Part shown: positions 1 through 47,199 of the stretch, in pieces | Layout of the letters: each line of letters begins with the position of its first letter | Numbering within the stretch: position 1 is the first letter of the stretch | Source: a virus | Length of the DNA stretch: 47,199 bases | Reading direction: 5' to 3' (one strand) | Virus record (IMG/VR): IMGVR_UViG_3300001450_000061 | Location: 1-47,199 of that record | Translations under genes and position numbers: made by a program | The notes under the pieces: model-generated | What the model was told of the DNA's origin: nothing | Database searches by the model: none | Seen by the model: the letters and a program-made list of their open reading frames with translations, nothing else

Positions 1-1
1 C

Positions 2-805
2 GAAAACGGGAATGTGCACATCAATGTACCCGTTGGGAATGTGGAGGCAGGTGCTACAAATGGCAACCCCGCCTCAACACTGGCCCTCATCATCAAAGAC
101 GCACTTGAACTGACGACGGTTATCATAGGTGGGAACAGTCACTTTGGTGTTCCGGGTGCAAAGCGTGTCGCAGATGCATTCACTGTGACGACATCACAGC
201 ATGCCAACGGTCAACAAACTGTACGCATCGAAGATAAATTTCAATCAGAAATTTATTCAGTCACTCCCCAAGACCCTGATTTTAGAAATGCCTTTTCTCC
301 ATCAACTTTGTCAACTGGTTTGCCTTCCCGCTACTCTTTTGGTAAGAGTGCAGGCGATAAGGCACAAGACCTACTGGGCCTAATTTCCAATTCTCGTAAA
401 GAGTCCGACCTGCTACGGGGAATACAAATCCCTTACCACTCACTCGTACAGTCGAACGACATCACTCCTGTTGTGCGAAATCTGTTCTTGACCTATGGTA
501 AATTGACGCCTGCTGAAAAGGATTCCCGTAATAACTCTCGACCTGCTACCTTGCCTATGCGGGTTTCAAACACAGTCGGTGAGGATGAAAATGGCCGCTC
601 AACAGGTTTGCTCGCAAATCTTGTTGACGGACTGGCGGACTATTTTGGAGAGGCATGGGCTACACTTGCAGGTAAAAGCGCAGTCGGTAATCAAGGTGGC
701 CTGTCGGTTGTACCTACCAAATTACACATCAAGAAGGAAGGAGCCGATGGTACCTACCGATATGATTTACAACTGATGAGTGCTGACCATGTCATAGGGG
801 TGTGA
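2..805 (+). CDS. Probable virion structural protein, 5'-truncated by window edge
   Basis: The reading frame is open to the first bases of the window (codons from base 2), so the N-terminus lies outside and the GTG at 14 is probably internal. About 267 residues are visible. I do not recognise a family. The protein is rich in Ser, Gly, Asn and Thr, has no membrane segment, and ends in an alternating hydrophobic/polar stretch that looks beta-rich. The stop at 803-805 nearly abuts the next gene, whose ribosome-binding site (AGGGGTG) lies in this gene's last codons, so the two are translationally coupled. Position directly before the giant tail-like gene suggests a virion or tail component; that role is inference from context only. 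Confidence 0.6.
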   Translation, partial: ENGNVHINVPVGNVEAGATNGNPASTLALIIKDALELTTVIIGGNSHFGVPGAKRVADAFTVTTSQHANGQQTVRIEDKFQSEIYSVTPQDPDFRNAFSPSTLSTGLPSRYSFGKSAGDKAQDLLGLISNSRKESDLLRGIQIPYHSLVQSNDITPVVRNLFLTYGKLTPAEKDSRNNSRPATLPMRVSNTVGEDENGRSTGLLANLVDGLADYFGEAWATLAGKSAVGNQGGLSVVPTKLHIKKEGADGTYRYDLQLMSADHVIGV

Positions 806-807
806 GT

Positions 808-3800
808 ATGACTGTATCAATCGAACCAAGTCACGCCCTTTTCTTCAATGGTATCACCGATGGTGTCATTGTTCCTCAGATGACATTCAAGAACAACTTT
901 GGAGAACTACACACAGGTAGTGACTTGACGCATCAAAAAACACCAACTGCGTTGTCTGCCTTCACCATTGAGGCTTGGATTATTCCAGATTCCGGGGGCA
1001 TAGTCTGGGAACAGGAAAATGTCTGCCGCATTATTGTAGGAAGTCCGTCAAGCCCCGGACCTGCACACGCTCAAATCAAGTTGCGCAACATAGCCAACGA
1101 TGCTGAAAACACATTTACATTGAGCAGTGCACAAGCCGTTTCTGGTTTGGATGGCGATGTTGCTTACTGGGACGGCGTCACCTTCCCCCGTGCTGGCCTC
1201 GATGTACACGATACATTCAATGCACAGGACGACAGCAAGAATGACTTGACCGGGCTTAACCTCGGGCACCGGGAACTGCTTCAAGTGACATTGACTTTTG
1301 ACCGTACGATACTTTCGCTCCACATCAACGGAGATGTCATCGCATCGAAAACGCTTGACGAAGAACACGAACTGGCTCTTCATCCTACACAACTCAGCAT
1401 TGGTGGCACAGGAGGAGAATATCGTGGTACTATCGAGGCCGTGCACTGGAGCAGAGGAGCATCTGATGCTGGTCACGATTTGTCTTTGCCTGTCAAGAAC
1501 GACTCAACTCTCGGTCTTTGGCGATTTGAAGAACCTGTTGAACCCATTGCTACCAGTATTACGCTACCTTCTTTATCGGCTTCGACAGGAGCATCATCAT
1601 CCATTTCAATCGGTACCACATTGGCACAGACCTTGGTCGACGAGTTCACCGGACAAAGCGGTCTGACTTCGGTGAATCTGACCACCTCCCCTCAATCAAA
1701 CGGCTCGTACAGTGTTAAACGCTTTACCAGCGGGTCATCGACAACTGTCAGCGTACCACATGTACCGTTCAACCTGCTCATCAATCCACTTGGGTACAGC
1801 CAAAGCACGGGCATTCCCAACCGAGAAGCACCTGAGCGTGTACGAATCACCGCAGTGGATGCGTCTGCTGGTACAATGACCGTCGAAAGTATTCACTTGG
1901 ATTATGCAAGCAACGCCAGTACAGGCCGCAGAGGCTTGCTTATGGCACACGGCGCAGGCATCGGAGTCATTGTCACAGGTGATTGCTTGGTCGACGGGGG
2001 TACAGGAGAGCCGTATCAGATTGCTGGTACAGGTACACAGTTCTCGCATCGCCAAGGACAAGTTCTCATCGATGAAAGTGACTTTGAAAATCATGGATTA
2101 CTGTTTGCCCTAACAATGGCAACAACAGATAACGGGTATTCAAAGTTCTCTGCAACCACTCGTATGGCCGACAATTTCCTCATAGGTCACACAGGTCGAC
2201 ACACACTCAATCACATCCCCGGTCACCCGTTCATGGGTACAATGCCAACGCCCACAGCGGCTTATGTCGAACAGAGTGTTGATGCTGTTGCTCAGACAAT
2301 GGAAGCATCTTTTGCCGCACAGTACGCTGATTTGTCAGATGCTGTTCCACCCGGTAGTCCTGTTGTGTTCAATGACTTGTTTGGACCATACGATGTTTCA
2401 GGGTTGGCCTTTTCCTCTGTTCCGACTCAGGCTGTTGAAAACGGAATGGCCGGTGTCGATGATACTCAACGAGCCCTTCTTGCCATAGGTGGCGATGGCT
2501 TTGACGCAGAGCCATTTGCTTTGAGAAACATGGGCGATACTTCTCCTACGGGTGATGCACACACTCGTCACATGACTCCGTCCACTGAGTCAAGAGTGGC
2601 TATTCTCAAGGTACCCAGTCTTTCAGCATACGATTACGCTCCATTCGTACAGGTACATTACAACGCAATTGACTTTGCAGGTACGGGTATGAAGCACGCC
2701 GCTACGGGACGCTTGACTCATAATTATTCTTCCAGCGTGATTAAATTACAAAGCACAGAAGCCTTTGGTAAAACAGGAACTACCATTCGTGCCGATTACA
2801 TCAGCATAGCAGGAGAGGTGGCAGGTGCATCGTCTATTGCCGCTACGCTCGACCACAGTGCAAAGACAATTACTTTCGCCTCAGCACCTACATCAGCATT
2901 CCAAACCGCCGCTGTCACAGGCGCAATTGTCAATGTGTCGTTGCGTGGCAGTGCTCTTTTGGTTCAAAAAACAATTCCAAGTGGCAACACGCAATTGGCA
3001 TCTGGCGTTAAGATGGTTGACCTCATCCATTCAGACATATCTGCTGGAACAGCAGTTCTCTATGCACCGGGTGGTGTGCTGGAATTTGATTCCGACTCAT
3101 CTTTTTACATTGAGGATGGCGGCCTCATAGGCGATGATTCAGAAGGCACCATTGCAGAAACTCAGTTAGATGTGTCCCTGACTCCTAACAACTATCTGCC
3201 GCTACATTCAACCGACTCTGTACAAAAAGCACCGCAGGTAATTGCATCTGCGCTTTACGATAACACTGTTCATAAATCTTTTTTCCATAAATTGGTAATC
3301 TCAGCATCGGATAACGAACAAATTACACCGAATTTAGAAGCATCTGGGAACTTTCAAGCGGAGTTCAAGAAAGAAATCCGCCCTCGTACGGGTGTACTTG
3401 TCAACAATGGCGGAGGCTATTCCGCAACTGCTACTTCAATCACAGTCGATGGTGTTGACGCTACTACCAAATTCGGAGTAGGACTCAATGTGTACACCCA
3501 AAAGGGTCTATTGCTTGGTGCAATTACAAGCCTGTCTTCCACAGCCATTGGCATCAGCGCAGGTATTGCTGGCACAGTGACCGACAATGAAGAACTGTTC
3601 CATCAACCGTTGATGCAGGCTGTCAGTTCAACCAATCAAAGCACTGCCGTCAACGAAGTGTTTGACATCATAGGTCATCGTACAAAAAGCGGCCGAACTC
3701 GGGTTGTCGTACAGCCGTCTGACCGTCGCAGGTTCAGTCAACTGACAAAGATGCTGACAAACAAAGACGATTCAGAGCCCAACACAGTCACTGTTCAGTA

Positions 3801-6800
3801 TGTTGTTGGTCGTGGAAAAGTCATTGACTTTGATAGCAATGCTCAGAACGACACAGTCCTACGAGCACACGGGTTAGTTGCAGACGCTCTGTCCAATTCA
3901 GTACACATCAAAGGCGACGGAGCCCCTGACTCTCACATCGTGAAAGAAATCATGCCCGGTAGCCCTGTTGTCACCATGACCATGGGCGGGGTCGGACAAG
4001 GAGCGGTCAATACTAAGCCGACTTGGGACCCGAGTCCGACAGCCCGACTTGGCTGGTCGACTCGTAGGGACTGTACGACGAAGGTAAGTGCGCTTGGTAG
4101 CACCACCATTACAGTCGTACCGCTCAATAATAACGCCACTGACCTCGCATCATGGGGAACTTACTGCTTTCCAAAGGTAGGAAAAATCTTCCTGCAAAAG
4201 CCCGGAATCGAAGGGGCAGACAATCAGTTGTTTGCCTCAGCAGAATACGCTTCAAAGACAGGAAGCGTATTCACATTTGCTTCTGGTACCACACATTTGG
4301 GCTCAGGCAAATTCGTCCTCTTCGACGGCACAGAGGCCGCCTCGTTTGCAGATTGGAAGACAGGCACGGCAATCGCAATCGGCGGCTATTTGCAAGTGGA
4401 TGACAAGTTCAACGCAGAGTCAATTGCTCCTGACGGCACGACCATCAACGACAGGCTTTTTCAAACACTGGACACTGTACAACATGATTATCAGTTGGGC
4501 ACACAGTATGCCAGTACACGAGCCATGATTGAGTTCCCTCTGTTTGAGGAATTTTTCTTTGATGACCCTGACGCAGGTGTATTCCCCGGTCCTGATAACA
4601 GCATGAAGTTGCATCTTGATGCGACCTATACTGCCCCTACATGGGCACCCAACCCTGTTGGTCGAAGACCAAAGAGCGTGGCACCAGAAGACCCACAGGT
4701 CAACAGTGCATTTTCACTTCCTGTGTCCCAAAAGAAACACAAGCGAGGCACAACCATCAGTGCAGAGTACGACAGTTCTAACAGACGCATCTATGTGAAA
4801 GATGCAAGTCTTTTCCCAATACCCTCGGCCGCTCCTGTTGTCATAGGGGGCATTGGAGGCGCACTCAGGTTCCGTTCTGCCTTTACAAAGAATGGCGAGT
4901 GGGTGATTTACAGCGCAATTGATACGACCAACAACTATCTGACCGTTGCAGGCAATGCGGCGGCGGATGATGCATGGGCGTTCTCTTCCAACTTCCTTCG
5001 TGATTATCAGGTAGGCAGTCGAATTTCCCCTGCTCAAGGCATTCAAAACATGAATTACAAATCAATCGCTGACAATCCAACGCTGTCAAGTGCAGGGTTT
5101 GAACAGCGTTCTGAGTTCTATTACGACCGGGCAAATGTAATGACACAAGGTGGCAATATCGACTACGGATTGAAGCAATATGTTTCTGCTGTTGAGTTCC
5201 GTTCAGGACCAACCATAAACCCGCACCTACCTCATGTACAAAACAAAAGAGCCCGTGGCATTGTTGAGGCTTTCAGTAGTCCAAATCTCACGCTTGAATC
5301 ATCTGAAACATGGCCAGCGACCACCTCTCACAGCACACATGCATATCGAGTTCGCTACTACGATAACACTGCAAGTGCCTACAAGCATGCACACTACAAA
5401 ACACGCACAGGTAATGTGCTTTCTTTGATTACTATTGATAGTGGCTTTAACCCAAGTGCAGGTACAGAAATCACACTTGTTGATTTTCATGCAACTGGTT
5501 CAACGCTCCCTGCTACTTTGGACACACAACTACTCAATACCAAATGGGCTAATCCATTCTGCCCCGGTGGGCTCAGGGACGGAGATACCGTCTGGATGAA
5601 CATGCAATATACCAATCCACATTCAGTGGAGGGCTTGTTCTGTAAGAGCAGAGGTACGCTCAACGAAGGGCAGGTATGGACAGGTTTCCTCGGAGGAGCA
5701 AGTGATTTTGCAACCACACCTCGTGAAAGCATACCGATGGAGAATTTCTTGATTGGCAATTCCTGCTTGGAAACGAGCCGCAACTTTGTTCAACACATCA
5801 ACAAAACAATTGAGTTGAACTACGAAGCACTGGGGCTTAGTGCTACACTGGCTCCTACTGTGGCCTATCTGGACCCGTATCAGTGTACAGAAGACTATGC
5901 TCGTGTGTTGCTTTATGATGTCGCCCATGACCGTGAGTTTATTGCCTTCCAAGACCTTTGGATGCAAGTTCAAAGTAGTCCTGAAACAGCCGTGGTCAAA
6001 AGACCTCTTGATGTGGCCAATGGCTTCCCAAGTCAAGACAAAGAAACAGCCTCAACTGCTAAGTCTGAATTTATGGAAGCGGCTATGGCGCATAATAATT
6101 CAGGGCAACTCAATGTGACAATTGCCACACATGCAACAGGCTATCACAACCACATACCTAATGTCAGTGCAACCATGCCAAGAACAAATAATGCAGTCAC
6201 AGAATATGGCTCACCAGAAAGCACCCACTTACAAATTGACTCCTCTTCCGACGAGGTATCGACATTGTTTGATACCCCTGATGGTACACGGGTAGTCCCT
6301 GCCTTTTTGTCAATGAAAGGTATTCGGTCTTCGACTCTTGATTTGTCTGGACATGAAGAAAGTCGCCTGCAACATTTACCACATTGGAATCAAATGGATT
6401 TTGTACGCCGCCTCACTCTTGACTTTGGAGAAATAGGGGTCCGTCAAGGTATCACTGACATAGAAGCGGCCGCAAAAGAGGTTGTCCGCCGTATCAATCA
6501 GGCTGGAGCAAAAACAGGACGGACTCATGCTCGACGACCGGCTGACCAATTTTTGGGTGAGGCAGACAGGTTTGATTTAGGAAAGGGCCATTCAGCAACC
6601 AGCACCAATCCTCGCAAAGACCCTACCGCTCCACACCAAAAAGCAGACTTTGCCGCTACTGGTTCGACACACGACCCTGCTCCCTTTTGGAATTCTGATA
6701 CGGCCTTTGGTAGCCATGACCGAGGTACGCACATGGGCTACATGCGTGCTCACCTTGGCCGAGTCGTCAATAGCGCAGAAGGCAAGAAGGGCTACTCGAT

Positions 6801-9800
6801 TATAGTTCACTCGACTGTGCCCGGCGCATCTGGTCGCAACTTCTGTGCTTGGATGGATAACTCAAATGGTCAGGCTCCGTACAGACCAGAGTATCTCATT
6901 GGTCACGGAGGGCGTTTCCGCAACTACTGGTGCCAGCCAGATGAGATGGATGGTGAGAACATGCATCCTGCACCAATGCCAATCACTAAGTTTGGTCGTC
7001 CGTTTGCCCCAATCACTACGCTCCGAGAGTACATACCAATGGAGGAAGTCGATGCAGACTATCAAAACACACTCGACTTTGGTCCAGAAGTACATGGCTC
7101 GGGCGCAATCAACACTCACTCAACAGATGAGCACGCCACTGGTCGCAGTAGCAACACTATCCTCAATTCCAGTTTTGAGCCCAAGTCAGATGGGAAGGTT
7201 CTCGTCGAAGGTCTGCGAGTAGGAACACAAGCAAAGGCCCGAATCAACTTTGGCGGATTAACGCAAGCAGGCATTCCGGGTTGGGCACCTGATGCTGGTA
7301 AGTGGGGAATGGGAAGAGATGGCGCTTCCACTCGCTATGATTACATTTACGGTGACAAGGATTTGGTCCCCGGTACAAAACAACATGGCCTTGTCAACCA
7401 GAGCGGTGGTGGCTACATACCTGATGATGATATTCGACCCGACAAGATGGGTACAGGACAACTGTACGGCATCCGCATGGTCGACCATCGTGGAGATAGC
7501 CACACCATCAGAATGGCGTACAAGCAATATGGTGAGGCTTTGGGCAATTCTTTGACTCGTTTGCCACCTACATTGGACAACGAAGTCATCATTCACTTCG
7601 ATGACCGTGATGTGGGACAGGGTGGCTTCACCATAGGGAAGCACATCAGCGGCAAAGGTGATGTCTGTGGTCAGTACACTGGTGGTACAAAGCAATCCTT
7701 CCGTGGCAACCTTTGGAACACTTACAATTCACCTGCTGTGGGCATATCTGCTACCTTCCAAAAGGACGGCTCAAACGACAATTTCAAAATTGTTTTAGCC
7801 GCTCCGTACGGCACTGGTAGCAACTTAGCACACACGGATATTTTGGGCTATCTTGGTTTGCCTGACAGCGGGCTTATCCAACTAAACGATGTTGCTGGCA
7901 CAGCAAACAATGGAGAAACATACTACTACACGAGCCGCTCTCATTACGCCAAGGCTGGTGCTTCTGGTGTTCATTACCTGTACGGAGTAAAGAACATCGG
8001 TTCAGATTATTCCAGCGCAGTCACACGAATCTTTAGCCCTCGTATCAATTTCACTTCGCTCCTCACTGACGAAGTGATTGCGGCGGCAGTCAATCATGCC
8101 ATCAACATGGAAGACCCGAACACGGAAGATGTAGGGGCAACTTCATTCGACTGTACATCTTACTTGGCCCCAGACGGCAAGACGCTCGGAGAGTGGGGCG
8201 TAGCACCTGACGCTATACGCATCAAGGCACACAGTTCCAAACACAAGGTCACACCTCTGCGACACCTATTCCAATCGTCCGTCGGCAAAGATTGGGGTAT
8301 TCAAGCGGCGGCAAGCAATCTGGCAACAGGGACAAATCACTTGGGTGGCTTGACTGAGGCAGAAATCTTGCTTGGGGTCAGACTGGATGTAGGCTACATT
8401 CCGGCCACTGTTCTTCACATCACCACAAAGTATCGTGGACCCAATGCTAACACCGCAACCCCTGTACTTGTCGACAGCCTTAACGATTCTGTCAATGTCA
8501 AGCAGTGGCGTGACAATCTCAGAGGGGACACTTACATCCGCTTACCCGGTGACCGAATCACGCCGTGCATCAACACTGTGATGGTCAACATTGCTTCCAA
8601 AGATACAAGCACCACACCTGACCACTTGGTGCTTCCATCTAACGAGTATCTTTACCTTGCCATGACCCCGGCGTCTGACGACGCTAACGCTTGGAGCGAA
8701 GAGGTTGTCTTTTGGAGAGGTGACACAGACTGGGCCAGAGCGGTCAGCAAGGCAGGAGCCGCTGAAAACAAATTAAATTTGCTCAATCATTCGGCTGACT
8801 TTGTCACCAACCTTGCCGCCGACGATGTGCTTGTAGCCCACGCTAATCTTTTGAAATTCCATGACTGTGACGGCATTCGTACAACAGGTAGCCACCATGG
8901 AGAGCCATTCCTGTACTTCCGTGGTGGTCGTTCCAGTGTTGACAGGTGGGTACCTTTGTACTTTGGTGGTGGTTTCTCTGGAGTCACTCTTGACATTAAC
9001 GATGGAACACAAAACGATTATGAGGAATTTTACACTCACCCATACTCATCTGGACCGACTGGCTCTGCTGGTATGCAGAATGTAGGTGAGGCCGCTGGTT
9101 CCTATGCACTCATCGATACCAACGCTATGTTGGCTATGTTCCCCGGTACACCGTATCTTAACCAACACAACGGACAACATTATCCTCCTTTCTTTAACAA
9201 GGACGCTATGCTGAGTCCTGACTTGGATGGTGGAAATAACACGAACGCTTCTTCAACAGGAGTCACATACGCAGGTGGAGGAAAAACAGTCAACTGCAAT
9301 CGTCCAAGCCCAATCGTACTGCGCTTTTCCCATCCTCACGCACGATATTCGGCCAGTTCTATCAACACTGACGCTACGACTTATTTGGTCTTTGGTCCGG
9401 GGCAGGCTGTCCCTCACAACTTCCAGTCGTATGAACCTCAGTTGTCTGATATTATTACAACAGGAAACGGGTACAGTGCAGTACCCAGCACTCATCCTGC
9501 GGGTGAATCCTTCCTACCCAATCTAATTTCTCATGGTGGCAGTACGCTTTACGGCTTCTCTGCTAACCTACCGCCTACTAAAGAGTATCAAGCCAGCAAC
9601 ATATCAGGGTATAACTGGATTCTCAATTGGGAACCGACCAAGGGTATGCCTAATTCTCGCTTCTATGGGCAAGCGGCAGGTAAGGGGCGGTACTACGATA
9701 CGCACTTTGGCCCGAGTAGTCCTGTCGCTTATGCGCATCCTTTCGATGATGTGTTCAAGAATTACGCAGGTACTTTCATAGGAGCCATAGCCAACACCAG

Positions 9801-12800
9801 AGCGTCCAACAGCCTTTGGCACATGGACGGAGGCTATCACCCCGGTGGTCATTTCTTGGACAACCACATTATTCGCAATGTAAAAAATCCGTCATCAACC
9901 AATCGATTGGCAACAGGTAGTGGAGATACTCGTAATCCATCCGTTTTCCGTGTGAGTAGTGCGGTTGCTAAAGCCTATTCTCATGCAGACATTGATGGCA
10001 ATATCTTTGTCATCGATGCCACACGCTGTCAGAACGCAGAAGAACTGGCCGCAGTTCTTTCCGCAGGTATCAATACATTCCCCGGTATAGACCCTCTCAA
10101 GGCTATTGGTGGTACTTTCTTACCGACTATGCAACACGCAGGCAAGCAAGACCGCTATGGTTGGGTGGCCCTTGATGCAGTAGCAGATGGCTACACCGCA
10201 GAAGATGGTGCAGTTGCGACCTTACAGGCAGATGCTACTTTGCCAACCACATTACCTACATACGGTTGGTTGCGTGTAAGCAACGGTACTAAGTCTGCCT
10301 TTGCTCCCTATGTGTCTTACAGTGGCTCAACTTTCACGCTTGGTAAGAACGGTATCACAAATAGTACTAATTTGGTTGACCCCACAACAAAAGCGGCAAT
10401 AGCGGCCGCTCAGGTCAACGGAGATAATGGGCCAGTCAAAATCTATGTTTGGACTAAAGCGGGTACACATCAATACAACAACACGACTCAATCTCGTGAA
10501 CACATGACACAGGTGCACTTCAACGGCTTCATGGACGCAGTTGACCGTACCAAGCCCATAGGAGCAGTTGGTTGGGCAGGAGAGGCATATTCGTATCTTA
10601 ATTCGTACAACGGTACATCGATTGGCGGAACTAAATTCCCTGCTGGGCTCGGGGCTTGGCATCCATTCTTAGGCTTCGCTCCGTATGGCTCTGCTGAAAC
10701 CTGCTTGGCGTCTTCACCACCAATTGGTATTACAGAAACGCCTTCATCCTTAGCCAATGATTTTTGTGTACATGGTTTGTCCAGTCGTCATTTGGTAGCA
10801 GTCAGTCACGAAAGTGAATTGCCTCTCATAGCCAAAACAGACAGAGATGGCATCATTGCATCTGGTGATTGGCTTTCTGTCAAGGCAGACGGCAACATCT
10901 TGAGAGCAGGTACGCAGGCTTGGAACACAACTAAAGTCCACAACAAGAGCCGATATAACGCTCCTGCCACAGCAGGTCCTCATGTCGAGGCCAACATCCG
11001 AACAGGTACTGATTTCACAGCCTATCCGAATGTCGACACAGTTGCTTATCCAAATGCAAGGGTCACCTCAGCCAGCCATGTTAGTCGGGCAGACCCTTGT
11101 CAGAGTCCAACGGGAGATTTGTTCTGGGACAAATCAATCATGCCGACCAACCAATTACACACTCTGGCAGATTCTTTGGTACAGGAATGTGTAGGAGTCA
11201 GTTCTCGTGCGGAATACTATGGCACATCCGCAGGGCTATACAAGTATTACAACACAAAGAGTGCGGCTCGCAACTTTACAGAAGAACACATAGTATGGAA
11301 ACGAATGGACGGTGGCAACTTAACCATGCCTGCATCAAATGCTCGTGGCCTCGGTATGATACCTTGGACTGTCCGCAAAGACGGCGGGTCCTACAAGACA
11401 GTTGGAGAAAAGATTCTGGGCAATTGCCGATTCTCTTTTGAGTCGACGAACAGTGCTATGTTCCCAATCATCCAAGCACAAGAATTGAGCCATCCTCAAT
11501 TGGCACAGAAGCACATCAACGAAAAGGAAAACGCTCTGATTATACCTAACGAGCATTTGCAATTTGAAAGCGTGCAAGTTGTTGATGACACTGGTCAAGA
11601 ACATCGTCTTGAGGGTGGCAGTCCTTTGGGTACAGTCATCATGGATTTCAGGCATGTAAGTGACCGTGACATAGAAGGCTTATCCCCTGCTATCGCTGGG
11701 TCTGGCATATCACCCAACATGAAGATTCGACTACCAAACGCTGATGAAATCCCCGGCAACATCATTGTTCGACCGGGCTTTGACCGAATACAGGCTTACC
11801 AAAACGAAACCATGGGCTCTGGTGGTTTGATGCACCCTGCTCAAGCACAGCCATCTATAACTGATACATTCAAAGAAACCTACGATGGGCCGAGACTTTG
11901 GCCTACTTGGGAGAATAATGGCTGGGAACACCTGTCGCAAGACGGTACTGACCTTTCTGATGACCGCTTGGCGTTCCCTGCCAGTTCTTCAAAGGGCTGG
12001 GAGTCACATACTGACAATGCTCCTTTGAACACAGCATACGAACCACATGACCGCTCCTTGCAATTCCATGTGACTCGTGTAGGTGTGACAATGACGCACC
12101 GCTACGATGTTGATGAACTGACTTACAGTGGCTACTCGGGTGCTGAAATCACAGTTGGTAGTACACCGGAAGTTGCTACATGGGTGGCCGACGATGAGAA
12201 AAGCGGCGGTCGTTGGTTCTTACGAGTGTACGACCCTGCAACAAACAAGGGCGTGTTAGCCTCTTATACTGGCAAAGGAACCAATAAATTTACAGGTGTT
12301 GTGTACAGTCCAGACTTTGTTTCTTTTGTGACTGGTAAGACCGGACTCAAGGTTGTACCATCGTACTTCATGCCTGCCGGTAGCACTCGTTTCTTTGCTT
12401 CTCGACGGTTGCGTGACCATAGCGAATACAGCGGGGCCAGCCCAGACATGAAGACTATTGACTGGTCGGCAGTTAATGGAACTCCCTTCACTGCTCTGAG
12501 TGCGCCCAAGATGACGCCTATGCCTATTCCACGCATGGGCCATCATTATGTCACACCAACAATGGCTTTGATGCCGGGGCACTATGCTCATCCTGCTTAT
12601 CAACGCCTTTACGACCTTGGCCAAGCAAATCAAATTACAACCTCTTCGACCTTTGAGGATGATATGTCAAGTCAGTACAGCGGCGCTGACTTACTTGAAC
12701 GGCTTAATCGTCGTGACCCGCTGGTTTGGTTTTCAGGAGCATCCGCCCCTCACGGCCCGTCCGACATACACGGTGGGGCATTCACTCTTTTGACTGAAAC

Positions 12801-15800
12801 CAAAGTCAAATTCGACGGCTACGGGATAGCCGCATCGAAAGGTAGTGCAGGCACGACAAATTCACAGGGAGGCCACTCCATTGTGTTAGAGGCGGCTGGT
12901 TCTTACACTCTCAACAATCATTTCCCAGACCCTATGGAAGTTGGAGCATATCAGATTATTATTCAGCCAAATGTGTTCAAGCAACAATTCTCTGGTTATC
13001 ACAGCAATCATTCAGACGCAGTGGAGGCCCCCTCGGAATCTGGCACTAAGGTCACAGAATTGACTGGTCAGCAGGTGAACACCGTGGTCGCCATTGCTCA
13101 CGACGATGGAAGCAATACGAACGGAGCCTACACCTTGATTCTGGCAGAAGCAACCATGGCAGATGTCAGAGGTTGTGAAATCATGCTCAATGAAATCATG
13201 CTCGACCTTGACCCTGATGCCTCAAGTCAATTCACAAACCTACCTCCATTGGCTAACTACAACTCTCTCGGAGTGGAAGAAACTACATCACCTGCGTTTA
13301 GTAGGCGCACCTTACCTTATCATCCCAACATGTTCATTCAAACTACACCCGGATTTACACTTACAGTGCCTTGGTGGGCAATGTTGCACAAGGATGGAGC
13401 AACCGCATCCGCCGCCACTTATTTTAGGCACCTTGAATGGCATACTCCTGACCACTACTACCAGATGAACAGGGCTACCTTTGGTGCGGTAGGCGCTCAA
13501 ATCACACTTGCTGGTTATCCTACATGCTATCCTGACATTTACGCAGAGCACTATCGTGTTCGTTCTCTTAACCCCAATGCTAAGGTCACAGCCTCATCTG
13601 CTGGAGGCAGTACAGTCAATGTGGATAATGCGGAACTTTTCCCAGTCAAGGCATACTACGGAGAGGTTTTGGAATACACAGATGCTAACGGAGAAAGGCA
13701 GACGGCCACCTACACAAACCGAACAGGAACATTAGCGCACGCTACTCTCGGAGCACCTACGCAATTTCAAGGCGTCACAGAAGTGACTCCTCTTTTCTTT
13801 GATAACTTGACTAACGGTACAATTATTCGTTTGAGTGGGCCTTATGACAATCGAAGGGCAGATGAAATTTTCACCAATTCGCTCGTAAGTATGACCACTC
13901 GGGTTATGCCACAGACGATGAACGGGACTCGTGACACCAATAGCCTACACCTTGCCGATGCTTATTTGTGCATGTGGCATCCAAACTTAGGTCGTCCGTT
14001 CACCTACTACTCCGATGACAACAGCAGAGGGTTCTATGACAAGAACGGAGCAACAGACACACCTGTTCTCAAGAAAGGACTCAACAATGTCCCTGAACAC
14101 TTTGAAACAATTCACTACAATGACTTCTTCTATGCGGCATCTAAGGGCCCGTTCGTATTTGGAATGAATTGGGTTAGGCCACCCACCTCGGTCACCGACA
14201 CATATTCACTTCAAAAAATATCTGATTCCGTAGGTACGACTGCCAACCGAAGAGGTATAAATTTCCAAATGATTGCAAACACGACTACATGGATGACGGG
14301 TATTCGTGTGGTCGGAGATGACATCATTGTTTCCAATCGTGGACACAACAACGACTACGATACTGATAACATCTTATTTTCTAAGATTGACATAGCAAAT
14401 ACCAACGGTACATACGACCAACAGAGTTCAGGTATAGGCGACTCAGACATGAGCAGTTGTGATGGCTTTGACTTAGACCCAACCGGTACAAAAATGCTCA
14501 TCGCTGGTTTCCATGATACTCACGGCGTAAGAAGTGCAACGCTTTCAACTGCATTTGATTTAACAACTATTTCGCTCACTGGTTCCCTAAAAGCATCGGG
14601 TGGCAATGGAGTGAGAGCAGTATCATGGAACAATGATGGGAGCAAGTATTACATGGCTTATGCCTCCACTTTGCGACAATTTACTGCGGCCAGTGCTTAT
14701 GTGGTAGCAAGTGGCGACTCAGAAGGTAGTTCTGCCTCAATTAGTGCAGGTACAATCAGCGATATACTGTTCAATTCGGATGGTACAAAGATGTGGCTGA
14801 GTGGGGCGACTGGCTATGTCCGAGAGTACACACTGTCGACGCCTTACGATACTTCCACTTCTTCTTTGGATGTCACACTTGATTTGAGAACTTATTTCCT
14901 TAACAAGTCAGCGTCAGTTTCTCAAACCAATAGCGATGCTACACCTTGGATTTCCGGTATTGATTGGAGCGATGATGGTACGAAGTTGTATGTTTCAACG
15001 CTTTGGGGTGTAATTGACGATAGTAAGATGGATAACAATCCAAGCCCGTCGACCGTCAATGGTGTTGACGGAGGCTCAACCACTAACCGTTTCCCTATCA
15101 TGGAAATCAGCATTTCAACCACTTCTATTGTTGGTGGAACCGGTGCATCCAGTACTGCCGCAGAAATAGATTCCAACCCAAATCTTTCGCACCAAGGAGG
15201 CACTATTGGTTCGGACAAATACAATTTCGCAGGCTATTGGCCGGGTGGTTCCAGAGGAGGAGCGGGCTCCAGTCGTTTAGATGGTTTCCTTGAAACACTC
15301 ATTGGATGGGGCGGGAAGTTATTCGGAGTTGACTGTGTGAGTTTCCACGACAGTACTGGTCTTGAAGAGCGAACATACGCACAAATGACAACAGCGTCGG
15401 ATGATGCCCGCAACACTTGTTTTGGCTACCGCTTTGCTCTGCGTCAACCATTCAACCGCCCACGCTGGTCCCCCTATGTCCGAGGCTACTTAGAAGTGGC
15501 TAACGCCAATGCTTTGCTTGGTTATTACCACGGTCCATTTATTCAACAAGACAACAAAGATGACGGTTGGGTGGCTGACTCAGACTATCCTGCTACCTAC
15601 ACAGGTGTACTGGAACGACTTACTCAAATTAGTGCGTTGCTTAATCAGGACCAATTAGGTCGTCAAGTCAGATACAGCGACGGACGCAGAATGACCCGTG
15701 CTTTTGGCTGTCCTGTTCGTACAATCCGCAACTCGTCCAGTGTACGAAGAATGTACGCAGGTGACAGGGCAGGCTTAGAAATTGCAGAGATTGCTCAAGC

Positions 15801-17241
15801 ACATCGCTACTACATGGTCGATTGGTGGGGCAACACTCGTGGAGAAGATGTCCGTCGCTTCCCAGTGCGTGGCTTCGGTATTTCTCCTGCGTGGGACCCA
15901 GAAGATGCATACGAAGACGGCGGCAGTAGCAATCGACCAGAAGCGAATGGCCTCTTCGCCACCAGTACCGACCGACAAAGTGGCAATTCCAACACAGCCA
16001 ATAACGATGTAGCGGTTATGGCTATAGTGGATTGGTTCAACCCGACGAACGCCATGCGAGTAGGTGACCGAGGGGATGGGCGTGGCGTACGATGGCCTAC
16101 GCATTTCAATGAGAGTTTGCTGATGGATATATCAGAGTCTGTTGAACCAACAGGTCTGGTGCTATCACAGCCCACTGCTGAGCCTACTGTCGGCAAAGGC
16201 TTGGTTCGCCCAAGAAACGATGTACTGCAAGCCGGTGAAACAGACCGTGGTATCAGTGCACGCCTCGACCTTGCTGATGATGATGGCCTTCTCAAGCCGA
16301 CTGCCATGGTCAATGAAACGACTGAATCAATCACAACAGACACCATGCTTGCAGAGCCTGTCGGCGGTGACGGTGTGCGGATTGGATTAGATGTCGACAC
16401 GCTCGGTGAACTCAACAACGGTGTGAGCCGTGAGTATGTAGTTATGTCGACAGAAGCGCACAGCCTACACAGCAACAGAGATGTTGGTCAGCGGACGACA
16501 CTCAGAGGAGCAATGAATGTCGGCAATCGTACACTTGGTCACCTTGATATGACTGCGTTGGACTGGACTGGACAGCCTGTAAAAGGCATCATCAAGGTGT
16601 CTGATGCACACTCATTCTGGGCTCTTGGTGGTACCTATGTTATGAATTGGAAGCGCAGGGCAGGAGCACTCGATGTGACTGGCTGGGGCGAGGCCGGAGC
16701 AACTTCTTCCTCTAACCCATACCAAGATAGTAATCACACTTCGGTGACCGATAACATAAATCACGCCGACTCTGAAATTGAGTTCTTAGTTCGACCAGCA
16801 TTTGTTTTGGACAACTCACATGTACAGTTGTTCCGTTCCAACATGGCTGTCAAGTCAGGAGCACCCCAAGCAGGAGGTACATTTTACGCCGCTACTGCTG
16901 GTGGTAAGTACGGAATTTATACCAGTGATGCGGCCTCGGCTCGTACAGGTACACCAAGCAGTCCACCGTACGCACCTGTGTACAGCGTCAATCCTGCTAA
17001 CAGTGCCGCAGTAAGCCAAGGACCCAAGATTCTGGGAGTTGATGTGTCTGGTTATGACAAGACTGATATTACGCAACCAGTCGCCCGTATCACAATGAGT
17101 GAGAACACACTGGAGCATTTCAGAAGCGATGCCGCAAGAAAGGAAGACTATTCTGTCGAGCCTCGTCACAGTCAAACACTGCACCCAAAGGGCAGTAAGG
17201 GCGATACATCTTTTAACAGCGGTGACCACAGCACGGAGTGA
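808..17241 (+). CDS. Giant virion-associated protein (5,477 aa) with LamG-like N-terminus and beta-propeller-like region
   Basis: A single uninterrupted frame of 5,477 codons. ATG 808 is preferred over GTG 802 because AGGGGTG lies 5 bases before it. Residues about 10-245 look like a concanavalin A/LamG fold: FTIEAWI, then LHINGD, then LSIGGTGGEYRGTIEAV. Around bases 14,440-15,140 (residues about 4,545-4,780) there are at least four repeats of the type DGTKM/DGSKY/DGTKL followed by a strand, as in NHL/WD-like propellers of phage tail proteins. The remainder is unassigned, rich in Gly, Asn, Asp, Thr and Ser, poor in Cys, with no evident membrane helix, as expected for an extracellular fibrous protein. 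It is followed at once by small virion-type genes. Likely role: tail tip, baseplate or host-surface adhesin (inference). Lectin-like and propeller modules fit glycan or S-layer binding. No protease, lysozyme or hydrolase motif was recognised by eye, but a protein this long may hide several. Confidence 0.85.
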   Translation: MTVSIEPSHALFFNGITDGVIVPQMTFKNNFGELHTGSDLTHQKTPTALSAFTIEAWIIPDSGGIVWEQENVCRIIVGSPSSPGPAHAQIKLRNIANDAENTFTLSSAQAVSGLDGDVAYWDGVTFPRAGLDVHDTFNAQDDSKNDLTGLNLGHRELLQVTLTFDRTILSLHINGDVIASKTLDEEHELALHPTQLSIGGTGGEYRGTIEAVHWSRGASDAGHDLSLPVKNDSTLGLWRFEEPVEPIATSITLPSLSASTGASSSISIGTTLAQTLVDEFTGQSGLTSVNLTTSPQSNGSYSVKRFTSGSSTTVSVPHVPFNLLINPLGYSQSTGIPNREAPERVRITAVDASAGTMTVESIHLDYASNASTGRRGLLMAHGAGIGVIVTGDCLVDGGTGEPYQIAGTGTQFSHRQGQVLIDESDFENHGLLFALTMATTDNGYSKFSATTRMADNFLIGHTGRHTLNHIPGHPFMGTMPTPTAAYVEQSVDAVAQTMEASFAAQYADLSDAVPPGSPVVFNDLFGPYDVSGLAFSSVPTQAVENGMAGVDDTQRALLAIGGDGFDAEPFALRNMGDTSPTGDAHTRHMTPSTESRVAILKVPSLSAYDYAPFVQVHYNAIDFAGTGMKHAATGRLTHNYSSSVIKLQSTEAFGKTGTTIRADYISIAGEVAGASSIAATLDHSAKTITFASAPTSAFQTAAVTGAIVNVSLRGSALLVQKTIPSGNTQLASGVKMVDLIHSDISAGTAVLYAPGGVLEFDSDSSFYIEDGGLIGDDSEGTIAETQLDVSLTPNNYLPLHSTDSVQKAPQVIASALYDNTVHKSFFHKLVISASDNEQITPNLEASGNFQAEFKKEIRPRTGVLVNNGGGYSATATSITVDGVDATTKFGVGLNVYTQKGLLLGAITSLSSTAIGISAGIAGTVTDNEELFHQPLMQAVSSTNQSTAVNEVFDIIGHRTKSGRTRVVVQPSDRRRFSQLTKMLTNKDDSEPNTVTVQYVVGRGKVIDFDSNAQNDTVLRAHGLVADALSNSVHIKGDGAPDSHIVKEIMPGSPVVTMTMGGVGQGAVNTKPTWDPSPTARLGWSTRRDCTTKVSALGSTTITVVPLNNNATDLASWGTYCFPKVGKIFLQKPGIEGADNQLFASAEYASKTGSVFTFASGTTHLGSGKFVLFDGTEAASFADWKTGTAIAIGGYLQVDDKFNAESIAPDGTTINDRLFQTLDTVQHDYQLGTQYASTRAMIEFPLFEEFFFDDPDAGVFPGPDNSMKLHLDATYTAPTWAPNPVGRRPKSVAPEDPQVNSAFSLPVSQKKHKRGTTISAEYDSSNRRIYVKDASLFPIPSAAPVVIGGIGGALRFRSAFTKNGEWVIYSAIDTTNNYLTVAGNAAADDAWAFSSNFLRDYQVGSRISPAQGIQNMNYKSIADNPTLSSAGFEQRSEFYYDRANVMTQGGNIDYGLKQYVSAVEFRSGPTINPHLPHVQNKRARGIVEAFSSPNLTLESSETWPATTSHSTHAYRVRYYDNTASAYKHAHYKTRTGNVLSLITIDSGFNPSAGTEITLVDFHATGSTLPATLDTQLLNTKWANPFCPGGLRDGDTVWMNMQYTNPHSVEGLFCKSRGTLNEGQVWTGFLGGASDFATTPRESIPMENFLIGNSCLETSRNFVQHINKTIELNYEALGLSATLAPTVAYLDPYQCTEDYARVLLYDVAHDREFIAFQDLWMQVQSSPETAVVKRPLDVANGFPSQDKETASTAKSEFMEAAMAHNNSGQLNVTIATHATGYHNHIPNVSATMPRTNNAVTEYGSPESTHLQIDSSSDEVSTLFDTPDGTRVVPAFLSMKGIRSSTLDLSGHEESRLQHLPHWNQMDFVRRLTLDFGEIGVRQGITDIEAAAKEVVRRINQAGAKTGRTHARRPADQFLGEADRFDLGKGHSATSTNPRKDPTAPHQKADFAATGSTHDPAPFWNSDTAFGSHDRGTHMGYMRAHLGRVVNSAEGKKGYSIIVHSTVPGASGRNFCAWMDNSNGQAPYRPEYLIGHGGRFRNYWCQPDEMDGENMHPAPMPITKFGRPFAPITTLREYIPMEEVDADYQNTLDFGPEVHGSGAINTHSTDEHATGRSSNTILNSSFEPKSDGKVLVEGLRVGTQAKARINFGGLTQAGIPGWAPDAGKWGMGRDGASTRYDYIYGDKDLVPGTKQHGLVNQSGGGYIPDDDIRPDKMGTGQLYGIRMVDHRGDSHTIRMAYKQYGEALGNSLTRLPPTLDNEVIIHFDDRDVGQGGFTIGKHISGKGDVCGQYTGGTKQSFRGNLWNTYNSPAVGISATFQKDGSNDNFKIVLAAPYGTGSNLAHTDILGYLGLPDSGLIQLNDVAGTANNGETYYYTSRSHYAKAGASGVHYLYGVKNIGSDYSSAVTRIFSPRINFTSLLTDEVIAAAVNHAINMEDPNTEDVGATSFDCTSYLAPDGKTLGEWGVAPDAIRIKAHSSKHKVTPLRHLFQSSVGKDWGIQAAASNLATGTNHLGGLTEAEILLGVRLDVGYIPATVLHITTKYRGPNANTATPVLVDSLNDSVNVKQWRDNLRGDTYIRLPGDRITPCINTVMVNIASKDTSTTPDHLVLPSNEYLYLAMTPASDDANAWSEEVVFWRGDTDWARAVSKAGAAENKLNLLNHSADFVTNLAADDVLVAHANLLKFHDCDGIRTTGSHHGEPFLYFRGGRSSVDRWVPLYFGGGFSGVTLDINDGTQNDYEEFYTHPYSSGPTGSAGMQNVGEAAGSYALIDTNAMLAMFPGTPYLNQHNGQHYPPFFNKDAMLSPDLDGGNNTNASSTGVTYAGGGKTVNCNRPSPIVLRFSHPHARYSASSINTDATTYLVFGPGQAVPHNFQSYEPQLSDIITTGNGYSAVPSTHPAGESFLPNLISHGGSTLYGFSANLPPTKEYQASNISGYNWILNWEPTKGMPNSRFYGQAAGKGRYYDTHFGPSSPVAYAHPFDDVFKNYAGTFIGAIANTRASNSLWHMDGGYHPGGHFLDNHIIRNVKNPSSTNRLATGSGDTRNPSVFRVSSAVAKAYSHADIDGNIFVIDATRCQNAEELAAVLSAGINTFPGIDPLKAIGGTFLPTMQHAGKQDRYGWVALDAVADGYTAEDGAVATLQADATLPTTLPTYGWLRVSNGTKSAFAPYVSYSGSTFTLGKNGITNSTNLVDPTTKAAIAAAQVNGDNGPVKIYVWTKAGTHQYNNTTQSREHMTQVHFNGFMDAVDRTKPIGAVGWAGEAYSYLNSYNGTSIGGTKFPAGLGAWHPFLGFAPYGSAETCLASSPPIGITETPSSLANDFCVHGLSSRHLVAVSHESELPLIAKTDRDGIIASGDWLSVKADGNILRAGTQAWNTTKVHNKSRYNAPATAGPHVEANIRTGTDFTAYPNVDTVAYPNARVTSASHVSRADPCQSPTGDLFWDKSIMPTNQLHTLADSLVQECVGVSSRAEYYGTSAGLYKYYNTKSAARNFTEEHIVWKRMDGGNLTMPASNARGLGMIPWTVRKDGGSYKTVGEKILGNCRFSFESTNSAMFPIIQAQELSHPQLAQKHINEKENALIIPNEHLQFESVQVVDDTGQEHRLEGGSPLGTVIMDFRHVSDRDIEGLSPAIAGSGISPNMKIRLPNADEIPGNIIVRPGFDRIQAYQNETMGSGGLMHPAQAQPSITDTFKETYDGPRLWPTWENNGWEHLSQDGTDLSDDRLAFPASSSKGWESHTDNAPLNTAYEPHDRSLQFHVTRVGVTMTHRYDVDELTYSGYSGAEITVGSTPEVATWVADDEKSGGRWFLRVYDPATNKGVLASYTGKGTNKFTGVVYSPDFVSFVTGKTGLKVVPSYFMPAGSTRFFASRRLRDHSEYSGASPDMKTIDWSAVNGTPFTALSAPKMTPMPIPRMGHHYVTPTMALMPGHYAHPAYQRLYDLGQANQITTSSTFEDDMSSQYSGADLLERLNRRDPLVWFSGASAPHGPSDIHGGAFTLLTETKVKFDGYGIAASKGSAGTTNSQGGHSIVLEAAGSYTLNNHFPDPMEVGAYQIIIQPNVFKQQFSGYHSNHSDAVEAPSESGTKVTELTGQQVNTVVAIAHDDGSNTNGAYTLILAEATMADVRGCEIMLNEIMLDLDPDASSQFTNLPPLANYNSLGVEETTSPAFSRRTLPYHPNMFIQTTPGFTLTVPWWAMLHKDGATASAATYFRHLEWHTPDHYYQMNRATFGAVGAQITLAGYPTCYPDIYAEHYRVRSLNPNAKVTASSAGGSTVNVDNAELFPVKAYYGEVLEYTDANGERQTATYTNRTGTLAHATLGAPTQFQGVTEVTPLFFDNLTNGTIIRLSGPYDNRRADEIFTNSLVSMTTRVMPQTMNGTRDTNSLHLADAYLCMWHPNLGRPFTYYSDDNSRGFYDKNGATDTPVLKKGLNNVPEHFETIHYNDFFYAASKGPFVFGMNWVRPPTSVTDTYSLQKISDSVGTTANRRGINFQMIANTTTWMTGIRVVGDDIIVSNRGHNNDYDTDNILFSKIDIANTNGTYDQQSSGIGDSDMSSCDGFDLDPTGTKMLIAGFHDTHGVRSATLSTAFDLTTISLTGSLKASGGNGVRAVSWNNDGSKYYMAYASTLRQFTAASAYVVASGDSEGSSASISAGTISDILFNSDGTKMWLSGATGYVREYTLSTPYDTSTSSLDVTLDLRTYFLNKSASVSQTNSDATPWISGIDWSDDGTKLYVSTLWGVIDDSKMDNNPSPSTVNGVDGGSTTNRFPIMEISISTTSIVGGTGASSTAAEIDSNPNLSHQGGTIGSDKYNFAGYWPGGSRGGAGSSRLDGFLETLIGWGGKLFGVDCVSFHDSTGLEERTYAQMTTASDDARNTCFGYRFALRQPFNRPRWSPYVRGYLEVANANALLGYYHGPFIQQDNKDDGWVADSDYPATYTGVLERLTQISALLNQDQLGRQVRYSDGRRMTRAFGCPVRTIRNSSSVRRMYAGDRAGLEIAEIAQAHRYYMVDWWGNTRGEDVRRFPVRGFGISPAWDPEDAYEDGGSSNRPEANGLFATSTDRQSGNSNTANNDVAVMAIVDWFNPTNAMRVGDRGDGRGVRWPTHFNESLLMDISESVEPTGLVLSQPTAEPTVGKGLVRPRNDVLQAGETDRGISARLDLADDDGLLKPTAMVNETTESITTDTMLAEPVGGDGVRIGLDVDTLGELNNGVSREYVVMSTEAHSLHSNRDVGQRTTLRGAMNVGNRTLGHLDMTALDWTGQPVKGIIKVSDAHSFWALGGTYVMNWKRRAGALDVTGWGEAGATSSSNPYQDSNHTSVTDNINHADSEIEFLVRPAFVLDNSHVQLFRSNMAVKSGAPQAGGTFYAATAGGKYGIYTSDAASARTGTPSSPPYAPVYSVNPANSAAVSQGPKILGVDVSGYDKTDITQPVARITMSENTLEHFRSDAARKEDYSVEPRHSQTLHPKGSKGDTSFNSGDHSTE

Positions 17242-17246
17242 TGGAC

Positions 17247-17567
17247 ATGGACGATGCTATGGACCACGCTTGGGCGGTGTTGAAAGCCGCTAAGAAAAAG
17301 AAAAGCAAACCATTTCATGGGTACAACCCCAACAAGCACAACAAAAAAGGCGGTCTGAACGCCAAGGGTCGGGCCGCCGCTAAGCGCAAAACAGGTGCTA
17401 ATCTCAAGCCTCCTGTCACCAAGAAACCCAGCAAATTAAAGCCGGGTAGCAAGTCTGCCAAGCGAAGAAAATCATTCTGTGCTCGTATGACTGGTGTCAA
17501 AGGACCGACCAGTAAAAAAGGTAAGTTGACACCGAAGGGCGCATCGCTTAAACGGTGGAATTGCTGA
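17247..17567 (+). CDS. Small basic phage-type protein (DUF6321-like)
   Basis: A 106-residue Lys/Arg-rich protein. The C-terminal half carries GGLNAKGRAAAKRKTG, then KRRKSFCARM, then a terminal RWNC. From memory this matches a small basic family common in marine phages and catalogued as DUF6321; its function is unknown to me. The N-terminus carries DAMDHAWAVLK, similar to the start of the gene at 21857. ATG 17247 is chosen because GGAG lies 8 bases upstream; ATG 17241, which overlaps the giant gene's stop, is an alternative with too short a spacer. Highly basic proteins next to virion genes could be packaged with DNA, but that is a guess. Confidence 0.7.
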   Translation: MDDAMDHAWAVLKAAKKKKSKPFHGYNPNKHNKKGGLNAKGRAAAKRKTGANLKPPVTKKPSKLKPGSKSAKRRKSFCARMTGVKGPTSKKGKLTPKGASLKRWNC

Positions 17568-18976
17568 TGGCTCTCGGTAAGAATCTTTCAACCGGCCGCT
17601 CTGATGCGGTACAAAGTGCAATCATGAAGCGAGTTCGCAAGCCACGGTTTGTTGATAATGGTGTCAAGCACGCTGTGTACACCCAATCTTCTTCAAAAAG
17701 ACAGGTAGCAAAGCCTGTTCAGTCGGATTTTGCGCCTGCACATGACCGTAGGTACACTTTAGTCGAACAAGAGGACACAATCGAACTGGTTCACAAGCAA
17801 ACAGACAGTCACCGGTACACCGGTTCGCTATTTCACTCGGACGACTCACTTAGCGCAGGGGATTCGCCCCCTGCACTGCTTGTAAATGCAGATAATGCCT
17901 CACAAGGTCTGATTGTAAGTCAAATAGAGGCCGCTACCAAAGGAAATAGACTCATATTGCCTAATTTGAAGGGGAAATCACTTTCTGACCTCGGTTTTGA
18001 CGGTACAGAGGTACAAATCACTCAAAAAGCCAGCGTAGGGCTCCGTGCAAGTGACCTTGCCGCCAGAATAGGTGATAACCAGACCAGTTCACTCAATTCT
18101 GTCGAGATTAGTCGCTCTCGTGGCAGTGGGACCTTTGTTGCGAAGGACCTCAATGGGGTTGATGGGGTCACAGCCATGCGTTTCGTCAGTCGACATGATG
18201 GTCACCGCCTTGTTGGCGATAGGTTTGGTAATTTGACTTATCAGCATCAACTTCAAAACAACAAGATGCACTATTTGACCGGTCAGATGGTCACAGATGG
18301 TAAGAGCAGTACAAAGAGCAAGAGTTTGCCCAACAGTGTGACTGTAAGGGGCAAGGTCCGTGCTAACAACGATGACAACACCGTTGTTGTAGGTGACCTG
18401 AGTGCTCAGAAGAATGGAATCATAGAGGTGCCCGGAGGTATTTTTGCACCTACCGCTATTTCAAGGGCCAGTGCCAAGTCAATTGGTCAGCGTTTCTTAT
18501 CCAGTGCCGCTAATGCAACTGGCTCTATTATTCTCAACAAAGTCGTTCGGTCTTCTTCTTTACAGCCAGCCGAAAAGGTACGCTATCAAGCACAAGGAAA
18601 CGATGATACCTATCATGTGTTGCAAGCACGCCATCACTTAATTGAGAAAATGAGTGATTTCAAAATAGGTTCGCTCGACAGTGGTATAGAAGACCTGCTC
18701 CAGCGTTTCCAACAAGGTGACATTGTTTCGCTTGACGAAGTAGGTGACGAACACAGTCGACAAATTGAAACAAAGGAGTTTTCGGCCAGCGCGCGATTTA
18801 AGATTTCAACCAAGTGGGACCTTGGAAATACGATTGTTGACTCCGCTGGCTTTTTGATTGGTCACGGTACACGCAGTATTATCGGTGGCAACGCAAGTGA
18901 GGCTCAGGCCAAGCAAGTGGCTTTACTCAAGATTCAAAACCCTAAGCGTCAAGAAACAATCACAAGGAGAGGATGA
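17567..18976 (+). CDS. Hypothetical protein of structural block (469 aa)
   Basis: Starts at ATG 17567, sharing TGATG with the preceding stop; GGTGG lies 8 bases upstream. The GTG at 17555 is an in-frame alternative. I recognise no family. The N-terminal 40 residues are basic, followed by mixed alpha/beta sequence with several RGS/SRG and FVxxDLNGVDG-like segments and no Cys-rich, membrane or nucleotide-binding motif. It ends in a basic tail (KRQETITRRG). Position between the giant protein and fibre-like genes makes a virion or assembly role likely. Coupled to the next gene, whose Shine-Dalgarno AGGAGAGG lies in its last codons. Confidence 0.7.
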   Translation: MALGKNLSTGRSDAVQSAIMKRVRKPRFVDNGVKHAVYTQSSSKRQVAKPVQSDFAPAHDRRYTLVEQEDTIELVHKQTDSHRYTGSLFHSDDSLSAGDSPPALLVNADNASQGLIVSQIEAATKGNRLILPNLKGKSLSDLGFDGTEVQITQKASVGLRASDLAARIGDNQTSSLNSVEISRSRGSGTFVAKDLNGVDGVTAMRFVSRHDGHRLVGDRFGNLTYQHQLQNNKMHYLTGQMVTDGKSSTKSKSLPNSVTVRGKVRANNDDNTVVVGDLSAQKNGIIEVPGGIFAPTAISRASAKSIGQRFLSSAANATGSIILNKVVRSSSLQPAEKVRYQAQGNDDTYHVLQARHHLIEKMSDFKIGSLDSGIEDLLQRFQQGDIVSLDEVGDEHSRQIETKEFSASARFKISTKWDLGNTIVDSAGFLIGHGTRSIIGGNASEAQAKQVALLKIQNPKRQETITRRG

Positions 18977-18977
18977 T

Positions 18978-19331
18978 ATGCCATTGCTAACCGACGGAAA
19001 CAGATTTTTGGTTGACCAACTGAATAGCCGAATCAATCAAGTCGTGTTTGGTTTCGACGGAACAGTGGCTACTTCTGAGGACGGCGGTGCTGGACGGCCC
19101 GCTTACACAGCCGTACCTACAACTCGCATCGTGGATGACCATACCATCTATGTCGAGGCTGTCTTACCATTGTCTTCGGCTTTCACCTTACCCTTGCGTG
19201 AGGTGTGTATTCAATATCAGAACCCATCCGACGCTACTGACACAACAGTGCTGTTCAGATACACATTCCAATCGGTCAGCAAGACCAGCAACAACGAACT
19301 GCGGTTCGCAACCATAATCGAGGTGAACTAA
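18978..19331 (+). CDS. Hypothetical tail-associated protein (117 aa)
   Basis: Starts at ATG 18978, one base after the preceding stop, with AGGAGAGG (18966-18973) ahead; a longer in-frame extension upstream would overlap the previous gene and is not supported. The protein is mostly beta-type, with NRFLVDQLNSRINQVVFGFDGT at the start and paired strands after it. This layout resembles N-terminal virion-anchoring domains of phage fibres, and the next gene is a fibre-like protein, so an adaptor or chaperone for the fibre is possible. No named family is recognised. Confidence 0.65.
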   Translation: MPLLTDGNRFLVDQLNSRINQVVFGFDGTVATSEDGGAGRPAYTAVPTTRIVDDHTIYVEAVLPLSSAFTLPLREVCIQYQNPSDATDTTVLFRYTFQSVSKTSNNELRFATIIEVN

Positions 19332-19332
19332 A

Positions 19333-20463
19333 ATGAGTAATCCATTAGCAGGACATACGAGCGCAACAGGGTTTAGCAGTGCCACAGGTCTGCGTGACGG
19401 CGACGGGCTCACGAGTCCCTCACTTACCAATCCATACGAGGCCCTACACGGCAACGGTATTCTCAGAGTGGCTGATGGCGGCTATGGTGGCACGAGGAAC
19501 GCTACGGGCAGTGGAACAGAAGGCCATGTGGCTGTTGGCTCAGGTGGCGGACTCACAGTATCAGGAGGCTATGCTGTCCTCGATGGTATCGTGTACCAAT
19601 TCGCAGGTGGTCCGGGTGCGACTTCCACGGCCACAACTATCGGTACGACCAGTAATCACTCCGGTAGTCTTCCTTCTCCTCATGGCTCGGTGGCAAAGAA
19701 AGCCTACTGTGTCATCTATGTGGCGGCCGACAGTGGCAAGGCGAACATCAAGTATGAGTTCGGTACCCTTGCCGACACGGCCAGTGAAACGCCTCAAGTT
19801 CCCAATACCTTCCTCAACCTACCGGGTCCAGATAACAGGAAGACAACTGTGTTAGCAATCCTCCTTTACGAGGTATCTGCTGGAGGTGCATTGACCGCCT
19901 CTCTTAACACGCCGACAGTGTACGATAAGCGTACTTTCATTCGCCCAAGTCCTCTGTACTTGCATCACCTGACAAAGGGAGCGGCTGGCAATGTCACAGC
20001 GTCCAACGCATTTGACGACAGTTCCGACATCGACGGCATCTATTCATCACCATCAGCCGGTGGGTTCGGTGCTTCGCCCTTCGGAGGTATGTGGCAGACA
20101 CACAGCCCTGATGGGCATTCGGTGCTCATGTATAGCGCCATGCGTAGCATTGGTGGCAGTGCGGCCCGTGCCACATGGCGGTTGGCTCCAAACGAAGTCA
20201 AGGTTCTAACGACCAGTTCTAACCAATCAGTCACCGTCACAGGACCGAACATTTGGATTATTACAACTGGAGCCGCAATCACACTCAATCCGACAGGTAC
20301 ATTCCCGCACGGTCATACCGTTGAGGTGTATCATGCGGCTGGTTCACACAACCTGCATTTCGACTCAGGTACGCTGAATCAAAATGTGACCATCAACCAG
20401 TATGCTAAGTTCGTGTACACTGGTTCAGCGTGGGCTAAGTTGGACCTGCACACGGTGAGTTGA
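19333..20463 (+). CDS. Putative tail fibre / receptor-binding-type protein (376 aa)
   Basis: Starts at ATG 19333 with GAGGTGA 7 bases before it. The N-terminal third is Gly/Ser/Thr-rich (SATGFSSATGLRDGDG, then a long Gly-rich stretch), typical of fibrous shafts. The middle holds a beta-rich region with RPSPLYLHH. The last 80 residues (LNPTGTFPHGHTVEVYH through NQYAKFVYTGSAW) resemble the C-terminal beta domain of many marine phage tail fibres, in which a shaft ends in a small receptor-binding head. Role as a host-recognition fibre is inferred from this pattern and from its place downstream of the giant gene. Its stop overlaps the start of the next gene. Confidence 0.6.
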   Translation: MSNPLAGHTSATGFSSATGLRDGDGLTSPSLTNPYEALHGNGILRVADGGYGGTRNATGSGTEGHVAVGSGGGLTVSGGYAVLDGIVYQFAGGPGATSTATTIGTTSNHSGSLPSPHGSVAKKAYCVIYVAADSGKANIKYEFGTLADTASETPQVPNTFLNLPGPDNRKTTVLAILLYEVSAGGALTASLNTPTVYDKRTFIRPSPLYLHHLTKGAAGNVTASNAFDDSSDIDGIYSSPSAGGFGASPFGGMWQTHSPDGHSVLMYSAMRSIGGSAARATWRLAPNEVKVLTTSSNQSVTVTGPNIWIITTGAAITLNPTGTFPHGHTVEVYHAAGSHNLHFDSGTLNQNVTINQYAKFVYTGSAWAKLDLHTVS

Positions 20464-20726
20464 TGGGCGCTCTTGTCGAATCTTTGATGCAGACCTGCGA
20501 GTGCTGTGGTACGACAGCCCTACCTTTGTCTGTTAGCGGACGGTACGCTAATGGTAAGCATGTGGTGTATCACGAATGCCCTCAGTGTGGCTATGTTCGC
20601 AAGCATGGTGGCTTTGGTCCTTTAGGACAGAAGGAGTCGGCAAAGAAAGCAAAGAAGCGGTTGAAGGCCAAACGCTACGGGCCGCTGTCCCGCATGCTTA
20701 TTTCTCAAGCCATGCGTGATGCATGA
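20463..20726 (+). CDS. Small zinc-ribbon protein (87 aa)
   Basis: ATG 20463 overlaps the preceding stop by one base (TGATG); GGTGAG lies 4 bases before. Residues 11-14 CECC and 35-38 CPQC form a likely four-Cys zinc ribbon, followed by a Lys/Arg-rich tail (KKAKKRLKAKRYG). Such short ribbon-plus-basic-tail proteins often bind nucleic acid or adapt other proteins. It is the only zinc ribbon in the plus-strand block, whereas the minus-strand block has about a dozen. Confidence 0.7.
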   Translation: MGALVESLMQTCECCGTTALPLSVSGRYANGKHVVYHECPQCGYVRKHGGFGPLGQKESAKKAKKRLKAKRYGPLSRMLISQAMRDA

Positions 20727-20796
20727 CTAAACCGATGACCCAGCCGATGACAGTCAGCAATGCGAGTGGGAGTAGGGCCTTGTCGGAACGGGACAT
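20698..20796 (-). CDS. Possible 32-residue single-pass membrane peptide
   Basis: A short minus-strand frame inside the plus-strand block. Its start ATG (20794-20796) lies about 28 bases from the centre of an AT-rich element at 20820-20829, the distance expected for a leaderless archaeal transcript; there is no Shine-Dalgarno site. The product has a charged N-terminus (MSRSDK), a hydrophobic core (LLPLALLTVIGWVIGLVM) and a short polar tail. Its 3' end overlaps the zinc-ribbon gene by 29 bases. It could be chance coding; the membrane-type composition and promoter spacing are the only support. Confidence 0.3.
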   Translation of the reverse strand: MSRSDKALLPLALLTVIGWVIGLVMHHAWLEK

Positions 20797-20815
20797 AGTA
20801 GGGCGATACTACCGG

Positions 20816-20830
20816 AAGGTTTAATTTTTG
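20816..20830. promoter_or_regulatory. Putative archaeal TATA-type element, possibly divergent
   Basis: The sequence AAGGTTTAATTTTTG sits in the only non-overlapping gap of the plus-strand block. Its AT core centre (about 20824.5) is about 25 bases before ATG 20850 on the plus strand and about 28 bases before ATG 20796 on the minus strand. Archaeal TATA boxes lie about 25-28 bases from the transcription start, so both messages would be leaderless, which fits the absence of Shine-Dalgarno sites at both starts. Confidence 0.35.
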
Positions 20831-20849
20831 CACCGCTCTGTCCTTGCAC

Positions 20850-21005
20850 ATGAGTCTTTGGCTGTTTTTTATCTTGAGTTTTATCTGCGGATTTTTGTTC
20901 ACTTGGTATGCCACAAATGACTTAGGCTCCGATGTTGTATTCTTCACTGACAGTGCCGAATTACAGGAAATGTGCATGGATGGTCTGCGGAAGGGTCAGC
21001 AATGA
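20850..21005 (+). CDS. Small membrane protein (51 aa)
   Basis: Starts at ATG 20850 and stops at TGA 21003-21005, sharing ATGA with the HMG-CoA lyase homologue. The first 20 residues are strongly hydrophobic (LWLFFILSFICGFLFTWY) and should form one membrane helix. The rest is a short acidic/polar tail ending LRKGQQ. There is no Shine-Dalgarno site, but an AT-rich TATA-like element lies about 25 bases upstream, so the start fits a leaderless transcript. This would be the first gene of an accessory unit continuing into the lyase. Function unknown. Confidence 0.5.
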   Translation: MSLWLFFILSFICGFLFTWYATNDLGSDVVFFTDSAELQEMCMDGLRKGQQ

Positions 21006-21841
21006 ACATCAGTGTCTATGAAGTCGGGCCGAGGGACGGTTTGCAGGCTTTGGGCACTGTGGTCAGTACAGAAACCAAAAGGCTTCTGATAAAGCAACTG
21101 TACGCTTCTGGCATCAAAGACATAGAAGAAGTTTCATTTGCTCACCCAAAGGTTCTGCCACAAATGGCTGACGCAGAGGCCGTGTACACTAAAGGGGCTG
21201 GGCTTATCATGAACAAGCGGGGCTTCCTCCGTGCACAACAGACAGGTGTCGACAAAATCAACATAGTATTCAGTCCCTGTGAAACCTTCAACATTCAGAA
21301 CATGGGCAAGACTCGCTCAGAGATTGTTCTGATGTACAAGACATTCATGGACAAGGTACCCAAGGAGAAGGTGCGAGTGTACCTTTCTATGGCGTTCGGT
21401 TCGCCTCATAGTGGCGAGGTTTCACCACAAATGATGCAACTGTGCTTACGGGATGCTAAGATGTTTGGAACGACCGTCGTATTTTCTGACACAGTAGGCT
21501 GTGGCACTCGTCAAGAAGTGGCGCTGTGGGCAGAGATGGCTCAGGACGAAGGCTTGACCCCTGCTCTTCACCTGCATCACAAGGGTGACGAAGCAAGTGC
21601 CCTCAGTCTTGTCAGAAGCGGCCTGATGAGTGGCATCAAACAGTTCGACTCAAGCATAGGTGGTCTTGGTGGATGTCCGTTTGCTGAGGGCAGTGGGGCT
21701 AACCTATCGACCGAAGTCTTGGTGCGGCATCTCAATGTGTGGGGATTCAACTGCGGCATCAAGGAAGCCGACCTACGCTCTGCTCTCGATGTCGTGAAGG
21801 ACATTCTCAAAGGCCAAGAGGATAATTTGATTAGACATTGA
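21002..21841 (+). CDS. Hydroxymethylglutaryl-CoA lyase homologue (HMGL-like, DRE-TIM family)
   Basis: A 279-residue protein, slightly shorter than cellular HMG-CoA lyases (about 300). ATG 21002 is preferred: GGAAGGGT lies 6 bases before it and it shares ATGA with the upstream stop. Active-site signatures of the family are present: EVGPRDGLQ (R11, D12), IEEVSF (E42), a PKVLPQMAD segment (50-57), DTVGCGTR, the metal-binding HxH pair (H190, H192), GGLGGCPFA with the catalytic Cys (C225), and GANLSTE (N234). Cellular enzymes cleave HMG-CoA to acetyl-CoA and acetoacetate in leucine breakdown. The residue after the second metal His region differs (HLHHKG against HCHDTYG in animal enzymes). In archaea HMG-CoA also feeds the mevalonate route to membrane lipids, so the enzyme could redirect carbon during infection (inference). 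Other DRE-TIM lyases or synthases are less likely given GGCPFA and HxH. It lies between a membrane peptide and an HExxH protein. Confidence 0.85.
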   Translation: MNISVYEVGPRDGLQALGTVVSTETKRLLIKQLYASGIKDIEEVSFAHPKVLPQMADAEAVYTKGAGLIMNKRGFLRAQQTGVDKINIVFSPCETFNIQNMGKTRSEIVLMYKTFMDKVPKEKVRVYLSMAFGSPHSGEVSPQMMQLCLRDAKMFGTTVVFSDTVGCGTRQEVALWAEMAQDEGLTPALHLHHKGDEASALSLVRSGLMSGIKQFDSSIGGLGGCPFAEGSGANLSTEVLVRHLNVWGFNCGIKEADLRSALDVVKDILKGQEDNLIRH

Positions 21842-21856
21842 GGGCTACGCCTGTAC

Positions 21857-22861
21857 ATGGTCAGGCCACTTGATGTTGCTTGGTCAATCCTCAAATTTGA
21901 TTTAAGCATAGGAAGCAAACATAGGGGACACCACGAGGGCGAACCTGACTTAGGGGATTATATCAGCAGATATACTCATAGTAAAAAATATCATCCGGCC
22001 CTTATGGAAGGAAATCACAATGCGGCCAATTTCAAAACATCGATATTTTCACACATGGATGAAGATAGTCCTATGAGGAGAAAATACGAGAACATGGACA
22101 GAAATACTCTAAATTTGCCCAATTTTCCTGTAGGGCCAATAAAAGATGAGCATGGTACCTATTACAGAGGCATGTCAGTTCCACGAATACAAGATGATGG
22201 CTCTTATGTTGGTGTGAATTTGGACCAAATTTTAGGCCGCATGTTTGAAAAGGACTTTGACAAGGGTGCTGAGGACATAGCCAGAATCGGTGCTCATGAA
22301 CAAACACATAGGCTCATCAATGATGAAATTGAACAATGGGCGAAACAGCAAACTAACATCGAAGCATTAGAGCGAGAACAGCAAAAGAACATTGAGCGGC
22401 TGACCCAACAATACCCTCCACTAAAACCCCACCCATTCGGCCTCCGGCCAAATACCGCAGGCGATGTGTTGGTAAGAGCAGGTATAGATTTAGACCCTTA
22501 CGGCGATGAAAGATACCCTGAAACCTTCCACGATTTAGAATTAGACCAAGCAGAAAATTCCTATTACCCCTTGCGGTCAATAGGTCACGAATTCGGCGCT
22601 TACAGCCTGACACCTGACAGCAGTAGCCCAACTGGTTTCATGACTGCCGAAGAAAGGTTTGACAGGATGGGCGGCCCCGTGTATCAAGGGGCTGAGTATT
22701 ACCACCCAGACCCTGAACTCAGAAGCGACCTCTCAGAATTACATACAGTCGGACCATCGGAAGACCAAGCGGAATACGAGCAAATGCTTTTTGACCTATA
22801 CAGTCTCAGCCAAGAACAACAAGCGGCGGGGGATGTCAATCCTCAGACTTCCGTCCAATGA
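21857..22861 (+). CDS. Putative zincin-type metallopeptidase (HExxH), 334 aa
   Basis: Last gene of the plus-strand block, 15 bases after the lyase homologue. Residues 147-151 are HEQTH in a helical context (ARIGAHEQTHRLIN), the zinc-binding motif of zincin peptidases; HEFGAY at 244-249 could supply the third ligand through E245. Between them is a Glu/Gln-rich stretch likely to be helical (residues 155-187). The N-terminus, VRPLDVAWSILK, resembles that of the small basic gene at 17247. No signal peptide is seen. Candidate roles are virion maturation or exit from the host, both speculative. The 3' end overlaps the thermosome gene on the opposite strand by 26 bases. Confidence 0.55.
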   Translation: MVRPLDVAWSILKFDLSIGSKHRGHHEGEPDLGDYISRYTHSKKYHPALMEGNHNAANFKTSIFSHMDEDSPMRRKYENMDRNTLNLPNFPVGPIKDEHGTYYRGMSVPRIQDDGSYVGVNLDQILGRMFEKDFDKGAEDIARIGAHEQTHRLINDEIEQWAKQQTNIEALEREQQKNIERLTQQYPPLKPHPFGLRPNTAGDVLVRAGIDLDPYGDERYPETFHDLELDQAENSYYPLRSIGHEFGAYSLTPDSSSPTGFMTAEERFDRMGGPVYQGAEYYHPDPELRSDLSELHTVGPSEDQAEYEQMLFDLYSLSQEQQAAGDVNPQTSVQ

Positions 22862-24341
22862 TGTCATCGATGCGTAGGATGCTAATGCTGACCTCGCTTG
22901 CTGACTGAATAGCCTGCTTCACAAGTTCGTACGGTTCCCATACATTCGCCCCTCCCATTGAGATTGTACCGCCGTTGTAAATATCCGGGCCGTAATCAAA
23001 GTTGCCTTGTAGGTGTTCGTTCCTCAACTCAAGGATGATGTCCAGCGGGTCGTGACCTGCGTTCTGCGCAATGGTAGCAGGAATGCTCTCCAAGGCGTTG
23101 GCGAAGGCTTCGATGGCCATCTGTGCCCGACCGCCGATTTCGGCGGCACGAGAGCGCAGGTTGAGAGCGGCGTTCATGTAAGACGAACCTCCTCCTCTGA
23201 CGATACGCTCGCTGTTGAAAGCAAGGCAGACTACGCCTAATGCGTCGTCGAATCCCCGCTCTGTTTCGTCGAGTGTTTGACGAGTGGCTCCCCGTAAGAC
23301 CAAGGTAGTGACGCTGTTTTCTCCACCATCGACATCCTCGATGCTAATGTATTGCATGTCACCCATGGTGAATTGAAGCACCTTGCCTGCTGGGTCAGCA
23401 CCATTCAAGTCTTCGACTGAGTGAGCCACTGTTGTACCGAGCAGGATAGCCATGGCCTCCATGTCGCTCGGAGGGACTCTCTGAGCAACACTGATGTTGT
23501 TCTTGGAAAGCAAGGCCGCAACCAGTTCGTTGACCGAATCACGACAGAAGACAACTCCACCTTTCGGTAGCATGTCGACGATTTTTTCCACCTTGTCTTG
23601 CCAGATGTCCTTGTTGGCGTATTCCTGATAAGACTTGTAATCGCCAACATTCGACACATTGACTTGTACGCTGTCCTCTTGCTTGGAAAGTCCAGAGTTG
23701 ATAAGGACCACCTGCGGTGTAGGTTGGTTCTTCATGCTCGACATCATAAAGGTCTGATTCAAGATTTTGCCAGAGAAGCAGTACGAATCTTCCAGTGAGC
23801 CGCCCGGTTGACACACGACGCTGATGCGCTTGATGTCGCCCTTGGCACGATTGACTGCCTCAACGCAGAGGGCACTGACTTGTGCCTCGTTGCTCTCCAG
23901 TGCTTTACCTGTGATAGCGGTCTTCGCCACTTGCGATAGGTATGGTTCGATGTCTTCGACGGTGATGCCGTTGATGTGTTCCACTGCCCACTTGGCGGCT
24001 TGACGATACCCTTTGCAGACTACATTAGGATGCAATCCTTTGTTGAACAGTTCTTGTGTGTTAGCCAGCAGTTCGCCAGCCAGAATTGTCGTAGTCGTTG
24101 TGCCATCGTAGCACATGGTTTCTTGCGTGTTTGCGGCTTCAACAATCATCTTCGCACCGGGGTGGGTGATGTCAAGTTGTTGGAGAATGGTAGCGCCATC
24201 GTTTGTCACGATAACATTGCCACCTCCGTCAACCATCATTTTGTCCATCCCCGCTGGTCCAAGCGTTGACCGAACTGTGTCGGCAATTGCTTTGGCGGCT
24301 CTGATGTTTAGGCTCTGTGCTGTTTGTTTTTTCTCGGTCAT
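22836..24341 (-). CDS. Group II chaperonin (thermosome) subunit
   Basis: A 501-residue protein, against about 540-560 for cellular thermosome subunits. Start ATG 24341 has AGAGAGGA 6 bases upstream; an in-frame extension to 24491 would run into the exonuclease gene and lacks a Shine-Dalgarno site. Family signatures: LGPAGMDKM (27-35), NDGATIL (47-53), YDGTTTT (78-84, normally GDGTT), VLRGATRQTLDETERGFDDAL, GGGSSYMN and the C-terminal ILRIDDIIGRK. These proteins form double-ring ATP-driven folding chambers in the archaeal cytoplasm. A viral copy would probably assist folding of large virion proteins, such as the 5,477-residue protein here, or join host rings. Thermosomes are reported in magroviruses. 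Last gene of the minus-strand block. Confidence 0.93.
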   Translation of the reverse strand: MTEKKQTAQSLNIRAAKAIADTVRSTLGPAGMDKMMVDGGGNVIVTNDGATILQQLDITHPGAKMIVEAANTQETMCYDGTTTTTILAGELLANTQELFNKGLHPNVVCKGYRQAAKWAVEHINGITVEDIEPYLSQVAKTAITGKALESNEAQVSALCVEAVNRAKGDIKRISVVCQPGGSLEDSYCFSGKILNQTFMMSSMKNQPTPQVVLINSGLSKQEDSVQVNVSNVGDYKSYQEYANKDIWQDKVEKIVDMLPKGGVVFCRDSVNELVAALLSKNNISVAQRVPPSDMEAMAILLGTTVAHSVEDLNGADPAGKVLQFTMGDMQYISIEDVDGGENSVTTLVLRGATRQTLDETERGFDDALGVVCLAFNSERIVRGGGSSYMNAALNLRSRAAEIGGRAQMAIEAFANALESIPATIAQNAGHDPLDIILELRNEHLQGNFDYGPDIYNGGTISMGGANVWEPYELVKQAIQSASEVSISILRIDDIIGRKSED

Positions 24342-24354
24342 GTGTATTCCTCTC

Positions 24355-24966
24355 TTACCATTGTATGTCGAATTCTTTGACAACGCCCGTCTTTCTGCAA
24401 CGGGCCTTAACAAATCCTTCTTTGTTCCCATGCTCCCATAATTCGTATGCGAGTTGAGCGTCCTTGAGGCAGTAGTCTGCCACCTTTCCATAATTGCCTT
24501 TGCGCCACTCCAACGGAGCGTCGTGGCTTTTCATTGTCTTCCCTTTACCAAGGGTGTGCAGACATGCGTCTGCTAACGGAATGGTCGACCCTGTGGCCGA
24601 CCGTAATTTCGCAGAAGTATCGATGATACAATCTCCTGCCTTACCGAGAATATCACCTGCTGACCAGCAGTCGAGGCTATCTCTGAGAATAGGTAAATCG
24701 AAGCCCACTATGTTGTGACCAATTACTTTGCCACCCTTGGCTATGTGTGCTTCTATGTCTTTACCAAGTATTTCTGAGTGTAGGGGTTTTACCTTGACAC
24801 CTTTGTCAAGGAATTCCTTTGCTTGTGACTTGTTGCAATACACGGTACCATCAGTACCGTCCCATGTAGCAACCACGGTAGGCTCGAAAAGATGCGTGTT
24901 GCCCCAGCCGCCTATCTCGTGTGAGAAGTTTTTTGTTTCGATGTCAATAGATAAGATTCCTGTCAT
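24355..24966 (-). CDS. DnaQ/PolB-like 3'-5' exonuclease (DEDDy), stand-alone
   Basis: A 203-residue protein with all three exonuclease motifs: Exo I SIDIET (D8, E10), Exo II GHNIVGFD (N85, D90), Exo III YCLKD (Y165, D169), giving the DEDDy catalytic set. It resembles an isolated proofreading domain of family B polymerases. ATG 24966 shares ATGA with the small zinc protein upstream. The viral DNA polymerase has its own exonuclease domain, but with altered Exo II residues, so this enzyme may proofread or trim in trans (inference). It lies 13 bases ahead of the thermosome gene. Confidence 0.85.
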   Translation of the reverse strand: MTGILSIDIETKNFSHEIGGWGNTHLFEPTVVATWDGTDGTVYCNKSQAKEFLDKGVKVKPLHSEILGKDIEAHIAKGGKVIGHNIVGFDLPILRDSLDCWSAGDILGKAGDCIIDTSAKLRSATGSTIPLADACLHTLGKGKTMKSHDAPLEWRKGNYGKVADYCLKDAQLAYELWEHGNKEGFVKARCRKTGVVKEFDIQW

Positions 24967-25115
24967 ACCAGTGGCCTCCCGACAATTGCAAAGACTTCGT
25001 TCACGACTTTTGAACATGGCGGACAAATATGCTTGGGTCGACCCTTGTAATCAATGCCACACTGCGAGAAATTATCACCATGACCGGGGTCACCACACAC
25101 CATGCATTCACTCAT
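24963..25115 (-). CDS. Small zinc-finger protein (50 aa)
   Basis: Start ATG 25115 has a strong AGGGAGGAG site 6 bases upstream. Cys pairs at CMVC (4-7) and CPPC (31-34), plus C19 and two His, suggest one zinc site. It overlaps the end of the helicase candidate by 8 bases and shares ATGA with the exonuclease. Function unknown; small size and position suggest an adaptor of the replication proteins. Confidence 0.65.
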   Translation of the reverse strand: MSECMVCGDPGHGDNFSQCGIDYKGRPKHICPPCSKVVNEVFAIVGRPLV

Positions 25116-26523
25116 TCGGGACTCCTCCCTTGAGATGCTCCTTGCGTAGGCGTACATACTTCTTGACTTTGTGACTGGTTTCCTCAAACATTTTGGCACC
25201 GAAGTCATTGTACCGCTTGTTGATTGAATTGTTGCTACTGAGATTCTGATTCTTACCATACGAAGTGTACAGTTCTGTCTTCCTGACCCAGCCCTCTCCA
25301 CGGGCATCGTCGAAGTCAACACGCTGACAGGCGAAGTAGCCCTTCTTCCATCCGATTTCCATGTTCTTGGCTTCTTTGACGCCCATCCCGACCTTCACTT
25401 CTGCTTCCAGCCAGTGGATGAGGTTGTGATATAGGTCATACAAGATTTCCTTAGCCATGTCAATGTGGTCACCACGGACAACCCATGTGCCTTCAATCAT
25501 GGCAAAGTGGTGGGCGATGATGTTGGTGTAATTTTGAAGTCCCATGATAAACGATGCACAGACACCTTGCTTGTGAGGGTCCATTTGTTCGACCAAGTGA
25601 TAGTATTCGTCAATCGCACTGATGAGAGCAGGTACATACGAATCGTCGATTGTGAACATTTCATCTATAATTTCCATAGCCCATGCTTCTTGAGTGTCAT
25701 CGTCAGCCTCTTCCCACTGCAAGGGCGTGATACCTGCCAAGTCACAGACTCTTCTGCGAAGACTTAGTTGAAGTTCGTCAAAGAACTTGATAATCTCATT
25801 GTAAGACACAGAGTGCTTTGTTCTTCTGTGAACACTTGCCGCCAGTTCGTGGGCTACTTCTCGCTTCATCTCGATGGTCCAGTCCCGCCAATAGAGCAGT
25901 ACTCTTTGGAAGATACCCTTGTCCAGCACATGCTCTCTGATTCCTTTCGGAGGGAATGTCGTAATCCAAAGTGATACTTCTGATTTGATGTTGATTGTAC
26001 CGTCACGCAAGTGCTTGGTCAATACATTCCGACCAGTACCTGCGGCATTGAGCGCCGTCTGTAAGAACAGAACTGTTCCCTCAGAATGCTGGTTAGGTTT
26101 GAGGAGGATGCTACCTTCGTCGAAGTTCATGCACTTTCGCCCTGCTAAAACACCGGGCCTTTGAACAGGGGGCTCATCAGAGTTCTCCTGTACGAATGAG
26201 CCCACAAGGGCCGCATCTGTACCAGTACTGTAATCCACAGCCTCTATGCCGATGTCACGGCAGACACGCTGTACGATTTCAAATGCTACCGATTTACCTG
26301 TCCGTGTGTCTTGAATCCAGAAAACGCTGACTCTGCTATCGATGTTGCTTCCACCGATTGGAACTCGGACAAAAGGCAGGGAAACCTGCCCAAGGATGTA
26401 AAAGAATGACAGCATGCCGGGTATTTCGTTGTTTTTACTCACCTCTCTAAAGTGACTGAGGTAGCCCTTCAAAATCGGGTATCGTTGCACGGCTTCGTAC
26501 TTGTCTGCGTTGTGGTCCATCAT
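25108..26523 (-). CDS. P-loop NTPase, candidate replicative helicase (DUF3987-like)
   Basis: A 471-residue protein starting ATG 26523 with GGAGAG ahead. Residues 71-78, QDTRTGKS, form a P-loop in which the usual first Gly is Gln; MNFDEG (132-137) is the likely Walker B, SLWITTFPP (184-192) a sensor-like strand, and R207 in IFQRVLLYWRD a candidate arginine finger. The C-terminal 70 residues (GWVRKTEL through KYVRLRKEH) look like a winged helix. This order resembles phage DNA helicases of the primase-helicase (DUF3987-like) type. No MCM or other replicative helicase is seen nearby, and it sits in the primase/polymerase cluster, so it is the best helicase candidate. Family assignment is from motif order only. 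Confidence 0.6.
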   Translation of the reverse strand: MMDHNADKYEAVQRYPILKGYLSHFREVSKNNEIPGMLSFFYILGQVSLPFVRVPIGGSNIDSRVSVFWIQDTRTGKSVAFEIVQRVCRDIGIEAVDYSTGTDAALVGSFVQENSDEPPVQRPGVLAGRKCMNFDEGSILLKPNQHSEGTVLFLQTALNAAGTGRNVLTKHLRDGTINIKSEVSLWITTFPPKGIREHVLDKGIFQRVLLYWRDWTIEMKREVAHELAASVHRRTKHSVSYNEIIKFFDELQLSLRRRVCDLAGITPLQWEEADDDTQEAWAMEIIDEMFTIDDSYVPALISAIDEYYHLVEQMDPHKQGVCASFIMGLQNYTNIIAHHFAMIEGTWVVRGDHIDMAKEILYDLYHNLIHWLEAEVKVGMGVKEAKNMEIGWKKGYFACQRVDFDDARGEGWVRKTELYTSYGKNQNLSSNNSINKRYNDFGAKMFEETSHKVKKYVRLRKEHLKGGVPNE

Positions 26524-26524
26524 T

Positions 26525-27235
26525 TCATTCTCTCCGTTTCTGGTATGTCTTTTCTATCCGTACTGCTTCTTCCGATGTAAGAACATCGAGGAGCCTTTGT
26601 CGCAATACAGGTCCCATACCTTTGACCCGTTTCAGTGATTCCATATAAAGCATCTCCTCAATACTCCCACACTTGTCGATTAACTTACTTACTAAATCTG
26701 GACCAAAGCCCGGAATTGCAAGCAACATGTCCTCACGAACATCGTTTGTGGACACCCTTGTGACCGCTCTTGCCCCATGCCTACTGGCTGGTTTATGCAA
26801 CTTTTGATGCAGTTTAACAAGGAACATGGCGGCCTCAACATGGTCTTTGGCTTTGTAAATGTGACAATCGAAGTCGGCCATGATGCGGGCAAAGGTACCC
26901 ATCAGTTCGTTGGTGACCCGTGAATAAGAGGCTTTCTTGCCTCGTGCTTGTGCCATCTTGATGTACTTGGCAATGTCACCATGTACGACCAAAAACACAC
27001 GCTCACAGTTAGCATCGAGGTTATCGAGTTGTCGCCACAAATGACCGCTGTGGCTGGACTGAAAGAAATCACTTAGGCTTTTACACTCAACATGCCCGTC
27101 ACCTGCTTTGTAATCACCCATCCCTTGTAGGAATTGAGATTTGACTAAGATGCCCTCCTTGCGGGCCATGCGCTCCACTGCTTCGTACAGAGGGCCTCGT
27201 TCATTACTATCGACGATTAGGGGTGGTGTGCTCAT
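26525..27235 (-). CDS. XPF/ERCC4-family structure-specific nuclease with tandem HhH
   Basis: A 236-residue protein; ATG 27235 has GGAGGA 7 bases upstream and shares ATGA with the preceding zinc protein. The nuclease domain shows VDSNERG (D9, E12), GDY (D41) and VECKSLSD (E50, K52, D56), i.e. the GDxxD...ERKxxxD signature with the Arg replaced by Cys. Helix-hairpin-helix motifs follow at IPGFGPD (174-180) and VKGMGPV (204-210). Archaeal XPF/Hef-type nucleases cut branched DNA at forks and recombination intermediates, often with PCNA. Here it is probably used in viral replication or recombination, next to primase and helicase candidates. Confidence 0.88.
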   Translation of the reverse strand: MSTPPLIVDSNERGPLYEAVERMARKEGILVKSQFLQGMGDYKAGDGHVECKSLSDFFQSSHSGHLWRQLDNLDANCERVFLVVHGDIAKYIKMAQARGKKASYSRVTNELMGTFARIMADFDCHIYKAKDHVEAAMFLVKLHQKLHKPASRHGARAVTRVSTNDVREDMLLAIPGFGPDLVSKLIDKCGSIEEMLYMESLKRVKGMGPVLRQRLLDVLTSEEAVRIEKTYQKRRE

Positions 27236-27450
27236 TCTTTGTCCTCCAGATGTTTGTGTGAAATACAATAATTCTTGTCTTCAAGGGCCCACTGCTTGCA
27301 CCTTTTTTTACTTGAATTGGTACCTTTACATCTGAACTCGTCTGGAGCGCCTGCCGAGCGACATACATAGCACATGGGTTTCTTCCTTCTCCTTATGGAA
27401 GGAGATAGGCTTACTTTTTTTCCGCAGAAACGGCACCAATCAGTTGGCAT
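27232..27450 (-). CDS. Small double zinc-binding protein (72 aa)
   Basis: Start ATG 27450 overlaps the primase end by 11 bases; a longer frame upstream would lie inside the primase gene. Cys pairs CRFC (6-9) and CYVC (27-30) form one site. The C-terminal half has the spacing C-x8-C-x10-C-x2-H (RCKG...RCKQW...YCISH), a small motif seen in many phage and bacterial proteins. The last codons supply the GGAGGA site for the ERCC4 nuclease. Function unknown; DNA or protein binding is likely. Confidence 0.7.
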   Translation of the reverse strand: MPTDWCRFCGKKVSLSPSIRRRKKPMCYVCRSAGAPDEFRCKGTNSSKKRCKQWALEDKNYCISHKHLEDKE

Positions 27451-28543
27451 TTTCCACACTCCCTGTCTTGTCCCAGTACCTGCATTTACCAAGGCACAAA
27501 CCCTTGCCCCACAGCATCTTGCATGTTTGAGGATAATCCTTAGTGACAATGGTATCAACCTGATACCGTGTGACACCTTCGTCTTGGTCAGCCCATTGAA
27601 GTCGCATAATGTAGTCGACAATTTCTTCTCCGTGTGAGCGGAGGTCGGCATTTGAGAAATGCTCGATGGAGAGGAAGTTGCGCTTACGCTTGGCCAGATA
27701 CTTGACCAACTGAACACGGGCGTCATGGCTGGGGTTGCCCCCAACTTGACAGGCCGCCTGATTCAGACAGGGGAGTATGATAACATCGTTCATCTTGACC
27801 GTAGGTAAGTCGAGTGCCTCGGATTGAGGGTTGAAGATTTCAACCTTGTCTGCGACCTTGCGGATTTCAAGAGCGATACCCTTTGCACCGTACTCAACAT
27901 AGCCACTTTTGTGGACCTTTGCTTGCTGTACGATGTGTAAATACCCCTTCTCCAAGTCTTCTGTTGAAAGGGGGATGCTCCAGAAACCCCGCTTGGCGTT
28001 GAACGAGTTGGGGATTCTGATTAAGCCACTCGTATCAAATGGCACAGCAGGGTCACAACAATACAGGTCAAATTCTTTCACCCAGTCGTTGACCTGCCGC
28101 ATACCAGATTCTTTGATTGCAGACAGTTGTGAACCCGTTGAGGGCGTGAGTGTTTCTGCTAAGGCTATCCATACATGGTAGCCTCCGCCGCTGAACCATA
28201 CACCGTGCCTGATGTTCTGGTCAAGTAAATGACGGTGAAGTCTGATGGCTTGCTCTAACGGCTCTTCCGGCTCGACCAAACCACGATTCCTATCTCGAAA
28301 ATTGATAGCATCGAAGTCCAGCACAAAGTGGCGGATGATAGGAGTGTATAGATTTACTCTGCGATGATGTGGGGCCTGTGTGGCCCGGTACCCATACACG
28401 GTAGTGTAGGCGTTTGACACGCCATTCTTACCACGCCAGTACCTCTCAAAGTCACTCTTGCTGTTCACAAGTTTCCTGAACCCTCTTCCTTTCTCGGTGC
28501 TGAGTTCAAGGACTTCACGAGGGTAATCAAGTTTCAGCCTCAT
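27440..28543 (-). CDS. Archaeo-eukaryotic primase: PriS-like catalytic domain plus PriL-like Fe-S region
   Basis: A 367-residue protein; ATG 28543 has GGAGGA 8 bases upstream. Catalytic features are FVLDFDA (D76, D78, metal site) and WFSGGGYHVWI (nucleotide-binding Ser/Gly/His, H123). The C-terminal third carries LPC (C259), C265, GNPSHDAR, then C341, C350 and C354, the Cys layout and GNPSHxAR motif of the iron-sulphur domain of the large primase subunit. Both functions therefore appear fused in one chain. It would make primers for the viral PolB. Cluster neighbours are a Cas4-like nuclease and the helicase candidate. Catalytic domain is sure; the Fe-S assignment is likely. Confidence 0.88.
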   Translation of the reverse strand: MRLKLDYPREVLELSTEKGRGFRKLVNSKSDFERYWRGKNGVSNAYTTVYGYRATQAPHHRRVNLYTPIIRHFVLDFDAINFRDRNRGLVEPEEPLEQAIRLHRHLLDQNIRHGVWFSGGGYHVWIALAETLTPSTGSQLSAIKESGMRQVNDWVKEFDLYCCDPAVPFDTSGLIRIPNSFNAKRGFWSIPLSTEDLEKGYLHIVQQAKVHKSGYVEYGAKGIALEIRKVADKVEIFNPQSEALDLPTVKMNDVIILPCLNQAACQVGGNPSHDARVQLVKYLAKRKRNFLSIEHFSNADLRSHGEEIVDYIMRLQWADQDEGVTRYQVDTIVTKDYPQTCKMLWGKGLCLGKCRYWDKTGSVENAN

Positions 28544-28769
28544 TCACCCAGTCCTCCAAAAAAGCATCAATGTTTGTGAGTATGGTACGAAGAGCCGTAC
28601 CCTTGGGGGTAAGTAGCGAGTAGTCCAAAGTTATCTCAACCTCTTCATCAAAGGTCTTGATGTTCACTACTCCACTGTCAAGGTGACTCCACCCCACGAC
28701 CGACGGTCGGCCGTACTTTGATTTAATCCAGAAACAAATTGCCTCTGTCACATAGGGTAGCAACATCAT
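28527..28769 (-). CDS. Hypothetical protein (80 aa)
   Basis: Starts at the double ATG at 28769/28766, sharing ATGA with the Cas4-like gene, and overlaps the primase start by 17 bases. No motif recognised. N-terminal half is mixed; the middle is acidic (TFDEEVEITLDY) and the C-terminus is helical and acidic (FLEDWVNEAE). Its last codons hold the primase ribosome-binding site. Possibly a small partner of its neighbours; no direct evidence. Confidence 0.6.
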   Translation of the reverse strand: MMLLPYVTEAICFWIKSKYGRPSVVGWSHLDSGVVNIKTFDEEVEITLDYSLLTPKGTALRTILTNIDAFLEDWVNEAET

Positions 28770-29722
28770 TCTTGGGCCTCCTCTCGTTTTCTTTGTTTCT
28801 CAAGGCGAGTCGGCGGCATCTTCCAATACTTGTCACCGTCATCCTGCCAAGCAGGACACTCTGCTATGAATTCGCACCAAGCGCACTTTCCGGGACTTGG
28901 GTCGGGTTTGAAATTCTTTGTGAAGTACGCTTCCAAAAGATTGCTGAGTTGTTTTCTTAGTGAGGTTAGGTAGCGACGGTTCACTTTCTCGTAGGTCACA
29001 TCGTTCTGCGTGCCATGCTCACCGGGCCGTTCTCCTGCTGGATAAAACCAACCCCAATGGGTCACATCTTTCAGTGGGTGTTCTGCCTTCTGCAAGAGGT
29101 CCATGTAAAAGGCCATCTCAGTACGCATACCTCGTATCTTGAAGTTAGTAGGTTTCCACTTACCAGTCTTCAATTCCATCAAGGCGACCTTTCCTTCTTC
29201 CGTTTCATAGCCTCTGTCGATGCTACCTGCAAAGTGAATAGGTACTGTGATGTTTTCACCATTGAACTCAAAGACCACATCTTGGTACGCATGTACCTCC
29301 AATTCGTTGATGATTGGCAGGAACCTGTCAGGGTCTGCTTCAAGGCGTACGAGTTCCCACTCTATGCGTTGGCGCAGAATTGGCTCTTCGCCCAGCGTGT
29401 ACGATTCGTCTGGCTGTGGTAAGCAGGCCATGAGTGCTTCCATTGCGCCTTCACGGTCCTTCTTCTTGACCAACCCGTATGCCTTTCTATACACAGGTTT
29501 GACATGCAAATAGAAGTGCTCCATTGCATCGTGAACATTCGTACCACGAATCATGGCATCTGTCTGTGGAGATTTCCGTCCATCAATGCGCTTGTACTCA
29601 TACTGCTTAGGGCAGAAAGAGAAGTCAGAGGTAAGGCTCGACTTCGTCACACGAAGCATCTTCTCGTGACCTTGATACCATTGGTAGGTGGACTTGGCGT
29701 AAGCGGACCAATCACGACTCAA
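28766..29722 (-). CDS. PD-(D/E)XK nuclease, Cas4/RecB-like with Fe-S cysteines
   Basis: A 318-residue protein with the Cas4/AddB layout: C37 in FCPKQYEYKR, GTNVHDAMEH (H64), AGSIDRG (D169), MELKTGK (E183, K185), TEMAFY, and a C-terminal C280-x2-C283-x5-C289. The four Cys should bind a 4Fe-4S cluster, and D/E/K form the nuclease site. The start is probably TTG 29722, which overlaps the upstream stop and has GAGGG nearby; ATG 29659 is an alternative that would still keep all motifs. Such enzymes resect DNA ends in recombination. No CRISPR array or other cas gene is present, so a role in viral replication/recombination is more likely than adaptation. Confidence 0.85.
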   Translation of the reverse strand: MSRDWSAYAKSTYQWYQGHEKMLRVTKSSLTSDFSFCPKQYEYKRIDGRKSPQTDAMIRGTNVHDAMEHFYLHVKPVYRKAYGLVKKKDREGAMEALMACLPQPDESYTLGEEPILRQRIEWELVRLEADPDRFLPIINELEVHAYQDVVFEFNGENITVPIHFAGSIDRGYETEEGKVALMELKTGKWKPTNFKIRGMRTEMAFYMDLLQKAEHPLKDVTHWGWFYPAGERPGEHGTQNDVTYEKVNRRYLTSLRKQLSNLLEAYFTKNFKPDPSPGKCAWCEFIAECPAWQDDGDKYWKMPPTRLEKQRKREEAQE

Positions 29723-30260
29723 AGTAATCCCTCATCGAACTCTGTGGCGGCTCTTTGTCTTCTCGCATGGTCACCAAAAGAATAGCACAGTAGCCCATCA
29801 GGTCTTTTATGACATCTTCGTCAGAGCCAATGTCCTTGTCACCCTGAATCAGGCGGCTTATCTTATCATCCATGCGTATGCGAATCAAATCACCGGGCTC
29901 AGCAGAGCCCTTGTAAAAGACTCGGGATGGCTTGAAGATACTGTCACCGTACGCTTGGTTTTTCTTGACGACCATACGCTTGACCTCATCGAATACATCG
30001 ATGATTTTCTGCGAGGTCTGTTTGTTTTTCATAAAGCCAACTGGGTCGTACATACCCGACCCTGTGCACGGATAGTACCTCGTGCCCTTACGCTCGCCCT
30101 TTTTACTTATCAAACCATTTTCACAAAGGTGTTGTAATCGCAAACCTATGTACTGCTTGTTTCTATCTTGCAGTGGACTGTTCTGTTTAATCAAACCGCC
30201 ACGACTTAGTCCGGGGTTTTTCTCAACGGCTTTCACAATTTCATCATCAATGTTTCGCAT
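29712..30260 (-). CDS. Winged-helix protein fused to DUF1599/Nmad1-like domain
   Basis: A 182-residue protein. ATG 30260 has AGGTG 6 bases upstream; GTG 30269 is an alternative. Residues 1-60 look like a winged helix (DDEIVKAVEKNPGLSRGGLI, then RLQHLCENGLI). From about residue 90, VKKNQAYGDS, then RIRMDDKISRL and a Glu/Asp-rich helix ending DLMGYCAILLV, resemble the all-helical DUF1599/Nmad1 family found in phages and linked by others to modified-nucleotide metabolism. Both calls are by eye. A TTAAATAT element 22 bases upstream could be a promoter. Confidence 0.55.
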   Translation of the reverse strand: MRNIDDEIVKAVEKNPGLSRGGLIKQNSPLQDRNKQYIGLRLQHLCENGLISKKGERKGTRYYPCTGSGMYDPVGFMKNKQTSQKIIDVFDEVKRMVVKKNQAYGDSIFKPSRVFYKGSAEPGDLIRIRMDDKISRLIQGDKDIGSDEDVIKDLMGYCAILLVTMREDKEPPQSSMRDYFES

Positions 30261-30282
30261 ATTAGGCACCTAACTTATTCTG

Positions 30283-30290
30283 ATATTTAA
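30283..30290 (-). promoter_or_regulatory. Putative TATA-type element TTAAATAT
   Basis: On the minus strand TTAAATAT lies in the 32-base gap after the DNA polymerase stop, centred about 26 bases before ATG 30260. This is the spacing of an archaeal TATA box for a transcript starting at or near the ATG. The start also has a Shine-Dalgarno-like AGGTG, so read-through translation from the polymerase message is equally possible. Confidence 0.3.
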
Positions 30291-30292
30291 CC

Positions 30293-32680
30293 CTACCAGT
30301 AGGTTTTGGGGCGAGGCATACCGCTCGCATAGTCTGTTGACCACTTCATGGCCTTGAACATGGGTTTGATTTTATCAACAACCAACTTTTGAACCATCTT
30401 ATCGTGGTCGAGAGTAAAGCCGTCGAGGTCCTCTGCTTCGTGGTAGGCTACGATGTCATCGATATGCCTGCCGCTTGGGTCAGATTTTGCATAGACCCAT
30501 TTGACACTGTCGCCTTTCTTGAAGATGGGATGAGTGAATTGGTCAGAAAGGTGCAGGTTGTAGTATCGTGCACCCTTTACACCGGGGACACCTACGCTCT
30601 CAGCGTACTCCCACAGGTCCTTTTGAATACGAGTGACGCCAGAAACCGCAGGTATGTCAATATCACCTGATTTGATTTGGAGGGATATTTCCCTCACATG
30701 AGTGACCACTTCGTTCTCATCAGCACCCTCGCAAAGCATGTTCAGCACATCCTTTTCAAGCGTCCTCGACACAGGAGATAGAGTACTGATTTTACCCCAG
30801 CGTGCGGACTTGGCTTTACCTTCGTCCTCTGGAGGCCATGAGCAAATGCCATAGTACAGGTTCTTACCACCAGTCACCCAGTATGGCATGAACGCTTCAA
30901 ATTCAACAATAAAGTGACTGGCTTGGTGTTCTCTTTGAACCGTCTGTGTCAGATGCTTAGCAAGTGCTGGCACCTCGTCGAATGGGATTTGTACGAAGGC
31001 CGAGTCGGTGTGACCGTACAGTGCATTGTAGCCTTGCTTCTCGGATTCCTCCATGAGAAATTTGACTGCTTCACGGCCACAGGCTGTGATGGCAGAGGCG
31101 ATGTCAGGGGCCGCCCATCCCCAGTAAGTACTTGCACACATACCGTATAGTGACGCCATGCACCTTTTTACTGCGAGTTGCATGGTGTTCCAACCAGACC
31201 TTTCGATAGGGTCAGTGGCCGTCTTCATGTTGCCTTTGTATTCGTCACGGAGTTTGACCAACTCGGTGACAATCCTTGGCAACAGGGCAGGCTTACCTTG
31301 TCGCCAACAGGTACCGTCAGGTAGTTCCCGTACATCGTCTTCAAAGCGTAGTTCTCTGTCAACACGGGACTCCCAACTGAGATTGTGAGATTGAATAATT
31401 GAGGGATAAAGTTGCTTATAATCCACCACGGCGACATTTTGGTATCGACCGGGGGTAGGGGCAGGAATGTGGCCGCCGGGGTAGTCTTCTGGCTCGATGT
31501 CGATATTGGTAGGTGCCTTAGTGTCTGTACGGCGACCAATGAGTCCTCTTGCAAATCTGGTGACATTGTGAGTTGAATCGAAAGCCACACCACATACTCG
31601 TTGGAGAGCGAAGAAAAAGGCAAGTATGTGGTTGTCCTCATCCATACGCTTGAGCAATGCTACATCTCGCATACAATAGTCAACGAACTCATCGAATCGT
31701 TCGTACCAACCAGTGAATACGGACATTTCCAACTTACCACCGTAATCCAATAGGTTCGGCCCTGTGATAAAGTCCAACTTACGGCTGGCCAACTGAGGCT
31801 TGCCGCTGTCCTTCCATACCCGCTCAAAGCCTGTACCGCTCTCAAGTGAGGCGGCTGTATCAAAGCACAGGCGACCAGCGATTGGTTGCATTGTAGGTTT
31901 CTTGTAGCCATTTTCATCGGGCTTCATCACCCTGCCGATAGGGCTGAGGCGGCGATAAGCATCTTTCCCAAGCACCTTTCGGTCGCTTAAACGAGCGATG
32001 ATATGAGGCAGGTCTGCCCACATAAGAGCGTGCGCAACAATGACATCAGGGTTGCACTCTTCAAGATAATCAAGGAACTTAGTGTAAATGGCTTTCTCTG
32101 AATTACACAGTACTCTGCGGTATGTGACATCAGATACCTGACCCTTACTGTTTTCCCAATCCATAGAGCGGGTCGTTTCAACCGACTCCCATTCCCTGAG
32201 TTGTTCGGCTGATTCTTCTGACCAGCAGAAGACCACATGCTCTCCGCTTTGACTGTCGGCTATCCCTATCACAGTGGTGAACTTATCCTTTGGGTCCCAC
32301 TCAAGGTCGATGTGCCATACTCTCGGCTTCCAATCAGGCATCTGTGCCCAACTGTCTATGAGGTAGCGGTCGGACAATTTCATGTCTGCTTCCCAAGTGT
32401 CAACTTGTTTTCTCATACTCCAAATGTCCTTGTGACGATATGGTAAAACCTTCACGAGTTCTTCCTCATTTCGCCCGACGCCCTTTTGGTCCCAATCTAT
32501 GCGAGCACCGGGGTATGCCGCTACCATGCGGCTCAACTTGTATTTGTCAGAAGCCTTGGCCCAGAAGTATGGCTCGAAATCAGTCACATGTTTCTCTATG
32601 AGAGAGCCATCCTTGTCACGCCAGCGGCAGTAAAGTACATCACGAGATTCGTAATGTGGAATGTAAGCATCAACTATCAT
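30293..32680 (-). CDS. polB: Family B DNA polymerase
   Basis: A 795-residue protein; ATG 32680 overlaps the upstream zinc ribbon by 11 bases and has AGGTGAGG ahead. Exonuclease domain: Exo I HIDLEW (D125, E127), Exo II region VAHALMWADLP (only D223 of the usual N/F/D set kept), Exo III YCMRD (Y335, D339). Polymerase domain: motif A VVDYKQLYPSI (D420), motif B KRCMASLYG (505-513; the usual Asn is Ala509), motif C YGHTDS (555-560; usual YGDTDS, so the first Asp is His557 while catalytic D559 is kept), and TGGKNLYYG late in the thumb-proximal region. It should be the viral replicase, used with the clamp and clamp loader encoded just upstream. Confidence 0.95.
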   Translation of the reverse strand: MIVDAYIPHYESRDVLYCRWRDKDGSLIEKHVTDFEPYFWAKASDKYKLSRMVAAYPGARIDWDQKGVGRNEEELVKVLPYRHKDIWSMRKQVDTWEADMKLSDRYLIDSWAQMPDWKPRVWHIDLEWDPKDKFTTVIGIADSQSGEHVVFCWSEESAEQLREWESVETTRSMDWENSKGQVSDVTYRRVLCNSEKAIYTKFLDYLEECNPDVIVAHALMWADLPHIIARLSDRKVLGKDAYRRLSPIGRVMKPDENGYKKPTMQPIAGRLCFDTAASLESGTGFERVWKDSGKPQLASRKLDFITGPNLLDYGGKLEMSVFTGWYERFDEFVDYCMRDVALLKRMDEDNHILAFFFALQRVCGVAFDSTHNVTRFARGLIGRRTDTKAPTNIDIEPEDYPGGHIPAPTPGRYQNVAVVDYKQLYPSIIQSHNLSWESRVDRELRFEDDVRELPDGTCWRQGKPALLPRIVTELVKLRDEYKGNMKTATDPIERSGWNTMQLAVKRCMASLYGMCASTYWGWAAPDIASAITACGREAVKFLMEESEKQGYNALYGHTDSAFVQIPFDEVPALAKHLTQTVQREHQASHFIVEFEAFMPYWVTGGKNLYYGICSWPPEDEGKAKSARWGKISTLSPVSRTLEKDVLNMLCEGADENEVVTHVREISLQIKSGDIDIPAVSGVTRIQKDLWEYAESVGVPGVKGARYYNLHLSDQFTHPIFKKGDSVKWVYAKSDPSGRHIDDIVAYHEAEDLDGFTLDHDKMVQKLVVDKIKPMFKAMKWSTDYASGMPRPKTYW

Positions 32681-32861
32681 CAGCCTCACCTTGCTCTCTT
32701 GCACATGCCTTACAGTGTAGTACACCTTCCATCTTCGGACGGTGCTTAAGTGGCCGCTTGCATTTTACACGAGGTTCCGCTCCCCAACAGGCTTCACACC
32801 AGTCACCGTCGACCAGTTCCTGTTGCACGAACGCTTCACCGCACCCTACACAGAAAGACAT
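32670..32861 (-). CDS. Small zinc-ribbon protein (63 aa)
   Basis: ATG 32861 overlaps the upstream stop (TAATG) and has GGAGGA 7 bases ahead. Cys pairs CVGC (4-7), CEAC (22-25) and CKAC (50-53) plus C34 could hold two zinc ions. The tail is acidic (EQGEADDS) and its codons contain the DNA polymerase ribosome-binding site. Function unknown; between PCNA and PolB it may be a replisome adaptor. Confidence 0.7.
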   Translation of the reverse strand: MSFCVGCGEAFVQQELVDGDWCEACWGAEPRVKCKRPLKHRPKMEGVLHCKACAREQGEADDS

Positions 32862-33031
32862 TACTCTTCCTCCAATTCGTTTTGAAGAGTGTACACTACA
32901 TCTGCTCCACAGTCGGAGCAGACAAGCGTAGCAATCATACCTTCGACGCCCATGTAGCCGTAGTCTTCTAAGTCGTAGTCACATTGCCAAATCAACTTGC
33001 CACCACAAAGCCAGCACACATCTCTTCTCAT
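32861..33031 (-). CDS. Small zinc-ribbon protein (56 aa)
   Basis: Begins at ATG 33031, sharing ATGA with the PCNA stop, and ends at TAA 32861-32863. Four Cys in two pairs, CWLC (6-9) and CSDC (38-41), frame an acidic middle (CDYDLEDYGYMG). This CxxC-D-rich-CxxC layout is common among short phage proteins. The terminal LEEE is encoded by the next gene's GGAGGAAGAG site. Function unknown. Confidence 0.6.
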   Translation of the reverse strand: MRRDVCWLCGGKLIWQCDYDLEDYGYMGVEGMIATLVCSDCGADVVYTLQNELEEE

Positions 33032-33786
33032 GATTCCACCTCTTGGTCGAACACAAGTAGGAGATATGAGCCGTCTTGGTCACGGATGACTAATGGAGCC
33101 GATTCTCCCATGTGGAACTGTACGACTGTATCAGGAACAGTGGTGAGGAGTTCGGGGAGCCAGTGTGCGAAGTTAGATTCATATGACTCCTTAGACCCAC
33201 TCACGGCCTCGACTTCTGCTGTTGCAAACATCTTGCCCTTGTTCGTGTTCTTGGCCATGAGGGCCAACTCGTTGTCACGAGGACGATACACCACTTTGCA
33301 ACTCAAGCCACTACCAACAATCTTGTCGGCCTTGCTGAGCCCATACAGGTCAACACCACTGATGTTGCCTGATGCTTCAAGAGAAGCAGGGCCAAAGGAA
33401 GTCCACATCGAACTCTCCGACTTAGCAATAACCTTCTCAATCAGAGGTACCTGTTCCTCAGATGCAACGAATGACGATGTCGGTAGTTCCAAGGAGGACT
33501 TACCGGCACGGACCTGCAAGGCCCTACCCCGTCCAGACTGGCTGACTGTGACATCAGAAGCAGACGCTGTTCCGAGGTAAGTCATCAGTCGAGTCAGGTC
33601 AGTGATGAATATCTTTCCAGCATCACTTTCCTGTACTTCGACAGACCGCTTCAAGTAATGGGTGAGAGCACCCACTGCAACAGTGATGGTGTCGTCACCC
33701 ACTCTTATCGCAAGGTTGTCGGTCCCCTTGGTGAATGAACCCAAGAATGACGACAACACCTTACGGCTGATTGTGAAGGAGGCCAC
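33028..33786 (-). CDS. PCNA-like sliding clamp (divergent)
   Basis: A 252-residue protein, the usual size of archaeal PCNA, starting at GTG 33786 with GAGGTGA 5 bases ahead. Two repeated beta-alpha halves are suggested by VDLYGLSKADKIVG in the middle and by the closing APLVIRDQDGSYLLLVFDQE, which resembles PCNA's final strands. Sequence conservation is weak, so the call leans on size, pattern and position between RecA-like ATPase and PolB, near the clamp-loader gene. It would encircle DNA and tether the polymerase. A T4 gp45-like clamp is the alternative reading of the same fold. Confidence 0.7.
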   Translation of the reverse strand: MASFTISRKVLSSFLGSFTKGTDNLAIRVGDDTITVAVGALTHYLKRSVEVQESDAGKIFITDLTRLMTYLGTASASDVTVSQSGRGRALQVRAGKSSLELPTSSFVASEEQVPLIEKVIAKSESSMWTSFGPASLEASGNISGVDLYGLSKADKIVGSGLSCKVVYRPRDNELALMAKNTNKGKMFATAEVEAVSGSKESYESNFAHWLPELLTTVPDTVVQFHMGESAPLVIRDQDGSYLLLVFDQEVES

Positions 33787-33795
33787 ACAATCACC

Positions 33796-34902
33796 TCAGA
33801 GGGTTTTGTCCCGCAACTCTGCGAGGCCCATCCATGTTGCAGGAAGGCCCTTCTTGGTCACGAAGAACACACGCTCTTGTCCTTGAAGGTCAGGGTTGGT
33901 CTTACACTTGACAAAGTCTGCCATGTATCGTGTTTCGCCAGTTTCTTTACCATCTTCGTTGCGAATCTTTTGGTCCTTGCACCAGATGATTTGAGTCAGG
34001 TCGTTGTTAGCGTTCTTTTCCCACACGAACTTCCAGCCATCGTGACTGTACTCTTTGTCATCAGACTTGATGTGGGTTTCCCAAAACACATCGACACCTG
34101 CGAAGTTCAATTGGCGGCAGAGCGCCGTCAACTGCTTGAAACGAGTGGTACGAATGTTCCAGTTCCAACCAATGTCTTGGTTCAACTTGGAGGCGGCCGC
34201 TTCAATGGCATCCTTCGCATCCATCTCAAGGTCGTAAATCTTCATGTTGTTGATACAGACTTGGTCGTATTGGTCGACAGCAGTGACCAGCAGTGTGGTC
34301 AGTCGAGGCCCTTCGTAATCAGGGGCCTGTTGCTTCCGTGCTTGCTCAAGTGCGAACTTGCACAGATTCATTGTGCGCTGGTGAGTCTTAGGGTAGTTGA
34401 AAGCAACACGGTCGTGCGCCTGTGTTTCCCATGGGTTCCAGATGCGAATCTTATCATCACTGTCAGGGTAGTGAGCGTGCTTACAATCAAGTGCTCCACC
34501 ATCAAAGTCAATGCACCACATCATGTCGGTCGGACCAGAGTTGTGCATGAACGAGTCCATGGAAATACCGGTCTTACCACGGCCACTATGACCTACGATA
34601 CCACAGAATGTGGTCGAAGGCTTGACTCTGTTGACAGAGGTCTGTGCGGCCAGTTCCTTGGCGAGGTCAGGGAAGTTGGTAGTGGGCTCGGATGGCTCAG
34701 ATGTTGTCCGCTCAATGTGTTCCGTAAGGCTTTCTGCCTGACGAGGATTCTTTGTCGCAGATGCTTCTTCCGTAGGAGGCATCGGTGGCGCAGGGTGCTT
34801 CTCAAGGTTGAGTGCCTCTGCGACCAAAGCGCCAACTTTGTCTTCGTCGACTCCTTTGTTTGTGAGGTCAACATGCTTCTTCAATGCGTCAAATGCTCCC
34901 AT
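33796..34902 (-). CDS. RecA/RadA-like (Sak4-type) P-loop ATPase
   Basis: A 368-residue protein. ATG 34902 is chosen over 34908 because GGAGGA lies 6 bases before it; 34908 has no spacer but makes an ATGA junction. A Pro/Glu/Ser/Thr-rich disordered N-terminus (residues 30-80) precedes the core. Walker A is GHSGRGKT (104-111); WCIDFDGG (129-136) follows; LLVTAVDQYD is the likely Walker B. The single RecA-like core with IDFDGG resembles phage Sak4-type annealing/recombination ATPases and viral RadA relatives. It should act on single-stranded DNA in recombination-linked replication, beside the candidate ssDNA-binding protein. Confidence 0.75.
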   Translation of the reverse strand: MGAFDALKKHVDLTNKGVDEDKVGALVAEALNLEKHPAPPMPPTEEASATKNPRQAESLTEHIERTTSEPSEPTTNFPDLAKELAAQTSVNRVKPSTTFCGIVGHSGRGKTGISMDSFMHNSGPTDMMWCIDFDGGALDCKHAHYPDSDDKIRIWNPWETQAHDRVAFNYPKTHQRTMNLCKFALEQARKQQAPDYEGPRLTTLLVTAVDQYDQVCINNMKIYDLEMDAKDAIEAAASKLNQDIGWNWNIRTTRFKQLTALCRQLNFAGVDVFWETHIKSDDKEYSHDGWKFVWEKNANNDLTQIIWCKDQKIRNEDGKETGETRYMADFVKCKTNPDLQGQERVFFVTKKGLPATWMGLAELRDKTL

Positions 34903-34904
34903 AT

Positions 34905-36155
34905 TCATTCCTCCAATTGTGATGTGTCAGTGTTCCCGCCACGAGCACCGGGTCGGGCTGTACGAGGCGGGACATAGATGCCCAGTGCTGTGATGCTTGG
35001 AACCATGTCTTCACGGAACATTCGTGTCTTGACCTTGCCACAGATGACTACCTGCGTACGCTCAGCGTATGGTACCCACTCCTCACCGTTGTTGAACTCA
35101 AACGGGTGAGTGCTGTCGAAGGTCCGACCGGGAACCCAGACGGTCACCTCTGCAAGGTTGGACTCACGACCATAGGTCGATTGCAACTCAAGACTGGTGA
35201 CGCTGATGCGGAAGTTCCTACCGGTATCATCGTATTGATTGTCAGTCGGCTCGACAGACATGCGGCTGATGTAGCCCTTTGTCAAGACGACAGGTGGGAT
35301 GAAGTTGTTGTTGTAGGGGACCTTTCGGTCCTCGTACTCTTCCAACAGGTTAGCCAAGTTCACACATGAACCGTGCTCGGAATTAGTCCAGAACCGACCG
35401 GCATCAGTGTACTGAGGAGGTATAGCGGCGTCAGTGTTGTACTTGACCGTCTTAGCAAAGCCACGGTTCGTGTACAAGATGTCTGAATCTGCATTGGAGG
35501 ATGGGACGACTTCGACTCTGCACAACTGTCCGAGTTCGTAAGTATGTGTCATGTCATCACCGTTCAAGGCAATACGCCACATCTTTGGCGCACTGACGAA
35601 TGACTCCTGAGTGTTCCCAAGGAAGTACATGTAGCGTACCTTGCTTTCACTCGCCATCGGTTTCCCGTAGGACTGTGACTCTTTGTTGGTGTTGAGCATA
35701 GTAATTGCCGTGCCGTCCACAAGGAAGGCATACCATGGTAGTTCACCATCGACACGGTCTTTGGTCGGCTTACCATTGATGTTCCATACACCGTCATAAG
35801 CGGCAACGATACCAATGGTACCGTTGTCAATCGCTTTGTTCTTGTCCTGTCGGAAGGCAAGAATTGCCGCTTCACGCTGGTTCTGTCGTTGGTCACGAAT
35901 CGCTTCGTTCAGACCACAGATGTGACCGAGGAACACTGTTGTTTCTCGACCGCCGCCGCCGCTTGCTCCGAGGTTCCGTGTTTCAATGACGAACATCTCT
36001 GCCCATTCGTTGAGCAAGTATTCTTCTTCGGTGGCCATGTCGACCACACCGAACTCATCTTTCAACCAAACCGCAAATGCGGCTTTGGCTTCGTCTTCTG
36101 TCTTTCCTGTTCTTACCGCATAAGCGGCAATCTTTTCCATCATTTCACTGTTCAT
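34905..36155 (-). CDS. Hypothetical replication protein, possibly ssDNA-binding (RPA-like)
   Basis: A 416-residue protein. Start ATG 36155 has AGGTGA 5 bases upstream; ATG 36218 is an in-frame alternative that would add 21 residues. No catalytic motif is seen. The C-terminal half is beta-rich and contains ERTQVVICGKVKTRMF, OB-fold-like in look, and the protein ends with a flexible Gly/Arg segment and acidic tip (TSQLEE), as many ssDNA-binding proteins do. It sits between the clamp loader and the RecA-like ATPase, where an RPA analogue would be expected. RPA-like function is inference. Confidence 0.45.
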   Translation of the reverse strand: MNSEMMEKIAAYAVRTGKTEDEAKAAFAVWLKDEFGVVDMATEEEYLLNEWAEMFVIETRNLGASGGGGRETTVFLGHICGLNEAIRDQRQNQREAAILAFRQDKNKAIDNGTIGIVAAYDGVWNINGKPTKDRVDGELPWYAFLVDGTAITMLNTNKESQSYGKPMASESKVRYMYFLGNTQESFVSAPKMWRIALNGDDMTHTYELGQLCRVEVVPSSNADSDILYTNRGFAKTVKYNTDAAIPPQYTDAGRFWTNSEHGSCVNLANLLEEYEDRKVPYNNNFIPPVVLTKGYISRMSVEPTDNQYDDTGRNFRISVTSLELQSTYGRESNLAEVTVWVPGRTFDSTHPFEFNNGEEWVPYAERTQVVICGKVKTRMFREDMVPSITALGIYVPPRTARPGARGGNTDTSQLEE

Positions 36156-36216
36156 GTTTTTCACCTGTGTTGTTTCTGTTTTTTGCATCGGATGCATCTT
36201 TGCCGATTGAGTAGTC

Positions 36217-36226
36217 ATATATAGTA
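36217..36226 (-). promoter_or_regulatory. Putative TATA-type element TACTATATAT
   Basis: Minus-strand TACTATATAT, preceded by a purine-rich GAAAAGAAAGG that could act as a BRE, lies in the 30-base gap between clamp-loader stop and ATG 36218. A start site about 26 bases downstream would fall near 36195, giving a 40-base leader to ATG 36155 with its AGGTGA site. This would be an internal promoter for the ssDNA-binding candidate, RecA-like, PCNA and PolB genes. Confidence 0.35.
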
Positions 36227-36248
36227 CCTTTCTTTTCAGCAATGAATC

Positions 36249-37190
36249 TCACTTATGCAACCTCCTATTCTGTTGGAGAGTGGCGACGAAGTATTCAAAG
36301 AAGGCCATATCGTCATCCGGCCATTGTGTTGCCATCATCATAAAATCCCCATAGGTCTTCATGAAAGCAAACCAATCATCCCCTTCTTCGATGAGGCCCT
36401 TAGCCTTGTATCGAAGGGTCTTCAACAAATAGAATCGGCTGTCACCTTTCTCTAACTGTTGATTAAGGAATGCGTTAAGCGTAGTAAAGTCACCTGCCGC
36501 TAAGTGGAGAGCGGCTCTTGACATGTCTTGACCAGAGGACCGGACTCTTTTCTCCAGTGCCTCCGGTGTCTTTGATAATGATTGTAGCGTATCAACCGTC
36601 TGCCTCAGACTGCCTTCGCAGAGGGGAGCAAGGTTGCGGTAGTACTGCTTCCATTCTTCGGGAAGTCCTTCGGCCTCATGAATTTTGAGGCAGGCTTCCT
36701 CTATCTCGTTAGGACCGTGCGACTTGAATTCGTATGTTGTGCACCTGTCCTTGATTGCTTTGTGGAAAGCAGAGATGTCGTTCCCTGCAAGAATCCAAAT
36801 GATAGTGTCGTGACTGTCTTCCATGATTTGACGCAGTGCTTTCTGTGCGTCCTTGGTCAATGAGTCAGCCTCGTCTAAAAAGATGACACGCTTTGCTACC
36901 ATCAGACCCTTGAGCCTTGAGATGTGCTTGAGGTGGTCACGGACATACCCAATTCCACGGTCATCGCTGGCATTGGTGGTGATGAAGTTCTCTTGACCGA
37001 ACCACTCACCAAGCCAATCCCGTGCCAGAGCACGGGCCGCTGTGGTCTTGCCGACACCGGGGCCTCCGATGAAGAGAAGGCAGGGTGGTGCCGTTTCTAA
37101 CGACCAGTGTTGTGCTTGTTGCTTGAACACCTCACAACCTACCAAGTCTGCCACAGTCCGAGGACGGTACTTCTCTCTCCACGCAGTCAT
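36249..37190 (-). CDS. Replication factor C small subunit-like clamp loader
   Basis: A 313-residue AAA+ protein starting ATG 37190 (ATGA with the upstream gene). Opening WREKYRPRTVADLVG is the RFC box; Walker A GGPGVGKTT (42-50), NASDDRGI (73-80), Walker B VIFLDEAD (102-109), sensor 1 LAGND (134-138), and KDRC (147-150) with the arginine finger in place of the usual SRC. C-terminal collar helices follow. It should load the viral PCNA. No large RFC subunit is in the window, so loading may be by a homo-oligomer, by a subunit encoded elsewhere, or with host RFC-L. Confidence 0.93.
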   Translation of the reverse strand: MTAWREKYRPRTVADLVGCEVFKQQAQHWSLETAPPCLLFIGGPGVGKTTAARALARDWLGEWFGQENFITTNASDDRGIGYVRDHLKHISRLKGLMVAKRVIFLDEADSLTKDAQKALRQIMEDSHDTIIWILAGNDISAFHKAIKDRCTTYEFKSHGPNEIEEACLKIHEAEGLPEEWKQYYRNLAPLCEGSLRQTVDTLQSLSKTPEALEKRVRSSGQDMSRAALHLAAGDFTTLNAFLNQQLEKGDSRFYLLKTLRYKAKGLIEEGDDWFAFMKTYGDFMMMATQWPDDDMAFFEYFVATLQQNRRLHK

Positions 37191-37372
37191 TTCTTAGACC
37201 CCCAGAAATCGAAGAGCATCCCCACCGGGGTTCCTCTAATCTTGGCGACTTCGCTTTGGAGTTCTTCCACTGCACCGACAAGTCGTTCGGCTCTTTCAAT
37301 TCGCACCATCAGTTCGTCGAGGTACGCTTCCATGCTCTCAATCTTTCTCTCTAAGTCTTCAATCTCACTCAT
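37187..37372 (-). CDS. Small coiled-coil protein (61 aa)
   Basis: ATG 37372 has GGAGGA 7 bases upstream. Residues 1-45 (MSEIEDLERKIESMEAYLDE and following) show heptad-like hydrophobic spacing with many Glu/Arg, a likely coiled coil; the tail VGMLFDFWGSKK is hydrophobic-aromatic. The FDFW patch near the end could be a clamp-binding peptide, but it does not match the standard PIP box. Overlaps the clamp-loader start (ATGA). Function unknown. Confidence 0.6.
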   Translation of the reverse strand: MSEIEDLERKIESMEAYLDELMVRIERAERLVGAVEELQSEVAKIRGTPVGMLFDFWGSKK

Positions 37373-37478
37373 TCTTATTCCTCCTTTTACAATCTGGCCA
37401 ATCAACACAAAATGGGTATTTTCCCAACCTGTTAAGCAACCTTAATCTCTCACACTCTTCACATTTCACTCGCTTCAT
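37365..37478 (-). CDS. Tiny zinc-binding protein (37 aa)
   Basis: Begins at ATG 37478 (ATGA with the upstream gene), with AGGTGA 7 bases ahead, and stops at 37365-37367, 8 bases inside the next gene. Cys at 6, 9, 24 and 30 (CEEC...C...C) with many Arg/Lys suggest a single zinc site. It fills what would otherwise be a 100-base gap, and its codons contain the coiled-coil gene's ribosome-binding site. Confidence 0.5.
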   Translation of the reverse strand: MKRVKCEECERLRLLNRLGKYPFCVDWPDCKRRNKNE

Positions 37479-37714
37479 TCTTCTTCACCTCTCGCCACTA
37501 CCCATGCTGTCACACCATAAACAGGATTAGCACCGGAAACAGCAAAACAGAAAAACGCTTTATCATTTTCAGCCTCGTATGCCGCCATTTCATCTTTACT
37601 CCAACGGTATAAGCATGGTCTGTAAAACGGAATATCACCATCTTCATCGGCTTCTTGTAATACAATGTCCCCTAAGCCGTCATGTGGTGGTAGTTTGTTT
37701 AATTGCTTATTCAT
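37475..37714 (-). CDS. Hypothetical protein (79 aa)
   Basis: ATG 37714 shares ATGA with the upstream gene and has AGGTGA 7 bases ahead. The product is acidic, with FYRPCLYRWSKDEM and a hydrophobic AVSGANPVYGVTAWVVA near the end. It closes with RGEEE, encoded by the repeated junction sequence. No family recognised. Confidence 0.6.
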   Translation of the reverse strand: MNKQLNKLPPHDGLGDIVLQEADEDGDIPFYRPCLYRWSKDEMAAYEAENDKAFFCFAVSGANPVYGVTAWVVARGEEE

Positions 37715-37731
37715 TCTTCTTCACCTCTCGC
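37475..37731. repeat. Direct repeat of a 21-base gene junction (two copies)
   Basis: Two identical 21-base copies lie at 37475-37495 and 37711-37731. On the minus strand each contains AGGTGA, then AGAAGA, then ATGA: the end of one gene, the ribosome-binding site and the start of the next. It makes both preceding proteins end in ARGEEE or similar. A 15-base part recurs at 44651-44665. Confidence 0.8.
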
Positions 37732-38022
37732 ATCAAAACAATCGTCGCACAGTGAAGAGCCACCTGTGTTGGACGAGCCACAATCCTGACAGTCAGCGAC
37801 CAATGTCACTCGTGAAGGGAACTTGAACACAGGTACGGTTGACTCGATGGTCTGATACACATGCCACCCTGTGTTTGTTTTCTTCACCATGTCACCCACT
37901 TTGATGTGGGGTATTCGCTCAACCTCTGTGACTTGTCGCCAAGGGGTATCTGGTATGTTCACGCTTCGTATCTTCATGTTGAGCCCAAGAGCCAACACTG
38001 CATTGTTCCAATTTTCTTTCAT
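37711..38022 (-). CDS. Hypothetical protein with C-terminal zinc ribbon (103 aa)
   Basis: ATG 38022 is chosen because AGGTGA lies 5 bases upstream; GTG 38031 is in frame but lacks a site. The middle (IKVGDMVKKTNTGWHVYQTI) resembles a small beta-barrel as in SH3/KOW-like domains. Cys pairs CQDC and CDDC near the end form a zinc ribbon, followed by ARGEEE encoded by the junction repeat. Function unknown. Confidence 0.65.
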   Translation of the reverse strand: MKENWNNAVLALGLNMKIRSVNIPDTPWRQVTEVERIPHIKVGDMVKKTNTGWHVYQTIESTVPVFKFPSRVTLVADCQDCGSSNTGGSSLCDDCFDARGEEE

Positions 38023-38031
38023 TTGTTTCAC

Positions 38032-39483
38032 CTATGTCATTTCTATGATGTCAGTCAGTTGACTGAGGTCGCTAAAGCCGAGGTTGTCGTCAGCATAAAG
38101 CAGTTCTCCCGTGATTGTCATGGTCGACAGGCGAACCTCGTTCACCTTGCCAGCCACCACAACCGCTTGCTCTTCCACCGGGAGCCAGTGGGCTCCGACA
38201 AGTACACCTTGTCGAGCGAGTCTTGTTCTCACATGCTGGGCTATCTCAGTTGGAAGCCTCGCCTCCATTACTTGGTATGGGTCAAGTCCATCCAGTACAC
38301 CGAGGCGCACATGTGTTTCGTATTCTGCGTCCTTCTTGATAGAGAGGACCAGTAAGTGAATATGATATGTTCCGTCCATAACTGCCCAGCCACCTTGCTC
38401 TCCTATTTGAAAGGGGCTGTTGAACGAGAGTCGAAGTCGTTCATTTTCTGACAGTGTATGCACGAGGGTGGTAATCGACGACCCTTCTTCAAGAAGTTCG
38501 CCTACTCGTAGTTGACCTTGTACGCCCAGACCTTTCAATAGGCTGAGTCGTTCCATCATCGGTCGCTGATGAATAGACCAGTCCTGCCCTAACGACAGAA
38601 TATCCGTAATACACTTGACCACCGTGCCCTGCGCCTCCACCTCAAGGACACAGGCTTGCTGAATAGGTAGGTCAAGGCTGTTCATCTTGGCCACTGCACG
38701 CTTGTCCCGGTTGTACAGCACACCATTGTAGGTGCCGCTGGGGAACTCAGTGATGTGGAGGTATCGTCTGGGGTGGCGTATCACCTCAGCATAGACACCA
38801 GCAGGCGCTGTTGTCTGCGTCCACGCCTTGTACACCGGGCCTCGGAACGGTTGCCCCGGTTGAATTTCGTCAGGGACCTCGACCTCAGCCTCAGAGTATT
38901 TGAGTAGGCGTACAAGGAACTCAGCAGGGGACATCGTGTCCAGTGCTTTCTTGACAGCAGGTAGGCTCATGGCCTGCCCTTCACCAATGTGGGTGCAACG
39001 CTGAATGAATCGCTCTATTGGATAGGGCGGGTTCTCACCCAGTGCTCTGCTCCAGAAGAGTTCGGCCTCAGCCTCGGTCATTAACTCGGATGTCGCCAGT
39101 ACACCTACCTCGCTCAGTTGGTGCATGTGGTGAAGGGCCTGCTTCACAGTCAGCCCGCTACTCTTGTTGCCCCTGCTCTCTGAGGCAAGGGCCAGTACGA
39201 TTGGCTTGCCTACAAGTGACTCGTCCCAGACGAGGGGTGAGATACCGAGTTCACTGCACACATTGTCCCTGACCCAGCCATCCGTGACGAAACGCCGTGG
39301 ATGCTTTGAGTGCCTTGGGTAAAAGATGTCGATGATTTCCTCGTAGTCGTCAGTCGTCATCTCCAAGATTTGGGACACCGCCTTGATGGCAGTACGGAAG
39401 TCAGCCGAACTATCCCCGGCTCCCCTTCCATAGTGCAACCTACGGAGTGTGCGTGCCACCTTCGTGGCGAGTGACAGAAGCAT
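38032..39483 (-). CDS. Divergent ATP-dependent DNA ligase-like protein, probably lacking the catalytic lysine
   Basis: A 483-residue protein starting ATG 39483 with AGGGAT ahead. The order of segments resembles archaeal DNA ligases: helical N-terminal region, then YAEVIRHPRRYLHI (231-244) where ligases have AExKxDGxRxxxH, then ITDILSLGQDWSIHQRPMMERLSLL-like motif (292-316, cf. FDxLyldG...eR..Ll), and a C-terminal VVVAGKVNEVRLS...GEL (441-461) like the ligase OB-fold strand (VVEVxxxEvxxS). At the lysine position lies Ile235, and the Asp-Gly is His-Pro, so nucleotidyl transfer should not occur. The match is by eye and weak; it may instead be an unrelated protein. Stop TAG 32 bases-scale close to the next gene's Shine-Dalgarno site. 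Confidence 0.4.
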   Translation of the reverse strand: MLLSLATKVARTLRRLHYGRGAGDSSADFRTAIKAVSQILEMTTDDYEEIIDIFYPRHSKHPRRFVTDGWVRDNVCSELGISPLVWDESLVGKPIVLALASESRGNKSSGLTVKQALHHMHQLSEVGVLATSELMTEAEAELFWSRALGENPPYPIERFIQRCTHIGEGQAMSLPAVKKALDTMSPAEFLVRLLKYSEAEVEVPDEIQPGQPFRGPVYKAWTQTTAPAGVYAEVIRHPRRYLHITEFPSGTYNGVLYNRDKRAVAKMNSLDLPIQQACVLEVEAQGTVVKCITDILSLGQDWSIHQRPMMERLSLLKGLGVQGQLRVGELLEEGSSITTLVHTLSENERLRLSFNSPFQIGEQGGWAVMDGTYHIHLLVLSIKKDAEYETHVRLGVLDGLDPYQVMEARLPTEIAQHVRTRLARQGVLVGAHWLPVEEQAVVVAGKVNEVRLSTMTITGELLYADDNLGFSDLSQLTDIIEMT

Positions 39484-39484
39484 A

Positions 39485-39736
39485 TCAATCCCTTTCTAAC
39501 GAGTCGATGATGTGCTGTATTGAGTCAGCCAAGTTGTACGCATCCTCCAGACTGAGGCGTACGCCCTCTTTGGTCCATCCGGCACCACTTGCGTGGTCAG
39601 TGGTTCGTCTGATTCTAATGTCAATGGTGGGGGCCACGCCTTCTTTCTCGCTGGTCACCACACTCATGACACACTCAGCCTTCCCTAACCACTTACGCAT
39701 GGTCGACGCCGCTCGCCATTGTATTGTCTGAGTCAC
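39485..39736 (-). CDS. Hypothetical protein (83 aa)
   Basis: Begins at GTG 39736, in a GTGA junction with AGGTGA 4 bases ahead; the longer in-frame ATG at 39754 lies inside the previous gene and ignores the ribosome-binding site. Contains a beta region (APTIDIRIRRTTDH) and a C-terminal helix (LSLEDAYNLADSIQHIID). No family recognised. First downstream gene of the four-copy repeat array. Confidence 0.6.
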   Translation of the reverse strand: MTQTIQWRAASTMRKWLGKAECVMSVVTSEKEGVAPTIDIRIRRTTDHASGAGWTKEGVRLSLEDAYNLADSIQHIIDSLERD

Positions 39737-39867
39737 GCCGTCACCTCCACGCATTTCATAAAACCAATGTCACCATTGGTAGTGCATACTTGGCACATTA
39801 TGAAAGTGAAGTTGGCGTGTGGTGCTTCGCTGATTCTATCACACTTCGTGCATTGAACTTGTATCAT
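39733..39867 (-). CDS. Tiny zinc-ribbon protein (44 aa)
   Basis: ATG 39867 follows AGGTGA and shares ATGA with the upstream gene. Two Cys pairs, CTKC (6-9) and CQVC (25-28), with His17, form a zinc ribbon. Ends KCVEVTA, in which VEVTA is the translated junction repeat. Function unknown. Confidence 0.6.
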   Translation of the reverse strand: MIQVQCTKCDRISEAPHANFTFIMCQVCTTNGDIGFMKCVEVTA

Positions 39868-39995
39868 GCCGTCACCTCCACTTGTTCTTTGATAAGTTCC
39901 CAAGCATCGCACCAATCACCAAAGTTGCTACCTTCTTTTTCTTCAAATCGCTTGATGATATTTCTAATTCGTTTTATTCTGTATTCATGATTCAC
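39864..39995 (-). CDS. Tiny basic-acidic protein (43 aa)
   Basis: Begins at GTG 39995 in a GTGA junction with AGGTGA 4 bases ahead. The N-terminal half is basic and helical (EYRIKRIRNIIKRF), the second half acidic/aromatic (FGDWCDAWELIKEQ), ending VEVTA. No family recognised. Support comes from the repeated junctions on both sides and plausible protein composition. Confidence 0.5.
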   Translation of the reverse strand: MNHEYRIKRIRNIIKRFEEKEGSNFGDWCDAWELIKEQVEVTA

Positions 39996-40117
39996 GCCGT
40001 CACCTCCACGCCTTGTTCGTCGCATTCAACTTCTTCGCCCTGTTCGTTTAGGAAAAAGAAAATGTTGATTGATGAGTCGTAGTAAATGGGATTCCCATTA
40101 TTGCTTGAGTGCATCAT
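39992..40117 (-). CDS. Tiny acidic protein (41 aa)
   Basis: Starts at ATG 40117 (double ATG), sharing ATGA with the upstream gene and preceded by AGGTGA. The core SINIFFFLNEQGEEVECDEQ looks like a beta-hairpin. Ends VEVTA from the junction repeat. No function can be proposed. Confidence 0.5.
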   Translation of the reverse strand: MMHSSNNGNPIYYDSSINIFFFLNEQGEEVECDEQGVEVTA

Positions 40118-40620
40118 GCCGTCACCTCCACGCCTTGCCACCAGTCGGGGGCAGGTGTTCCCTTCTCCCACTTGGCGAACTGCTTGGAATGGTAGTAGGC
40201 TTGGTATGCTACAACCGCATCATCGTCACGATACTCGTCGGGCATAGCCAGTGCGAATGGTGTGAGGTCACCTTCGGCGATGATGAAGTCCAAATCGGAC
40301 ATGATGTTGATGGGGTCATGGCAAGCATGACGCTTACCAAATCGCTTGTAGTATTCGTCACACAATGCTTTTGCATGGTGAGATAGCCATTGAAAATTAT
40401 CATCACAATGACCAGCCCATACTGTGCATGGATGATGAGCGTAGCCGCCCTTGTACGGTGTGCCTTTCTTGGTGAGTGGCATGTCCTCATCGGTAGCACC
40501 CCATCGGCGCAGGGCCGATGCCATCATCTGTGCGGCCTCCACGACCATCTTGGGCACATGCTTATCGCAGTGCATGTGAGCCGCAGTAGCAGGGTCAGTG
40601 TCAAGTACGAAGATGTTCAT
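40114..40620 (-). CDS. Phage MNIF/CDKH-family protein (Pyr_excise-like)
   Basis: A 168-residue protein; ATG 40620 has GAGGTGG 6 bases ahead. It opens with MNIFVLDTDP and CDKHVPKMVVE, then YAHHPCTVWA, NFQWLSHHAKAL and EYYKRFGKRHAC. This His-rich pattern is a widespread phage family which, from memory, is placed with pyrimidine-dimer glycosylase-like proteins (PF03013). If right, it would be a base-excision repair enzyme protecting viral DNA from ultraviolet damage in surface water. Family membership is likely, activity is not shown. First gene of the VEVTA series. Confidence 0.6.
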   Translation of the reverse strand: MNIFVLDTDPATAAHMHCDKHVPKMVVEAAQMMASALRRWGATDEDMPLTKKGTPYKGGYAHHPCTVWAGHCDDNFQWLSHHAKALCDEYYKRFGKRHACHDPINIMSDLDFIIAEGDLTPFALAMPDEYRDDDAVVAYQAYYHSKQFAKWEKGTPAPDWWQGVEVTA

Positions 40621-40621
40621 A

Positions 40622-40876
40622 CTACCACCTCACCACTTCATCGAATCGTTCGTACTGCTTAGTCACATACTTTATCATCGCTTGCACATCTTCAATGTCT
40701 GCTGTGACTTTGTAATCCAGCCCTTTACCCGCTTGGTAAGAAGTGACTTCACACTCCATTGTTTCTGCCCATTCAGTCACGATTGACTTTAACAGTTGTA
40801 GTTGATGCCACAATTTGAACTCGTCGGAGTCTTCCCGACCCCACGGCTGTGAGCCATGTTCAAGTGTTGTCTTCAT
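40622..40876 (-). CDS. Hypothetical protein (84 aa)
   Basis: ATG 40876 is chosen: it shares TGATG with the upstream stop and has GAGGTGGG 5 bases ahead. Mostly helical (FKLWHQLQLLKSIVTEWAET, then DVQAMIKYVTKQYERFDEVV), with one Cys. No family recognised. Confidence 0.6.
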   Translation of the reverse strand: MKTTLEHGSQPWGREDSDEFKLWHQLQLLKSIVTEWAETMECEVTSYQAGKGLDYKVTADIEDVQAMIKYVTKQYERFDEVVRW

Positions 40877-41094
40877 CAGTCCCACCTCGATGCTTCTTGG
40901 TCTGCTTGTAGTGCTTCAAGTTCCCTATTACAATCGTCACAGATATACTGGTCACTGTCATGGTAGTCGTCTGCACAGATGGCGCATTCTTCTTCGCCTC
41001 CATTGTATTCACATTCGCATTGTTTGACGCGCTCTCCTACTTTGAATAGGTTGCATTTGTCACACTTAATCGAATTGTTTGTATAATAATTCAT
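40876..41094 (-). CDS. Cys-rich zinc-binding protein (72 aa)
   Basis: ATG 41094 shares ATGA with the upstream gene; GGAGAGG lies about 6 bases ahead. Pairs CDKC (11-14), CEC (26-28), CAIC (37-40) and CDDC (52-55) plus His45 suggest two zinc sites, possibly RING- or B-box-like in spacing. Middle and tail are acidic. Function unknown. Confidence 0.65.
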   Translation of the reverse strand: MNYYTNNSIKCDKCNLFKVGERVKQCECEYNGGEEECAICADDYHDSDQYICDDCNRELEALQADQEASRWD

Positions 41095-41804
41095 TCTTCT
41101 TCCTCTCCGTTTGTTTCGTACAGTGCGACACGACCACGAATGTGAATCGGCAGTCGTTCGCCGCTTACTGGACAGATACTTCCTAACACAACCAGCCGGT
41201 TGAAACGACCAGAGTCGGTCGCAGAAATGTCTTGCAAGTCGACGATGTCCGTCACCTGCTGTGGGTGTAGCAACTGATAGGTACGCTTCTTACCACGGTA
41301 CCTTTCAAGTTGGTCAGTGCCTACCATGAGTTCGTAGTCTCGTGGTGGCATGAGAATCGTGTTGTCGCAGGCAGGACAGGACGCCTCAACGCCCCAGTCC
41401 TCGTAGGTCATCATCTCGCCGTCTTCACCCTGCACTTCCTTGTCGCCAAGGAAACGCCAGTCAACATCGTTGAGTTCGTAGGCCGCCAATGGTAGTTCAC
41501 AGTCCTCGCCCGGACAGCGCATGTTCTCCAGTTGCTGTTGCTTGAGGCCCATGGTGAACTCCATCTGCTCTTCCTGTGTGTTGACTACCATAGGGGAGGA
41601 GTCGTCGACGACCCAGCCTTTCTTGACTGCTTCGCCCTTGACCACTCCATGTACCTTGGCCGACTCCAATGAGTTGAAGGTGGCAATCAGGCTGAGTGTG
41701 TTGTCCTTGCCCTTGAGATAAACGAGGCCCTGCCCGGTCAGGTCCCAGACCTGTCCTTCTTGTAGGCCGTCCAGCAGTTGTGACACTTGCTCGTTCTGTG
41801 TCAT
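41091..41804 (-). CDS. Hypothetical protein with internal zinc site (237 aa)
   Basis: ATG 41804 with GGAGG about 10 bases upstream. N-terminal half has beta segments (GQVWDLTGQGLVYLKG). CPGEDC (97-102) and CPAC (near residue 143) could pair in a zinc knuckle around an acidic stretch. Ends NGEEEE, from the junction sequence that carries the next gene's ribosome-binding site. No family recognised. Confidence 0.6.
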   Translation of the reverse strand: MTQNEQVSQLLDGLQEGQVWDLTGQGLVYLKGKDNTLSLIATFNSLESAKVHGVVKGEAVKKGWVVDDSSPMVVNTQEEQMEFTMGLKQQQLENMRCPGEDCELPLAAYELNDVDWRFLGDKEVQGEDGEMMTYEDWGVEASCPACDNTILMPPRDYELMVGTDQLERYRGKKRTYQLLHPQQVTDIVDLQDISATDSGRFNRLVVLGSICPVSGERLPIHIRGRVALYETNGEEEE

Positions 41805-41987
41805 TCAATCCAGCCTCCTGTCAATCCATGCACAAGCATCTGCGTAATCCTCGTAAGTGTAGGGTCGGTTCGTTTCAATCTCCCATTCAAAGTTAGCAAA
41901 TCCAAGCAGTGTGTCGTATGGAATACCCATACCTTCCTGTACGATGTGTGAGGCAAGCATCTTGATGTGCTTCGTCACTCGCTTCAT
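41805..41987 (-). CDS. Hypothetical protein (60 aa)
   Basis: ATG 41987 shares ATGA with the small basic gene upstream; AGGTGAAGAGGA precedes it. N-terminus basic (KRVTKHIKML), C-terminal half acidic and aromatic (YTYEDYADACAWIDRRLD). Likely helical. No family recognised. Confidence 0.6.
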   Translation of the reverse strand: MKRVTKHIKMLASHIVQEGMGIPYDTLLGFANFEWEIETNRPYTYEDYADACAWIDRRLD

Positions 41988-42085
41988 TCCTCTTCACCTG
42001 CCTCTCGTAGTGCTTTCTTACGCAACGCTCGTCGGAACTTTGCTCGGTATCTGCTCAGTCTTGCTTTCTTCTGTCTTTGTTTCAT
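41984..42085 (-). CDS. Tiny Arg/Lys-rich peptide (33 aa)
   Basis: Begins at ATG 42085 (ATGA junction) with GAGGA 4 bases ahead and ends at 41984-41986. Of the first 28 residues 16 are Lys or Arg, in a pattern that could form one amphipathic helix; it ends AGEEE from the junction. It may bind nucleic acid. Without it there would be a 95-base gap, unusual in this block. Confidence 0.45.
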   Translation of the reverse strand: MKQRQKKARLSRYRAKFRRALRKKALREAGEEE

Positions 42086-42384
42086 TGTCCTCTCTCCTCT
42101 CTTACTTCTGTTAGCCAAATCATTTGACAGCAACAGCGTGATGGATGCAATCGATAATTCTCGGTGACCAGCACACAGGACAATGTCCCGTTCGTGCTCT
42201 CCCTACAAGCAGGGCAGACCTTCAAGTCAAGGTTCGCTACAAGTAGCACCTCTTCCTTTTCAGTCTTCCCTGTGAATGACACATCCGCAGGGATGGGAAG
42301 GTGAGTACCCAACAAAGAGTACCTCTTCCCATCCACTACGAAGTTGCCGTCATCATCGATTTGTTTTGAACTCATCTCACTCAA
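42082..42384 (-). CDS. Hypothetical Cys-containing protein (100 aa)
   Basis: Start is probably TTG 42384, in a TTGA junction with GAGGT 6 bases ahead; ATG 42375 is the alternative. N-terminal half is beta-like (GNFVVDGKRYSLLGTHLPI). CPAC (about 57-60), C70 and a CCC run (84-86) suggest metal binding. Ends EERGQ. No family recognised. Confidence 0.55.
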   Translation of the reverse strand: MSEMSSKQIDDDGNFVVDGKRYSLLGTHLPIPADVSFTGKTEKEEVLLVANLDLKVCPACRESTNGTLSCVLVTENYRLHPSRCCCQMIWLTEVREERGQ

Positions 42385-43946
42385 TAAATTACCTCCGCAA
42401 AGAATGGTACGCTCGCAAGTTGCTGTGTAAGTACTTGCTCACTTTCTTGTGCGAGTGCTTGTGAATCTCCGCCGATGCTGGCGACGACCCTGTCACTGAT
42501 GCCTCGGAGCATGGTGTGTGTGTCACGCAACTTCTTGTCCATGGCATTGAACCCAAGGGTCTTGCCTTCCAATGGTTTGTTGCGGTACTGCTCGTGGTCT
42601 TGGTAGGCAGGCTTGTGTGTGATTGCACCAGTGAGGATGTTGTACACTTGGTACAATGTCTTCTGGTCATCAGGCAATACACGGACCCAGTCTTGAGCAG
42701 GGTTGGTCCAACCTTGCCCCATCATGCGCCACATGTGTCCACGGCTGAGGTGGGTGACTTCACCCACATCATTGCGGTGAACAGTAGGCTTGGTAATCAA
42801 GCCAGCCTTCTCAGACAGAGTCATGATTTTCTCAAAGAGGTCATCGTTGACTGTGATGTTTCGCATTGCTTCGACCTCGATAATCTCACGGGCCGCTTCC
42901 ATCATGACCTCGTTGATTTTGTCAGCAAGGGCGCTGAAATCGTAGGACTCCATGACACCCTTGGTGTGTCGCAACTTGAGCAGTGTCTGTTGCTTGCCGA
43001 GGACCATGCCGTTGGCACAGGCCAATCGCATTGCAATGGCATTCACCTTGAAGGACGAACTGCCATCGAGGCTGTTGTGAATCGAGAAGCCAACACGGTA
43101 GTCGCCTTCTTTGACGAAGCCCATGTCACGCCATCGCTTGCCGAGGACTGATTCTTTGGCGGCATCCCAGTCAACGCTGGAACTGATGTCACAGTCGAGG
43201 CGGGCTACCTTGCCCTCATCGAATGCGAAGACCTTGGCAGGCCATCCGTTCTCAGCGGCTTGTGCAAGGATTGGAGCGAAGCCCTTAGCGTAGGGCAGTG
43301 CGTAGTAGTTGGGACTGAACATCCCAAGGTGAGCACCAAGCGGTCGCTTCTCAGACTTGTAGTTCGGATTGAAGACATGCTTGACAATTGCCTTGCCGTC
43401 GCCATCAGTAATCTTGGCGGCTGAGGTTTGTCCACTGCGCTCGTCTTCAAAGAGAACAAAGCCCATCTTCTCTGATGGAATGAAATCCCAGTCAGCCGTT
43501 GCTTTGTTCCGTCGGTTGCCAGAGTACAGCGCATCGTCGAACGGGCCAACATCGTTGACCACCATCTCTCCGTCCGCTGTGATTTCCATCACCAGTCGTC
43601 CTTCTTGTGTACCGAAATGCGGTACTTCATCGTTGTATTCATCTTCATCTATGTTTTCGTTCATTTGTTTCACTTCTCCTTTTATGGGTTCGTTGTGTTC
43701 CATCGCAGTGACAATTGAAATGTCCTGCTCTGTCACTATGAATGGTGCGTCTGAGCCGTACAGCAGGGACTCTGTGTGCCCCGATACTTGTACTGCTACT
43801 CTGCCATCATCCAGTGCCCTGAATTGCTCAAGGTCTTGTCGTTCAATCTTTAGTGTTTTCACACCGGCCAACGATGGGTATTCCATCGTCATTGTTTCTG
43901 TTGTTGTTTCGGTTATCTTGCCTATTACAGTTGTCGCCATAGTCAT
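42381..43946 (-). CDS. DUF932-family phage/plasmid-like protein (521 aa)
   Basis: ATG 43946 has AGGTGA 5 bases upstream; GTG 43955 is weaker. The region from about residue 285 carries YRVGFSIHNSLDGSSSF, MRLACANGM and LRHTKG, signatures of DUF932 proteins of phages and plasmids, whose function is unknown. The first 95 residues are an acidic beta-type extension, and an internal ATG at 43664 with AAGGAG ahead could give a second, shorter product beginning MNENIDEDEY. It is the largest gene among the small accessory genes. A 95-base stretch upstream holds no gene. Confidence 0.65.
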   Translation of the reverse strand: MTMATTVIGKITETTTETMTMEYPSLAGVKTLKIERQDLEQFRALDDGRVAVQVSGHTESLLYGSDAPFIVTEQDISIVTAMEHNEPIKGEVKQMNENIDEDEYNDEVPHFGTQEGRLVMEITADGEMVVNDVGPFDDALYSGNRRNKATADWDFIPSEKMGFVLFEDERSGQTSAAKITDGDGKAIVKHVFNPNYKSEKRPLGAHLGMFSPNYYALPYAKGFAPILAQAAENGWPAKVFAFDEGKVARLDCDISSSVDWDAAKESVLGKRWRDMGFVKEGDYRVGFSIHNSLDGSSSFKVNAIAMRLACANGMVLGKQQTLLKLRHTKGVMESYDFSALADKINEVMMEAAREIIEVEAMRNITVNDDLFEKIMTLSEKAGLITKPTVHRNDVGEVTHLSRGHMWRMMGQGWTNPAQDWVRVLPDDQKTLYQVYNILTGAITHKPAYQDHEQYRNKPLEGKTLGFNAMDKKLRDTHTMLRGISDRVVASIGGDSQALAQESEQVLTQQLASVPFFAEVIY

Positions 43947-44041
43947 ATTGGTCACCTATCTTCTATTTAATCTGTTCGTCTGATTTGGATGAGAGGAGGT
44001 CGAACGAACTCCCCTACCGTTTTTTTCAGGGCTCGGTCGCC

Positions 44042-44179
44042 CTATGGAATGTACTCTGTGCCATCTCTGGCGGCCTGCTTTATTTCTTGATAACACGCAT
44101 GGCACAGGCCAGAGGGGTGCATTGTCATACTACCTTTATCACAATTGTATGTACTACAAATGTCCACAGTGCCCTTCAT
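44042..44179 (-). CDS. Tiny zinc-finger-like protein (45 aa)
   Basis: ATG 44179 shares ATGA with the upstream gene and has GGAGGTGA 5 bases ahead; stop TAG 44042-44044. Cys at 8, 13, 26 and 29 (C-x4-C-x12-C-x2-C) with His nearby suggest one zinc site. Helical tail (YQEIKQAARDGTEYIP). Function unknown. Confidence 0.55.
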   Translation of the reverse strand: MKGTVDICSTYNCDKGSMTMHPSGLCHACYQEIKQAARDGTEYIP

Positions 44180-44478
44180 GCTGTCACCTCCAATCGATAC
44201 ATACTGACTGAGGAACCTCTGCTGTTCCGACCCTTGGCCACTTCGTACTCCCCTGACATTTTAGCACTACGGGCTAACTGATTTGTATTGTTGAGGTATC
44301 GTAATGTAGGTACAGGCAATTTCTTACCGTTGCAAGACTCGCTGTACAATTTATTGACAGTGGGGTTAGTGTGCTCCTTCAACAGCCACATCATTTCACT
44401 GGCAGAAACCCATTCGTTGTTGTTCTGCATCATGCTCCATCGTAGTCTGTTTAAGATGTTCCGCATCTGAGTCTTCAT
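44176..44478 (-). CDS. Putative winged-helix DNA-binding protein (100 aa)
   Basis: ATG 44478 shares ATGA with the upstream gene; GGAG lies 8 bases ahead. SASEMMWLLKEH, then LPVPTLRYLNNTNQLA and a basic loop (GRNSRG) before a last strand look like a winged helix. It could be a transcription regulator, an inference only. Ends RLEVTA, a variant of the VEVTA junction, where the next gene's ribosome-binding site lies. Confidence 0.5.
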   Translation of the reverse strand: MKTQMRNILNRLRWSMMQNNNEWVSASEMMWLLKEHTNPTVNKLYSESCNGKKLPVPTLRYLNNTNQLARSAKMSGEYEVAKGRNSRGSSVSMYRLEVTA

Positions 44479-44654
44479 GCGTCCAACTCCATGTTGTCTA
44501 TGCTCCAACCAAGTTCATTGAGCACCCATTCGTAGGCATCAAAGCACCCATCGAACCAATTCGCTTGGCCGGTACCGATGCCTTCTGCATTCGACTTGTG
44601 ATGCAACTCTCTTACTTTCTCTTCTATCTTTCCTATCAATTCTTCGTTATTCAT
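44475..44654 (-). CDS. Hypothetical protein (59 aa)
   Basis: ATG 44654 shares ATGA with the upstream gene, preceded by GGGGTGA. N-terminal helix (EELIGKIEEKVRELHH), then QANWFDGCFDAYEWVLNELG. Looks like a small helical protein. No family recognised. Confidence 0.6.
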   Translation of the reverse strand: MNNEELIGKIEEKVRELHHKSNAEGIGTGQANWFDGCFDAYEWVLNELGWSIDNMELDA

Positions 44655-44977
44655 TCTTCTTCACCCCAAGTTTCTTGCCAGTGTTCCTCAGCGTCTTCGC
44701 CAAAGCCCATGTCGTACCAGTTCCGTAGCCACTGCATGGCGTGGGCTTCCCATTCAGGATTGATTGAGTAGTGGTAGTCTTCGTGTAAGAGATACCCCAT
44801 ATCCACCATCGGGTCACGCAGTTCCTTATGCCACGGTGCACCACAACGAACAGCCTCTTTCCAAGAGCCCAGTACCGCTCCTTGTAGTGCCCACAGTTGT
44901 CGCTGGACGAGGTCAAGTTCTTGCTCCAATTCGTTGGCTCGCTTCTTCGTTTTGTTCAGTTGGATGTACACGCTCAT
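44651..44977 (-). CDS. Hypothetical coiled-coil protein (108 aa)
   Basis: ATG 44977 has GGAGGTGG 6 bases upstream in an ATGA junction; a longer frame upstream lies inside other genes. Residues 8-40 (KTKKRANELEQELDLVQRQL and on) form a likely coiled coil. The C-terminal part is Trp/His/Glu-rich and ends TWGEEE from the junction. No family recognised. Confidence 0.6.
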   Translation of the reverse strand: MSVYIQLNKTKKRANELEQELDLVQRQLWALQGAVLGSWKEAVRCGAPWHKELRDPMVDMGYLLHEDYHYSINPEWEAHAMQWLRNWYDMGFGEDAEEHWQETWGEEE

Positions 44978-45180
44978 TCTTCCACCTCCGTCGAGTGAAT
45001 GGTTGAATACCATATCACGCTGTACGAATCCCCACATGACTCGCATGATACCTCGGCTCGCATTGTGATTTGGTCGCCATCGAATGACTCGATGCTGGCA
45101 TCCCATAGGTCCACTGCATCATTTTCAGCACTGCAATGTGGGCAATCCGCAAAGACGCTACTATCCACTGCTACGCTCAT
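44974..45180 (-). CDS. Small zinc-ribbon protein (68 aa)
   Basis: ATG 45180 shares ATGA with the upstream gene, with GAGGTGGG ahead. Pairs CPHC (13-16) and CESC (46-49) enclose an acidic middle; SYSVIWYS follows. The layout is a classical zinc ribbon. Ends STEVEE, encoded by the next ribosome-binding site. Confidence 0.65.
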   Translation of the reverse strand: MSVAVDSSVFADCPHCSAENDAVDLWDASIESFDGDQITMRAEVSCESCGDSYSVIWYSTIHSTEVEE

Positions 45181-45341
45181 TCGCCCACCTCTTCTGCTTC
45201 CAACCACCAGTCAAGTTGGCCCCGCACATACTCACGGAAGTCATCAACTGTCATGTCTTGGCATTCATACACATCCTTCATGGTACTGCGTACCCATTCA
45301 GTGTATGCTCTCATCTGTATTTCTGTTATCATTCCTTTCAT
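45177..45341 (-). CDS. Hypothetical acidic protein (54 aa)
   Basis: ATG 45341 is chosen because it shares ATGA with the upstream gene and follows GGTGGGTGA; ATG 45332 is possible. Helical, with VDDFREYVRGQLDWWLEAEE near the end. No family recognised. Confidence 0.55.
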   Translation of the reverse strand: MKGMITEIQMRAYTEWVRSTMKDVYECQDMTVDDFREYVRGQLDWWLEAEEVGE

Positions 45342-45460
45342 GCTTTCACCCACCATGCGGTTCCTTCTGTGTAGCCTGCGAACGACCAGTCGTCGTTCGG
45401 GTAGCCCCACTTGTTTCGTTCTTCTGCTGGTATCTCTGCTGTTCTCTTTGCGTTTTTCAT
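45338..45460 (-). CDS. Tiny hypothetical protein (40 aa)
   Basis: ATG 45460 shares ATGA with the helicase stop and has GAGGAAG 5 bases ahead. The product is Trp/Gly/Tyr-rich in its second half (KWGYPNDDWSFAGYTEGTAW) and basic at the start. No family recognised. Supported by coupling on both sides. Confidence 0.5.
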   Translation of the reverse strand: MKNAKRTAEIPAEERNKWGYPNDDWSFAGYTEGTAWWVKA

Positions 45461-47199
45461 ATTACTTCCTCTGTTTCAAATTGCCAGCCATTCTGTTTCC
45501 TGAGTCGGCTGACTAACTCCTTGACAAGACTCTGACGCTCTTCGATGTCGCCACCGTCGAGCACTGCCTTGACGACTTGACGCTTGCCCTCAATCACACG
45601 GTCGAAGTGTTCGTCGATTGAGTTGGCAACTGAAAGGTACACTGCGTGAACGGACTGGCTCTCTTGCCCCATCCGATACACCCGGTCCTCTGCTTGCTCC
45701 TCGTCAGTCGGCACCCACTCCCGTTCAATGAAGAGGACTGTGTCTGCCGCAGTCAGCGTGATGCCTTCCTTGGCGGCGATGGTATTGCACAGCAGTACAT
45801 CCAGCCCACCTGATTGGAAGGACTCGACAATCTCCTGCCGTCGCTTGGAACTGACACTGCCGTCGATGCGGTCGTGCCTGATGTGAGTGTACTGTTTGAG
45901 GGCGCTGAGTTGGTCAGCAATGCCTGACAGTACATCCTTGTGGTGACAGAAGACAACCAATGGTTTGCCATCCGTCAAGTCGTACCGTGAACCAATCCAC
46001 TCGACAGCACTCGGTACCTTCATGCGACCACAGATGTGGCGCAGGTCACTGAGCATGTTGAGCATGAAACCCTTCGGTAATGGAATCTCATGTGCATGGT
46101 GCGAGTCCATGGTGTAGTAGTACTCGTCTTGTTTGTCGTCGTACTCCTTGCGCTCTGACTTGGACAGTTCAATCGGAATGAACTGCCGTACTTTGTCAGG
46201 TAGTTCGGTCAGTACTTCCTTCTTGAGCCGACGGATGCACATGTCACGAGTACGCTCGTTGAGTTCTTTGGTATTGCTTGCACCCTTGAAGTCCCAGCCG
46301 AAGCCGTTGTGCCATGGGTCACAGTACCTTTGTTTGAAGTCCCACTCGCTGGGGAACTGAGCGGAACTGAGGAGGTTGAGTGAGTTGAAGAACTCAGCAG
46401 GTCTGCTGGAAATCGCTGTACCAGACAGGCCAATCACTTTCTGACTGAGCCGTCCGACTCTGATTGATGCGGCGGTGCGCTGTGCCTTGCTGTTCTTGAG
46501 GTAGTGAATCTCATCGAAGACTGTGATGGCTGGGCTCAACTGAGCCAGCCGGTCTTGTTGTTTGTTCATCAGGTCGTAGTTGATGATGATGATGTCGGCT
46601 GGCTCAAAGGCACTGGCCTTACCACTGTCAACCACATGCACTGACTCGTCGGGCAACCACTTGGTCGCCTCCTTCTTCCAGTTGTACTTGACATTGGCAG
46701 GGGACACGATGACCAGTGGTCGCTCCTTGGGATAGAGTGCGGCATAGGCAAGTGCTTGGATGGTCTTACCCACACCCATGTCATCACCGATGAGGCAACG
46801 ACCATGGGACGCCTCGGCAAATGCTACGCCGACCTTCTGGAACGGATAGAGTTCAAGGCCAGCAGGTAGTACTGCACTGAGTCGTCGGCTGAGTTCCTCT
46901 GCATCAACAGGCTTCAACTCAACAGCACTGCTCATCTCCACACGGTTGATGCTCTCGTCAACTTCTGCTGACACTGCATCGCATTCCATGATAGCCTGTG
47001 CGAGTGGTAAATAGATTGGCTCCATCAGATTGTACAGCGTCGTCGCTTGACCGATGGGGATGCTCCACTCTTTCTTGTCAGCGTTCCACTTACGCCCGGT
47101 CACTGCTCGCACAGCCAACCTGACATCGTCACGCAGTATCTTATCCTGAATCCACGGCCAGTGTAGTATGAGTCGCTTGCCTCGTGCTTCGACCCATGC
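45457..47199 (-). CDS. SNF2-family helicase with HARP-like N-terminus, 5'-truncated by window edge
   Basis: The frame is open to the window end; 580 residues are visible and the start lies outside. Near the visible N-terminus, AVTGRKWNADKKEWSIPI resembles the HARP module of SMARCAL1-type annealing helicases. ATPase motifs: YPFQKVGVAF, Walker A GDDMGVGKT (about 138-146), VFDEIHYLKNS (motif II, DEIH), LSGTAISSRP. Second lobe: FCHHKD, RIDGSVSSKRRQEIV, TIAAKEGITLTAA, and motif VI EEQAEDRVYRMGQ. Such enzymes translocate on double-stranded DNA and rewind or remodel forks. In a virus it may serve replication restart or displacement of host proteins. It begins the visible part of the minus-strand gene chain. 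Confidence 0.92.
   Translation of the reverse strand, partial: AWVEARGKRLILHWPWIQDKILRDDVRLAVRAVTGRKWNADKKEWSIPIGQATTLYNLMEPIYLPLAQAIMECDAVSAEVDESINRVEMSSAVELKPVDAEELSRRLSAVLPAGLELYPFQKVGVAFAEASHGRCLIGDDMGVGKTIQALAYAALYPKERPLVIVSPANVKYNWKKEATKWLPDESVHVVDSGKASAFEPADIIIINYDLMNKQQDRLAQLSPAITVFDEIHYLKNSKAQRTAASIRVGRLSQKVIGLSGTAISSRPAEFFNSLNLLSSAQFPSEWDFKQRYCDPWHNGFGWDFKGASNTKELNERTRDMCIRRLKKEVLTELPDKVRQFIPIELSKSERKEYDDKQDEYYYTMDSHHAHEIPLPKGFMLNMLSDLRHICGRMKVPSAVEWIGSRYDLTDGKPLVVFCHHKDVLSGIADQLSALKQYTHIRHDRIDGSVSSKRRQEIVESFQSGGLDVLLCNTIAAKEGITLTAADTVLFIEREWVPTDEEQAEDRVYRMGQESQSVHAVYLSVANSIDEHFDRVIEGKRQVVKAVLDGGDIEERQSLVKELVSRLRKQNGWQFETEEVI

Follow-up and report, generated by a model that had tools for sequence, protein, structure and literature searches.

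A divergent clade of HMG-CoA-lyase-like proteins, often encoded behind a small predicted membrane protein, in viruses resembling magroviruses

The window analysed here is the complete IMG/VR virus record IMGVR_UViG_3300001450_000061 (47,199 bases; G+C 49.7%), and it encodes a DRE-TIM metallolyase whose nearest solved relatives, judging from sequence and predicted structure, are HMG-CoA lyases. The protein is probably a magrovirus enzyme of HMG-CoA-lyase type, Mg-dependent and adapted to the virus, that would cleave host HMG-CoA, and its gene comes second in a cassette that is complete in itself; we hold this reading with moderate confidence. A magrovirus HMG-CoA lyase as such is already known. 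What is new are two features recognised by sequence comparison: the viral lyases form one divergent clade, a conserved viral gene found in varied neighbourhoods, and the lyase is often the second gene of a cassette made up of a TATA-like element, a predicted membrane protein of ~51 aa and the lyase itself. The features are located in Table 1; beside the ATG start used there, the lyase ORF has an alternative GTG 30 nt upstream, which would give 289 aa.

Table 1. Positions of the cassette and of the adjoining genes in the window.
Feature	Positions	Strand	Remarks
TATA-like element TTTAATTTTTGCACC	20820..20834	+	30 nt upstream of the ATG of the small ORF; putative promoter
Small ORF, 51 aa, one predicted transmembrane helix	20850..21005	+	Helix from hydropathy only; conserved C-terminal tail
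Shine-Dalgarno-like GGAAGGG	20989..20995	+	6 nt ahead of the lyase ATG, within the final codons of the small ORF; putative function
HMG-CoA-lyase-like protein (HMGL/DRE-TIM metallolyase)	21002..21841	+	279 aa; family, structure, alignment and tree evidence
ORF of 334 aa, function not assigned (context)	21857..22861	+	Between lyase and chaperonin; fast-changing
Chaperonin, TCP-1/cpn60 family (context)	22836..24491	-	Cpn60_TCP1, E 4.8e-133

Against the Pfam HMGL-like family (PF00682), the lyase scores 73.2 bits, above the cut-off of 29, which places it in the family. The same cut-off is exceeded in 13 of 14 virus records, a count that is no measure of prevalence because the 13 were chosen for holding the lyase. 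The best NCBIfam model is that of HMG-CoA lyase (NF004283/PRK05692) at 188.5 bits, short of its curated cut-off of 246 bits, so that the protein is not filed in the PRK05692 subfamily. All four viral proteins scored lie below this value (188.5, 211.4, 217.7 and 235.4 bits), and all seven bacterial comparison proteins lie above it (273–347 bits). Models of LeuA-type enzymes (isopropylmalate, citramalate and homocitrate synthases) yielded 18–27 bits (maximum 26.7) against cut-offs of 414–517. Every one of the six distinct PDB sequence matches with E <= 0.001 is an HMG-CoA lyase, led by 1ydo (E 2.7e-34).

An AlphaFold2 model of the lyase (pLDDT 91.6, pTM 0.90) served as the query for structural comparison: HMG-CoA lyases occupied Foldseek ranks 1–14 and, in VIA, which re-examines the 1000 chains ranked best by Foldseek, ranks 1–8. 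These eight entries gave Z 34.7–36.5 and rmsd 1.8–2.0 over 262–270 residues; the other entries listed had Z of at most 27.6, the first of them being a bifunctional aldolase/aldehyde dehydrogenase. The top VIA match, tied with the rows below it, was 6nds, an HMGL structure containing CoA and 3-methylmalate. An earlier note on this DNA had claimed an HMG-CoA lyase homologue, and both kinds of search bear this out. A synthase (LeuA/CimA) identity was rejected on the PRK05692 and LeuA-type bit scores and on the VIA ranking, and the placement in the citramalate/isopropylmalate synthase families that the earlier note had raised as the competing assignment thereby falls away.

In human HMG-CoA lyase, Arg41, Glu72, Tyr167 and Cys266 are the most critical residues, and Asp42, His233, His235 and Asn275 are the Mg ligands, according to the accessible portion of a review (PMC6941031). 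Numbered through phmmer alignments to PDB lyase sequences, human R41, D42, E72, Y167, H233, H235, C266 and N275 correspond to viral R11, D12, E42, Y127, H190, H192, C225 and N234, and each of the eight is present in 71 of 71 distinct viral proteins in the alignment. This set comprises the window protein and those of 119 viral loci (L001–L034 and L206–L290) after removal of identical proteins; the locus L032 is cut by a contig end. All the residues listed in the earlier note (R11/D12, E42, H190/H192, C225 and N234) are therefore present and invariant, and the loss of the catalytic Cys or His in relatives that it had envisaged is not seen at C225, H190 or H192; the Tyr167 equivalent, Y127, had been overlooked. 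With its catalytic and metal-binding residues intact, the protein should be capable of genuine retro-Claisen cleavage of a 3-hydroxyacyl-CoA, and HMG-CoA is most likely the substrate.

The placement of the His pair varied with the alignment. In phmmer alignments to 1ydo and the human enzyme and in hhalign, where a two-residue gap is placed, H190/H192 stand opposite His233/His235; in ungapped alignments (joint MAFFT; phmmer against 2ftp and 6nds), K194 falls opposite His235, contradicting that pairing. The earlier note had proposed modelling of the active site, and predicted structures of both types of protein were compared on this point. For a classic bacterial lyase (L067), modelled with pLDDT 94.8, strand 204–209 ends in His 207 and 209 and a helix follows 6 residues on; in the viral model, strand 186–193 contains H190 and H192, and the helix begins 5 residues later. 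The modelled secondary structure, together with phmmer against 1ydo and the human enzyme and with hhalign, favours H190/H192 as the probable metal pair.

Outside the catalytic set, several lyase motifs are altered in the viral proteins. HxHDT is changed to HxHH, with His directly after HxH in 71 of 71 proteins, and the Q-N-E that follows D-G-L is altered. The acidic pair Glu279-Asp280, which we take to carry functional weight in HMG-CoA lyase and which served as a test for that enzyme, is absent as such: no viral protein (0 of 71) has Asp at position 280, and Glu279 is kept in 58 of 71. These changes, and viral scores under the PRK05692 cut-off, lend some weight to a reading that we consider possible though clearly not the probable one, in which the protein performs the same retro-Claisen chemistry on a related 3-hydroxyacyl-CoA, for instance one resembling citramalyl-CoA or a 3-hydroxy-3-methyl-acyl-CoA with a longer branched chain. 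The 3-methylmalate-bound 6nds at the top of the VIA list points in the same direction, as does the context of relatives on haloarchaeal and bacterial plasmids. Genes annotated 'hydroxymethylglutaryl-CoA lyase' adjoin a CoA transferase gene in all five plasmid loci opened (L291, L292, L293, L294 and L295), and 3-isopropylmalate-dehydratase-like genes lie near the annotated lyase in three of them (L291, L293 and L295). This context suggests a different pathway and substrate for the plasmid proteins, and lyase-named genes beside a CoA transferase mean that the name by itself does not fix the substrate.

The Tyr167 position argues against another substrate. It is Tyr in the human, B. subtilis and P. 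aeruginosa lyases and in 71 of 71 viral proteins, and Thr in 6nds. Among the 80 nearest bacterial loci (the best 80 of 567), only 4 have Tyr, most having Thr or another residue, and in a wider set of cellular proteins Tyr occurs in 12 of 114. Moreover, ten lyase-neighbour proteins from several viral loci, searched against Pfam, included no CoA transferase or dehydratase, although many neighbours there are without annotation. We retain HMG-CoA as the preferred substrate.

The phylogenetic position of the viral proteins was assessed in a tree of 79 rows (28 viral and 51 cellular, picked by identity and length thresholds) built by a quick method without bootstrap. All 28 viral representatives fall into one clade (SH-aLRT 99, stem 0.65), which meets the classic lyases, and not the HFHNTR group, at an unresolved base. 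The cellular side consists of bacterial sequences and a single haloarchaeal plasmid row, without Poseidoniales and without a LeuA-type outgroup or synthase; of the homologues that the earlier note had called for, the tree covers the bacterial ones. The nearest BLAST relatives are bacterial (all of the best 80 of 567 are titled as bacteria), mostly carry HFHNTR-type motifs and reach at most 38% identity. They were rejected as the closest active-site type because Tyr167 is mostly Thr in them and because the viral clade lies outside them in the tree.

Selection on the lyase was estimated from coding sequences. Values of dN/dS were 0.05–0.16 against four close relatives and had a median of 0.086 (range 0.016–0.32) over 82 viral pairs, which shows the viral lyase to be under purifying selection. 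These values bear on whether the fold has been re-used, without catalysis, as a structural or regulatory protein. The divergent sequence is consistent with such a role, as is the stretch of residues ~100–135, strongly conserved among the viral proteins and unlike cellular lyases there; however, the catalytic and metal residues are all invariant across wide divergence, and PHROGs gives the window protein no family. We consider this re-use very improbable, and a non-catalytic relic was rejected on the median dN/dS and the eight invariant residues.

The gene is found in many viral sequences. A scan of viral sequences with the single window protein recovered 34 loci at 62–96% identity, and a scan with an alignment recovered 157 stretches, of which the best 80 were kept, so that the gene does recur in related viral contigs, where the earlier note had suggested seeking it. 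That the locus is an assembly chimera or host DNA has in its favour that the cellular matches (the best 80 of 567, all bacterial) included no close homologue of the viral clade. Against this stand the contigs of the two scans, the neighbouring genes shared with the seven closest relatives (L001–L007) and the separate viral clade. A lyase in many related viral contigs, with conserved neighbours, is not a chimera; this explanation was rejected, and we give it practically no weight.

Distribution across longer genomes was examined through the chaperonin. Among chaperonin-bearing virus records of at least 70 kb, drawn from the best 80 of 288 chaperonin loci, six of seven hold the lyase (G001, G010, G006, G016, G040 and G042) and G039 does not; within the DNA surrounding the chaperonin, a lyase was near in 9 of these best 80 of 288 loci. 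Over all 40 records of the search that covered G006, G016, G039, G040 and G042, most of them shorter fragments, 5 hold the lyase, and it was not found in G014, a 96-kb record reached through PolB. At least three gene neighbourhoods occur among 19 representative loci. The lyase is thus widespread in long chaperonin-bearing records yet shifts in position. Searched by protein, a phage collection gave 3 records with ~30% identity to the lyase. In two records labelled 'Acinetobacter phage' (CAKLQH020000001 and CAKLQF020000001; 329 and 379 kb), the lyase relative is annotated leuA_2, and both records possibly include bacterial DNA.

The lyase of the window lies between two differently oriented gene blocks. 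To its right, on the - strand, are the chaperonin, two nucleases (one of ERCC4/XPF type, the other PD-(D/E)XK), DNA polymerase B, an SNF2 helicase, a clamp-loader-like AAA ATPase and a protein that weakly matches a primase. To its left, the genes are on the + strand, one ORF of 5,479 aa among them, and those tested in Pfam- and PHROGs-type searches matched no family. A relative of 90,220 bases, read through L002 and L362–L365, shares ~91–98% DNA identity with the window in most long shared stretches and 80–89% in others. In this relative, the same-strand block left of the lyase runs on into genes for the portal, large terminase, major head protein and head protease, and the + strand genes of the window therefore probably belong to a virion module. 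The earlier note had placed the lyase between virion genes and a replication block: the replication and repair genes on the right are found in the window itself, and the virion side is read across from the 90-kb relative.

The gene neighbours of the lyase are the same in L001–L007, apart from a chaperonin that would lie off the end of L004. In these seven closest relatives, the lyase is 93–96% identical and the neighbouring proteins 93–99%, and the 334-aa ORF, at 56–58% in the best tblastn segment, is fast-changing by contrast. Several other features of the window were recorded. The 5,479-aa product comes from a single ORF at 802–17241, whose counterpart in the 90-kb relative has 5,168 aa; its region ~14177–15180 has no aligned stretch there, and its first 2,733 aa gave no Pfam match above the cut-off. 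The - strand also encodes a pyrimidine-dimer glycosylase-like protein (40114–40620) and a DUF932 protein (42381–43955). Rfam gave 0 matches in the window at the gathering threshold.

In the published layout of Magrovirales, replication genes and morphogenesis genes form two modules that face opposite ways (PMC10768690, PMC12999244). By gene content, archaeal-type replication genes (PolB, clamp-loader-like AAA, XPF/ERCC4 and the weak primase match) are present in the window and tailed-virus hallmarks in the 90-kb relative, in opposite modules, a layout that fits Magrovirales as published. The archaeal type of the virus, as the earlier note had it, agrees with these genes. By analogy with the magrovirus literature, the host would be a member of the Poseidoniales. 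As a marker for further magroviruses, the AAA/clamp-loader protein returned 6 close loci only.

Immediately upstream of the lyase lies a small ORF, also overlooked in the earlier note, whose TGA overlaps the lyase ATG (ATGA). Of the 71 distinct viral lyase loci, 36 have a small ORF with such a stop/start overlap (ATGA, GTGA or TTGA). In L022, the small ORF is present with another ORF between it and the lyase; in other loci, the lyase directly follows different genes or a promoter-like element. The small proteins have a single hydrophobic stretch (best 19-residue Kyte-Doolittle mean 1.57–2.96, median 2.18) and a tail ending G-[LM]-R-[RK], a feature also used for recognising them. Between the window and L001, the small ORF carries 7 synonymous changes over 29.0 sites and 3 nonsynonymous over 124.0, and the pooled pN/pS is 0.40 over 80 pairs; the small protein of the window matched no Pfam family up to E = 1. 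One of the words GGAGG, GGAAG, GGAGA or AGGAG stands within 18 nt before the lyase start in 36 of 36 cassettes, a count given with no computed background rate. Since this Shine-Dalgarno-like word falls within the final codons of the small ORF, part of the tail conservation may reflect it.

A search with the small protein confirmed 23 loci, 22 of them with the lyase adjoining or just after. In the remaining one (L354:2485-2649), the small membrane ORF is joined by ATGA to a different ORF, 502 aa from its ATG, and a divergent lyase lies ~2.8 kb from it in the same record. The small protein therefore accompanies the lyase and is not strictly bound to it.

The TATA-like element stands at a distance from the small ORF that we take to match a leaderless archaeal promoter. 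It is the sole zero-mismatch match in the window; with 2 mismatches, 4 matches were found against 1.74 expected in the window, which is not significant. Across 35 sequences that total 584 kb and include near-copies, a related TATA-like pattern gave 21 matches. Twenty precede the lyase, 18 of these by exactly 182 nt, one by 461 and one by 34 (in a locus without the small ORF), and the last lies elsewhere. The pattern is without a match in 15 of the 35 sequences, and a shuffled window averages 0.3 matches. A looser core motif, defined after the sequences were seen, is present in 34 of 36 cassettes and in 43 of 70 loci overall (L208, which has no small ORF, was left out for its orientation), compared with 0.05% of random 27-nt stretches.

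HMG-CoA is the precursor of mevalonate and hence the shared precursor of archaeal membrane lipids, and HMG-CoA cleavage is the final step of leucine breakdown. In our preferred reading, transcription from the TATA-like promoter would give a leaderless message starting with the 51-aa predicted membrane protein, and the lyase would be translated through stop/start coupling to the small ORF. During infection, the lyase would split host HMG-CoA into acetoacetate and acetyl-CoA; two-carbon units would be released for energy and biosynthesis, and carbon would at the same time be diverted from mevalonate and isoprenoid lipids, the drainage of isoprenoid synthesis being either a side effect or the aim. 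HMG-CoA reductase (PF00368) and the N-terminal domain of the synthase (PF01154) were found in none of 15 virus records, some of them fragments, and the HMG-CoA would therefore be host-derived. Poseidoniales are described as proteolytic, with many amino-acid degradation genes, in the accessible text of Rinke et al. (PMC6461757), and a lyase that frees acetyl-CoA as leucine degradation is completed fits such a host. HMG-CoA, leucine and mevalonate are not mentioned in the accessible parts of Tully 2019 and Rinke 2019 (PMC6461757). Literature searches on Marine Group II with HMG-CoA lyase found nothing, and those on Poseidoniales with leucine degradation found Xu et al. 2023 (PMC10160649) only.

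The absence of reductase and synthase genes also suits a different purpose, in that the virus appears only to consume HMG-CoA: its removal could serve as sabotage, stopping isoprenoid lipid synthesis or altering membranes for assembly or release, with the membrane protein positioning the lyase at the pathway. HMG-CoA's place as mevalonate precursor and the coupling of a small membrane protein to the lyase are in keeping with this; however, the missing genes agree equally with the acetyl-CoA reading, and the coupled small ORF is absent from 35 of 71 loci. We judge sabotage as the purpose to be improbable. More tentatively than the enzyme itself, and as a rather unlikely extension, the two genes and their leaderless promoter may act as a take-over cassette in which the peptide anchors the lyase to the host membrane or controls it there; HMG-CoA would then be broken down on the spot, and the isoprenoid lipid supply of the host redirected during infection. 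If magroviruses commonly cut the acetyl-CoA/isoprenoid branch point, infection would be tied to archaeal carbon flow and membrane lipids, and the coupled membrane peptide and clean promoter-like element offer testable starting points that go unseen when only the lyase is annotated.

Compared with cellular HMG-CoA lyases (human HMGCL 2cw6/3mp5, B. subtilis 1ydo, Brucella 1ydn and P. aeruginosa 2ftp), the viral protein has the fold, metal ligands and catalytic Arg, Glu, Tyr and Cys in common. It differs in its ~30% identity and in the altered HxHDT, QNE and E279/D280 motifs, and in the models its His-pair strand and following helix are shifted by a few residues relative to the classic lyase. Among the viral structures of BFVD, just one further protein matched strongly, the HMGL-like A0A1V0SKU2 of Klosneuvirus KNV1 (TM 0.87, E 9.5e-23), which is 26% identical to the viral lyase and comes from a giant virus of eukaryotes.

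The earlier note did not recall such a lyase among described archaeal-virus metabolic genes; it is, however, in print for magroviruses. In the 2023 ICTV profile of Aoguangviridae (PMC10768690), HMG-CoA lyase appears as a gene for host metabolism; Xu et al. 2023 (PMC10160649), in its accessible text, lists HMGCL for leucine degradation among sporadically distributed magrovirus genes. Literature searches combining HMG-CoA lyase with viral terms, and small membrane protein with magroviruses or hydroxymethylglutaryl, returned no account of the cassette, which other papers may contain, and the magrovirus accounts (PMC10768690 and the accessible text of PMC10160649) make no mention of a small membrane protein or promoter. 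Aoguangviridae and magroviruses resemble the virus studied here in being tailed and in having opposite replication and morphogenesis modules, a chaperonin and an HMG-CoA lyase, and theirs are linked to Poseidoniales. The Aoguangviridae type virus has a stated G+C of 31.5% (PMC10768690) against 49.7% in the window, and the lyase described for these viruses (record ON649702) would be a homologue of that in the window. Finally, magrovirus auxiliary metabolic genes (AMGs) are sporadic in the accessible text of Xu et al. (PMC10160649), whereas the lyase is present here in six of the seven long chaperonin-bearing records.
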